Part shown: one piece after another, positions 1-64,000 of the stretch
Layout: each line of letters begins with the position of its first letter
Position numbering within the stretch: the stretch's first letter is position 1
DNA from: Anthopleura xanthogrammica
Taxonomy: Eukaryota; Cnidaria; Anthozoa; Actiniaria; Actiniidae
DNA length: 64,000 bases
Assembly (NCBI GenBank): GCA_964019055.1
Contig: OZ025207.1
Coordinates: 18,501,730 to 18,565,729, forward strand
Direction of reading: 5' to 3'
Translations under genes and position numbers: made by a program
Notes under the pieces: generated by a model
The model's input: the letters and a program-made list of their open reading frames with translations, nothing else
Database searches by the model: none
Told to the model about the DNA's origin: nothing

Positions 1-70
1 AAAAAATCCCTAAAATATCATATACTACAGCGTTTTTTTCTGTTAGTAAAATAACACTTATTTATTGCAG

Positions 71-2321
71 AGAATATGAATTCCCCTCAGCATCTGAACA
101 GCTAGACAGGATAACAAAGACGCTGGAAAAACTTCCTAATTGGACAGTGGTACCAAAGCAACTCTCCACATATAGTATGAGAAAAAACCTCCCCAATTAT
201 TGGGGAAAAGGATGAACCGTTTGATCCATTGGACATGGAGAGCACGAATCTTCAAACTGAAATCTACAACATCTACAATTCCAAAGCCACCACTCAATTT
301 GTCAACTGAGATGTGTAGTATTACGAGCCACCAACTCTTTTTTGTTAGACCAGAAAAATTGATAAGGATATTTAATTTTAGTAGACAAGTGGCCATCTGA
401 CAATGGCAGCACTGTGGCCACATACAGACCAGAGAGTGCAAGAGCATTGGCTACAAGAGATTTTCCTCAGTTGAAAGGACAAGCAACGCCGTTGCCAAAG
501 ATCAAGAACATTGGAGAGTGACGTTATCCGTTTGTCTCAGTTAGAAGAAGAAGAAGGTAAATTAGGGCCCAGAAAGGTACCCAGACATGGGATAGCCTCA
601 CTGGACCAATCAAGAAGAAACCCTTTGATTTAGTAGAATTGAGTTTAGCACAAACATACTGACTGGCATTATTCTTGACAGAGGAGATCGTACTGTCAGA
701 TCGCTTTTTTTTGGACTGATTTAAAAAAAGAAAGAGGTGGAAGACTGCCCCTCTTCTGCCCATTGGGTGCGAGAACGGACTCGCAGACCGTCTGCATTAC
801 TCTGGTAAAGAATGGACAGATTATGAAGAACAGCCATGTATTTAGGCAGAAGAGAAGAATTTCCAAAGTCTATTTGATTTTTGAGGAGAGTAGCACTGTT
901 TTCAAGAGTGGACCTTTCTGAACGTGTGGCTCTAGCTTTAGAAGAACAATATGCGATGGATGGGGACGGTATCCATTGTTTGCCCCTATCCTAAGAATCA
1001 TGACTTCATAATGACTTCAAATTTCCAATAATTTTGTTAATTTTCAGTGAAGAAGATCCCTAACACGGCAAGGGCCCCTTTTCACTAGACTAGGAATATT
1101 TACTTGCAAGGTTACAGCACAATGGTCGGAGTGTGGACAAAGAACGATTTGTGAGGATACAGCAAAATAAGACCACACATTAGCAACACCCGACCGATAA
1201 GATCAATACGAGACAATATTGAACCATCTGCACGTGTCCATGTAAAAGATTTACAAACAGGTTGCAAAGTACGCCAAATATTCCATTCTCCAAGAGTTGG
1301 TCACGCGTAGTTTCTTCTCTTGGCTTAAAAGTGACATCATAGTCAGTAGCTGACAATCGTTGGAAACAGAGGAGGCTGCTCTTGTCGCTAATGACATACA
1401 AAATACGCTGAAGAATAAGGCCACGTGGAAGGAAACCTCCACCTTCTCCTAATCTACTAGGAAATCGCAGAGTAACAGTCTGCGACCAATCCACCGAGTA
1501 GTCCGCGTAGTCCATCGCTGGGCGAGGGGCCTCGCGGACCACACCCTGGGAGATCTTGAAGATCCCACCAGTGAAGGATATCTGGGTCTTGAGCGAGCTT
1601 GATGACGTAAGAACTTCGAATACTGCTCGAACTTGAAAACTTCAGAATTTCAGAACTTCAGAACTTGTAAAAGACCTCAAATGCACTCAGCGACTCTGTG
1701 AAAACAAGGAAAAAATCTATCCTAAAAAAATGAAACCGAGGAAGAAAAGAGAAAGAAGAGGCGTTACCTTGGAAACGAAAAAACGCGTGAAACATTCTTC
1801 TGTGGGGAAAAGTTTAGCAATGCTTAAAGCAGTAATACAGCCGCGCACATGCAGTATGTAATGACTTCAAAGTTCGAATAATTTTGTTGGTTTTCAGTGA
1901 AGAAGATCCCTAACACGGCTATGACGGTGCCGATAGTTATGTTAGACACGATGTTACTATGCAATGATGAAGAGTAAGTTTTACAAAATACATCCCACAT
2001 GAACAAGAGTGACCATGGGGGACTAGTCATTAGTGACACATGCCAAATATCGGGTTAACTGGTCATAGCAAGAGGTTAATCGTCTACGGTCTAGGGGCCG
2101 ACTAACCTCTCCCTTAGGCTTCTGCCGAGCTCCCTGATCAGTCTGTAAATCCTCCCGGGATAATCCATACGTTCGAGGATTCAGCACTCGATGGCTGAAA
2201 GTATGGTCCTGGTTATACATGATTCATAAAAAGAATTCCTAAAATGTTTTCGAAAATGAGAATGACTATTCAACAACTACAGCGTTTTTTCTGTTAGTAA
2301 AATAACACTTATTTATTGCAG
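71..2321. repeat. Array unit 1 (hybrid: LINE C-terminus, linker and ORF1)
   Basis: Starts with exon B (71). Minus-strand Tx1 ORF2 C-terminal and thumb sequence follows (about 136-600), then an internal deletion joins it to the ORF2 linker (about 640-1020). A truncated exon A (1048-1067) stops after 20 bases, followed by LINE ORF1 (about 1180-1545) and 5' flank. A full exon A (1898-1973) and the A-B intron close the unit. It looks like a recombinant of the two ordinary unit types. Confidence 0.75.
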
Positions 2322-4804
2322 AGAATATGAATTCCCCTCAGCATCTGAACAGCTAGACAGGATCACAAAGACGCTGGAAGAACTTCTTAATTGGACAGTG
2401 GTACCAAAGCAACTCTGCACATATAGTATGAGAAAAAAGTTCCTCATTTATTGGGGAAAAGGATGAACCGTTTGATCCATTGGACATGGAGAGCACGAAT
2501 CTTCAAACGGACATCTATAACTCCAAAGCCACCACTCAATTTGTCAACTGAGATGTGTAGTATTACGAGCCACCAACTCTTTTTTGTTAGACCAGAAGAA
2601 TTTAAGGATTAATTGATAGTATTATTATTGATAGTAGACAAGAGGCCATCTGACAATGGCAGCAATGTGACCATACCACAGACCAGAGAGTGCAAGAGCA
2701 TTGGCGACAAGAGATTTTCCTTGAAACGACAAGCAACGCCGCTGCCAAAGATCAAGAACATTGGAGAGTGACGTTATACGTTTGTCCCAGTTAGAAGAAG
2801 AAGGTAAATTAAGGCCCAGAAAGGTATTTAAATGATGACCTGGAAAGGCTGCAAAGACGTGCTATGCGCATAATCTATCCAGAAATATCGTACGCTAAAG
2901 CATTAGATCAATTAGGTTTAGTAACGTTGTACGAAAGACGCCAAAGTCTCACGAAACGTTTACTCAAGGAATGCGCAGTCCAGATTGCTCCATCTCTAAC
3001 AAGGCTATTCAATCTGTCCTTGACTCTTGGGAAGTTTCCAGCTGATTGGAAAGATGCAAATGTCACACCGATCTTCAAGAAGGACTCAAAAAAACTTGTG
3101 AGTAACTATAGACCAATATCTTTGCTACCAATAGTGAGTAAGGTTTTTGAGTAAGGTTTTTGGATGTTCCAAGCAAGCACCTCAGCTGTGATGATGTAAA
3201 GCAAGGGCGACAGTGGGCAGCCTTGCGGAACACCACGAGACAAAGTAAAAAAGGGGGTAAAGAAGCATTGACTTGGACTGTTGGAAGTACATAAGTATAA
3301 AAAGTGGTGATCCATTGAAGAAAGCGGGGACCAAAAGCCATAGCACGTAGAGTTTTCAAGAGAAAGGGCCAGTAAACTCGGTAGAAAGCTTTCTCTTGAT
3401 TGAGAGATATTAAGGCAGCAGGAATGGTATTTAATGTTGCATAGTCAACTATATTTTCCAGAAGATTTACAATCTCTCCAATGAACCGGCCAAGCTCAGA
3501 ACCTGACTGATGCGGAGAGATTACTTGAGATAAAACCTTTTTAAAATAATTTACCAGAGATTGCTCTTGATGCAATTTTATAATCACAATTTAAAAGCGT
3601 AATTGGGCGCCAGTTCTACCGATGACGTAGGTCGCTCTTTTTTGGAACTAAGGTAATTGTGCCCCGGCGTTGGGAGAAAGATAGGCAACCTTTGGGAAAT
3701 CCATAATTACGTACGTCAACAAGGTCATGTCCAAGAATATCCCATAAAGACAGATAAAATTCCATGGGTAGACCATCAAATCCAGGTGTTTTATTATGGG
3801 TCATTCCTTTTAAGGCTATGAGGCATTCATCACCAATTAATACCCCATCACAAAGATCAGATTGTGAAGGGTCAAGACGAGATTCAAGATGTCACAGAAG
3901 AATATTTTGAAGATCACCATCGGTGGATCCAGCAGAAAAGATCTCAGCATAAAATTCCTGCCAGGCGACCAGAAGGTCCGAAGATGAAGAAACATACTAA
4001 CCAGCATTATTCTTCACAGAGAAGATCGTACTATCGCATTTTTTGGACTGATTTAAAAAAGAAAGAGGTGGAAGACTGTCCCTCTTCTGCCCATTGGTTG
4101 CGAGAACGCACTCGCAGACCCTCTGCTTTAATCTGGTCAAGAATGGACAGATTATGAAGAACAGCCATGTAATTAGGCAGCAAAGAAGAATTTCCAAAGT
4201 CTATTTGACTTTTGAGGAGAGTAGCACTGTTTTCACGAGTGCACCTTTCTGAACGCCTGGCTCTAGCTTTAGAAGAACAATATACGATGGACATGGACCG
4301 TATCCATTGTTTGCCCATATCCCACCAATACTTCATAATGACTTCAAATTTCCTATAATTTTGTTGGTTTACAGTGAAGAAGATCCCTAACACGACTATG
4401 ACGGTGCAGATAGTTATGTTAGACACGATGTTACTATGCAATGGCGAAGAGTAAGTTTTACAAAATACATCCCACATGAACAAGAGTGACCATGGGGAAT
4501 TAGTCATTAGCGACACATGCCAAATATCGGGTTAACTGGTCATAGCAAGGGGTTAATCATCTACTGTCTAGGGGCCGACTAACCTCTCCCTTAGGCTTCT
4601 GCCGAGCTCCCTGATCAGTCTGTAAATCCTCCCGGGATAATCCATACGTTCGAGGATTCAGCACTCGATGGCTGGAAGTATGGTCCTGGTTATACATGCA
4701 TGATTCATAAAAACAAAAATCGTAAAATATTTTCGAAAATGTATGAGTATTCAATAACTACAGCGTTGTTCTGTTAGTAAAATAACCGCACTTATTTATT
4801 GCAG
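2322..4804. repeat. Array unit 2 (reverse transcriptase type, with CR1/L2-like insert)
   Basis: Exon B at 2322 breaks into the minus-strand Tx1 ORF2 C-terminus, then RT and linker up to about 4340. A plus-strand CR1/L2-like fragment at 2828-3160 replaces part of the RT. Exon A is 4375-4450, its acceptor reading TTTACAG. Nearly identical to unit 4 at an offset of 4404 bp. Confidence 0.85.
2828..3160 (+). mobile_element. Scrambled CR1/L2-like RT fragment (unit 2)
   Basis: An open plus-strand frame (2864-3154). Its first part (RIIYPEISYAKALDQLGLV, YERRQSL) belongs to the C-terminal end of a CR1/L2-like RT. Its second part (FPADWKDANVTPIFKKDS, NYRPISLLPIVSKVFE) belongs to the N-terminal RT. The two parts are in the wrong order, so the fragment is a rearranged piece. 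It replaces about 290 bp of Tx1 RT seen in unit 7 (about 13998-14285). Confidence 0.78.
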
Positions 4805-4870
4805 AGAATATGGATTCCCCTCAGCATCTGAGCAGCTAGAATGGATCACAAAGACGCTGGAAGATTCCGA
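4375..4870 (+). pseudogene. ACP5/TRAP-like purple acid phosphatase, exon A + exon B (best-preserved pair)
   Basis: Tartrate-resistant purple acid phosphatases are di-metal phosphoesterases of lysosomes or the secretory pathway. Exon A (4375-4450) follows TTTACAG and ends GA|GTAAGT. Its frame reads KKIPNT.MTVQIVMLDTMLLC, which matches the family segment KIP....V.IFMLDTVTLCG of human ACP5. Exon B (4805-4870) follows TTTATTGCAG and ends GA|GTAAGT. It reads EYGFPSASEQLEWITKTLED, matching the stretch around the family's QLSWLKKQL helix. Both exons end in phase 2, and exon B joins exon C (20740) in frame. Most other exon A copies are open as well. The locus as a whole is called a pseudogene because exon C is broken; an intact transcript using these copies is not excluded. 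Confidence 0.72.
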
Positions 4871-6725
4871 GTAAGTCATCAGATTACTGGAACAGAAAAG
4901 CAGTAATGCACAGCCTACCAACACGAAATTCGGCTGTCAAAGCATTTCATTAAGGCATGAGCAGTAAGGATTCCAAATGCTGAAATTGCGATCAAAAACG
5001 GCGTTAAAATCATCTTGGCAAAAAAACAGGACTAGGAGTAATGGAAAAATGGTAAAGATCTTCAAAAAAAAGGCCCTCTAACCAGATACATGCAGGTGAC
5101 ACGAAAGTCATGACAAGAAGATTTAAAGTCGGCAACAGTGACACGTCCAGAATGGTGCTGATGGAAATTGTGCAAAGTGAACCGAGATTTAGAAAGAATA
5201 CATACACCGGCACTGTGATTAGATAAATGCGAGCCAACAAAAGAAAAAGACGACCCATTAAACCAAGATTGGAGTTCAGCATCAGATGTAGAATGGGTCT
5301 CCTGAAGACAGACAATGTCCAGTGAAGGGGCCAAGGAGGTAATCCAGGCAAGAAAAGCCTGTTGTTTAGAAAGGTCGCGAAGACCATTAATGTTTTTAAA
5401 CATTAAGGTCAAGAAGTTAACCATGAAACGTTATTAAGATGGTTTTTGACCCAAAAAAAGACAAATCCAAAAAAGAAATACAGTTGCAAAAATGAGGAAA
5501 AAACATTTAAACATAAACATTAAGTTTAACACTTTTTCGTCAGGCACTTTTTCGTCAGGCACTTTTTCGTCAGGCACTTTTTCATCAGGCACTTCAGTAG
5601 GCAGGTCTTTAACGTTGACGAAAACAGACTTTGGGTCTGACTTGAAGAGTGCAATATGAGAAGCACTAAGATCGACTCCATTCTCCAAGAGTTGGTGACG
5701 CGTAGTTTCTTCGCTGGGCTTAAAAGTGACATCATATTGAGTAGCTGACAATCTTTGGAAACAGAGGACGCTGCTCTTGTCGCCAATGACATGCATCCAA
5801 AATACACTGAAGAATAAGGCTACGTGGAGGGAAAACTCCACCTTCTGCTAATCTCCTAGGCAATCGCAGAGTAACAGTCATCGGCCGATCCACCGAGTAG
5901 TCCGCGTAGTCCATGGCGGGCGAGTGGCTGCGTGGACCATAGTCTTGAAGATCTTGAAGATCCCACCAGTGAAGGATATCTGGGTCTTCAGCTAGCTTGA
6001 TGACTTCAGAACTTCGAAAACTGCTCGAACTTGAAAACTTCAGAATTTCAGAACTTCAGAACTTGTAAAAGACCTCAAATGCACTCAGCGAGTCTGTGAA
6101 AACAAAACAAAAACTATCCTCCAAAAATGAAAGTAGAAAGAGAAAGAAGAGGCGTTACCTTGGAAGCGAAAAAACGCGTGAAACGTGCTTATGTGGGGAA
6201 AATTTGAGCGATGATTAGAGCAGTACATACCACCACGCACATGCAATATGTAATGACTTCAAAGTTCGAATAATTTTGTTGGTTTTCAGTGAAGAAGATC
6301 CCTAACACGGCTATGACGGTGCAGATAGTTATGTTAGATACGATGTTACTATGCAATGATGAAGAGTAAGTTTTACAAAATACATCCCACATGAACAAGA
6401 GTGACCATGGGGGATTAGTCATTAGTGACACATGCCAAATATCGGGTTAACTGGTCATAGCAAGAGGTTAATCGTCTACGGCCTAGGGGCCGACTAACCT
6501 CTCCCTTAGGCTTCTGCCGAGCTCCCTGATCAGTCTGTAAATCCTCCCGGGATAATCCATACGTTCGAGGATTCAGCACTCGATGGCTGAAAGTATGGTC
6601 CTGGTTATACATGATTCATAAAAAGAAGTCCTAAAATATTTTTAGAATAGATGAACTTATTATGTATGAGTATTCAACAACTACAGCGTTTTTTCTGTTA
6701 GTAAAATAACACTTATTTATTGCAG
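4805..6725. repeat. Array unit 3 (endonuclease/ORF1 type)
   Basis: Exon B (4805-4870) has an intact donor. Host intron sequence runs to about 4985, then the minus-strand LINE endonuclease (about 4986-5424), ORF1 (5434-5914) and a 5' region rich in CAGAACTT repeats (about 5990-6070). Exon A is 6290-6365. The simplest reading is a tandem duplication whose junction joins the B-C intron to the middle of the LINE endonuclease. Confidence 0.85.
4986..5914 (-). mobile_element. Tx1-clade LINE fragment: ORF1 and AP endonuclease (unit 3)
   Basis: On the minus strand an ORF1-like frame (5914-5434) begins MDYADYSVDRPMTVTLRLP. It contains CFQRLSAT.YDVTFKPSEET, as in gag-like proteins of Tx1 elements, and four VPDEK repeats, and ends with a hydrophobic tail. 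The next frame (5424 downward) starts MVNFLTLMFKNINGLRD, with SLDIVCLQETHS and AGVCILSKSRF, the AP-endonuclease signature of LINE ORF2. It breaks just after DDFNAVFD near 4986, before the rest of the endonuclease. A small frameshift near 5065 splits the frame. Both products are truncated. Confidence 0.8.
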
Positions 6726-9202
6726 AGAATATGAATTCCCCTCAGCATCTGAACAGCTAGACAGGATCACAAAGACGCTGGAAGAACTTCTTAATTGGAC
6801 AGTGGTACCAAAGCAACTCTGCACATATAGTATGAGAAAAAAGTTCCTCATTTATTGGGGAAAAGGATGAACCGTTTGATCCATTGGACATGGAGAGCAC
6901 GAATCTTCAAACGGACATCTATAACTCCAAAGCCACCACTCAATTTGTCAACTGAGATGTGTAGTATTACGAGCCACCAACTCTTTTTTGTTAGACCAGA
7001 AGAATTTAAGGATTAATTGATAGTATTATTATTGATAGTAGACAAGAGGCCATCTGACAATGGCAGCAATGTGACCATACCACAGACCAGAGAGTGCAAG
7101 AGCATTGGCGACAAGAGATTTTCCTTGAAACGACAAGCAACGCCGCTGCCAAAGATCAAGAACATTGGAGAGTGACGTTATACGTTTGTCCCAGTTAGAA
7201 GAAGAAGGTAAATTAAGGCCCAGAAAGGTATTTAAATGATGACCTGGAAAGGCTGCAAAGACGTGCTATGCGCATAATCTATCCAGAAATATCGTACGCT
7301 AAAGCATTAGATCAATTAGGTTTAGTAACGTTGTACGAAAGACGCCAAAGTCTCACGAAACGTTTACTCAAGGAATGCGCAGTCCAGATTGCTCCATCTC
7401 TAACAAGGCTATTCAATCTGTCCTTGACTCTTGGGAAGTTTCCAGCTGATTGGAAAGATGCAAATGTCACACCGATCTTCAAGAAGGACTCAAAAAAACT
7501 TGTGAGTAACTATAGACCAATATCTTTGCTACCAATAGTGAGTAAGGTTTTTGAGTAAGGTTTTTGGATGTTCCAAGCAAGCACCTCAGCTGTGATGATG
7601 TAAAGCAAGGGCGACAGTGGGCAGCCTTGCGGAACACCACGAGACAAAGTAAAAAAGGGGGTAAAGAAGCATTGACTTGGACTGTTGGAAGTACATAAGT
7701 ATAAAAAGTGGTGATCCATTGAAGAAAGCGGGGACCAAAAGCCATAGCACGTAGAGTTTTCAAGAGAAAGGGCCAGTAAACTCGGTAGAAAGCTTTCTCT
7801 TGATTGAGAGATATTAAGGCAGCAGGAATGGTATTTAATGTTGCATAGTCAACTATATTTTCCAGAAGATTTACAATCTCTCCAATGAACCGGCCAAGCT
7901 CAGAACCTGACTGATGCGGAGAGATTACTTGAGATAAAACCTTTTTAAAATAATTTACCAGAGATTGCTCTTGATGCAATTTTATAATCACAATTTAAAA
8001 GCGTAATTGGGCGCCAGCTCTACCGATGACGTAGGTCGCTCTTTTTTGGAACTAAGGTAATTGTGCCCCGGCGTTGGGAGAAAGATAGGCAACCTTTGGG
8101 AAATCCATAATTACGTACGTCAACAAGGTCATGTCCAAGAATATCCCATAAAGACAGATAAAATTCCATGGGTAGACCATCAAATCCAGGTGTTTTATTA
8201 TGGGTCATTCCTTTTAAGGCTATGAGGCATTCATCACCAATTAATACTCCATCACAAAGATCAGATTGTGAAGGTTCAAGACGAGATTCAAGATGTCACA
8301 GAAGAATATTTTGAAGATCACCATCGGTGGATCCAGCAGAAAAGATCTCAGCATAAAATTCCTGCCAGGCGACCAGAAGGTCCGAAGATGAAGAAACATA
8401 CTAACCAGCATTATTCTTCACAGAGAAGATCGTACTATCGCATTTTTTGGACTGATTTAAAAAAGAAAGAGGTGGAAGACTGTCCCTCTTCTGCCCATTG
8501 GTTGCGAGAACGCACTCGCAGACCCTCTGCTTTAATCTCGTCAAGAATGGACAGATTATGAAGAACAGCCATGTATTTAGGCAGAAAAGAAGAATTTCCA
8601 AAGTCTATTTGACTTTTGAAGAGAGTAGCACTGTTTTCACGAGTGCACCTTTCTGAACGCCTGGCTCTAGCTTTAGAAGAACAATATGCGATGGATATGG
8701 ACCGTATCCATTGTTTGCCCATATCCCACCACCACTTTATAATGACTTCAAATTTCCTATAATTTTGTTGGTTTTCAGTGAAGAAGATCCCTAACACGGC
8801 TATGACGGTGCCGATAGTTATGTTAGACACGATGTTACTATGCAATGGTGAAAAGTAAGTTTTACAAAATACATCCCACATGAACAAGAGTGACCATGGG
8901 GGATTAGTCATTAGCGACACATGCCAAATATCGGGTTAACTGGTCATAGCAAGGGGTTAATCATCTACGGTCTAGGGGCCGACTAACCTCTCCCTTAGGC
9001 TTCTGCCGAGCTCCCTGATCAGTCTGTAAATCCTCCCCGGATAATCCATACGTTCGAGGATTCAGCACTCGATGGCTGAAAGTATGGTCCTGGTTATACA
9101 TGATTCATAAAAACAATTCCTAAAATGATTTGGAAAATGAGAATGAGTATTCAACAACTACAGCGTTTTTTCTGTTAGTAAAATAACACTTATTTATTGC
9201 AG
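6726..9202. repeat. Array unit 4 (reverse transcriptase type, with CR1/L2-like insert)
   Basis: Same content and order as unit 2, with the CR1/L2-like insert at 7232-7564 and exon A at 8779-8854. In this copy GTGCAG within exon A reads GTGCCG, giving proline in place of glutamine, as in unit 1. Confidence 0.85.
7232..7564 (+). mobile_element. Scrambled CR1/L2-like RT fragment (unit 4)
   Basis: Copy of the fragment in unit 2, identical in its predicted protein. It travelled with the unit duplication rather than by independent insertion, because both borders are the same. Confidence 0.78.
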
Positions 9203-11680
9203 AGAATATGAATTCCCCTCAGCATCTGAACAGCTAGACAGGATCACAAAGACGCTGGAAGAACTTCTTAATTGGACAGTGGTACCAAAGCAACTCTGCA
9301 CATATAGTATGAGAAAAAAGTTCCTCATTTATTGGGGAAAAGGATGAACCGTTTGATCCATTGGACATGGAGAGCACGAATCTTCAAACGGACATCTATA
9401 ACTCCAAAGCCACCACTCAATTTGTCAACTGAGATGTGTAGTATTACGAGCCACCAACTCTTTTTTGTTAGACCAGAAGAATTTAAGGATTAATTGATAG
9501 TATTATTATTGATAGTAGACAAGAAGCCATCTGACAATGGCAGCAATGTGACCATACCACAGACCAGAGAGTGCAAGAGCATTGGCGACAAGAGATTTTC
9601 CTTGAAAGGACAAGCAACGCCGCTGCCAAAGATCAAGAACATTGGAGAGTGACGTTATACGTTTGTCCCAGTTAGAAGAAGAAGGTAAATTAAGGCCCAG
9701 AAAGGTATTTAAATGATGACCTGGAAAGGCTGCAAAGACGTGCTATGCGCATAATCTATCCAGAAATATCGTACGCTAAAGCATTAGATCAATTAGGTTT
9801 AGTAACGTTGTACGAAAGACGCCAAAGTCTCACGAAACGTTTACTCAAGGAATGCGCAGTCCAGATTGCTCCTTCTCTAACAAGGCTATTCAATCTGTCC
9901 TTGACTCTTGGGAAGTTTCCAGCTGATTGGAAAGATGCAAATGTCACACCGATCTTCAAGAAGGACTTAAAAAAACTTGTTAGTAACTATAGACCAATAT
10001 CTTTGCTACCAATAGTGAGTAAGGTTTTTGAGTAAGGTTTTTGGATGTTCCAAGCAAGCACCTCAGCTGTGATGATGTAAAGCAAGGGCGACAGTGGGCA
10101 GCCTTGCGGAACACCACGAGACAAAGTAAAAAAGGGGGTAAAGAAGCATTGACTTGGACTGTTGGAAGTACATAAGTATAAAAAGTGGTGATCCATTGAA
10201 GAAAGCGGGGACCAAAAGCCATAGCACGTAGAGTTTTCAAGAGAAAGGGCCAGTAAACTCGGTAGAAAGCTTTCTCTTGATTGAGAGATATTAAGGCAGC
10301 AGGAATGGTATTTAATGTTGCATAGTCAACTATATTTTCCAGAAGATTTACAATCTCTCCAATGAACCGGCCAAGCTCAGAACCTGACTGATGCGGAGAG
10401 ATTACTTGAGATAAAACCTTTTTAAAATAATTTACCAGAGATTGCTCTTGATGCAATTTTATAATCACAATTTAAAAGAGTAATTGGGCGCCAGCTCTAC
10501 CGATGACGTAGGTCGCTCTTTTTTGGAACTAAGGTAATTGTGCCCCGGCGTTGGGAGAAAGATAGGCAACCTTTGGGAAATCCATAATTACGTACGTCAA
10601 CAAGGTCATGTCCAAGAATATCCCATAAAGACAGATAAAATTCCATGGGTAGACCATCAAGCCCAGTTGTTTTATTGTGGGTCATTCCTTTTAAGGCTAT
10701 GAGGCATTCATCACGAATTAATACCCCATCACAAAGATGGGATTGTGAAGGGTCAAGACGAGATTCAAGATGTCGCAGAAGAATATTTTGAAGATCACCA
10801 TCGGTGGATCCAGCAGAAAAGAGCTCAGCAAAGAATTCCTGCCAGGCGCCCAGAAGGTCCGAAGATCAAGAAACGTACTGACCAGCATTATTCTTGACAG
10901 AGAAGATGGTACTGTCCGATCGCTTTTTTTGGACTGATTTAAAAAAGAAAGAGGTGGAAGACTCCCCCTCTTCTGCCCATTGGGTGCGAGAACGGACTCG
11001 CAGACCCTCTGCTTTAACCTGGTGAAGTATGGACAATTTACGAAGAATCGCCTTGTATTTAGGCAGCAAAGAGGAAATTGCAGAGTTTATTTGACTTTTG
11101 AGAAGAGTAGTTTTCTGTTTTCAAGAGTGCACCTTTCAGAACGCCTGGCTTTAGCTTTACAAGAACAATATGCGATGGATATAGGGACGGTATCCACTGT
11201 TTGGCCCTATCCCACCAATCTTCATAATGACTTCGAATTTCCAATAATTTTGTTGGTTTTCAGTGAAGAAGATCCTTACGGCTATGACGTTATGTCAGAC
11301 ACGATGTTACTATGCAATGATGGAGAGTAAGTTTCACAAAATACATCCCACATGGAAAAGAATGACTATGGGGGATTAGTCATTAGCTACACATGCCAAA
11401 TATCGGGTTAACTGGTCATAGCAAGGGGTTAATCATCTACGGTCTAGGGGCCGACTAACCTCTCCCTTAGGCTTCTGCCGAGCTCCCTGATCAGTCTGTA
11501 AATCCTCCCGGGATAATCCATACGTTCGAGGATTCAGCACTCGATGGCTGGAAGTATGGTCCTGGTTATACATGCATGATTCATAAAAACAAAGATCGTA
11601 AAATATTTTCGAAAATGTATGAGTATTCAATAACTACAGCGTTGTTCTGTTAGTAAAATAACCGCACTTATTTATTGCAG
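9203..11680. repeat. Array unit 5 (reverse transcriptase type, with CR1/L2-like insert)
   Basis: Same layout as units 2 and 4, with the insert at 9709-10041. Its exon A (11264-11326) is the divergent copy: 13 bases shorter, so the reading frame differs from the other exon A copies. Confidence 0.85.
9709..10041 (+). mobile_element. Scrambled CR1/L2-like RT fragment (unit 5)
   Basis: Third copy, with the same borders. It differs by one residue (DLKK for DSKK). The small difference is compatible with recent amplification. Confidence 0.78.
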
Positions 11681-11746
11681 AGAATATGGATTCCCCTCAG
11701 CATCTGAGCAGCTAGAATGGATCACAAAGACGCTGGAAGATTCCGA
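11264..11746 (+). pseudogene. ACP5-like exon A + exon B, divergent copy
   Basis: Exon A here (11264-11326) lacks 13 bases present in the other copies (part of CTAACAC and GGTGCCGATA) and has TCA for TTA, so MLDTM becomes MSDTM. Read in its open frame it starts EEDPYGYD rather than KKIPNT, a frameshifted beginning. Exon B ends at 11746 with a broken donor (GGAAGT). Both defects mark this copy as non-functional. Confidence 0.65.
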
Positions 11747-13505
11747 GGAAGTCATCAGATTAATGGAACAGAAAAGCAGTAATGCACAGCCTACCAACAC
11801 GAAATTCGGCTGTCAAAACATTTCATTAAGGCATGAGCAGTAAGGATTCCAAATGCTGAAATTGCGGGGAGATCAAAAACGGCGTTAAAATCATCTTGGC
11901 AAAAAAACAGGACTAGGAGTGTTGGAAAAATGGTAAAGATCTTCAAAAAAAGGCCCTCTAACCAGATACATGCAGGTGACACGAACGTCATGACAAGAAG
12001 ATTTAAAGTCGGCAACAGTGACACGTCCAGAATGGGGCTGATGGAAATTGTGCAAAGTGAACCGAGATTTAGAAAGAATACATACACCGGCACTGTGATT
12101 AGATAAATGCGAGCCAACAAAAGAAAAAGACGACCCATTAAACCAAGATTGGAGTTCAGCATCAGATGTAGAATGGGTCTCCTGAAGACAGACAATGTCC
12201 AGTGAAGGGGCCAAGGAGGTAATCCAGGCAAGAAAAGCCTGTTGTTTAGAAAGGTCGCGAAGACCATTAATGTTTTTAAACATTAAGGTCAAGAAGTTAA
12301 CCATGAAACGTTATTAAGATGGTTTTTGACCCAAAAAAAGACAAATCCAAAAAAGAAATACAGTTGCAAAAATGAGGAAAAAACATTTAAACATAAACAT
12401 TAAGTTTAACACTTTTTCGTCAGGCACTTTTTCGTCAGGCACTTTTTCATCAGGCACTTCAGTAGGCAGGTCTTTAACGTTGACGAAAACAGACTTTGGG
12501 TCTGACTCGAAGAGTGCAATATGAGAAGCACTAAGATCGACTCCATTCTCCAAGAGTTGGTGACGCGTAGTTTCTTCGCTGGGCTTAAAAGTGACATCAT
12601 AGTGAGTAGCTGACAATCTTTGGAAACAGAGGACGCTGCTCTTGTCGCCAATGACATCCAAAATACACTGAAGAATAAGGCCACGTGGAGGGAAAACTCC
12701 ACCTTCTGCTAATCTCCTAGGCAATCGCAGAGTAACAGTCATCGGCCGATCCACCGAGTAGTCCGCGTAGTCCATGGCGGGCGAGTGGCTGCGTGGACCA
12801 AAGTCTTGAAGATCTTGAAGATCCCACCAGTGAAGGATATCTGGGTCTTCAGCTAGCTTGATGACGTCAGAACTTTGAAAACTGCTCGAACTTAAAACTT
12901 CAGAATTTTAGAACTTCAGAACTTGTAAAAGACTTCAATTGCACTCAGCGAGTGAAAACAAAACAAAAACTATCCTCCAAAAATGAAAGTAGAAAGAGAA
13001 AGAAGAGGCGTTACCTTGAAAGCGAAAAAACTCGTGAAACGTTCTTCTCTGAGGAAAATTTGAGCGATGATTAGAGCAGTACATACCACCACGCACATGC
13101 AGTATGTAATGACTTCAAAGTTCCAATAATTTTGTTGGTTTTCAGTGAAGAAGATCCCTAACACGGCTATGACGGTGCAGATAGTTATGTTAGACACGAT
13201 GTTACTATGCAATGATGAAGAGTAAGTTTTACAAAATACATCCCACATGAACAAGAGTGACTATGGAGGATTAGTCATTAGCGACACATGCCAAATATCG
13301 GGTTAACTGGTCATAGCAAGGGGTTAATCATCTACGGTCTAGGGGCCGACTAACCTCTCCCTTAGATAATCCATACGTTCGAGGATTCAGCACTCCATGG
13401 CTGAAAGTATGGTCCTGGTTATACATGATTCACTAAAAAAATCCCTAAAATATCATATACTACAGCGTTTTTTTCTGTTAGTAAAATAACACTTATTTAT
13501 TGCAG
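11681..13505. repeat. Array unit 6 (endonuclease/ORF1 type)
   Basis: Like unit 3: exon B at 11681-11746, but the donor GTAAGT has become GGAAGT. Host intron to about 11875, LINE endonuclease about 11869-12304, ORF1 12314-12775 with three VPDEK units, and exon A 13146-13221. The A-B intron has lost about 54 bases (TTAGGCTTCTGCC region) near 13365. Confidence 0.85.
11869..12775 (-). mobile_element. Tx1-clade LINE fragment: ORF1 and AP endonuclease (unit 6)
   Basis: Second copy of the ORF1 plus endonuclease fragment: ORF1 12775-12314, endonuclease 12304 to about 11869, with the same breakpoint after DDFNAVFD. ORF1 here is uninterrupted over 153 codons and has three VPDEK units against four in unit 3. 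Frame shifts are fewer than in unit 3. Confidence 0.8.
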
Positions 13506-15914
13506 AGAATATGAATTTCCCTCAGCATCTGAACAGCTAGACAGGATCACAAAGACGCTGGAAGAACTTCTTAATTGGACAGTGGTACCAAAGCAACTCT
13601 GCACATATAGTATGAGAAAAACGTTTCCCATTTATTGGGGAAAAGGATGAACCGTTTGATCCATTGGACGTGGAGAGCACGAATCTTCAAACGGACATCT
13701 ATAACTTCAAAGCCACCACTCAATTTGTCAACTGAGATGTGTAGTATTACGAGCCACCAACTCTTTTTTGTTGGACCAGAAGAATTTAAGAATTAATTGG
13801 TAGTATTATTATTGATAGTAGAGAAGAGGCCATCTGACAATGGCAGCACTGTGGCCATACCACAGACCAGAGATCGCAAGAGCATTGGCGACAAGAGATT
13901 TTCCTTGAAAGGACAAGCAACGCCGCTGCCAAAGATCAAGAACATTGGAGAGTGACGTTATACGTTTGTCCCAGTTAGAAGAAGAAGGTAAATTAGGGCC
14001 CAGAAAGGTACCCAAACACGGGATAGCCTCACTTGACCAATCAAGAAGAACTGGGGGGTCTGAGCGGTGTGCCCAGGGTCCAAGCCACAAACCCTTTGGT
14101 TTAGTAGGATTGAGTTTAGCACCAGATGCCCGTTCATATAAGCTATAAATATCAAATATGGCACGAATTGAATCGAAGTTCGTGACAGTCAACGTGGTGT
14201 CATCAGCATACTGATTGATTAAAGATTGACAAGAGTCAAAACCAGGCAAAAGAAAACACTCAATTCGAGGGCAAGCACGGATGTTACAAGCAAGCACCTC
14301 AGCTGTGATGATGTAAAGCAAGGGCGACAGTAGGCAGGCTTGCCGAACACCACAAGACAAAGTAAAAAAGGGGGTAAAGAAGCATTGACTTGGACTGTTG
14401 AAAGTACATCAGTATAAAAAGTGGTGATCCATTGAAGAAAGCTGGGACCAAAACCCATAGCACGTAGAGTTTTCAAGAGAAAAGGCCGGTCAACTCGGTC
14501 GAAAGCTTTCTCTTGATTGAGAGAGATTAAGGCAGCAGGAATGTTATTTAATGTTGCATAGTCAACAATATTGTACAGAGGAAGAACAGTCTCTCCAATG
14601 AACTGGCCGGGCACATAACCTGACTAGTCCGGAGAGATTACTTGAGATAAAACCTTTAATAATCTACCAGAGATTCCTCTTGATGCAATTTTATAATCAC
14701 AATTTAAAAGAGTAATTGGGCGCCAGTTCTTCCGATCACGTAGGTCGTCCTTTTTTGGAACTAAGGTAATTGTGCCCTGGCGTTGGGAGAAAGATAGGCA
14801 ACCTTTGGCAAAACCATTATTAAGTACGTCAACCAGGTCTTTCCCAAGAATATCCCAGAAAGACAGATAAAATTCCATGGGTAGACCATCAAACCCAGGT
14901 GTTTTATTGTGGGTCATTCCTTTTAAGGCTATGAGGCATTCATCACCAATTAATACCCCATCACAAATATCGGATTGTGAAGGGTCCAGACGAGATTCAA
15001 GATGTCGCAGAAGAATATTTTGAAGATCACTATAGGTGGATCCAGCAGAAAAGAGTTCAGCATAGAATTCCTGCCAGGCGCCCAGAAGGTCCGAAGATGA
15101 AGAAACATACTGACCAGCATTATTCTTGACAAAGAAGATGGTACTGTCCAATCGCTTTTTTTGGACTGATTTAAAAAAGAAAGACGTGGAAGACTGCCCC
15201 TCTTCTGCCCATTGGGTGCGAGAACGGACTCGCAGACCCTCTGCTTTAACCTTGGTGAAGAATGGACAGAATACGAAGAATCGCCTTGTATTTAGGCAGC
15301 AAAGAAGAATTTCCAGAGTCTATTTGACTTTTGAGGAGAGTAGCACTGTTTTCAAGAGTGGACCTTTCAGAACGCCTGGCTTTAGCTTTACAAGAGCAAT
15401 ATGCGATGGATAGGGACGGCCATTGTTTGGCCCTATCCCACCAATACTTCATAATGACTTCAAATTTCCAATAATTTTGTAGGTTTTCAGTGAAGAAGAT
15501 CCCTAACACGGCTATGACGATGCAGATAGTTATGTTAGACACGATGTTACTATGCAAAAATGGAGAGTAAATTTTACAATATACATCCCACATGGAAAAG
15601 AATGACTATGGGGGATAAGTCATTAGCGACACATGCCAAATATCGGGTTAACTGGTCATAGCAAGGGGTTAATCATCTACGGTCTAGGGGCCGACTAACC
15701 TCTCCCTTAGGTTTCTGCCGAGCTCCCTGATCAGTCTGTAAATCCTCCCGGGATAGTCCATACGTTCGAGGATTCAGCACTCGATGGCTGAAAGTATGGT
15801 CCTGGTTATACATGATTCATAAAAAAAATTCCTAAAATATTTTCGAAAATGAGTATGAGTATTCAACAACTACAGCGTTTTTTCTGTTAGTAAAATAACA
15901 CTTATTTATTGCAG
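13506..15914. repeat. Array unit 7 (reverse transcriptase type, no insert)
   Basis: Carries the best-preserved Tx1 RT stretch and lacks the CR1/L2-like insert, so it shows the state before that replacement. Exon A is 15491-15566. Confidence 0.85.
13575..15455 (-). mobile_element. Tx1-clade LINE ORF2 fragment (linker, RT, C-terminus), best copy
   Basis: Reading right to left on the minus strand: the linker with WWDRAKQW and a TQWAEEGQSST-like stretch (about 15455-15170), then NNAGQYVSSSSDLLGAWQEF, NKTPGFDGLPMEFY, ITLVPKKDDLRDRKNWRPIT, LNQEKAFDRVD (RT motif A region), GVRQACLLSPLLY (motif B) and QYADDTTL (motif C, catalytic YADD, about 14200). Next come WQRRCLSFQGKSLVANALA and a C-terminal GGFGVIDV..KIRALHVQWI region reaching exon B at about 13575. 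The order and motifs match ORF2 of Tx1-clade (L1-superfamily) LINEs. Frameshifts and the substitution QAC for QGC in motif B indicate a dead copy. The endonuclease is absent here and lies in other units. Confidence 0.85.
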
Positions 15915-16018
15915 AGAATATGGATTCCCCTCAGCATCTGAACAGCTAGACAGGATCACAAAAACGCTGGAAGAACTTCTTAATTGGACAGTGGTACCAA
16001 AGCAACTCTGCTTATATA

Positions 16019-17905
16019 GTATGAGAAACAAGTTTCCCATTTATTGGGGAAAAGGATGAACCGTTTGATCCATTGGACATGGAGAGCACGAATCTTCAAA
16101 CTGACATCTACAACATCTACAATTCCAAAGCCACCACTCCATTTGTCAACTGAGATGTGTAGTATTACAAGCCACCAACTCTTTTTTGTTAGACCAGAAG
16201 AATTTAAGAATTAATTGATAGTATTAATAGGGAACTTAAGCAACTCGAAATCTAGAACGGGAACGTCGGTATCTGAACAAGAAAAGACGATATCGTTCTC
16301 ACCAGAATGCAATATTCAGCAATTGCACGTCGTTCACGTCTTGAGATCAAGAAGTAACACCTATTTCCAGATCTTCCACTATCATTAAATTCAGTTCTGA
16401 AACCTCGGGTCTCACGTCCCCGTCCTAGATTTCGAGTTGCTTAAGTTCCCTATTATTGATAGTAGAAAAGAGGCCATCTGACAATGGCAGCACTGTGGCC
16501 ATACCACAGACCAGAGAGTGCAAGAGCATTGGCGACAAGAGATTTTCCTTGAAAGGACAAGCAACGCCGCTGCCAAAGATCAAGAACATTAGAGAGTGAC
16601 TTTATCCGTTTGTCCCAGTTAGAAGAAGAAGGTAAATGAGGGCCCAGAAAGGTACCCAGACATGGGATAGATAGCTTCACTTGACCAATCAAGAAGAACC
16701 GTGGGGTGTGAGCGGTGTGGCCAGGGTCTAAGCCACAAACCCTTTGATTTAGTAGGATTGAGTTGAGCACCAGATGCCCGTTCATATAAGCAATAAATAA
16801 CCAATATAGCGCGTATTGAATCGTCGTTCGTGACAGTCAACGTGGTGTCAACACCATATTGATTGATTAAAGGTTTACAAGAGTCAAAACCAGGTAAAAG
16901 AAAACCCTCCATTCGAGGGCAAGCACGGATATTACAAGCAAGCACCTCAGCTGTGATGATGTAAAGCAAGGGCGACAGCAGGAATATTATTTAAGGATGC
17001 ATAGTCAACAATATTTTCCAGAAGATTAACAGTCTCTCCAATGAACCGGCCAAGCTCAGAACCTGACTGATCCGGAGGGATTACTTGAGATAAAACCTTT
17101 TTAAAATAATTTACCAGAGATTGCTCTTGATGCAATTTTATAATCACAATTTAAAAGCGTAATTGGGCGCCAGTTCTTCCGATCACGTAGGTCGTCCTTT
17201 TTTGGAACTAAGGTAATTGTGCCCCGGCATTGGGAGAAAAATAGGCAACCTTTGGGAAATCCATAATTACGTACGTCAACAAGGTCATGTCCAAGAATAT
17301 CACAGAAAGACAGATAAAATTCCATGGGTAGACCATCAAACCCAGGTGTTTTATTATGGGTCATTCCTTTTAAGGCTATGAGGCATTCATCACCAATTAA
17401 TACCCCATCACAAATATCGGATTGTGAAGGGTCCAGACGAGATTCAAGATGTCGTAGACGAATATTTTGAAGATCACTATCGGTGGATCCAGCAGAAAAG
17501 AGTTCAGCATAGGATTCCTAACAGGCGCCCAGAAGGTCCGAAGATGAAGAAACATACTGACCGGCGTTATTTTTGACAGAGAAGATCGTACTGTCAGATC
17601 GCTTTTTTTGGTATGATTGAAAAAAGAAAGAGGTGGAAGACTGCCCCTCTTCTGCCCATTGGGTGCGAGAACGGACTCGCAGACCCTCTGCTTTAATCTG
17701 GTCAAGAATGGACAGATTACGAAGAATCGCCTTGTATTTAGGCAGCAAAGAAGAAATTGCAGAGTCTATTTGACTTTTGAGGAGAGTAGCACGGTTTTCA
17801 AGAGTGGACCTTTCTGACCGCCTGGCTTTAGCTTTAGAAGAACAATATGCGATGGATAGGGACGGTATCCATTTTTTGCCCCTATCCCACCAATACTTCA
17901 TAATG
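16019..17905 (-). mobile_element. Tx1-clade LINE ORF2 fragment in unit 8 (deleted RT, MITE insertion)
   Basis: Same ORF2 region as in unit 7. The linker and N-terminal RT (MKYWWDRGKKW to CDYKIASRAISGKLF) lie at about 17900-17100 with long open stretches. Motif A is lost in the deletion at about 16978, and motif C reads YGVD instead of YADD (about 16855). The element is clearly inactive. A foldback element interrupts it at about 16226-16454. Confidence 0.8.
16226..16454. mobile_element. Foldback (MITE-like) element in array unit 8
   Basis: Terminal inverted repeats TAGGGAACTTAAGCAACTCG and its complement CGAGTTGCTTAAGTTCCCTA extend about 28 bp, with CTAGATTTCGAGTTGC near the right end. Units 2, 4, 5 and 7 lack it and show the uninterrupted AGTATTATTATTGATAG site. 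The target duplication cannot be read with certainty because the site is a TTA microsatellite. Confidence 0.85.
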
Positions 17906-18363
17906 ACTTCAAGTTTTCAATAATTTTGTTATTTTTCGGTGAAGAAGATCCCTAACACGGCTATGACGGTGCAGATAGTTATGTCAGACACGATGTTACT
18001 ATGCAATGATGGAGAGTAAGTTTTACAAAATATATCCCACATGGAAAAGAATGACTATGGGGGATTAGTCATTAGCGACACATGCCAAAGTTCGGGTTAA
18101 CTGGTCATAGCAAGGGGTTAATCATCTACGGTCTAGGGGCCGACTAACCTCTCCCTTAGGCTTCTGCCGAGCTCCCTGATCAGTCTGTAAATCCTCCCGG
18201 GATAATCCATACGTTCGAGGATTCAGCACTCGATGGCTGAAAGTATGGTCCTGGTTATACATGATTCATAAAAAGAATTCCTAAAATATTTTCAAAAATG
18301 AGTATGAGTATTGAACACCTACAGCGTTTTTTCTGTTAGTAAAATAACACTTATTTATTGCAG

Positions 18364-19714
18364 AGAATATGGATTTCCCTCGGCATCTGAACAGCTAGAC
18401 AGGATCACAAAAACGCTGGAAGAACTTCGTAATTGGACAGTGGTACCAAAGCAACTCTGCACATATAGTATGAGAAAAAAGTTCCCCATTTTTTGGGGAA
18501 AAGGATGAACCGTTCAATCCATTCGACATGGAGAGCACGAATCTTCACTGTTTTCAAGAGTGGACCTTTCTGAACGCCTGGCTTTAGCTTTAGAAGAATA
18601 ATATGCATAAGTACAGATGACACGAAAGTCATGACAAAAAGATTTAAAGTAGGCAACAGTGACACGTCCAGAATGATACTGATGGAAATTGTGCAAAGTG
18701 AACCGAGATTTAAAAAGAAAACATTCACCGGCACTGTGATTAGATAAATGCGAGCCAACAAAAGAAAAAGAAGACCCATCAAACTAAGATTGGACTGAGT
18801 TCAGTATCAGATGTAGAATGGGTCTCCTGAAGGCAGACAATGTCCAGTGAAGGGGCCAAGGAGGTAAACCAGGCAAGAAAAGCCTGACCTTTAGAAATGT
18901 CGCGAAGAGAAGTTAACCATGAAACGTTGCTAAGATGGTTTTTGACCCAAAAAAAGACAAATCCAAAAAAGAAATACAGTTGCAAAAATTAGGGGGAAAA
19001 ACATTTAACAGTCCTCGGACGATCCAACGAGTAGTCCGCGTAGTCCATCGCTAGGCGAGGGGCAGCATGGACCGCACCCTTGAAGATCTTGAAGATCCCA
19101 ACAGTGAAGGATATCTGGGTCTTCAGCGAGCTTGATGACGTCAGAACTTCGAAAACTGCTCGAACTTCAAAAACTTCAGAATTTCAGAACTTCAGAACTT
19201 GTAAAAGACCTCAAATGCAGTCAACCACTATGTCAAAACAAGGGAAAAAAGCTATCCTCCAAAAATGAAACCGAGAAAAAAAGAGAAAGAAGAGGCATTA
19301 CTTTGGAAACGAAAAAACGCGTTAAAAGTACTCTCTGGGGGAAATTTTAGCGAGAGTAAGTTTTACAAAATACATCCCACATGGAAAAGAGTGAGTATGG
19401 GGGATAAGTAATTAGCGACACATGCCAAATATCGGGTTAACTGGTCATAGCAAGGGGTTAATCATCTACGGTCTAGGGGCCGACTAACCTCTCCCTTAGG
19501 CTTCTGCCGAGTTCCCTGATCAGTCTGTAAATCCTCCCGGGATAATCCATACGTTCGAGGATTCAGCACTCGATGGCTGAAAGTATGGTCCTGGTTATAC
19601 ATGATTCATAAAAAGAAGTCCTAAAATATTTTTAGAATAGATGAACTTATTATGTACGAGTATTCAACAACTACAGCGTTTTTCTGTTTGTAAAATAACA
19701 CTTATTTATTGCAG
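18364..19714. repeat. Array unit 9 (shortened endonuclease type, exon A lost)
   Basis: Exon B at 18364, a rearranged short LINE C-terminal and linker piece, endonuclease sequence (about 18610-18985), and 5' region (about 19010-19350). Exon A is deleted: only its donor side (GAGAGTAAGTTTTACAAAATAC at about 19352) remains. The next exon B (19715) is the last copy of the array. Confidence 0.8.
18610..19010 (-). mobile_element. Tx1-clade LINE endonuclease remnant (unit 9)
   Basis: Minus-strand endonuclease sequence related to units 3 and 6 (SLAPSLDIVCLQETHSTSD at about 18880-18800, then HNFHQYHSGRVTVAYF). The start is eroded, and ORF1 has been lost between about 19010 and the 5' region. Confidence 0.7.
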
Positions 19715-19807
19715 AGAATATGGATTCCCCTCAGCATCTGAACAGCTAGAATGAATCACAAAGACGCTGGAAGATCAATTCCAAGTAAGTCAACAGATTA
19801 ATTATAA

Positions 19808-19967
19808 GTAATAGCATGACTTGAGGGTGATTAGTGATTAAATGTCCCCGAAAGCCGAGGGAGGTTCTGTTGAAGTCCCGACGCCGAAGGCGGAGGGACT
19901 TTAACTAAACCTCCCGAGGCTTGAGGGGACATTTAATCACTAATCACCCGAAATTTCATGCTATTAG
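19808..19967. repeat. Foldback element in the ACP5-like B-C intron
   Basis: Near-perfect inverted repeat: TAATAGCATGA..TTGAGGGTGATTAGTGATTAA at the left and its complement at the right, with a GC-rich centre (CCGACGCCGAAGGCGGAGGG). It is part of about 770 bp (19800-20565) inserted into the intron relative to units 3 and 6. Confidence 0.8.
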
Positions 19968-20390
19968 TTTGTAATATTATGATTACCAAGGAATAAAACT
20001 GCTCTTAGGAAATATGTTAGCTTTCGTACGATGCATAAATTACAAAGTTTTACAAAGCTGTTGATATGCGGCATACTTAAGGGAATTTGCCTTTGTTAAA
20101 TGCGACAATGGCCAATTTGAACCAGCATTCATTCATTCGTGCTGCTTTATTCTAATTCACTTTGGTTGGCCTAGAGCGGTATTAATGAAGTGTTTTAAAA
20201 CCGTCTTGATTACGTCACAAATAGTAAGAAAACTTCTCGGCTAGACAACGTATGCGCAAACATTGTTCAATGGATCCCACAAGTGCTGGGGTGTTCAATA
20301 GTGTGTAGTCCAGAGTCATTGCGCAAAATTTTCGATTGGGTCAATGCTACCCAGCCATGTTCCCGGTGATTGTCGTATGAGGGACCATGG

Positions 20391-20510
20391 CTCATGAATA
20401 GTGATGAGGGATATTTAGTTACTAAATATCCCTCATGATTATATTCATGAGGGATATTTAGACTAAATATCCCTCATCACTATTCATCCAGGGGGATGTT
20501 AGACCTTAAA
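20391..20510. repeat. Nested palindromes, ATGAGGGATATTTAG repeats
   Basis: The motif TGAGGGATATTTAG occurs twice on each strand within 120 bp (GATGAGGGATATTTAGTTACTAAATATCCCTCATG and a second palindrome after it). This forms a cruciform-prone block next to the previous foldback element. Confidence 0.75.
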
Positions 20511-20739
20511 CATCCCTCTGGAAACAATGGATCCCGAGGTAATCATGATATTATGGGAAAAAACCACAGAAAAGAAGTAATGCACAGGCTGCCAACACGA
20601 AATTCGGCTGTCCTAGCATTTCGTTAAGGCATACGCAGTAAGGATTCCAAATGCTGAAATTGCAGGGAGATTGAGTGCCATCAACACGTAAACACGGCCT
20701 AAGAAAATTTTAGTTCTCTCTTCTCTTTTATTCCAACAG

Positions 20740-21455
20740 TGGAAATTATTTGATAGTGGCTGGACATCATCCTATGTTTTCAGCAGGTTTCCATGGAAAC
20801 TGAGATTGCTTGATGTCAAGTCTTAATAATAATAATAATAACTTTATTGATAAAATTGACTGGCAATTCGAAAGAATTGAAAAACTCAATATTTACATAG
20901 TTTTAAAATATATCTAAAATATTTGCATGATTGAAAAAATATATATATATAATTTTAGGTAAAAGTACAAGTTAAAATTAGTCCCATTTCTTTATTGAAC
21001 TTGGTATAAAACTATTCTGATATCTTTTAGTCCTACACTTGAGTAATGGGATTCTCCTGGGATTTCTAAGGCTGTAGTTTTTAGATATAGGTTTAGGTAA
21101 AAGGCAGTTCAGTTTATTATCGGTACATGTAATGTTATTGTAGAATTTCCTGCACAAATGTTCTCGTCTCTCATAGTGAGTGGTGAGGTTTAATTCATTG
21201 AGAGCGTCCTTATATGACAATTGAGGGTACACTATACGAAGCGCCCGACGCTGGATGGCTTCAAGTTGGTCTTTAAGTTTACATGTCAAAGAAGGATGCC
21301 AGACGGGGCAGGCGTACTCTAATAAAGGTCTTATAAAATAGCAGTAGACGGATCGAAGATCTTTAGATTGCACGCCACTACGCTTAAGAGTTAAACCCGT
21401 ACTTGAGAAGTATGACGTCACAGGGTACATCAGTGGACACGATCACAACCTACAG
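20740..21455 (+). pseudogene. ACP5/TRAP-like exon C, interrupted by a LINE and a stop codon
   Basis: After TTCCAACAG the frame set by exon B gives DGNYLIVAGHHPMFSAGFHG, matching the family's YVLVAGHYPVWSIAEHG, then an in-frame TGA (20799-20801), then DCLMSSL to 20824. A LINE occupies 20825-21401. The exon resumes at about 21402 with LEKYDVTGYISGHDHNLQ and a GTTAGT donor after 21455. GHDHNLQ is the conserved metal-binding motif of TRAPs, and VAGHYP supplies another active-site histidine. Removing the LINE rejoins the exon in frame with CTT present on both sides, consistent with a short target duplication. The stop codon alone would inactivate it. Later exons were not found. Confidence 0.82.
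20825..21401 (-). mobile_element. 5'-truncated CR1/L2-type LINE (RT C-terminal part) with (ATT)n tail
   Basis: The minus frame at 20978-21430 contains the C-terminal part of a Jockey-superfamily RT: SVYCYFIRPLLEYACPVWH, then QRRALRIVYPQLSYKDAL and THYERREHL, a block very common in cnidarian and fish CR1/L2-like elements. The 3' end is a TTATTATTATTATT tail at 20825-20843. The 5' end is truncated at about 21401. The element sits inside the acid phosphatase exon C. It is not autonomous, having no catalytic RT motifs or endonuclease. Confidence 0.8.
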
Positions 21456-21722
21456 GTTAGTGCGTAATCAAAACTTTGATTGACTTCCAGTCTGCAAGAG
21501 ACTCGATGCGGAAGAACCTAAGTAGTATGTGCAAGAACTTCGGGAACTTCGCTTGATGTTTTACCCTTTAGACTTTAAGGACACCAAGTTTCTTCGGTTT
21601 TTACTTTTGTGAATAAGAATACTGTAGTCTTTATTTATGGTGATTTTGTTTTTTCATATGTTTATTTCTGTACATGCACGTTGATATCTATATATCTTTT
21701 CGATGGGATGGAGGTATATTTA

Positions 21723-21828
21723 ACAATTAGTCCTCCAGTCCGAATGGTCTACGAGTCAATAGCCCACGAGGCCGAAGGCCGAATGGGCTATTGACTCGTA
21801 GGCCATGAGGGCGAGAGGTCTAATTGTT
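21723..21828. repeat. Palindromic element
   Basis: Arms ACAATTAG..CTACGAGTCAATAGCCC and GGGCTATTGACTCGTAG..CTAATTGT are complementary, around a GGCCGAAGGCC centre. A related CTACTAG.GGTCTATCACTAAT inverted motif follows at about 21930-22005. No coding content is seen in 21456-22029 beyond this. Confidence 0.75.
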
Positions 21829-22029
21829 TTAGTAAAAACCTACTAATCGGTCCAATAAAAGGATGCAAAAAGTTTTGGATTTTGCTTTAAATATATTTTT
21901 TTGGTTTTCAAAACCGGCGCTTTTCGCTACTAGAGGTCTATCACTAATAGACCCCTAGTAGCTCAGCCAATCACAGGGCTCGATTGGTGATAGAGTACCA
22001 TTAGTAGTTTTTTTCTAAAGTTAAATAGA

Positions 22030-22320
22030 CAATGTGCATAAAAGCTCACAAAGCAATCTCACAAAGCGCTGCAAAAATGAAACAAGGAAATCAAAGGAAA
22101 TATCAGAAAAAAATTACTCTATTATTTTCGTCTGTTGAAATACTTACATTTCCATAGAAAATGTCGGAGGAAAAATTGTCAGATGATTTTTTAGAGGAGC
22201 CAAAAAAGCGTAAGGACTCGGTTTCCTATCATGCTTTGCACATTGAAAATGAAATAAATGAGCAAATAATCACGCATATATATATAATTTTTTGTAGTTT
22301 AGAAAGAATGGTTAACTTAT
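22030..22320 (+). mobile_element. Transposon 5' fragment with short ORF carrying a PKKRK motif
   Basis: The stretch from GACAATGTGCATAAAAGCTC to CATGCTTTGCAC (22030-22245) recurs at 56812-57032. From ATG 22161 it encodes MSEEKLSDDFLEEPKKRKDS, an acidic start followed by an SV40-like nuclear localisation motif, and stays open for about 53 codons to about 22320. Such a beginning would suit a transposase or other nuclear element-encoded protein. The family was not recognised. Confidence 0.5.
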
Positions 22321-22372
22321 AATAGTTATATTTTAGATTTATACATCGACAATAAGTGAATAAAGTAGCCTC

Positions 22373-22817
22373 CCGCCACACGGTTGGCTCAGTTGGTTGA
22401 GCCGAGCACCGGACTTTCGTGCGTGAGGTCGTGGGTTCGATCCCCGGCGGTTGGTCCAAAACTCGGGGTCTTAAAATAACTGAGGAGAAGTTGCTGCCTT
22501 TGTAATAACATCTACAAATAATTAGACCTTCAAGTCTTCTCGGATAAGGACGTTTAACCGTAGGCTCTGTCTCCCAACCCTTTCTTAACAACCTTAACCT
22601 GCAGTATTTGGGGGACATTAAAGAACCTGTTGGACTAGTCGTATAAGAGTAGTGATTGTTTCCCAGTTCAATAGCCAATTCCTGCTGGAGGCATATATAA
22701 TATACTAATTACTAATACTGCTCGTGATTGTAACTGCATGACAGCCCTTAAGTCCACCACTGAGAGACGTATGTAGAATGCGGTATATAAGAACTTTACA
22801 TTATTATTATTATTTTT
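22373..22817 (+). mobile_element. tRNA-derived SINE
   Basis: The 5' part resembles a tRNA with a pol III box A (TTGGCTCAGTTGGTTGAG) and box B (GTGGGTTCGATCCCC). A tRNA-unrelated body of about 340 bp follows, ending in (ATT)n at 22801-22817. Full-length layout: tRNA head, body, microsatellite tail. It does not fold into a convincing anticodon stem, so it is not called as a tRNA gene. Confidence 0.82.
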
Positions 22818-22931
22818 TCGAATATGCAATTAAATTTGTTTTACCACAGGGCGCCCAATTATCTTTATCTCCACCTTTTACTTTTTTCTAAATTGGGCTT
22901 TCTGTGGTTTTCTGTGGATTGAGTTTGGGCT

Positions 22932-25900
22932 TCAGGCACCCTGAGAAGAGCCAGCAAACTGGGGGTCTCCAATAAAAAAGCGATGGCCTTCCTGTGCACC
23001 AAAGTCATGGACAAACTTCCTCACGAGATCTCTGAGGATTCTCTTAAACTCTTTCCTGTACGATGCTGAACGGAATGAATAGACAACAGCGTTGATAGCG
23101 CTGTTCAAGAAGACAACAGCAGCGAAAACGGAGAACACTTTCTGAGGGATGATTCCAGGTCCGAACTTGGCTTCGATGAGAAGACATGTAAAAGCGGGGA
23201 GGTATGTTACAGCAAACGCACCAATCACAATGCCTAAAAGTAATAATTACAATATGATAATAATATTAATCATCATCATCATCATCATCATCATCATGAT
23301 CATCATCATTATTAGTCGTCGTCATCATCATCATTTCTACCATTATCATCATCAACTTCTTCTTCATTATTGTCATCATCATCATCATCATCATGAATGA
23401 ATGATTTAATTCAAGCATCAAATGGCAGATTGCGCAATACGGTGAGCAATTCAAATTAGAAACTTGATCATCCTCATCATCATGATCATCACCACCATCA
23501 ACATCATCATCTGCATGGGTCGTGGTCGTTTACTTACAAAATTTTCACGGAAAGTCGTTCCTCAATATATCTTGCCTTCTTGTCTCAAATTTTTTTTAAT
23601 TAAAATGGTGAATACAATTGTAAAAATTTAATCCCAAATGTAAGATTAATTGTGTAAAAAAAAATATGCAAAATGAAGTGAAGTGAAGTGAAGTGAAGTG
23701 AAGTGAAGTGAAGTGAAGTGAAGTGAAGTGAAGTGAAGTGAAGTGAAGTGAAGTGAAGTGAAGTGAAGTGAAGTGAAGTGAAGTGAAGTGAAGTGAAGTG
23801 AAGTGAAGTGAAGTGAAGTGAAGTGAAGTGAAGTGAAGTGAAGTGAAGTGAAGTGAAGTGAAGTGAAGTGAAGTGAAGTGAAGTGAAGTGAAGTGAAGTG
23901 AAGTGAAGTGAAGTGAAGTGAAGTGAAGTGAAGTGAAGTGAAGTGAAGTGAAGTGAAGTGAAGTGAAGTGAAGTGAAGTGAAGTGAAGTGAAGTGAAGTG
24001 AAGTGAAGTGAAGTGAAGTGAAGTGAAGTGAAGTGAAGTGAAGTGAAGTGAAGTGAAGTGAAGTGAAGTGAAGTGAAGTGAAGTGAAGTGAAGTGAAGTG
24101 AAGTGAAGTGTGGAATTACGAAATGTCCACGAAATTTGTATTCCCAATTTGTATTGATCCATTCAGTATTCAAATATTATTTTCTTTCGGAAAACGCAGA
24201 CGATAGCAATCAGTGGCTACTGCCATGCGCAGTCGAGCCACAAAATCAATTAGACTTTAATATTGAAATTATATTGAGAATCCTTTCGTAAAATAATTGC
24301 TTTGAAACGTTGTCTCATTGTTTCTAGAATCAATAAGAAGAGAATTTGACAAGTTTGGCATAGAAAAAGGGCAGCCGCAACATAATGCGCGGGAAGTGTT
24401 AAATCTTTTTAATTAAGGCTTTTCAAATTTTATACGTATTTTCAAAGCGTATTGATGCAAGGGTTAATGAAAGTTTATTTTTGTTTTAAAATTCCATTAG
24501 CAATCCACTAAAGGCACCTTTTTTGATTCATATCGCGAACGTAGTACACGTGCATGAGACCTTGGCTATGACGTACAGCACGTGAACAGCACCTTTAATT
24601 TGATCGCACGTTTGAACTAAGACCAGCTGATTTGAAATAGTGACGAAGAAATGACGCCACTGCAAAACTGAGGTGTCATGAAACCTGCGAAATTTCACTT
24701 ATAAAAGTTTATATCTGAGATAATTATAGATTGTCAGGAGATTTTACATACATTTACTATATGATATTCAGATGCTTAGTTCAAACGTGCGCCGGTTCAA
24801 AAGATGTCTTGACCACGTGCTTTTAATTCACGTTCATACACGTTCATACACGTGAATCAGACTCTTGTTTCATACACTTGTACTTACTTGAGCAAATATA
24901 TTTTCTGTACAGAGACATTAATTCGACTAATAATTTCGAGAAGGAAACTGAACGATGTTTGCGTCGGTATATGCCGAGATGTTTTCAAAACTAAACTAAG
25001 TCTTACATGGAAAATTGTGAATCATATTTTTCAAAACATACTCTGGTACATGCATCGGTCGCCCACTTTTGAACTCCTGAGTTAGTGACATGAAATATTC
25101 ATAAAACTACTTTTTTTCTATACAATTAAGTTAAGTAAGCATTAATTTCAGTCGAAACTCATTTAATAAATGAAAAACAAAATTATTTTTTTGGAAAAGT
25201 ATTTTTTTAGACTCACCAACTGTTTTGGCCCATTTCATTTCCTTGATTTTTTTCGCTTTGACTCGGCGTTCGTTTGTACTCATCTCGCCAAAAGCAACGT
25301 TTGCGCCAACTTTGTTTTCTTGTTTCAAAGAGATGGAACTCAACTTGCCATAGAGCACTAGCATGGCCACGAACGGAAGAACAACAAACAGCAGGGTATT
25401 GAAAAGGATATGAAGTTGGTGAGACTTTGGGGGTGTGCCGTACTCCACCGTCGAAGACGACTTGGTGCATCCCAGAATCTTGCTTCTGAAGGATATCCCT
25501 TGTTCGTGTGTGTTGAGTAATAGCGGAACAATCCCAATTGAAAAAACTGGTACAGTCCAAGCTGGTATCAGAAGATAGAGCACCTTTCGTCTTGAAAGAA
25601 TAACCTGGCCGCGTAGTGGATAGACCACAGCTATGAAGCGATCCGAGGACATGAGAAAGAGATGCCAAATGACAATGTAAATAAGAATGATAAAATAATC
25701 AGAAAGAAATCTGCAACCCGATTTCGAAACTGCAGAAGAAACGTTTAGAAATGTTATGTGGATTACCATAGCAGTGGGCATCAAAACCCCGTCTATTATA
25801 GCGAGACTGCCTGCTAGATAACTACCAGGACGTTCGCGGAGTTTCTCGCTTCTCGCCACAGCTGTAATAACACAACCATTCCCTATCAAACTACTTAGAC

Positions 25901-26000
25901 AAATTAACACCAGAGCTAGACTCTCTATGATGCTTTCAGGCGACGATGGATCTGAAACTTCAGGCTGAATCGATTGATTCGAAGTTCCTTGGTTCGACAT
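22932..26000 (-). CDS. Class A (rhodopsin-like) G-protein-coupled receptor, two exons
   Basis: Exon 1 is 26000-25217 and exon 2 is 23233-22932. The joint GTTG|GTGAGT ... TTTTAG|GCATT restores one codon, giving 361 residues and seven membrane segments. Visible hallmarks: an N-glycosylation site NQS at residue 8; GN in TM1 (N41); LAIID in TM2 (D70); C96 before TM3 and C178 in the second extracellular loop, for the usual disulfide; DRF (120-122) in place of DRY; TYLP (P274) in TM6 without the CWxP tryptophan; and NAVVY (309-313) in place of NPxxY. ICL3 is basic (ERRVKAKKIKEMKW). The start is the only ATG near the N-terminus ahead of TM1. The ligand is unknown; the protein looks like one of the many orphan cnidarian amine/peptide-type receptors. 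Intron phase 1, about 1.98 kb. Confidence 0.88.
23266..23515. repeat. (CAT/ATG)n microsatellites in the GPCR intron
   Basis: Imperfect CAT trinucleotide tracts at 23266-23396 and 23470-23515. They generate Met- and Asp-rich shadow frames that are not genes. Confidence 0.9.
23675..24110. repeat. Perfect pentanucleotide array (GAAGT)n, about 87 copies
   Basis: 436 bp of uninterrupted GAAGT with no variant unit visible, in the GPCR intron. Because 5 is not a multiple of 3 and no unit frame contains a stop on the minus strand, it creates spurious HFTSL-repeat ORFs. Confidence 0.98.
24495..24865. repeat. Inverted repeat block with many CACGTG/ACGTG motifs
   Basis: CGCACGTTTGAACTAAG (24606-24622) faces CTTAGTTCAAACGTGCG (24776-24792). 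Flanking ACACGTGCATGAG and repeated TTCATACACG motifs add several E-box-like CACGTG sites. Probably a decayed foldback element inside the GPCR intron. Confidence 0.55.
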
Positions 26001-26559
26001 TATTCAGCTGGAGCTGTCAAGGAAATGTAGTCCTTCAAAGCGACTTATCCAGCTGTTGGCACTGCAATCTTTGGTTATTAACGTGAATGAAGAAAGGATG
26101 TGGGAACTCTAACTTTTATCGGTGAGGAGCTGAAACTTCTCGGAGAAGGTCAAAAGAGAGCCAAACTTTGGAAGAACAAATCCGGTACAGGAAAACTGGC
26201 TTTACAGGTTAGGTCATAACGTTTCCTAAAATAACTTTTTTCTTTTTTCTTTACGCTAAATGGAAAATTAGAAAACTATTTTTCCATTGTTCCTAGAGTG
26301 TATGTAGCCGGATATTTCGTAAATGAACCTTGTCGATTGTTTGAACTGTTTGATAGTTAAATAAAATCAGGCCGGTCTCAGAAAACCTTTTTTTTTACAT
26401 ATTTAACTTATTTAGCCTACTTAAAACAAGAAAAAAAAACATTTTTTGGAAGAGGTTTTCTCATTTGGAGATGTTGCCTGATTTGACACAGGAAGCCCAA
26501 AAATAAGACCATCTGGCTTCACTTACCGGTGTATGTTTCTTGAGAAACTGACTTGCGTT

Positions 26560-26995
26560 TAAAGGGGGACTCGTACGAAAATCGCTCAAAATTGAATCGG
26601 CTGAAACTTTCTTGTAATAGACTTTAAGGGTCTAATAAACACTAGTAAATAACTTCTTTGATTTATTCAGTTTATTTCATGAAGCCAGAAGGTTGGCATA
26701 AAGACTTTACTGACATAACTTGTGATTACAATTGATTTTTAAGTCTCTTTTTTCAGTATTGAGTATGAAACGAGCGAATATTTTGATCACAAAATACAGG
26801 GAAATGTATGGAGCGATGTATGGTGTTGAGTAAATGACGTCACTGACTCTGTTAAAGATTCGTAAAAATATAATACTTCCCATCGGAATATCAAGAAAAA
26901 ACTTTAACCAGTGTTTATTTGACCCTTAAAGATTATTCCAAGAAAGTTTCAGCAGAATTAAATTTTAAGCAATTTTCGTACTAATCCCCCTTTAC
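26560..26995. mobile_element. Foldback element, AAAGGGGGACTCGTACGAAAATC ends
   Basis: The left end AAAGGGGGACTCGTACGAAAAT pairs with the right end ATTTTCGTACTAATCCCCCTTT. Internal arms also pair (GACTTTAAGGGTCTAATAAACAC with GTGTTTATTTGACCCTTAAAG). It contains GAGTAAATGACGTCA, a motif also found in the otherwise different element at 52987-53288. Confidence 0.75.
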
Positions 26996-27499
26996 TAGTT
27001 ATTTGGGAGAATGCTTTGATCTCACTTTAAAAGGTGTTTAATTACCGGTTTGGTACAATGGCTCTATGATGAAAGACACATAAAGTTCCGGTTTTTTAAT
27101 CTTCATTTTAGATTCCGTGCTAAATCGATGTGGTTATATTTTTAAGACTGAAATTGTTTGTTTGATTTCCTACTAGATAAATTTCTTAAAACCAAATTTC
27201 CCCACGAAGAATGCCTTTTTTAAACGCAGCACTAAAAGTTAAGCTAAGCTTTAACATTCACAAGTTGCGCGCTTCTTTCATAAATACAAAATTATGTATT
27301 ATTCGTACTGATAGAAATTATATAAAACTGCAATTTTAGCGAACCATGAGAAAAACTTCTTGAATGGTCTAAGTCAGGGCACGACTAACTTATAGGTCGA
27401 ATTGGAATTTAGCGTGTTGGGTTTTTAAAATGAAAATGGCAATGTTCTGTGTTGAGAGTGATACCTGATGAAAATAAAGTGGGCTCCTTTCCCACTTTC

Positions 27500-27600
27500 C
27501 CACTTTCGACCACAGCGCCCTGTCATTCTTACTACGCATGCTCGACGAAATACTGGCTGCGCAGTAAGAATGACAGGGTTCTGGGCGGGGTCGAGAGTGG
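27500..27600. repeat. Palindrome upstream of MCUR1-like gene
   Basis: CCCTGTCATTCTTACT.CGCA faces TGCGCAGTAAGAATGACAGGG, with GCATGC-type NRF1-like half sites between the arms. It lies 135-235 bp upstream of the predicted start codon, so it may be part of the promoter. Confidence 0.6.
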
Positions 27601-27734
27601 CCCTTCTCCCATGTCAACTTGTTTGGGCTTCCTGTGTCATACGACAACACTTCATAATAAACCCATGAAGTACCTACCTTATCATCAACAAAACCAACGC
27701 GGGCTCATTTCACTTTCCTCCCTCAGTAGTTTTG

Positions 27735-30700
27735 ATGCCTCAAACATTCAAGATGCTTCAGTTCACTAGAAGTCACGTATTTAAGCAATTATTCAAAGAT
27801 TTCTACTCAAGCAGCAATTCTCTAGCGATATTCAAACGTAGAGGAGTCCAAAAATGGTCTAATTCCCTGACTATCGCAGGCGAGGAAGAAAATTCAAGGA
27901 AAACAACTCCAAATCCAGGTCTGAAAACCGCACGATTTATCGGATTTTCCCCCATATTTTTGTACAAAATTGATAGGACTTTTGCTATTTTTTCTCTATA
28001 CAGGTTCAGTTTCTAGAGGTGTATCTTCCTATGTCAGTCCTAGCGGTGTTAGTTTTTATTTTGATACACATAAACTTGTGATAACATTGGAACAGAATGG
28101 TAAGAAAATATTAGCTTACAAATGAATATAATGAATGAATGGTAATCATTCTTCGATTTTTTGGAAAATTCGGGCTGTATTGCGATAAACGATAATAATA
28201 ATAATAATAATATTTAATACTTATATTGCGCATTTTAACATTTGAAATATGATCAAATGCGCATTTGATAGCCAGGTAGCCAGGATACATAAGTTTTAAC
28301 ATAAGTTTTTATTCCGAATCTCCACCCCAGGTTTCAAAGTTGATTGAATGCAAAAGGAGTGTGTAAATGAAACTTAAAATTTATCTTGTGATTTGTTGTG
28401 TATGAAATCTTGAACAAAACCTATGGTCACTTTCTCAACCAAAGTAGAAAAAAAAACTCTTTCAGCTTGGGCATAATGTTTTTCCATTTCAGACCATATG
28501 TCATTCCCTAGAGTATCATTGCTTTGTTTAATGATTGCATACAAAAAGCCACAGTCATGAATACGAATACAACTCCAATAAAGAATCTTATTCTCAAGGG
28601 GATGACTTGGGGTCTGAAATGGAAAAACATTCCACCCAAGCTAAAAGGTTCTTTTGCGAGGTATGGTGGAGAAATTTTTGTAGAAATATATCTTATGTTT
28701 TTTTTAAGGTTTCACAAAGCAGCAGGCAGAAACCATGACAACCTGTTTAATTGACATTGTGGGTTCTTGTATTACGAGTATTGGTAGTAATAATGCTTCA
28801 AAACTTGATCAGGTATTGAATCATTTATTTCATATATATTGATGAATTCTTTTATGATGGAGGTTACTGCATGAGATCAATTTATTATATGAAAATATAA
28901 TATATCTCTATAGTCCCAGAATAGCAATATAGTCTAAGGTGTTTGGGGAATATTATACCTTACCCTACTTTCTGTCCAATGCTTCTTTAAAGGTGTCTTT
29001 TGGTGAAACAGTTCTAAATGATAACCTAACATGTAAAGTGCAGTGGTCCTTATTCAATATACATAATATTTCTTATTTTACATGTTTATTTTTGAAGGAA
29101 AGACTACGAATGAAAGTACAAACATCAGTTGATGAAATAAGGTAACTAAAGTATGTCTGGGATTAGTCTATGAAGATTATCAAATCAATATTTTTTCTTT
29201 CTATCTTTCTTTCTATCTTTCTTTCTTTCTTTCATTCTTTCATATGTTTATTCTTTCTTTCTTTCTATCTTTCTTTTTTTCTTTCTTTCTTTTTTCTTTC
29301 TTTTTTTCTTTCTTTCTTATTTTCTTTCTTTCTTTCTTTCTTTTTTTATATTTATGTAGCTTTAATTCTTTTGTTTTCTATAAGTTGTCTTTCTTTCTTT
29401 CTTTCTTTCTTTCTAAGTTTCTTTCTATTTATGTAGCTTTCTTTTGTTTTTTATAAGTTGTCTTTCTTTCTTTCTTTTCTTTTATCTTTCTTTCAGATTT
29501 TATTTCATTGTTTCTTCTTTCAAAGTGATGTCCTATCTCATTTATTTTTTAACCTTAGTTACCATTTTTGCAGTTTAAAGCTTTTTTATTTCTTATTTAT
29601 TTGTGTAGTTATTTTTTATTGGAAATATCTATTTTATATCATGATGATTGTGATATTTTTCAGAAATGAAATGTTCCTTCTAGAAAAGAGTAAATTTTCT
29701 CAAATCCAGGAGGAAAATGAAGTAAGTTGGTTATTGATTTCATATGCATTCTAATAACTTTCTTCAAATGGCAGTTCTAAAATACCTGGGAAACTGCCGA
29801 CTGGGAAAGTGTCAACTGGGAAACTGCCGACTGGAAAAGTACTAATTGACCATACAATTCAATTAAAATTTTTGCCATTCAAAACTGTAACGCAATCTTA
29901 AACTTGTATGGTCAGTTGGTAGTTTTCCGGTAGGCATGCAGTTTCCCAGTCTGAAGCAGTTTCCCAGTCAGCAGTTTTCCAGTAGATGTTTTAGACCTTC
30001 AAAGGCTTCCTTGCCGCTCTAAGGATTTTCTTGATACTGTTAAATTAAGACTATATATAGTGCAAGGGTATTGATAAATTTGAAGGATTGAAATTTGAAG
30101 ATTTGAAGACAAAATAGTTCAAATTGGGGCAAATTTTGTCCCAGAAATTTACCTCTGGGCTGCCAAGCTCTATTCCCTGGTTATCCCTCAGAAACATGGC
30201 CCTGAAGCCTTTGAATTTTATTGACATCTTGAAATAAGCTCTCGGCTGATCTGAGCCAGGGCATGGCTAACTCAAAGGTTGAACCCTGAAACCCTGATAT
30301 TACCCTGTAAAACAACAGACAGACACAAAAGAATACAATCATATAATTATGGAAATAATATCTACTAACCTCTGTTACTCTTACTAGAAATTATTTCATG
30401 GGTTAAGTAAAACCCCTCTAATTTCATATTCTGACTTATATATTTGTTTCCTGACATATTGTTTTTAACTAGAGACTAAAAGAAAAAGTCAAAGCAATAG
30501 GAAAACTACTAGAGGTAAAAAAAACAATGCAGTTTCTCAATCACCTAGTAATAAAAATAACAAGAAAAAACTCAAGGCAAGGTGATTAGTACCTTCCAGA
30601 GTGTTACCCCTAGTCCACACCTTTTGCACGGACTTAGGAATTGGGCAGGGGGGAGGGGGGGGGGGGGGGGGTAAAAGAGGTGAGGCACCCAGAATGAAAA

Positions 30701-32886
30701 AGTAGGAAGGAGTTATGTTCTAGGTAGGAGGACCACTTATTTACCAGTTGATATATTGTTCTGTGGTGTGTAATCCTCAGTCAGTAGATATAATTATTAT
30801 ATTATATTATTATGATTATTATTTCCCCCCATGCCCCCTCTATGCCAATCGTTCTGTAAACTAAAGTCTGCTAAAGTCATTCTGTAACATTTTCAGGACG
30901 AAGTAAGCAAATTAAAATCTGGAGTACGATTGGACATGAGTTTAGAAAAGAGTCAAACAAGAGAAGAGGTATGAAATTTTCCTTGATGTTTATTCTTTTA
31001 ACTTCTTGATGTTCCTTAGTTTATTCTTAATGCACTTTTCATGTTTCTGCGACATGCCGTACTGTGACCGTGACTGTGACCAGGACAGTGCTGAGAGTGT
31101 CTGGCCAGTGTACAGTAGGAGAGTAGATTTTGTATGGGTAGAGAAAGGAAGAGATTGGATTTCACATGAGTGGGCAAGCATATGCCAAAGTTGTAGTTGC
31201 ACTGTAGCCGTACTGTATCTTATCATCCACTGAGAATTTAAAGATTGTGAAGTTCTGATTGGATGATTCAGAACTCGAAAAGGGGAAGCCATTTCAATGT
31301 TAAGACATGTCATACCATGGGTATACTGTGATTATTCAGTACTGTGTTCTTCTCCCTCAAGCGATATCACTATATAATATTATAGTATGTTGTCATCAAA
31401 CTATAGCTACAGTTCTTGTGATTGGATGAATTGTGTATTAAGAATTGGAAACTTCTTCAATCTTGCGGGATTCATACCAATGCTTCCCAATTCATACAAT
31501 TTAAAACTGTTTTTATAAAGGATTTTGTGTGACTGAAAAAGAATACACTCACCATACCTTGAGTGCTGTTGATGGGTTCAGATGCCATCACTTCAGTACT
31601 CTTGCCATGAACTTCCAGTTTTTATGATCATATTATTTTTTTTTTGCAGCTCGCATTTCGTGACCAGAAAATTAAAGACAATGGGAACAAAATAGAAACT
31701 GAGGTATTTTAAATTGTTTAAATTCTCATTTTCTCCAAAAATGAAAAATATACTAACAGTGAATAATAATTATACTAATATATAATTAAGTGCTAACTGT
31801 TTTTTTTTTTCAAAACCCTTTTTATGTTGTGTGAACAGATCGCCAAACTAGGAACTCAATTGGAAGCACAAAAGTTGGATCTCATTAAATACTTAGTTGG
31901 TAAGAGTGAAATGTTTGTTATATAATGTCAGCGTGCATAATATTGACTGTTATATACTGCATTTGTTATCTGCAAACGAACGCCATACTGCATGTCTTCT
32001 ATGAAACTAATGCTGTACTGTGTGCAGGAAGTGAAACGAACATTATACTGTATGTGTTATGTTACAGTGTGGACACTTTAACTGTGAACTCTTCAAGGTT
32101 TTTTTGACATTTTTCATGACTATCTAATCAGCACTCTCCGTAGAAAAAGAGATCAAAAATTTTTTAGGCCTCATCCAATCACAACCAAAGGAATAAATTA
32201 TGTGATTTAGCAGTTCATAAGTTCACATGAGAAAGTTAAAAATAAAGTTCTAAAGATTTTCTATTGTTTGTTGTGATTGGATGGTGCCTAAAAAAAAAAA
32301 TGTCAAAAAAAAACCTCAAAGTGTTCACTGTAAACAAACTGTAAACAATTTTATTACTGCATGCTTTATTTAGAGCAGATGTCGTACTGAGTGAGTTATG
32401 ATAAAGGAAAGTTATATCTCATGTGCGATTAATGCTACACTGATTGCATTGAAATATATGCTGTGTGTGAGGTGTGTGGGTCATATGAAACAAATGTTAT
32501 ACTATGTGCGTAAATTGAAACACGTTATAGAACATGCTTTACATCAACTGATTTTAATGCGTGCATTAATATTGTACTGCATGCAGGAAATGAAACAACC
32601 CTTATAACATGTGCATTATGTTAAACGTTTTTAGTACTGCATGCATTATAATGAAGCAACACTTTATCTGTATGTGCAAAAATATGCACCAAGGCATGCT
32701 CTAACTGTGTATCATTATGCTACGTGCACTGAGTGTAAAAACTGTTCTAATAAGTGCGCATGCTTACACTGTATTTTAGATCACATTTACATTTAACTAA
32801 GCAGTCCTTTTTCTTTTTGTTTTCCAGGGAGTTTACTTTCCGTATCTACAGTATTTCTTGCAGTCTGGAGATTCCTCAAAGCATAG
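27735..32886 (+). CDS. CCDC90B/MCUR1 family mitochondrial coiled-coil protein, ten exons
   Basis: Family members are inner-membrane proteins linked to the mitochondrial calcium uniporter (MCUR1) or of similar build (CCDC90B). Exons: 27735-27918, 28004-28099, 28709-28812, 29098-29141, 29664-29721, 30473-30514, 30897-30968, 31650-31703, 31839-31899, 32828-32886. All have AG/GT borders and matching phases, giving 257 residues; human CCDC90B has about 254. The order is a basic, Ser-rich N-terminus suited to mitochondrial import, then the DUF1640 start FDTHKLVITLEQNGFTKQQA, a long coiled coil (NEMFLLEKSKFSQIQEENE, LDMSLEKSQTREE, GNKIETEIAKLGTQLEAQKL) and a single C-terminal membrane segment (LLSVSTVFLAVWRF). 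A second ATG at 27753 is an alternative start. Exon 1's donor (CCAG|GTCTGA) is weak. Whether it is the MCUR1 or CCDC90B orthologue cannot be told by eye. Confidence 0.9.
28457..28650. mobile_element. Foldback element family F1, copy 1 (MCUR1-like intron 2)
   Basis: Ends read TTTCAGCTTGGGCATAATGT and ACATTCCACCCAAGCTAAAAGG, with CATTTCAGACCATATGTCATT inside facing its complement. It lies about 60 bp upstream of MCUR1-like exon 3. Other copies: 38966, 43629, 44527, 46179. Confidence 0.85.
29191..29495. repeat. (TTTC)n polypyrimidine tract in MCUR1-like intron 4
   Basis: About 300 bp of TTTC/TTTTC repeats with scattered A, ending about 170 bp before exon 5. It yields false Phe/Leu/Ser frames. 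Confidence 0.95.
29786..29985. mobile_element. Foldback element, TGGGAAACTGCC ends
   Basis: The left part repeats ACTGGGAAACTGCCGACTGG and the right part carries its complement (CAGTTTCCCAGT.., GCAGTTTTCCAGTAG). ACCATACAA and TTGTATGGT pair internally. In MCUR1-like intron 5. Confidence 0.8.
30648..30671. repeat. Poly-G run
   Basis: 24 bases with a single A interruption, in MCUR1-like intron 6. Such runs are prone to length error in assemblies. Confidence 0.9.
32070..32345. mobile_element. Foldback element in the last MCUR1-like intron
   Basis: AGGTTTTTTTGACATTTTT (left) pairs with AAAAAATGTCAAAAAAAAACC (right). The inner arms GCCTCATCCAATCACAAC and GTTGTGATTGGATGGTGCC pair as well. The surrounding 31920-32760 stretch repeats TACTGCATG and ATGAAAC motifs loosely. 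Confidence 0.75.
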
Positions 32887-33197
32887 TATTGATAATAAGA
32901 GTTTGGCTAAAAAATAGTTACATATTAAATGCAAGTGAAAAATTCACAGTCAAAAAAATCTTACCTATAAATCATACACTTGTAGGAGCATGCCAAAGGA
33001 GGGTTCCAGGTGCAGCCTAGCCCTCTATTGAGTTCCAAATTTGTACAACTGTACTGTACCCCGGCTTGTGGTGCAAGGAGAGGGGAAGTGATTGAGTGAT
33101 TGAGGGAAGCAAATGCCACCTCTTTAACTTCAGGTTTCCATTTTACAATATAATATATTAAAAAAGTCCAAAGGTTTGATAACTCCTATATTGGAAA

Positions 33198-33385
33198 GCA
33201 TGGGTGGTGTAGCTGCAGTGGAGTGCTTGCCTCTTACAAATGTGACCTGGCATTCGAGTCCACCGGGCTCAGTGTCATGTGTAAGCAGAGTTGCTTGTTG
33301 GTTCTCTCCTGCTTCAAGACTGTTTTTCTCCAGGTTCTCAGGTTTTCCTCCCTCCGCAAAAATCAACTTTGAGATTCTAATTGGA
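33198..33385 (+). mobile_element. tRNA-like SINE family S1, copy 1
   Basis: Begins GGGTGGTGTAGCTGCAGTGG (box A-like) with GGCATTCGAGTCC (box B-like) about 50 bp on. TTGGTTCTCTCCTGCTTC and TTTTCCTCCCTCCGCAAAAA lie in the body. Related copies at 41425-41605 (minus), 48788-48910 and 54604-54775 share these blocks. Confidence 0.72.
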
Positions 33386-34332
33386 ATTTTGGTGGTTGAA
33401 GAGCAACTCTGTAGAAACGCCACTGCTAAATCCTATTCCTTATCTTCATATTTTATTTATTTTATTGTCTCAAGTTTTGTTACAGAAAAGCCTGAGGCCA
33501 TGTCCTCTGGACTTGTACCACTACAAAGTTACCCTGGATTGTATTATCTCAAATTCCTGTTATTACAACTTTTTCCCTTGTTCCAGGAGGTTTGAGAGAA
33601 TGGGACTCCACTAAATTGCTATCCATAGTTTACATTCCCTGTTGGTTTGTTGAAGCTTTTGATGTATGCACATGTATTTGCCCCTCATCTCTTGGACTCT
33701 CGCTATGCCACTAAAGTTAATGAACCACTGAATTTTCTTGTCAGAGTGACTGAGTTGTAAAAGTTCCCTTCCTTTGCCAAATATAATCCCAGAGATTGGT
33801 ATCAACAGCACACAGGCAGATCCAGGATTTTTAAAAAGGGGGTGACTGTTACAGGGTAACTCATGCCAATACCAAAGAAAACCCATAAAAGGTGGGAAAA
33901 TTGTGGAAAAAATGGTGTCTCAAATTGACAGAAATTAAATTTGATATCTTCAAGTAAATCTAGTGAAAGTTTATCCAGATAAATGTTTTCAGTCATAAAC
34001 ACCTTTTTCGTACAAAAAAGGGGGTGACTAGCCACCACTTGATCCGCCACTTCACTACAGCAATAACCTTGTTGTTGATCTATTGCTCAACGTAATGCTC
34101 AATGTAAACAAAAACATAAGTTTTTAAATGCACTCAAGTTCAAAACTCGAAGAGCCCTGCAAGTACTAAGTGTGATGATGGTATAAGACATCAAAGATGT
34201 TGGCCTGTCCCATATTTGAGGGAGGACGGAAAGAGTATTGAATGGGTGTTGTTTTAATGGTCTTTTAAAATTAAAATTAAAATTGTTAATAATAATGTGC
34301 ATGTATACTTATGCATTTATGAGCTGGTAGAT

Positions 34333-34475
34333 AGAGTGCATTCAGTAAAAGCATGAAACATTAGTAACACTATTTTGTACTATTTTATGCTAATTCTTTT
34401 GTTTTCTTTTGTTCAGCTAGCACTATTTTGCACAATTTAGTAATTAGTGTTTCACGCTTTTACTGAATGCACTCT
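34333..34475. mobile_element. Foldback element, AGAGTGCATTCAGTAAAAGC ends
   Basis: Near-perfect terminal repeats AGAGTGCATTCAGTAAAAGC at left and GCTTTTACTGAATGCACTCT at right. The internal ACTATTTTGTACTATTTT and AGCACTATTTTGCACAAT stretches look like a degenerate direct repeat. Confidence 0.85.
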
Positions 34476-36163
34476 AAGATATACGCAAATGTTAAATGTA
34501 ATATAAACTATATTGATAAGAAATAAATTAAAAAATATTCTATGAAATTTACTGAAACTAAGAAAGGACAAAGGAAGAATAAGAGATAATTTGGAAGGGG
34601 GATGTTTTTTTTTAGCATGCCAAAAGCAAGTAAATTCACTTCTCCATAATCTTGGAAAGCATTGTTAGTATAATGCTGATAATTCAACAAAAAACAAGGT
34701 TAATATTCCTCTCAGCTCAACAGACCTGGCCAGGGTTTTTGGGTATATTGGTACCAGGGTATTTTAAACCTTGGTATTTGGTATCTCGATCTGACTATAT
34801 TTGTGAGTATAAAGTATGTTGTTTTTTGAATTTTGGGTTATTGAGTGTGTGGTCAGCATGTCTGTTCATAAGATCTTGCATAATTAGCCATGACGTCACA
34901 TGAAAATGCGAAAAGAATTGGGTATATGGTATATTGGTATCTTGGCACACCCCCTAACCAGGTCTGCCTCAAGTCTCATACATGTTGTCAATGGTTCACT
35001 ACAAAGATGAGGGGTAGATCCAGGAAATTCTGATGGGAAAGGAGGCTGAGACAATCCCACAGATAGCATGGGATTACAGACTCATCAACTTAGAGTAAAG
35101 GAGAGTCAATTACCTTTGAAAAAGAGTCCCATACCAATTTTGGGGGTGGGATAGGAAGCAAGCCCATAGTGGCCATCCCCTAAATTTGCACCTAAAAATT
35201 TATACACAGACAAAACAGTGATTCCCACAGTGAAAAGCACTTTGCAGTATTTGGTGTTGGAGATCAGAATAACTTAATTCCCATAAATTAGTTCCTTCTT
35301 CATGTAGAGGACACCTATGTAATTCAATAGCCACAACGAATGACTCCAAGTTACACAATAACGAAGCTAAAAAAAAATACAATAGCTTAATTCTATTGCA
35401 ATACTACTCTGTGTACTCCATCCCCCTATATTGTGTCCTCTACAAAGTTATACCCTATAAATCATTATGGGAGTAGCTCTCATCTTTCTTCATCCCATTC
35501 ATAAGTGATGCTAGGGATAAACATCCCTCTTCAATAACAGGTAAGGCAATAAGCTGTTGTTTCAGCAGCAGAGAACATATTTGCAACTGCTAATTTTTCT
35601 CTCAAATTGCCAGCATATATTCTTCGTATTACAAAAATCTAAATATAAGAAATCGTAATACATTTATTACCAAAATAACACATTCCATATACAAATAACA
35701 AAGATATAAATTTTAATAATAATGAAAGCTAGCTACAGATCTAATGAATAAAAGCAAGGAAGTAATATTCATTCTGTTGATAAATCTAAGTAGAATCACA
35801 CTAGTATGTAAACAAAATGAAGAATATGATGGACCTATTCTTGATACAGATTTTTCATATTCTTAAAAATTAATTGGAAAGTTAGCTAAGTGCTAAGAAA
35901 ACACCAAGCCAAGCTTATAATTATGATTACTCAAGTAAAATACTTCTTAGAGCTTATTGCTAATCACATAATATAAGAAAATATAATCTTTTGGGAGCTT
36001 CCATGAAGAGAGCGTATGATTGTCATACGATGCCTTGATGTTTACTATTTCTTGTTTACTATTTTTGTGTGTTTTTCTTTATCCTTTTTTGCCGCTGGTA
36101 AATGATTCGTTCATATTTATAAACACGTCTTGACTTGTAAATTTATCTTTCTTGGTTGTGAAT

Positions 36164-36670
36164 TTAAAAGTTTTTCAAGAATTCTTCAGCGCAGATACGT
36201 GCCCTAGCGTTGAGAGTCAACTTCATCTCACTGATTTCTTTATCTATTTCCTCCATAAACTGAATGACAAAATCCACTAGCTTGTGTTTGAACATCTCTT
36301 CAGTGTGGAAGTTAGTGATGAGGAAGCTAATGTCGTATCCCTCGACCGGCTTTCGTCGAAGCACGAAAAAACTCTCGGCTCGCATCATCATGAAGCGCAT
36401 GAACTTCTTACAGAGGATTTTCTCGATTTCGTCTGCTTGTTTCACTGCGATGCTGAGTCGTAGCGAGTTCACAGAGCCTTCGATGAGGACTTTTTCTTTC
36501 TCGTTTCGACTGATGACAACTGGAGTGAGAAGAAGTTCCTTACAACTGCGCACCTCAACTTCGGGTTTATTGTGTCTTTCTACCACCTGAGAACCGAAAT
36601 TTTCTAAGCACATCGCAGCCGTGAGGGTTGAACGGACAGCACTGAGGTAAGGCCTTAATGTCGCAGCCAT
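36164..36670 (-). CDS. ARPC4: Actin-related protein 2/3 complex subunit 4
   Basis: Subunit of the Arp2/3 complex, which nucleates branched actin filaments in the cytoplasm; ARPC4 forms the structural core with ARPC2. The frame gives 168 residues, the same length as human ARPC4. It starts [16 protein letters not shown] and contains [40 protein letters not shown] and [20 protein letters not shown], closely matching the family over its full length. There is no intron in the coding region. It starts 357 bp from the CNOT1 start in the opposite direction. No frameshift or missing segment is seen. A single-exon copy could suggest a retrocopy, but its placement beside a shared promoter and its perfect frame argue for the real gene. 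Confidence 0.97.
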
Positions 36671-37028
36671 TTTTCGTCGTAAAAAATGGCAGTAAAAGTG
36701 CTGAAACTTCAGTAGGACTCGTTTAAAATGGCTGAACTTCCGACCTCCTCCCTCTAGACACTACGCATGCGCTTTCTACTTCCGCTGACTCAGCGCAAAG
36801 CACCACGGGATTTCTTTACGGCGTGGAGCCGCCATTTTGTATGGTGGGCAGAAAAATGAGTTAAAAAATCAGTCATTTTGACTCCCTTTTCTTTATTACG
36901 ATATAATTTGATATACACTGATGGCTTCCTAAAGGGTGTATCTAAACACCTTCGAAGCCGCTTATTAATTTTTGAATTCTGAGATTCGTTATTTTATTTG
37001 AAAGTTGTTCGGCGTTCGACGCAAAATT
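36671..37028. promoter_or_regulatory. Candidate bidirectional promoter, ARPC4 / CNOT1
   Basis: 357-358 bp separate the two start codons. Visible factor-like sites: TACGCATGCGCT (NRF1-like, 36762-36773), ACTTCCG twice (ETS-like, 36736 and 36778), TGACTCA (AP-1-like, 36787-36793), and GCCGCCATTTTG (YY1-like, 36828-36839), plus AAAATGGC at 36684-36692 and 36725-36732. There is no TATA box at a plausible place for either gene. These are typical of housekeeping divergent promoters in animals. 5' UTRs must be inside this interval, or contain an untranslated exon. Confidence 0.65.
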
Positions 37029-40000
37029 ATGAGCGCCAGTGATTCGTTGTCCTTCGCGTTGGGGCAAATCTCCTCTGCCGTGAGAGATCTCAATAAAAAG
37101 AACTACAAGCCAACTGTGACAGAGATTCATGAGGTAAGAAATAGTAGTTTCAAACGTTGATCAATGATCAAAGTGTTCACTTCTTCCGGCACAGTTTTAG
37201 CATGTCTACTTGCGTCTCAATTCTATTCTTACATATTTTTTTGTGATCATTGAAGCTTTTACAAAGTCATTTTAGAACTACATTTAGTCCTTAAATTGTA
37301 CCTAGCTATCGGTTGGATATTCGTTTTGATTGTAAGATTAAATCTTATAAAAAATTTCATTTTTTTTGTCCGGAAAAGTCTTTGTTTGAGTTCCCTCCGA
37401 TTGTCATTCACATTCATTATGTCATGCATAATGTACAATAGAAATTATGATTTTGTATTTGTTGAATATGTCAAAAAATAAAATAAGATATTTATAAGAA
37501 AAAGGAAGCAAATAATATAAACTCCCTCGCCTCCAAATTTGCGATTTTTAACGGATTTGATGCTTGGTTATTGTTGACATCTATTAGGGTTGGGCTACCT
37601 GTGGTCCATTTCATATAACATTGGCATATTTTCAAGTTCTTCATTGATAAATAAGTATGAGATATTTTTATTCACTATCAAAAAGAATATGAAGTTTTTG
37701 AAAAAATCACTGGGTTTTGGCTATATTAAACTACCTCCCAAAGGATCACTAGCAAACAAAGGAACAATACTCAAGGGAAGAGATGTAAAATGGGAAAAAT
37801 TATACCCAAACTTAATGCCCAGCCTTCCGAAAGTCCCCATCCTCCATCCCTTGATGGTCTTGTCTACACCACAGGGGAAGTATGGAAAGTTTTATGAATG
37901 AAGGAAAGCAATAATACTCAAAAAGAGGGCACATGGCCTGTGACGGTAAAACATGACTCCCAAACCTATTTAAGTCATTTATGTACTGACAAAGTTTTTA
38001 TTGTAATTCATTTCTAGTTGATTGACAAACATGGATTTGAAGCAGAGCGGTATTTGTTCCAAGTATTATTTTCATGTATTGATTTTTCTGCCGACCCAAA
38101 AAATTCTGGGAAAGATTATCAACAGGTAGGTTGGGAATAGTTAATTCAGATTATAGAGCAGTTTTGATATTACTTTGAAAAACATATGACACAGACTTGC
38201 CTTACTGTGACTCAGTGCCTTGCTATTATGATTTTGAAAAAATAGGGAAAAAATGAAATAATTTCGTTCACCTTTTCTTTTAGATTCAGTTTTTAACCCA
38301 AGAATGTCAGACTCTCATCATCAAGCCAAATTTTCCATCCATTTTATGCTACACATTTGAGAATCCCGATCAGAAGCAGAAAACCTTGAAGCCTTCAACA
38401 CAGCTCTTGCCCAATGTCAGCAGAACTCTGAAACTTAATAAAGTGCAAGAGGTATGTGGCAGTATATCAATCTAACTTGATATGTTATGAAAGAATTGCT
38501 TTTTCATTCTCTAGTTTTCCTCTGTCAATGCTTACTGTGATTCTCAATATTCTGAGAACTCAGTAGTTTTCAGTTTCCAGTTGTAATTCAGGTTTTCTCT
38601 GACACCAGTCAAAAATGTAAAAGGTACCGACTGATTAGTTTTGATTGACAGCAGCAAAAGCCAATTTCACAACAAGCTGTTGAAATGTCTGAGTTTGCTG
38701 AATATTGAGAATCGCATTAACCATTTTCTGTAACAATTTGTCAACATCTTCATGTTTTTGTGTTAAGGTTGTTTTTGGGCTTGGGTTACTAAAGTCAGCA
38801 AATGAAGAGCTCAAAACACATGGTAAGTAGTAACTTGCTGGAAGGAATCCTTTGATATGAGTAAATGTTCTGTTTTTTTTTTCTGTTGTCAGAAGAGTTT
38901 TTCTGGGTTTTCCTTGAGTTTTGTGTGCATTGTAAATACAAGTCTAGAGTGAAATATCACTCTTATAGACTTCTTTAGCTTGGGTGTAATGTTTTGCTTA
39001 TTCAGACCACGTGTCATTCCCTTGAGTATCATTTCTTTGTTTGCATGTAAATGAAACAAACAATACTATTCTCAAAGGAATAATATTTGATCTGAAATGG
39101 GCAAAACAAAGTCCAAAGCTAAAGAGGTCTATAGAGTTTAACACCATTGATATTTGAAAAAGCTACTAACTCTACTAACATTTTGGACCTTTTTTTGTGT
39201 ATGATCTAAATTTAAATTTTTGTTTGCTTTCATTGTGTTGTAGCTGGCCAGTTTGTGAAACAGAAGTTACCAGATCTACTTCGTTCCTATATTGATACAG
39301 GTATAAAAGATAATATTCAATTTCTCATTGATTGATCCTCATATATAAGTACTGTACTCTGCTTGGCAGAGGTTTCCTTTATTACCTACTCTAGTGAGAA
39401 GGAAAGTAGGGAATAAAGGAAATCTTAGTCAAGCAGGGTACATATAGACCCCTTTCATGTGACATCAAAGCAGTTCCATGTGGAAGACAAAACAATAATT
39501 TCAATCTCCTGAGAATTGGAAACTATTGTTTTGTCCTCCAAATTGAGCTGTGTTCCGACATGCTGCAAGGGTCTATTTGTTTCAAACTGAGTGGTACTAG
39601 AGGGGAGAGTTAAACTATCCAATCTTGGAGCTATTAATGTAATACATGCTGTTTTTAACCAGATACTGGTGGAACCCAAGAAGGTGGTCTGTCAGACATA
39701 GCAATAGAGGTTCTTCACTTTCTGCTGTCTCATGTCCTCCATGGACCAAGGGAACTTGTTGGTGTTGGTGAAGACCAAATCAATGCCTTCCTGGACACAC
39801 TAAGGAGAGATTTCCCTAAAGAAAGGGTTCCAGTGGTGCTTGCTCCTTTGCTTTATCCAAACGCTCAAGACTTGCCAGCTGACAAGTAAGTCTTTGTTTT
39901 ACCTTATATTTACTTCTGTCCTGACATTTTTTTACATTTAGATATGATACGTTTTAAGCTTGCAATTGGTATGCAACAAAACCTTCACTGACCTTTTTTG

Positions 40001-43000
40001 AAAATGCTGTTGGAGATTAATACATGTACAGTACTTTATACTGTTCCTGTGTAAATGCTCTGTAACCATATCATTTTGGACCCAGCTTCATGCTCATGAA
40101 ACTGGGCCAGAGTTAACAACAACAAAAATAACACAAATGACCAAAATTTGAAAATTAAAATCTCAATTTATTTATTTTTTGTCTGTTTGTTTGTTACTGA
40201 CAGGCTTGTCCCTGATTCAAATCCCCCTGCCAAGGTTGTTGTAAGTATTATCAAAAATGTGACAAGCATGCTAATTTTATTGAATTTTTCTTTTACTGTA
40301 TAAGCTTCTATTTTAAAAGCTGAGTGTATAAACTTGTAGCAAGATCTTTATTTCCCCTATTGGTATCTTCAACCAGCCGAAAGTAGTTATTTACTGAAAT
40401 GTTTCATTCCTTTCTTATCCTAGACGGAGGACGACCTTGCAGAGTTGATGAAAGAGATTGGTTATGTCTGTTGTTCAAGGTACAGTGAGGGAAGGGGATT
40501 ATAATTACTATAAAGCTACAGACAGATGATGGTATATTGCACACAATGTTGCAGGCAATCAATGTTGTGAGTCATGACACATGACACAATTTGTTGCACG
40601 CAGTGTTGCTGAAGTAGAAAATGATCCTACTCTAGCATAATTGCCCACAACATGCTGCACAGAGTGTCTGCACCTTATTGTCATTTTTAACAGCTTGTTT
40701 TTTATCAAAAGCCACTCTCTGATCTATAGCATCATCTACTGATCACTCTCCAATGTCAATAGTCCTTTTTCGAATTTGTAAAAAACTGCTGTGTTCCTTG
40801 ATTACAGACTCATTTACGCAGGGTTAGACTCATTTCAGTGTCTAAATATTCATAAATACCAACGGTAAAGTAAAGAATGCACAACTTTAACAATACAAAC
40901 ACTTTGAAATTCCACGGGCCTTCACTGGAACACATAAATATTCTGTGTAAAATCAAGACTAACCCTGTGTAAATGAATCTGTAGTCAGGGAACGCAGCTG
41001 AAAAAGGTCAACTAGTATGCCACTGGTTAATTAATAATTTGTTTGTTTATAGTATTGAGGACTGTAGGGATACACTAGTACAGTTTGGACTACTCAACAT
41101 TAACCCTGCTGCTATCGCCAGAGCCATTGGTAAGCTTACTGTTCCATTATACCAGTTTATTATATAGCTTAGGTAGTATGAACGCTTTGATTGGTCAAGT
41201 ACTGTACTGTATTTAGTGAACAGAGCATGCGCATGCTCACCTACCGATCGTGCTGTTTTTCACACTTATTTGTGCTTAGGTCACTTCCTGCATGCTATAT
41301 TACTTAACAGAGGATGGAAAAAGCTGTTTTATTTGTTAATTAAAATGAGTGGTCCTGTTTTCACTCACACTCACTACCACTACATTTACTATTTTATATA
41401 CACAATGCTCGACTCACATGTTGATTTTTATGGAGGGAGGAAAACTGTAGAACCCAGAGAAAAACCCTTGTGGCAAGGGAGAGAACAACACATCAAACAA
41501 ACTTAATTTACATGTTCTGCAGGGCTCAAACCAGCGACATAACCCATTAGATTCTCAGCAGTGAAAGGGGATGCATTAGCAGCGTACACCACCCATGCAA
41601 ACCATGCCTCTAATTCATTGTTTGTTGTTGATTGCTTTAGGTATGATGGTTAAAACTGCTTATGGACTTGCACAGCATATACCCCTTCAGGTAGAACAAT
41701 TTTATAAATTATGAATTTGTATCATGATATTGGTCAATATCACAATTCTCCTATAAGTTTGATCGAGCCGCCAATAGAAACCCATATTGTTGGCTCAGAA
41801 TTACCAGAATTTGTTGCTTCATGACTACGGCCAATACAGAATATATTTTCTCTCAACTAGCTGCCAATATAAACCCACATAGGCTTCAAGCATGATGACG
41901 TTTTATACCTACACTTCCAGAATCCCTTTCGGTAGCATTGTTTGTTGTGCTACTTTTCACTATTGTCTTGGTATTCTCAAAGGAGTTTTAACATTTGAAT
42001 ATGAAAAGAGATTTTGAAAATGATTGTGGTAGTTTAGGTATGAAACGTTTCCGTTATAACATAACTTAGCTAGGTTAATCTTAAGCTTTATATACTCTTG
42101 ATATTATTATATTGTTTTTGTACTCTTTTTATTAGTTATTTTGTCGAGCATTTTTAACATGAGCCTCATTGCTCGGAAGATTGGGCGACCACTTCCCACG
42201 TTATCGAATTTAAATAAATTATTATTATTATTATTATTATTATTATAAACGTCATGGGGTTATAGGGGTCTATTGGTGGCTCAAAATCGCAATAAGTTAT
42301 AAATATTGTTTGTGAAAGCCAAGGGAGCAAGAGTCAAACCACCATAATGAGTAAAATATATAATATTGTCCAATATTGTGTCTTCCAGCAGAACCTGAAC
42401 AGCAGTGCCAGTGCACTTGATAAGAAACCTGAAGATGAGAACCAACTGTCTACCTGGAATATTGAGGTTTTTGTCCAAGTCGTCAAGGAACTGGTAATGT
42501 GAAAAAAAATGAATGAATAAATAAATAATTAAATAAATAAATGAGTGTTGAAATTGAATGAATGATTAAAATTGTGCCTTTTGCCTGTCATGCTCTAAAG
42601 AATCTCTCTGTTAATCTTCTCTTTCACTTTCTGTTTTAGTATCCAGCCCTGAATTGGAAGCAGGTTATCCTAGACTTGGATTATCCAGGGTTCCAAGTAC
42701 CATCATTAGAAGGACTCAAGTTACTCATGACAGCTGTTTCCAGAGGATTACAGGATGTTTTTGCAGTTGAAGTGTTATACAGATCATGGACAAATACTGA
42801 GGGACAGGTATAATATAACACATAAAAATACATTCATATAGCGCTAATTAGTATACAGCTATTTCAAAAAAGGTTGGTGAAGGTTTTGTTGTTTGTTGCA
42901 TACCAAGCCCGAAATGCAGTATGGCTGATGTGAATTCAAGCAGCAAAAGGTCAAGATGATATGGAATTTTACCAAACTTTGTCTGCAGGTTTTTCCAGCA

Positions 43001-46000
43001 TATTTTCTTCTGCGCTGACATTATTTGCATGTGAATATAATATATTTTAAGCTTGGTAAGCAACATGCGACATGCAACAAAACCTGCACCAACCTTTTTT
43101 TGAAATAGCTGTATATAATGTTTAGATGAGCCATGAGTTACTCATCTACTGTCAATACTGAGATCTTGGGGACCATCATTATTTATCTCCTAAGAGAGGG
43201 GGTTGGAGGATTCAGGGGGGACATGTTTTTTAGAGGACTGGAGGGGGATCAACTATATATTGACAGGGACTTAGCATTTTAGGTTTATCAGAGGGAGGAA
43301 AAGTGAAGAACTTGGAGAAAAACCCTTGAAAAACCCTTGAATTAAGACCTAACAAACTCTACTTACATGTAATAATGCAGTTCTAGTGTCAATGAATCAA
43401 ATGAATATGAATTTTTTTATCATCTTCTTTTCAGCTATCATGGATTCTGCAGTTGTTATCCCATCCAGATTTGTTCTGCTTTACTGACTATCCCTGTGAA
43501 GCTGTGATGCTTGACACATTAAAGATTTTACCTGAAGAAGAAACAAGAGAAATATCAAACTGGTAATTTATCATTAGCAAAATAAAATTAAAGTTTGTCA
43601 GTTGTGTTCATTTTCATTTCTAGTTTTGATAGACCTCTTCAGCTTGTGCATAATGTCTTCCCATTTCAGACTGCATGTCATTCCCTAGAGTATCATTTCT
43701 TTGTTTAACAGTTGTGCATGAGAATATATTTAACAATTGTGGGTGGGAAGACACATGAATATCGATACACCTCAAACAAATAAGAGAATAACATGTGGCC
43801 TGAAATGGGAAAACATTATGCCCATGCTATTAAAGACATCTATTGTTTTTATAACTCTTGTTATTAACATTAATTTTATCTTTTTGTTCAATTTTCATAA
43901 CAGGAAGTCACTGAATCTTGTGGAAACATTATTGCGTCTATCAGAGGCTGGTCACTATGAGAGTGTTAAGAATATCTTCAGTTTTCCATTCAAGAATTGT
44001 CCTGATATTCTTGTCTTTGCTTTACTACAAGCTAAAGTAAGCACACTTTACACAGTTGTTTGTTTTCACCCATTTTCATAATAGTCCCTTTCACAGTTCC
44101 CTGCGCTATCTTGAAAGATAGCCGGGCCTTTGCACCGAAGAAGGACAAACTGTGAGCTTGCCATGATTGAGACCTTTTTTTAATGCCTTGGACAATTACT
44201 ACATGTCTCTTTCATTGCAAGCTCACCGTTCGTCTTGCTTCAATGCAAAGGCCTGGCTACCTTTCAAGATGGCGCAGGGAACTGTGGAGGGGATATTGCA
44301 TGTCCAATACAGCCCTCATATTAACTGATTATTTTGTAACTATAGCCAACATGGAACCTGCTTAACAACGAGCTGCTCATGCAGTTGGTCCCAATATTCC
44401 TGTCCAACCACCCCAACGCTGCCAGTGTTCTTCAGTATGCCTGGAATGGACAAGTAAGTTTGGAATAGCTAGTTACTGGAATAGCTATTGTCCTTAGATT
44501 GGGCTTTGTAAAGCACACAAGTTTAATAGACCTCTATCTTGGGAATGTTTTCCCATTTCAGACCAAACGTCATTCTCTGGAGTATCATTTCTTTGTTTAA
44601 CGGTTGTGCATGAGAAGACACATGAATATATGGATACAACTCAAACAAAGAATCTTATTCTCAAGAGAATGACACATGGTCTAAAATGGGAAAACCCAAG
44701 ATAAAGAGGTCTGTTATTGAAGTTCTTTTTGTTCCTGATACTGATGTTGGGTTTCATTTCAGGGTCAGTCTTCTGCAGTACGTCAAATTATTATGCAGGC
44801 CATGGCTGACTGGTACATGAAGGGAGATCAAGATCAGGCAAGGTTATCAAGGATTCTGGATGTGGCACAAGACCTTAAGGTATATATTAATGATCTATTC
44901 ACTCATAGGGTGCAAATGTTAAATCAATTGAAATACACGCAGATAACCATTTTTAGATGTTTAGGAGACAGATAAAACTTTGAGTGATGGTTTGGCCATG
45001 TGGTTTAAACCCATAACCTTCAGGTGGATGCACCACAACCAGGCGGCCATTTTTAGATATGTTAAAGAAAATAACACTGCTACAGTACATCCATGATGAT
45101 CAGGAACTAATGATGACTCAGATGAATAACAAGAACTGCTTTCTTTTTCAGGCACTGTCAGTTCTGCTCAACTTCAAACCTCTGTTGTTTGTAATTGACT
45201 TAGCTGCCTTGGCATCCAGAAGAGAATACCTGAAGTTAGACAAGTGGCTTAATGATAAGTTAAGAGAACATCAGGTCAGTGATCAACCTTAATCAACCTT
45301 AGTTTGGGTTCCCTGTGGTAACAATTCCACAGCCAACCCAATGGTCAGTAATTCAGGATTTTCAAATATGCTTTCATGGATTAGCCATTCCAAAGTAAGC
45401 ATGGCAGTGATATGTTAGGGATGCCATCTTGGAAATATGTTCACTAAAACAGTCCCACAATGCACTGCAATGCCAACTTTACCCAGTTTTTTCCTCAGCC
45501 TTAAAATGGTTAATGGTTTGCAAATCACACCCAAGAGAATAAGATCACCAAAAGTCAGAAACTCTCTACTTACATAATTACATATTGCATACTCATATAT
45601 TTATTGACTGATGTATCCATTTATTTATATATTTTCTTATCATTCTACTATATATTTATCCATTTATTCGTATATTTGTAGCTTTGCTCGTCTATTTGTT
45701 TGTCATTTTTTTTAGTTATTTTTGTAGTGTTTCGCCTGCTCTATTCAGCTTTTATATTTTGTATATGTATCTACTTAGTTGCATCTGGAATAAATCTTTA
45801 TTGTATTGTATTGTATTGTAACTGATAACAAACCTCTGTTAAACTCAACCAACATGGTGGCTATGAAAACCATCAATTTAGCTTCTTATTTTCAATTCTA
45901 TACTAAACTTATACCTTATAATCTTACACAATACACAAGTGCCATTATTATACTGGGATAACTATTCTTAATACTTTTACATTTATGTTGTGCTTTCAGG

Positions 46001-46142
46001 AAAAGTTTGCTGAAGCTATAATAACATTCTTGAAGAGACGTTGCCCTCATTTGACAGGAATCTCCCTGGATAAAGAACTACCTAAAAGCATACAGTTACC
46101 AGCTGAAATAATTGTTGTAATGCTGACCTGTCTGTCAAACAG
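37029..46142 (+). CDS. CNOT1: CNOT1 exons 1-18: N-terminal helical region
   Basis: Exons: 37029-37133, 38018-38125, 38284-38451, 38768-38822, 39244-39300, 39663-39885, 40204-40240, 40425-40479, 41053-41129, 41641-41690, 42389-42493, 42640-42807, 43435-43562, 43904-44036, 44346-44453, 44763-44879, 45152-45274, 46000-46142. This is the HEAT-like region that in other animals binds CNOT10 and CNOT11. Well-matched stretches are [42 protein letters not shown] and ITFLKRRCP. Exon 11 has a CAGCAG tandem acceptor, so one glutamine may be optional. Introns here hold foldback and SINE elements. Confidence 0.95.
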
Positions 46143-49100
46143 GTAATTTTATTGTGATGTCTTTGTTTAGGTTTAATGGGCCAAATCCACTTGGGCGTAA
46201 TGTTTATCCATTTCAGACTACATGAAATTCCCTTGTTTTAGTTGTACCCATATTCATGTGTCTTCTACCATTAAACAAGGAAATAATCTTCTAGGGAATG
46301 ACATGTGATCTGAAATTAGAAAACATTATGCCCAAGTGGATTTGGTACATGGAAATAATTCCTTTACATGTAGTTTCCTTCTAGGGAATTTGGAAGATAA
46401 TAGTGCATCTTGTGACCTCAGGAATGATTATTGCTCCCTGACCCCACCCTTCTATTGGTAACTATAAGCCAGACACTCATCACACTGAGGAGGCAAGATG
46501 GGTGGGTGTCTAGGTCAAACACTTCAGTGTAGAATACCACAGTATGCAGGCACCCCACCCATCTATTGGTAACTACAACAGACAACCATCACACTGAGGA
46601 GGCAAGATGGGTGGGTGTCTAGGTCAAACACTTCATTGTAGAATACCACAGTATGCAGACACTCCAGCCATCTATTGTAACTACAACAGACACCCATTAC
46701 ACTGACGAGGCACGATGGGTGGGTGTCTAGGTCAAACACTTCATTGTAGATTATCTAGATATACACAGATTATCCAATCATCATTCAATATTTTTCCAAG
46801 TAACCTTTTTAATTTTAAATAATAATTTTAATGTTGTTATCATCTCAACAGCCAAGTTCCTCCTAATATGGCTGAAATCATTCGGCAGATGATTGTCAAC
46901 CATGGGCCCCTGACCAAGCCGAGACCAACACCCCAACCTATTGGTGGAGCATTATTAAAAAGGCAGGGAAGCCTTGATTCAGCTCTTCCAACTCCTCTTA
47001 CAAGCCAGGTAAGATATCGTGGTTGTTATAACTCTTTATATAATCATGAAATCTGTGTTTCTGACTATACAATTATGAGTAAAGGGTTATGTAGGGGGAT
47101 AGATTGGTCTTGAGTTAGATTGTTAGGCTCGGCATCACATCCTATTCTATAGCAACCACCTTAACTTTATTGCAAATGTTTTAAGCTACAAAGGCTTTGC
47201 ACCATCAAGGCAGGAACAATTGAACCTGGTCTAATCTGTTTTACATGAGCATGAATTCAGTTTCCCAGGGGAAAAGACTCTATTGTTGTGCCTCCTGTCA
47301 TGGCTGCAATCATGTGATAGTGCAAAGCCTCTATTGCAAGTTGTAGGTAATCAGTCTTACAGCGGGCTTTTCATATTTCTGCAACCTACCGGCTCCAGAC
47401 ATCTGGCATTTTAGCTACTGTAAATCAAATTTACGGGTCGAGTTCATTCCGATCGCGAATGATAAAGAAATTCCCATGTGAAAATGGCTGTCTAGTCAAG
47501 GGAATTTCCTTATCACTCAATTGGAACGAACTCAGCTCGTCGTCAATTTGATTGATGGAAGATGGAAGCTAAAACACCAGACGTCTGCAGTCGGTAGGTC
47601 GCAGAAATATGAAAAGCGCTGTAACAGAAATAGTACCTGTAGTTGTTGTTTAAAAGCACAAGTTAAATTCTTCATTTTGCATTACATATTTTCCAGGTTG
47701 ACCCACTCCCAGGGCTTGGACTCTCACATACTACCCCAGCACCCAATTCCCAACTCCCCTCCTTCCCACCACACCCTCTGTCTATACCATCAAGCAACCT
47801 TGGTGCTGTGGGTAGTATTGGCTCAGGCTTGACTCAACCTATCCAGAAACCATCGTCAACCTCTCAGTTCAGCCACCTCGGTATACAGCCTCCTGCTACT
47901 TCAAATTCTGGCCTGGGATCATCACAGAGCCATATCTTCCAGCAGTTGCAGCAAGCAGGACTAGGAGGGACTGTCAGTGGGTCTACTACTGATAGTTATC
48001 GCATGTTATCTGGTCTTAACTCTCACAAGCCGTTGGGGAGCTCATTGTTGAATCAGCAGCAACAGCAGGTCATGATGGCTCAGCAACACAGGACACCCAC
48101 TCCTGAAAAACTAAGACAAGGTTAGTTTTCAATACTTTACCTATGGCCATTTTAAACCTTATAGACCTTTCACCACTGGTTCCCTAATGTCAGAGTCCCC
48201 TTTACTTTTTACGTGAATTGTGAATGACCAATTTATTTAAGATCTTTTTACATCGGTATGAATTTTTCTCTTGAATGTGAAACTGAATTTGTGATTATCT
48301 GTGAAAAGGCAATATTTTTATGTGATTTCATTTTGCAAAGGGATATAGGGGACCCTGTAGTGTTTGTGTGTTGATTTGCACTTGTGTAAAAGGGTTTTTT
48401 CTCTTTGTACACAGGTTTTACTGTCTCTGTAAAAATCAACATGTAAGCTAAAAGGCTGAAAGTTGTTGGTTTTCCGATATTGGCAAATGTAGTACTAATA
48501 AAACCTTGTTCACAAGCTTGCAGCTTCACATTTTATGAAATACACTTAGTGATACATTTTATTAATTCTGATAGCTCCAACTGATGTCTCCCAAGTATGG
48601 CCAGGCATGGACCAGTCTTTCAGCAAGGAGGTTGAAGATGAGGCCAACTCTTACTTCCAGAGAATATACAACCATCCACCCAATCCTACCATCAGCATAG
48701 ATGAGGTGTTGGAGATGCTGAAGAAGTTTAAGGACAGCCCAGTGAAGAAAGAAAGAGTAAGAAAGAAATGCATGTTTTTTAAGGGAACCAAGGGTGGTGT
48801 AGCAGTAGTTTACTCACCTCTCACCTCTGGGGTCTCGGGTTTGATTCCTGGACTCGGCATCACATGTGGCTCTATCCCTTGATATCCCTTGGTTTTTCTC
48901 ATAAAAATAGTCTCTTTTCCCTTGGAAACTGAATTCTTTCTCATGTAAATCAGAGTCCAAGGCCAGAGTCAACTGTTCCTGCCTTCTGTCATGGCTGCCA
49001 TCATATGATAGTGCAAAGCCTCTATTTTAGAACAAGCCAATGAAATTCCTGAGTTTACAGAAAATTGAGAATTGCAATAATACTGAAAACTCTTTCTTTC

Positions 49101-52100
49101 ATATACTGACTGTTAGTATATTTTCCCCCCCAGGATATATTTTTGTGTATGCTACGTAACCTGTTTGAGGAGTACAGATTCTTTCCTCAGTACCCTGACA
49201 AGGAGCTTCACACAACAGCTTGTCTGTTTGGCGGCATCATTGAACAAGGACTTGTCACGTAAGAATATATAGAATATGACATACATATGTGTGGTTTTGA
49301 TTTTAAAACAAATGTGTATTGTGCTTGTTTCATGAAAATAACTTCAATTGTTTCATTATTATCATTACAGGTACATGGCGCTGGGTATTGCATTACGATA
49401 TGTGCTGGATGCACTGCGTAAGACCTACAACAGTAAAATGTATATGTTTGGTATTGCAGCCCTGGATAGATTTAAAACCAGGTAACTTGAATTCTTTAGT
49501 TTGCATGGTCCCAGTAGTCTTACTTTCTCTCTCTAATTCATGTTCCTTTGACTTTGATTACTTCGACTTTGACTTCAATTACCTTTAAAACAGAGTGCAG
49601 ATGGAAGGAGGAGGAAAAGCCATCAACTACTTGAGACAGCAGCTATTTCTTTAATTAGCTAAAGGAACTACCAACATTGAATATATTTTATACCTTAATG
49701 CTGTTGAGGATCTGGTGGGACTAGCTATTTAGCAGTTACTAAATAAATTGTAAAAGAACTTTCTTGTTCTCCCTCCCTCCCTCCCTCCCATCTCTCCATC
49801 TACTTACATGTACACCTCAACATCTGGAAGAACCTTTGAATATTTATATATAACTGTGTTATTTTTCCTTTTTTTTAAAGGTTAAAAGACTATCCACATT
49901 ACTGCCAGCACCTTGCATCTATCCCTCACTTTAGGGATTTCCCGCCCTCACTGATTGAATACATAGAATATGGACAGCAGTCAAGAGAACCACCTTTAAC
50001 AACCAGGACATTGACACAGGTTAGTCTAATAAAACATCACTATAATGAGATGTACCTATTCTGAGTAAGACGTATTGCATCCATTTTCATTATTTGCCAT
50101 TCCCCTTATTACCCTTGATACACTTCTACCAGAATCCTTTTCGTATTTCCTTTAGTTGGCCTAGTTAACACCATTATCTTGCAACTCCAAAGTAGTTCGA
50201 ACATTTGAGTAGGAAAAAGAATTTGATGAGGATTCTGGTAGAATAGTCCCCTTCACAGTTCCCTTCACCATCTTGGAAGGCAGTCGTGCCTTTGCATCGA
50301 AGCAAGATGAATGGTGAGCTTGCAATGATAGAGACCTTTTTTTAACACCTTGGACAATTATTCGCATGTCTCTATCATTGCAAGCTCACCGTTGGTCTTG
50401 CTTCGATGCGAAGGCACGGCTACCTTTCAAGATGGTGCAGGGAACTGTGAAGGGGACTATTGGGATAAAGGCAAGAAAGGGGAATGTAGGATGATTCAAC
50501 CAACTCAGCTTCTGACTTCTAGGTCATTTTTGGCTTTTACCAATGGAAATTTAATTGATGGAAGCCAAAAGCCTAGATGACTTGAATAATAGCTAGTTGT
50601 CTGGGACTCCTAATAAAAAAATGGTTATAAAACTTTGTTTCATTTCACAGGAACAGCAAGCATCAGCATGGCTGTCTAGCATGGTAATTACAACCCTTCT
50701 TTTCCTAGTCTAACTATCACTAAGCAATAGATTGTCAGCACATGTTCAATCTAAGGTGCCTTGGCTGCTGCCATATAAATCTTGTGGAACAATAGCCCAT
50801 TTTCAATATTCTGTAACTTCAGTGATCATTCACAATGCAATTCAAGGCATATTCTTTTATTTCCCTGGAGCCTCGTCTTGAATTAATTTGTGCATGATCA
50901 CTCAACCAGAATATCAAAAGTGGGCTGTTTACATTTCTACTTCAAAAACAGCTGCTGTGTCACCCATTTAACATAATATTTGCTTGGTATCAACCAGCTG
51001 TATGAATTTCATGAATCTATTACCAACCTAGATCGTAGGCAGGCACTGATCTCCATGATGGAGGACATATTATATTGTAGGAAAAATAACCATTATAAGC
51101 CAGTTTAAAGTTTAAGAAGATCGTTTTTAGTGCGCATGTGATTTTATCCTGATTTTCTCACCTTTTGTTTAAACCTTTTGTTTTTAATCAAACAAAAGGT
51201 GAGAAATACGGGATAAAATCGCATGCGCACTGAAAACAATTCTTAAACTTTGAACTGGCTTATACATGAAAAAGAATTATTTAATTCTCCAGAATAAAGG
51301 GATTCTATTGTTTTAACATGGGCACCTGAGTATGTGATGACATAATGCGTGTGCATCACTGTCTCAAACAAAGAAATTATCTGTGCCTACTATTTACACA
51401 TTGTCTGAATATGTATTGCATGTAGTACAATTGTACCCTTGTAATATTTGGTGTTTATGTTACCCTTGCAGGATCCAATGTCATCAAGGCTATTAAACAG
51501 AACCTCCCTTGGATCAGGCAGTGCTAGCCCAACCTTTACTACTACTTCAGTATCAAAGCCAGGACAGACTTCAGGTACTTCATCTGGCTCCCCTTCTCCC
51601 AAGCCTTCATCAACATCTTCAGGTAGGTTTGCTTGTATTATTTTCACTGACGACTTTGCAAATCTGAAAAAAAAAATAATAATAATAATATTAATTTTTT
51701 AGCCTTGTATTACAAATGAAATCAATCAACTGCAATTAGCACCACCAAAATAATCATCGATCACATTTTAAATTTTGGTTAACTCATGTGACCATTTGAA
51801 GAGCTCATTAGAGTTAATTTGGAGAGACCATTTGAATTAACTGAAATTCAAAATGTAATCAATTGTTTTTTTGGCAGTGCTAACAGTTGAGTGATTTCGG
51901 TAGTAAAGGAGTAAAGTTTTAATTGTTACTTCCATTTCCCCCAGACCTGACATCAGGTACAGCACGAGGCAAGGAACCATCCATAGCTAATGCCAGTAAC
52001 ATTGATACCCTACTGGGAGCATCAGAAAAGAATGAGATAGCACAACCACCTGAGCATGTACAAGACAAGATTCACTTTATCTTCAATAATATTTCACAAA

Positions 52101-55100
52101 GCAACCTCACTACTAAGGTCAGTATTAAGGACGAAAAATTTGCTAAGATTGTGATGTTGGTGGTTGTTTTGGCAGTGATGATAAGAGAGAATGGAGTGAG
52201 GAACGCAACATCAGACAATGACATAAGCACAATTTCAAAATGGTTTTTCATGCACTAGCTATCATCTTTAGTATTGCTGTTGCCTCTAGTATTCAGTATT
52301 ACAGAGTCAAATTATATTTTCTCTCTCTCTCTTTTGGTTTGAATGTTATTATCTTAAAGTCAAAAAATCGGGTATATCGTTATATTGGTACCCCATGGCA
52401 GGGTCCCAGATCTCCTTGCCTGGGTTGAGTCCCCAGTTTACACGAACTCCTACCCATAATGACGTGTTATTCAGGAATGCTGGAGTCCACTCGACTGGTA
52501 GGGTCTGATGCATGTGGGATTTGGATGAATCACATTATTAAAAGACCCGTTATTGAATACCCAATTCAGACATTGGGTTTGCTGCTCGACATCCTCTAGT
52601 CTTGATTTAGAAATGGTATCCAGTCATTTCACCCACAGACCATTTCTAGAACACCCAGTTATAGTCTAAACTAAGTTGTTGTTACTATTAACTTGAAGGC
52701 TGAGGATTTCAAGAATACAGTCCAGTCAGACTACCTGCAGTGGGTAGCACAGTACATGGTCATGAAGAGAGCAAGCATTGAACCTAATTTCCATCAACTA
52801 TACATTGACTTCATGGAGGCCCTGGACTCTATGCCAGATTTTGGAAGTGAAATAACTAAAGAAACATTCAGAAATATCAAGGTATGACACCTGTTTTGAA
52901 TAGTTTTTAAATCAGTAATAATAAATAAAGGAGCAAGGATGCCAAAGTTTAATAGTGCACGGCTCAAACTTGGAAGTCAGGTAGTTAAAGGGGCACTTGG
53001 ATGAAAATCGATGAAAATTGGAAATGCCTTGAAACTTGGTTAAACTTATCTATATGGCCCCAATAGTAGCCAAGCAACATATTTTCTTCACAATCAAAAT
53101 TTGCGGATAAAAATTATATATATTTTTTCAGCATCTAAATTGTGAGTAAATGACGTCATTTACTCAACCCTCCCAGGCTAAAATTTTTGCCAATCTGGTT
53201 TTCATAACCATGATTGAGTCATGTTATTCTTAATTACTTGAACTATTCAGACTTTCAAAATATGGGGTGTTTTCATCCAAGTGCCCCCAGAATACTACTG
53301 AATTTTTCTTAAGTGAAATTGGACAATTTAATGGTCATATTGACAAAAACATTTTATGTGTAATTATAACTTTTTCTATCCAAAATTTTTCCTTTTTCTT
53401 TTTGTAAAACCATGTGGCTAGTGCAGCTGGGTTTTGCTATTGACTATAAATGTCATTTGTTTCTTCAGGTTTTACTCCAGTCAGAGAAAGTTCCTGCCAA
53501 CTTCTCTGATAGGTCCTTACTTAAGAATCTTGGTCATTGGTTGGGTCTGTTGACCCTTGCTCGTAACAGGCCAATACTAATGAGGGTAAGTACTTCTGTT
53601 AGTTCTGAGGTGGTACGGTAATAGGCAATAGTTTACCAGGGTTAAAAAAAAGTGGCCAGTCATTTGGACCAGTGAGGTTAAACCAGAAACAAGGTATGAC
53701 TGAGCTAAAAGAGATTTGGCGTCATCGTGACTGGCAACTGACCAATGAGAGATCATGTTAATATGTGTGGAATTGAGTTTGTGGAAGACAATAAAAAGGG
53801 TCATATTCTTCATTTCTATTCACACAATTTTGATTGACTGTCACCCAGTTTGCTCATGATCACTAAGGTAAGTATCAGCCTGTGTGCAGGACATCAAAAG
53901 TTCAAGTCTCAAGCACCAGAAGTTCTATCATTGTTTCTCTCTGCTGGAATAACATATTAGGTTGTGTGTTATTAAGAACAGATTTGAGGTATATTTGTTT
54001 CAGTGTTCAATATAATAATGAGTTATATTTTTGTAGGATCTTGATCTAAAGTCATTGGTTATTGAAGCATACTTCAAAGGGCAACAGGTATGTCTTTAGT
54101 TAGTGTTTGTATCTACACTAATTTGTACCTATAGAGCTGTATATGTGTAGGTGTGACATAGTTCCAGGTCCAACTGCTCATGAAAACTGCTAAAACAAAG
54201 TGCAAAATGTTTTCATGGATTTCACCTCCACCTGAAACAATTATAACAAATCCTGTCATGAAGAAAAAGTGCTGTTCATTTTGGACCTGGAAGTAGTTTT
54301 TCATGTAATTTATATCACTTAAAAGCTGTATATAAGCAGAGAACCTCTTTTGTAATGACTACTTGATAATTCCCTGAGGTATTTTGCATTTGACTGTCTT
54401 ATTTGTTGTCTGTTTTAGGATTTGCTATATGTTGTTCCCTTTGTGGCTAAAGTTGTTGAGTCGGCTGCTAAAAGCAAAGTATTCAAGCCACCTAACCCCT
54501 GGATCATGGCTATCATGGCACTACTGGTCGAACTACACCAAGTACCAGACTTAAAGGTAACCTAGAGCTCAGTAATACTGTTAATATTACTTAATAATCA
54601 GTACTATGGGTGGCATGTACTGCTGCGGCACTGTCTCTCACTGCTGTGAGGTTCATGCCTGGTTTTGACTAATATGTGAGTAGAGTTTGTTGATGTGTTG
54701 GTTCTCTCCCTTGCCACAAGGGTTTTCTCCAGTTTTTCCAATTTTCCTTCCTCTGCAAAAATCAACATGTGAGTTGAATGTTGTGTGTGGTAAATATATA
54801 ATGTAGTGGTAGTGTATGTGGAGCGAACCTCATAGAAGAGCTCTGCACGAGGAGTAATGGTCGTAAAATATGTTTAAGCTTAATTTATACATTATTTTAA
54901 TGTTAGTAATCTGATGAGTATGCCATTATTTGTTGCAGCTCAATCTAAAGTTTGAGGTAGAAGTGCTATGTAATACATTATCCCTTGAGATGAAGGTAAG
55001 TCTGATTAGTCAGTTTATAGGGTGCTAAAAACAAGTACATTTCACAGTATGGTACGATCATATACACATTTCAAAAACAACTAAAAGGAACTGGGGTCTT

Positions 55101-58100
55101 CAATAATTTTTTCCCCTTGGGTACCAGAAACAAATATTTATCCTTAGTGTATAAATGTTGTCAATGGCAGATAAAGTTACAATCCATTGCACCTAAGTCA
55201 GCCGAGTCAAACTAGCCCCCACTCCCCATGCAACCAAGTTAGGGAAAATATCTGACTCGACTGAGTTAGGAGGAAAAAGAGGGACTGTTAACAGTCTATT
55301 GCACCATTCCATATAACAACCCTTTTTTTGAAATAACAATATTGTTACATGTTTTAATAATAAATGTTATTTACCCAAAAAGCTTACAACTTGACATGCA
55401 AAAGTATGTCCACTTTCAATATATTTGCATAATTCTATGCACTGGCTTTTTGCTGCCAAAGGACTTTAAACACCTTATTTGGTAAAACCAGACAGCTTGG
55501 CATTAAATGTGTCGTTTTAAAGTATGCGAATACATTTATTGTGGTCATACTTTTGTGTATCGTGCTGTAAATGCATAATAGTGGGGCTTGTATCAAAGTG
55601 TAATATTGTTAATATTATTAATATTGCTTTTAAAACTAACAATATTGCACTCAAGTGATTACATAGTGTTGTCAAGGCAACCAAATTATTTATCTCTGAA
55701 AATAAGAAACTTTGTTGTTTTTATTGCAGGATATCAAACCTGCTGAACTACTTAAGGTTATAATATAATTGTTATAAATCACACTCACCCACTGCACAGC
55801 AAGCAAGAAAATAAGAAAGTTTGTTGTTTTTATTGCAGGATATCAAACCTACTGAAATACTGAGGGATACAGATAGATTCAGGAAAATACCACAACAACT
55901 TGCTTCACCAGAGAAAGAAAAGCTTGGTAAGTATTCTGATAATGTAGATTAGTGCTACACAGTTGTTGTCTGTGCAATAGCCAAGCACACAGATGACGTC
56001 GTATTCAGGTTTATCTGAGTTTATAATTTATTCAAGCATTCAAAATTCTAAAACAACAACACACTTTGCTTGTAAAGAAAGATACGTCTCACCCTGATGA
56101 CGCAAGCAGGCATGGTACTGAAACTTTGAGAGTGACTGGCTTTTTCGAAACTTCAAAACGTTGTAAAAAAACAGGATTACACCAACAGCATGAAAATCCT
56201 GCAAAAACATATTTTTGAGGCCATAAAGATTTATTTGAAATAGGTCTGGTGCTATCTATTAGGGGCACTTTAAGTGCTACCCTTGTAAAACAAGGAATAC
56301 TTATTCTTAATTTTTTTTTTATCTTTATAGTATCTTCGAATTATTCCTTACTTTAATAAACTTTAATGTTCTCTCAACTTTGTCATTGATAAGGGATTTC
56401 GTTTATTCATCCATATTTTTTGTTCATTTATTCATTAGTACTTTCATTCATTGTTCATTTGTTATGTTTCCTCAACATTTATTTCTTTATTTCCAGCTCT
56501 ATCAAGCACCCCAGCTAGTGGCGTCACCACAGCAGCAACAGCTGGAACACAACCTAGCCAAACAGCCACACCCCCTCCCCCTCAATACGCATATCATGAG
56601 ATCAGTGTGTCAGGTCTTTCTGGTCTGGCACCACATATACAGATCAACCCACAGGTAAAACACACTCCTAGAAATACTATAATTTGTGGGACACAGGGCT
56701 TGAAATAATAAGTGGTCAGTCAGTTGCTGGTTATCATGACTGGCCAAATTAGTTTTAGCTTGGTCACACCCCTTTTCTGGCAAGGCAAAGTTTTGACTGG
56801 ACAAGTTTCAATAGGCAATGTGCATCAAAGCTCACAAAGCACTCTGGAAACTGAGCCCTGCAAAAATGGAACAGGGAAGTCAAAGGAAATATCAGAAAAA
56901 AATACTTTTTTTATTTTTGTCTGTTGAAATACTTTCATTTTCATAGAAAATGTTGAAGGAAAAATTGTCAGATGAAGTTTAGCAAAGTCAAAAAAGTGTA
57001 AGCACTCGGTTTCCCATCATGCTTTGTGCTAGAAATTCGAGCTCGTGCATATTGGCTATTGTGGTTGGACATTGCCCGTTGATTGGCTGTTATTTCAAGC
57101 CCTGGGAAAGTTATTTTGCTACTCAGCTGCTTTTATATGCTGTTTGCATCTTTCTTGTATTAAAAGTGCAGCTTTGCATTTCTCCTTTTAACTTACAGTA
57201 AACATCTTTTTCCAGATTCCTTTATTCCAGCAAAACCCTCACCTCAAGCAGTTTGTTCGTCCATCTATTGAACGAGCAGTACAAGAACTGGTCCACCCTG
57301 TGGTGGAAAGGTCCATTAAGATCTGCCTGACAACTGCAGAGATGATTGTCAAGAAGGTAACAAGGCTGCTCATTAAGAAAAGAAGCAGAATTTGAGTTGT
57401 TATAGATAGTAAATGTAGTGAGTGAATCTTATGAATTCTGTCGTAAAGACATTCAAGACTTGGTTGTCTCTTGGTCGTGTTGTTATTATATCAGTCCACA
57501 AGTCTGTCCCTTGTCCATCTTCAAGTCAGTCAGTCATGTGTCTGTCCTTGCACCCCATCTTTTTCTTCAATTTTTATTTCTATTTTATTATTGATCTATC
57601 TCAAATTCATCACATCCATTCTATTTCATTTATATATGGATTCTATTCCTTACATTTCTTCCAGTTTCTCCTCTTTCTTCCCTCCTGGTGTGCCTCCTTT
57701 CCTCCTATCCAATAGTGATTCAGTTTCAATTGCTGGGGTGGATCTAGGGAAAGTTTATTGTGTGCCAATGAACCCCCTTTGCTGCCCAGGATTTTCTAGA
57801 AAATGTGTGAAATAACGTATCAAAAATTGGCATTTGTATCCAAATAGAACCCCAAGCCAGCATCCTAGATCTGCTTCTAGATGGCTGCGATTATTTAGTT
57901 AATCTGTGTATTTGTGTTTTCCAGGACTTTGCATTGGATCCTGAAGAATCCCGTATGCGTGCTGCAGCACATCACATGGTTCGTTTCATGACAGCAGGGA
58001 TGGCACTGATCACCTGTAGAGAACCGTTACTAGTCAGTATCACTAACACCCTCAGGTCCAGCCTACAGACAGCATTCAGGGTGAGTAAGACCTTACAATC

Positions 58101-61100
58101 TGCTTATACATTGTCATCATATCATCACTACCATTGTCATCACCGTCATCACCACCACTATTACCATGCATCACCATGCATTACCACTACCACTACTATC
58201 ATCATTACACATCACAATCATCATATCATCACTACCATTGTCATCACCGCCATCACCATCATCACCACCACTATCACCATGCATTGCCACTACCACTACT
58301 CTCATCATTACACATCACAATCATCATATCATCACTACCATTGTCATCACCGCCATCACCATCATCACCACCACTATCACCATGCATTGCCACTACCACT
58401 ACTCTCATCATTACACATCACAATCATATCATCACTACCATTGTCATCACCGCCATCACCATCATCACCACCACTATCACCATGCATTGCCACTACCACT
58501 ACTCTCATCATTACACATCACAATCATCATATCATCACTACCATTGTCATCACCATCATCACCATCATCACCATCATCACCATCATCACCATCATCACCA
58601 TCATCACCATCATCACCATCATCACCATCATCACCATCATCACCATCATCACCATCATCACCATCATCACCATCATCACCATCATCACCATCATCACCAT
58701 CATCACCACCACTATCACCATGCATCACCATGCATTACCACTACCACTACTATCATCATTACACATCACAATCATCATATCATCATCACCACCACCAACA
58801 TATCACTTGGAATCTGTCATCATAATCATAGCTTGTTCTGTTGTATCATGTAGAGTGCCAATCAGCAGCAGAAAGAGATGATTGAACATGCAGCAACTGT
58901 AGTTAGTGAAGAGAACACTGAACTAGCCTGTTCGTTCATCCAAAAGACAGCCGTCGAAAAGGTCCTTCCAGAGATGGACAAACGTTTGGCTACAGTAAGT
59001 AAACATGACCTCTGTTAGATCTGTTTGTCATGGAATGGGCTCCCTGTGAAGGGACAGAGCTGCCTATGTATCTTCATGTGTGAGGAATAAAGCTATGTAA
59101 ATTTTAATAATATAGTGTTTCTCAATCACAAACGAGAAATCATACAATTTTTGTCGTGGGAAAATAAGGTTTTGGTGGACGTCAATCAAAGCGTTTCCAT
59201 AACATTGTTGGAAAACACAAGGTTATCAAGGGAACGTGCCTATGGAATGTCATGGAAACCCCTCGATTGACATCCACTAAAACCAACTTTGTCGCAATGG
59301 CAAATTTTATGATTTTGTTTGTGTGATTGGGAAGCCCTGTAACATGGTTTGCCTATGTATTCAATGACCCACTTTCGATATTCTGATTGAGTGATGTTTT
59401 TGTACGATGGGATACCTGTGTTGGGCATGAAACCACCAACATTTTCTTTTGTATTCTAGGAGTTTGATGTTCGAAGACATGCTCGTAGTGAGGGAAGACG
59501 TTATTGTGATCCAATGATCTTAACCTATCAGGCAGAGAGAATGCCAGAACAAATAAGGCTCAAGGTAAGAGAACCAGATTATTTTAATCTACTGTGTTCT
59601 GTGGTAAGGTAATTTCATGCATTGTGATTGGTCAATTTGCGGTCCATAACATCGATACGGACCTCGCGCCCTATTAAGAGAAATTTATTTGGGCCTGAGG
59701 GTCAAGAATAATAAGCTGCTTTTTTCATTCCTTAATGGACTTTTTAAAATTAGGTAGTATAAATTTCATACTGAGTACTACAGAAAATCATCGCAATAGA
59801 CGCTACATCCTGCAAAGTCTTCCAGGTGTCTGGGGCACGCACGAACCGTCCAATCACAACTCCAAGTCTCTTCCCAATACAAAAACACGCGTTTCAAAGA
59901 ATTTAGAGAAAAAAAGTTAAAGTATACGTGTTGTTTAAAAAATTAAAGTAAATCTTTGCGATCCATCTCCTCAAATTCTGTGAGATATATGACTTTTAAG
60001 ACTCGGGCGAGGGCCGCTTGAATTACAACAACAATCCTTTTCGCGCTTAGTTTTTTGACAGCTGGTTGGTCACGACACTGCACAGATATGATATTGAACG
60101 GATGTACGATGTCGTGCCGTGCCATGACTGTGCCAGTGCAAGTGGTTTTTAGGTTTTTGATTGGATTAGTAGTATTAACTCTATTTTTTTGTTTAGGTTG
60201 GTGGAGTAAACCCTAACCAGACAGCAGTTTACGAAGAGTTCGCTCGCAGTATCCCTGGATTCAAGGTGCCTCCATCAGGAGAGACTCTCCCTATGCCACC
60301 TCTATCTAAGCCTATGTATGATCATGGAATACTTAGCAGTGAGGTGAGAAATGAGGTACATATACTCCTGGTATTATTGCACAGCTCAATATTGATGAAT
60401 GTAGAAAAGTGAACCTCGTTTATTGAATAAAACTCGTGAAATGCAGTTTAAGAATGTTTGGAAATCGCTAAAAAATTAGTAATGCCCTGTTCAGTTGAAA
60501 CTCATTCTCATCTAAGAGGAATTTGATTTTCCCCTGGACACGCAGGGGTCTAGATTGGGCACGGCACGGTACAGCAACAACTCGTATCTGTGCATGCACG
60601 GAAACCTGACGTCTTCACATATGAAATATGCATTACGTATCCTTGTCATCAGATTTCTTTGAAATATATGAAAAAAAATGGGTTTGTTTCTTAAGCGAAG
60701 TTTGAGTCACTTTTCTAGAATTCTTTGATATTCACCTGTGCCTATTATGATAAAACTTTATGCCGGAAATTTGGGTTTACCGCGGAGTAGGAACCACTAT
60801 CCATTCTATTTTGCATTCGGAGTCAGGGTTGATTAGAGTCATATGTTTTGACTACTGTATTTCATTGGCACTGAGGTTTTTTTACACCGGTGTAGACCCA
60901 AAAATTTCAACGTATACCTTAAACTTAATAACCTATATTCACTTACAACCATTATCGTTGAAGTGCGACCCGCGAAGTTTGATGTCTCGTTTGCAAACTA
61001 GCATCTCGACGGCCGTCAATCAAAGTACATTTTTTTTACGAACATTGCACTTAAGTCTAATTTTTGGCAGATTTCTTTTACTTTTTTAATAGTGAATCTT

Positions 61101-63814
61101 ATCACCCTCCATCGCAAGCTTTGGTCATAAATACGAGGCTTGTTTTTCTAAACCAATAAAACGTCGCGGTCCTATACAAATGACCCTCAATCGTGAGGTA
61201 AACGAATAAGTACCATTTTTTTAATAAACTTGATCCTAGTATTCTGATTTAAGGCTGTGGAAATGCTAGTTTGGAAATAAGACTCCAAGCTTTGCAGGTG
61301 GCACTTCAACGATAATGGTTATAATCTTAGCGAATAATTGTTAATTGTCATTATCCATTCCTATATTGTTGTGTGTGCTCAAGTTAAACTGTCTCCCAAC
61401 TTCTTCCCTTTTAGTCCCTAGGAAATATCCACAGCAGACAAAAGGTAGACATTAATGCTATTGGTGCGGTATTCCACTTGCAATCGCTCTATTTTATCTA
61501 TATCTAATTCTTGTTAAGAGGTTAAGTGAGGAGGCCCTTTAAGCTACGGACTCAAGGTGCAACATTGAACGCAATGTTGCAGGCAATCAATGTTGTGAGC
61601 CATGTCACACCGCGACGCAATTTGTTGCACGCAGTGTTCCTGAAGTAGAAACGATCCTACTTCAGCAACATTGCCTGCAATATTGCGCGCAGTGTTGTAC
61701 CGTGTGTCCGCGCCTAAGGCTCGCTCCGCATGACGTCGATTATTTTATGGCCGCAAATCCGAAGTTCAAAGGATAACGCCATGTTGTGATGCTTGGTGGG
61801 ATTGAATTTGTGGACATTTGAATTGAATTTGTGGAATTTGTGAAAAACTCCCACCATCTGGTCCTATTCAGTTCCATCATCCTATGCAGCATGAGGTCGG
61901 TTAAAGTCTTCTTTGAGCTTCTGAGAAGGAATTGGCTACTCTGATCACAAGTCATAACTGCTTCAAACTCCCGCACAATCGTCGCTGTAGCAGGTCTTGA
62001 TTATAAAGAAAATTTTTTTTCAAGTAATTGACGTCAAATGGTACAGCTAAAAGCAGGGCCCGGTTGTATGAAGGGTGGATAGCGCTATCCGATGGATAAA
62101 TTTATTGTGGATAAACCGGGCCCAGATGTATAGGAAACGTGAGGTAGACAGGGAAAACGTCACTGCTCGGTCTGCTGAAAGACGAATTGCACCCTACGTT
62201 TTTGCGGGAATTATCTGTTGGATTCATACTTTCAGTAGGGACTCTTACCCTTCCCACAAATCCTTCTTGAATCCCCGAACGTTGAGTAGATTTCTTTTGA
62301 CTATAAAAAGCATGCGGTAAAGATGTGTGGTGACGTCATCGTGCTGGTGAAGAACCAAGTATTCTGATTGGATGAAAAGTGAACGCATAGACTTTGATTG
62401 GTCCAATTTATGTCACGCTTTTGTATAACGTGACCACGTTTTTATAGTCATACGAAATGTACTCTTGATAAAATACTTTCAGTGTTGTGTTAACTGTCGT
62501 ACAGTATTACGAAGTCATATCCATGGTGATAAGGCGTAAGGCTTTTCTACAAAGCTACTGTAGCCTGGTTTAGGAGGGATTATCGCAGTTGGTTCATTCT
62601 ATCATGTTCGTTTTCCAGGCATCTATTCCTCCTCCAATACACGAGGATTTCCGCTCAGTAGATAAACTCTCTCTGGACAGCGGTGCCTTCCAAAGCCCGT
62701 TCCCACAAGCAATGATGCCAGACGAGGTAGTCCAGATCTTAAACAAGTGTGCTGCAGAGATTGAACAGCACTTACATGCTATCATGGCTCCTCCATCGAG
62801 TCCTCCCGTCATGACCATCCACACTCTGTTAGACGCTGTTGTACAGACGCGTAACTCCAGGGACAATAATGCTGCAGTTAGGCTCGTACACAAGGCTGTT
62901 GAAGGACTTCTGGATGAGGTCACGCCGTTACCAAGTGATCAAGAGCTTGCGTTACGGTTCCGTGACTGTCACCTTATTGTGTTACGTGGGTTGCAGGATC
63001 CACGTGGGTATGGAATCAATTGGACCTCACGACACGTTACCAAGTAAGTAACGCAAGAATGTTTCGGATCCCTCCCTACTTCCACAAGCAAACCAGCTCT
63101 GGACAACCCTATCTTTCGTTCATTTTTTGAATAACTTCAAGCTACCTTCATTTTTGTCCTCTTTTCAACATGTAGTCGAATCAAGGTGGAGTTTTGTTCT
63201 ACCCTTGGAGTACATGTGACGTCATGGCCACCATGTTGGTTGACTGTGACAAAAGATTTGGCCTCGGTGTTATTTGTTATGTCAACCAACATGGTGGCCA
63301 TGTCTCTTGTCCTTTTATTCTCATTGGAAGGGATGCATGCAACCAAGTATTAATATAACTATATCTTTTTCGTATTCTTTCTAGGTTCGTGTGTGATTGT
63401 GTTCCAGAACTAAAGTTCAACGTGGAAGCCATCGATCTTTTGATCCGAGGTCATCTTATTAACATGAGAGAGTTTGACCAACACATCGTACAGGTATGGT
63501 GGACAGTTGTTTCTGGCATTGCGGTTTGGATTCTCAGACTATGAGCCGAATCTAATGACATCAAAGAAGACTGCCTTATTATCCATTGTTTTCAATGCGC
63601 ACTGCTCATGAGAAGATCGATGTTTGAACTGGGCCTAAGACTAAATAACTAGAATCAGCAAAGCAAATTTGCAATCTCTGTGTTCTAACTGTTTCTATGG
63701 TTTTTCTTCATGTTTTAGTGTATGGACAATGGACTCAATGTTAATGCCGTACATTTTGCCATACAGTTGGTCAAGTACGTGTCAGATGATAAACACGCTC
63801 CTCATGTCTCAGAG
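37029..63814 (+). CDS. CNOT1: CCR4-NOT transcription complex subunit 1 (CNOT1), 3' end outside the window
   Basis: CNOT1 is the cytoplasmic scaffold that binds the deadenylases (CNOT6/7) and CNOT2/3/9/10/11 for mRNA decay and translational repression. About 43 coding exons with consistent AG/GT borders and phases give roughly 1,866 codons; human CNOT1 has about 2,376 residues, so the C-terminal NOT1 domain (CNOT2/CNOT3 binding) lies past the right edge. The start ATG (37029) gives [18 protein letters not shown], matching the human N-terminus MNLDSLSLALSQIS. Protein identity to human looks high throughout, while Ser/Pro/Gln-rich linkers differ. The individual blocks are described in the next four entries. 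Exon 8 (about 40425-40479) may be off by one base. Confidence 0.97.
38966..39131. mobile_element. Foldback family F1, copy 2 (CNOT1 intron 4)
   Basis: Ends GACTTCTTTAGCTTGGGTGTAATG and CCAAAGCTAAAGAGGTC, with paired arms CCACGTGTCATTCCCTTGAG and CTCAAAGGAATAATATTTGATC. Confidence 0.85.
40513..40680. mobile_element. Foldback family F3, copy 1 (CNOT1 intron 8)
   Basis: AATGTTGCAGGCAATCAATGTTGTGAG and TTTGTTGCACGCAGTGTTGC blocks recur at 61541-61720. GCAACATTG and CAATGTTGC motifs pair within each copy. Confidence 0.78.
40759..41015. mobile_element. Foldback element (CNOT1 intron 8)
   Basis: Left CTGTGTTCCTTGATTACAGACTCATTTACGCAGGGTTAG-like arm pairs with the right arm, which reads CTAACCCTGTGTAAATGAATC and TGTAGTCAGGGAACGCAG. 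TAGTCCTTTTTCG and AAAAAGGTCAACTA form the outermost pair. Confidence 0.82.
41425..41605 (-). mobile_element. SINE family S1, copy 2 (CNOT1 intron 9)
   Basis: Reverse copy: TGCATGGGTGGTGTACGCTGC at its 5' end (about 41605) and TTGTTCTCTCCCTTGCCACAAGGGTTTTTCTC in the body, shared with the copy at 54604. Confidence 0.72.
41930..42247 (+). mobile_element. LINE-like 3' end with (ATT)n tail (CNOT1 intron 10)
   Basis: AT-rich sequence ending AATTTAAATAAATTATTATTATTATTATT, with ATTGCTCGGAAGATTGGGCGACC before it. A 3' UTR with microsatellite tail is typical of non-LTR elements. No coding part is left, so the family is not assigned. Confidence 0.45.
42852..43116. mobile_element. Foldback element, TACAGCTATTTCAAAAAAGG ends (CNOT1 intron 12)
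   Basis: Left TACAGCTATTTCAAAAAAGGTTGG and right CCAACCTTTTTTTGAAATAGCTGTATA are paired ends; TTTTGTTG..TTGCATACCAAGC pairs with GCTTGGTAAGCAACATGC. A half copy lies at about 39958-40010. Confidence 0.85.
43629..43841. mobile_element. Foldback family F1, copy 3 (CNOT1 intron 13)
   Basis: ATAGACCTCTTCAGCTTGTGCATAATG at left and CATTATGCCCATGCTATTAAAGA at right. The inner CATTTCAGACTGCATGTCATT arm pairs with ACATGTGGCCTGAAATGG. Confidence 0.85.
44082..44295. mobile_element. Foldback family F2, copy 1 (CNOT1 intron 14)
   Basis: TAGTCCCTTTCACAGTTCCC at left with GGGAACTGTGGAGGGGATA at right; TGCCATGATTGAGACC and TCTCTTTCATTGCAAGCTCACC arms. Second copy at 50244-50459. Confidence 0.85.
44527..44713. 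mobile_element. Foldback family F1, copy 4 (CNOT1 intron 15)
   Basis: ATAGACCTCTATCTTGGGAATGTTTTCCC at left and GGGAAAACCCAAGATAAAGAGGTCT at right, flanking the shared F1 core. Confidence 0.85.
45600..45822 (+). mobile_element. Probable LINE 3' end with (TATTG)n tail (CNOT1 intron 17)
   Basis: CTACTTAGTTGCATCTGGAATAAATCTTTATTGTATTGTATTGTATTGTA: a polyadenylation-type AATAAA just before a pentanucleotide tail. ATTTATTTATATATT-type low complexity precedes it. Confidence 0.45.
46179..46350. mobile_element. Foldback family F1, variant copy 5 (CNOT1 intron 18)
   Basis: Different outer ends (CCAAATCCACTTGGGCGTAATG / CATTATGCCCAAGTGGATTTGG) but the same CATTTCAGAC...GTCTGAAAT-type core. A related but distinct subfamily. 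Confidence 0.8.
46440..46747. repeat. About 109-bp tandem repeat, 2.8 copies (CNOT1 intron 18)
   Basis: The unit contains GAGGCAAGATGGGTGGGTG, TCTAGGTCAAACACTTCA and TGTAGAATACCACAGTATGCAG. Anchors at about 46492, 46601 and 46709 give the period. Confidence 0.9.
46852..51622 (+). CDS. CNOT1: CNOT1 exons 19-26: low-complexity linkers and central HEAT domain
   Basis: Exons: 46852-47008, 47697-48120, 48575-48756, 49134-49258, 49371-49481, 49881-50019, 50651-50683, 51472-51622. Exon 20 (424 nt) is Ser/Gln/Pro-rich, with little conservation, and ends with [11 protein letters not shown]. Exons 21-24 encode the compact HEAT domain that in humans binds tristetraprolin ([56 protein letters not shown]). 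Exon 25 is only 33 nt ([11 protein letters not shown]), and exon 26 encodes a Ser/Thr-rich linker, so both are candidates for alternative splicing. Confidence 0.93.
47188..47334. mobile_element. Foldback element, AGGCTTTGCACYATCA ends (CNOT1 intron 19)
   Basis: AAAGGCTTTGCACCATCAAGGCAGG at left and GTGATAGTGCAAAGCCTCT at right. The right part recurs at about 48960-49028 (TGGCTGCCATCATATGATAG), next to SINE S1 copy 3. Confidence 0.7.
47357..47624. mobile_element. Foldback element, TTACAGCG..CTTTTCATATTTCTGC ends (CNOT1 intron 19)
   Basis: About 33-bp terminal inverted repeats: TTACAGCGGGCTTTTCATATTTCTGC at left, GCAGAAATATGAAAAGCGCTGTAA at right. GGAATTTCCTTATCA and TGATAAAGAAATTCCC arms inside. 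Confidence 0.88.
48788..48910 (+). mobile_element. SINE family S1, copy 3 (CNOT1 intron 21)
   Basis: AGGGTGGTGTAGCAGTAG (box A-like) and GGTCTCGGGTTTGATTCC (box B-like) about 50 bp apart, starting 31 bp downstream of exon 21's donor. Confidence 0.72.
50244..50459. mobile_element. Foldback family F2, copy 2 (CNOT1 intron 24)
   Basis: TAGTCCCCTTCACAGTTCCC at left, GGGAACTGTGAAGGGGACTA at right. Inner TTGCAATGATAGAGAC and GTCTCTATCATTGCAA arms pair perfectly, with CACCTTGGACAATTATTCG between the arms. Flanking TA on both sides fits a TA target. Confidence 0.9.
51094..51263. mobile_element. Foldback element, ATAAGCCAGTTTAAAGTTTAAG ends (CNOT1 intron 25)
   Basis: Nearly the whole element is a hairpin: ATAAGCCAGTTTAAAGTTTAAGAA / TTCTTAAACTTTGAACTGGCTTAT, and AACAAAAGGTGAGAAA pairing with TTTCTCACCTTTTGTT, TGCGCATG near both. 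Confidence 0.88.
51945..55926 (+). CDS. CNOT1: CNOT1 exons 27-33: MIF4G domain
   Basis: Exons: 51945-52117, 52699-52881, 53469-53585, 54037-54087, 54419-54556, 54939-54995, 55839-55926. This block matches the MIF4G domain that holds the deadenylase CNOT7/CAF1 and docks DDX6: [17 protein letters not shown] start ([20 protein letters not shown]), [57 protein letters not shown]. Just before exon 33 a 27-nt, frame-neutral exon-like copy of its beginning lies at 55730-55756. Confidence 0.94.
52987..53288. mobile_element. Foldback element, GGGGCACTTGGATGAAAA ends (CNOT1 intron 28)
   Basis: GGGGCACTTGGATGAAAATC at left and TTTTCATCCAAGTGCCCCC at right. It carries GAGTAAATGACGTCATTTACTC in the middle, a perfect palindrome with a CRE-type TGACGTCA centre. 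Confidence 0.85.
54604..54775 (+). mobile_element. SINE family S1, copy 4 (CNOT1 intron 31)
   Basis: TATGGGTGGCATGTACTGC start, GAGGTTCATGCCTGG box B-like stretch, then TTGGTTCTCTCCCTTGCC and TTTTCCTTCCTCTGCAAAAA. Confidence 0.7.
55698..55867. repeat. 109-bp tandem duplication including acceptor and exon start (CNOT1 exon 33)
   Basis: TTTGTTGTTTTTATTGCAG GATATCAAACCT occurs at 55712 and again 109 bp later. The first copy would give a 27-nt exon DIKPAELLK with a GTTATA donor (55756|57). The second is the real exon start ([12 protein letters not shown]). A handful of differences separate the copies. Confidence 0.85.
56497..63814 (+). CDS. CNOT1: CNOT1 exons 34-43: CNOT9-binding domain and connector
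   Basis: Exons: 56497-56654, 57216-57356, 57925-58080, 58854-58994, 59460-59564, 60197-60343, 61415-61444 (microexon, 10 codons), 62619-63043, 63385-63493, 63719-63814. The first exons encode the CNOT9-binding three-helix region ([72 protein letters not shown]). From exon 41 the connector domain begins ([51 protein letters not shown]). Exon 43 ends at SE|GTAGGG; no further exon fits in 63815-64000. Confidence 0.94.
56812..57032 (+). mobile_element. Second copy of the PKKRK-type transposon 5' fragment (CNOT1 intron 34)
   Basis: AGGCAATGTGCATCAAAGCTC to CATCATGCTTTGTGC matches 22030-22245. The reading frame is broken (ATGTTGAAGG..., stop after SDEV), so this is a decayed copy. Confidence 0.75.
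58100..58770. repeat. CAT-rich minisatellite and (CACCATCAT)n (CNOT1 intron 36)
   Basis: About five units of about 100-105 bp (CATATCATCACTACCATTG ... CATTACACATCACAATC) surround a 9-bp repeat (ATCACCATC)n at about 58550-58708. Almost no stop codon occurs in any plus frame. Confidence 0.95.
59115..59338. mobile_element. Foldback element, GTGTTTCTCAATCACAAACG ends (CNOT1 intron 37)
   Basis: Left GTTTCTCAATCACAAACGAGAAATCATA pairs loosely with right TATGATTTTGTTTGTGTGATTGGGAAGC; GGTGGACGTCAATC pairs with GATTGACATCCACT. Confidence 0.8.
60942..61324. mobile_element. Foldback element, TTACAACCATTATCGTTGAAGTG ends (CNOT1 intron 39)
   Basis: TACAACCATTATCGTTGAAGTG at 60943 and CACTTCAACGATAATGGTTATA at 61302 form the ends. 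The interior is not palindromic. Confidence 0.78.
61541..61720. mobile_element. Foldback family F3, copy 2 (CNOT1 intron 40)
   Basis: AAGCTACGGACTCAAGGTGC start, AATGTTGCAGGCAATCAATGTTGTGAG, TTTGTTGCACGCAGTGTTCC, end TGTGTCCGCGCCTAAG. Matches 40513-40680. Confidence 0.8.
63217..63303. repeat. Short inverted repeat, GGCCACCATGTTGGTTGAC (CNOT1 intron 41)
   Basis: CATGGCCACCATGTTGGTTGAC and GTCAACCAACATGGTGGCCATG face each other across about 40 bp. A single half (CTCAACCAACATGGTGGCTATG) lies at 45846. Confidence 0.85.
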
Positions 63815-64000
63815 GTAGGGCAACAGATTGCTTTCGATTATCTTTGATTATTCCTTTGCTGGGCTACCTGTGGGGAACCTGTTACTGAAGGAGACTGAAA
63901 CCTTTGCCACAGGGATCCCGAACGCAAAAGAACGAAAGAGGAGTGAAAAAGCTGCTGAAGGGGCTAACAATGCTATATGGAATCTATACTAAACTTTCCT

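Follow-up and report, generated by a model that had tools for sequence, protein, structure and literature searches.

A tandem exon array beside an intact acid phosphatase gene

The window analysed here is a 64,000-nucleotide stretch of the genome of the sea anemone Anthopleura xanthogrammica (C2:18501730-18565729, in an assembly of 290 Mb and 125 contigs), and its positions 1-21455 hold tandem repeats of two exons, A and B, from a gene for tartrate-resistant (purple) acid phosphatase of type 5 (ACP5/TRAP). The whole array comprises 17 units together with a fragment of exon A and spans ~40 kb (C2:18.4835-18.5232 Mb); it continues beyond the left edge of the window, its first relic lying ~18 kb to the left of it. 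Besides the exons of the neighbouring gene 2 described below, there are 14 copies of exon A, one A fragment and 16 copies of exon B. A preliminary description of this DNA had reported a tandem exon pair in 8 to 10 copies, which is real for the window (eight near-full exon A copies, one 5′ fragment and ten exon B copies) and smaller than the total of 17 units. The copies in the window are direct repeats spaced 1.3-2.5 kb apart, mostly at 85-100% identity, with ungapped identity of only 61-77% in copies that carry indels; the main matches to gene 2 have a gapped identity of 82-95%. This similarity is far beyond chance. A pattern search of the whole assembly with up to three mismatches returned 14 matches to the exon A start and 17 to the exon B start, gene 2 counted in each, all on the C2 stretch that holds gene 2 and the array, and reversed control patterns of the two starts returned none. 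Two additional exon A copies with indels are visible by alignment.

An intact paralogue, proposed as something to be sought elsewhere in the genome, was found just left of the array and outside the window. This gene, gene 2 (C2:18475908-18481526), has seven exons and encodes 356 amino acids: exons 1 and 2 (18475908-18476087 and 18478353-18478602), exons A, B and C (18479360-18479435, 18479791-18479856 and 18480069-18480216) and exons D1 and D2 (18480774-18480880 and 18481283-18481526). In the predicted model all introns are GT-AG, phases match and internal stops are absent. Over residues 29-317 the predicted protein aligns with human TRAP (1war; E = 1e-70), and it matches Pfam Metallophos above the cut-off; its top match among 342 proteins (E up to 0.001) is a TRAP type 5-like protein of Actinia tenebrosa at 83-84% identity, in keeping with an actiniarian-like anthozoan host. 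Of the seven positions that we take to be the TRAP metal ligands (D, D, Y, N, H, H, H), all are present in gene 2 as D37, D75, Y78, N114, H200, H235 and H237, invariant across six aligned sequences. By its match over the full domain and these seven positions, gene 2 is assigned to ACP5/TRAP, with predicted enzyme activity.

Exons A and B of the array, derived from gene 2, were recognized as ACP5/TRAP-like in the preliminary description, and a virtually spliced A+B+C peptide indeed matches rat purple acid phosphatase (1qfc) at E = 4.2e-12. The pair encodes approximately residues 144-191 of gene 2, which include none of the seven metal-ligand positions but do include other invariant residues, such as D160; the array units thus lack the catalytic residues of ACP5/TRAP. 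Exons 1, 2 and D1 are missing from the array copies, as is exon C except for one broken copy.

Two further TRAP genes are predicted in the assembly. Gene 1, at approximately C2:18452.5-18457.4k, is a diverged tandem paralogue of gene 2, and a third gene lies at C8:14291.3-14294.4k. The A. tenebrosa proteins P0014, P0001 and P0040 resemble the three TRAP genes; P0001 probably corresponds to gene 2 and P0014 to gene 1, and both lie on a contig of 227,054 bases. The gene 2-gene 1 pair is suggested to be in tandem in A. tenebrosa too. Self-matches mark a tandem repeat of ~78 bp in the intron before gene 2 exon 2 (C2:18477808-18478361). A dispersed repeat, with 22 other places at 76-87% identity, lies within intron A-B both in gene 2 and in array units (window 4454-4640), and it predates the amplification.

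Anatomy of the units

All exon copies in the window lie on the plus strand. The first is an exon B (71-126) that runs into LINE sequence and belongs to a unit starting left of the window, with its exon A deleted; an exon A 5′ fragment follows at 1048-1069, located by pattern search and alignment to gene 2. At 1722-1829, a D2 relic, from the tail end of that last exon, abuts sequence that begins 70 bp before exon A, forming the duplication junction. It precedes a unit (1898-2381) with an open exon A (1898-1973) and an exon B (2322-2381) that lacks a donor and is followed by LINE. In the next unit (4375-4989), exon A (4375-4450) and exon B (4805-4870) are both open with AG and GT, and a partial intron B-C follows; no other pair in the window keeps all four of its splice sites. 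The unit at 6137-6785 consists of a D2 relic (6137-6220), an open exon A (6290-6365) and an exon B without donor (6726-6785); that at 8779-9262 has an open exon A (8779-8854) and again a donorless exon B (9203-9262). At 11264-11873, exon A is frameshifted, exon B starts at 11681 with its donor changed from GT to GG, and a partial intron B-C is retained. Three units then end in a donorless exon B: 12993-13565 (D2 relic 12993-13076, open exon A 13146-13221, exon B 13506-13565), 15491-15974 (open exon A 15491-15566, exon B 15915-15974) and 17940-18423 (exon A 17940-18015 open with its acceptor changed from AG to GG, exon B 18364-18423). In the last unit (19257-19800), a D2 relic (19257-19353) is fused to the extreme end of exon A, the remainder of which is deleted, and exon B, from 19715, carries an in-frame TGA.

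Nearly all exon A copies had been described as keeping frame and splice sites. This stands for six of the eight in the window and fails for the copy at 11264, where the frameshift leaves 63 nt rather than 76, and for that at 17940 with its GG acceptor. Retention does not extend to the pair, with seven of the ten exon B copies in the window losing homology inside the exon, at gene 2 coordinates 18479846-18479850, and entering LINE. Exon C does occur once, as reported; this sole copy in the window (20740-21455), however, has an in-frame TGA and is interrupted by an insertion at ~20827-21390. Of the 17 units overall, 12 retain an exon A that is open and bordered by AG and GT; in one the acceptor is broken, in one the frame is shifted, and in three most or all of exon A is gone. 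Only two (C2:18483550 and window 4305) combine open A and B exons with intact dinucleotides at all four splice sites.

No tRNA genes were found in the window (ARAGORN, bacterial setting). Further along, at 23674-24110, the pentanucleotide TGAAG is repeated ~87 times in a perfect array with 100% matches.

LINE debris and the exon B junction

The dead LINE previously noted between the copies was confirmed as LINE debris between units. It is antisense to gene 2, occupies the place expected for exons C and D1 and, in the copies examined, begins at the exon B homology breakpoint. Overall, gene 2 homology ends within exon B at 18479846-18479850 in 12 of 16 copies, and the other four continue into intron B-C. 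A minus-strand piece at 13562-15445 represents the ORF2 reverse-transcriptase side of the LINE and has relatives between most units; another at 4985-6130, also on the minus strand, covers the endonuclease and 5′ side and has an exon B on one side and a D2 relic on the other. One LINE piece of the array matches Pfam Exo_endo_phos (E = 2.4e-8) and another gives a weak match to RVT_1 (E = 4.8e-4, below the Pfam cut-off). Because LINE breakpoints recur among units, capture of the LINE probably preceded most of the expansion. A plus-strand piece found in three units (2826-3170, 7230-7574 and 9707-10051), with 99-100% identity among them, reads by eye like the reverse transcriptase of another LINE family.

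Relatives of the array LINE, ~80% identical to it, form a large and very homogeneous tandem array at C9:10.033-10.471 Mb. A 30-base LINE pattern has at least 41 matches there over 438 kb, all exact, and no match elsewhere in the assembly with up to two mismatches. Unit spacings include ~5.7 and 8.05 kb, and the C9 array could be a LINE-based satellite or a centromere. No RNA families reached gathering cut-offs in sample L078 (C9:10372401-10375460) or sample L035.

The exon pair is flanked by parts of one LINE family with common breakpoints, as it would be if it were cargo captured and carried by the LINE through transduction or exon shuffling. We regard this origin as extremely improbable. Exon A and B starts are confined to this stretch of C2, while the LINE relatives sit on C9, and dispersed or transduced exon cargo is therefore unlikely. 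Compared with one C9 relative, moreover, the array LINE stops short of the end of its second reading frame where it meets exon B. Target-primed insertion is not known to leave a LINE without its second-frame end at such a junction, and the missing end suggests that the junction was made by deletion and not by insertion. No candidate was found for a predicted protein joining A+B to the LINE reading frame.

A recurrent junction points to partial duplication of gene 2

Comparison of gene 2 with the region by blastn revealed eight relics of the D2 tail in the array, which the preliminary description did not include. Six of the eight end at gene 2 coordinate 18481494 and are fused directly to coordinate 18479290, which lies 70 bp before the start of exon A; the remaining two carry a common derived deletion that links the relic to the final bases of exon A. 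The recurrence of the 18481494|18479290 junction in six units is a signature of tandem duplication of the 3′ half of gene 2. Long blocks also recur at spacings of 4.4 and 6.9 kb with ~96% identity, as unequal exchange would give.

Some blocks, including the three copies of the plus-strand piece above, are 99-100% identical, which is what would be seen if an assembly artefact had inflated the copy number. Such inflation is very unlikely: the units differ by ~5% on average and carry private indels and deletions, and the array sits within a 27.7-Mb contig in which the 134-kb stretch examined contains no N.

We put at about 90% the probability that the array is a non-functional tandem array generated from the 3′ half of the adjoining intact gene 2. 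The first copy would have been a tandem duplication of gene 2 coordinates 18479290-18481494, from which an antisense LINE and deletions would then have removed exons C and D1. Expansion to ~17 units, some of them double units of ~4.4 kb, may have come about as the long repeats underwent unequal crossing-over or replication slippage, and the exon copies would have drifted as passengers since then.

Exon copies show no sign of use

Exon A runs from phase 1 to phase 2 and exon B from phase 2 to phase 2; gene 2 exon 2 ends in phase 1, and exon C starts in phase 2. Serial A-B-A-B splicing was rejected: the pair is phase-asymmetric (1 to 2), and its repetition shifts the frame. The unusual gene architecture that had been proposed is not supported by these phases, which bar in-frame repetition, or by the finding that intact gene 2 ends before the array.

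A lone A+B pair between exon 2 and exon C would be in frame, and gene 2 or a third gene could in principle splice in one pair at a time, as in mutually exclusive exons of the Dscam type. The 12 units with an open exon A and both its splice dinucleotides also fit such a working cluster. We nevertheless give it only a slim chance. Exons C, D1 and D2 of gene 2 precede the array, and the only exon C after it has the TGA and the insertion, with no significant D1 or D2 match beyond it by blastn of gene 2 against the region. Mutually exclusive exon clusters have members of similar length with conserved splice sites and frame, according to a published account (PMC3228551). Across the 17 units, these features are kept by exon A in 12 and by the complete pair in 2, and gene 2, which ends before the array, does not supply compatible exons on both sides of it. 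Like Dscam clusters, the array has homologous tandem exons, of similar length in most A copies and with mostly conserved A splice sites; unlike them, most of its B copies lack a donor, it lies 3′ of the gene's own end exons and no intact exons follow.

Divergence points in the same direction as the non-functional array. Among 12 copies it averages 4.9% in exon A, 5.0% in intron A-B and 6.8% in exon B; the comparison with gene 2 gives 4.6%, 6.3% and 7.7%, respectively. These means cover 12 of the 17 units, the five with a missing A or B or with an interruption being excluded. The stretch upstream of exon A diverges by 20.3%, a value set aside because about half of the units carry non-homologous LINE there. 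Changes were scored against the array consensus, in 14 of 17 units for exon A and 15 of 16 copies for exon B, and the tests treat as independent what are small numbers of changes in related copies. The check for constraint by substitution counts that had been proposed gave 12 nonsynonymous and 4 synonymous changes in exon A, as expected without constraint (3.3-4.1 synonymous). Exon B has 9 nonsynonymous and 7 synonymous changes against 4.0-4.9 synonymous expected (P = 0.08-0.19); one of these seven "synonymous" changes is the last unit's TGA, which is a stop codon where it occurs. With 16 changes in exon A, the probability that none creates a stop is 0.49-0.59, and a 76-bp exon at ~5% divergence needs no selection to keep its frame.

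Exon A thus appears to evolve without constraint, its coding changes close to neutral, and selection on the exon copies left no clear signal in divergence or substitution counts. Some points run against a neutral array: exon A is open with AG and GT in 12 of 17 units, exon B has a slight synonymous excess, and exon A (4.6%) lies below the intron (6.3%) in divergence from gene 2, although exon B lies above it (7.7%). Judged from the sequence, the exon copies show no sign of use. The suggestion that they are used and kept is not supported: exon A diverges like intron, coding changes are near neutral and exon B copies mostly lack a donor.

Discussion

Partial tandem gene duplication, with the pseudogene arrays it leaves, is a known general class, and an intact adjacent parent and a recurrent duplication junction, as expected of it, are both present here. 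Also like the class are the mobile-element debris and the lack of clear constraint; 17 units of a two-exon core, with exon A mostly open, are unlike a typical member. The best explanation of the locus is an ordinary tandem array of partial gene copies that decays near-neutrally next to the intact parent. Another sea anemone, Nematostella, has a tandem amplification in its Nv1 cluster, for which the authors discuss replication slippage and non-allelic recombination (PMC9842752). That cluster, as described there, consists of nearly identical whole genes at a locus largely without mobile elements, whereas broken gene pieces and LINE debris make up the array here. Among the titles that a literature search listed, none concerns this locus.

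We see a small chance of a regulatory or small-RNA role. The antisense LINE pieces lie in one orientation behind what would be an active promoter, and read-through from gene 2 might transcribe the array and make these pieces a putative piRNA-type source against the LINE family, whose relatives form the large homogeneous array on C9; the acid phosphatase exons would then be splice-active passengers. This reading is a long shot in our estimation.

The decaying partial-gene array answers the earlier choice between very recent amplification and use, in that retention of the exon A frame does not require use. The locus shows that chance can make a short, tandemly repeated exon appear conserved, and annotators should be cautioned against calling a multi-exon gene at the array. 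Were the small-RNA reading correct, arrays of gene fragments would be tied to the control of transposons in cnidarians.
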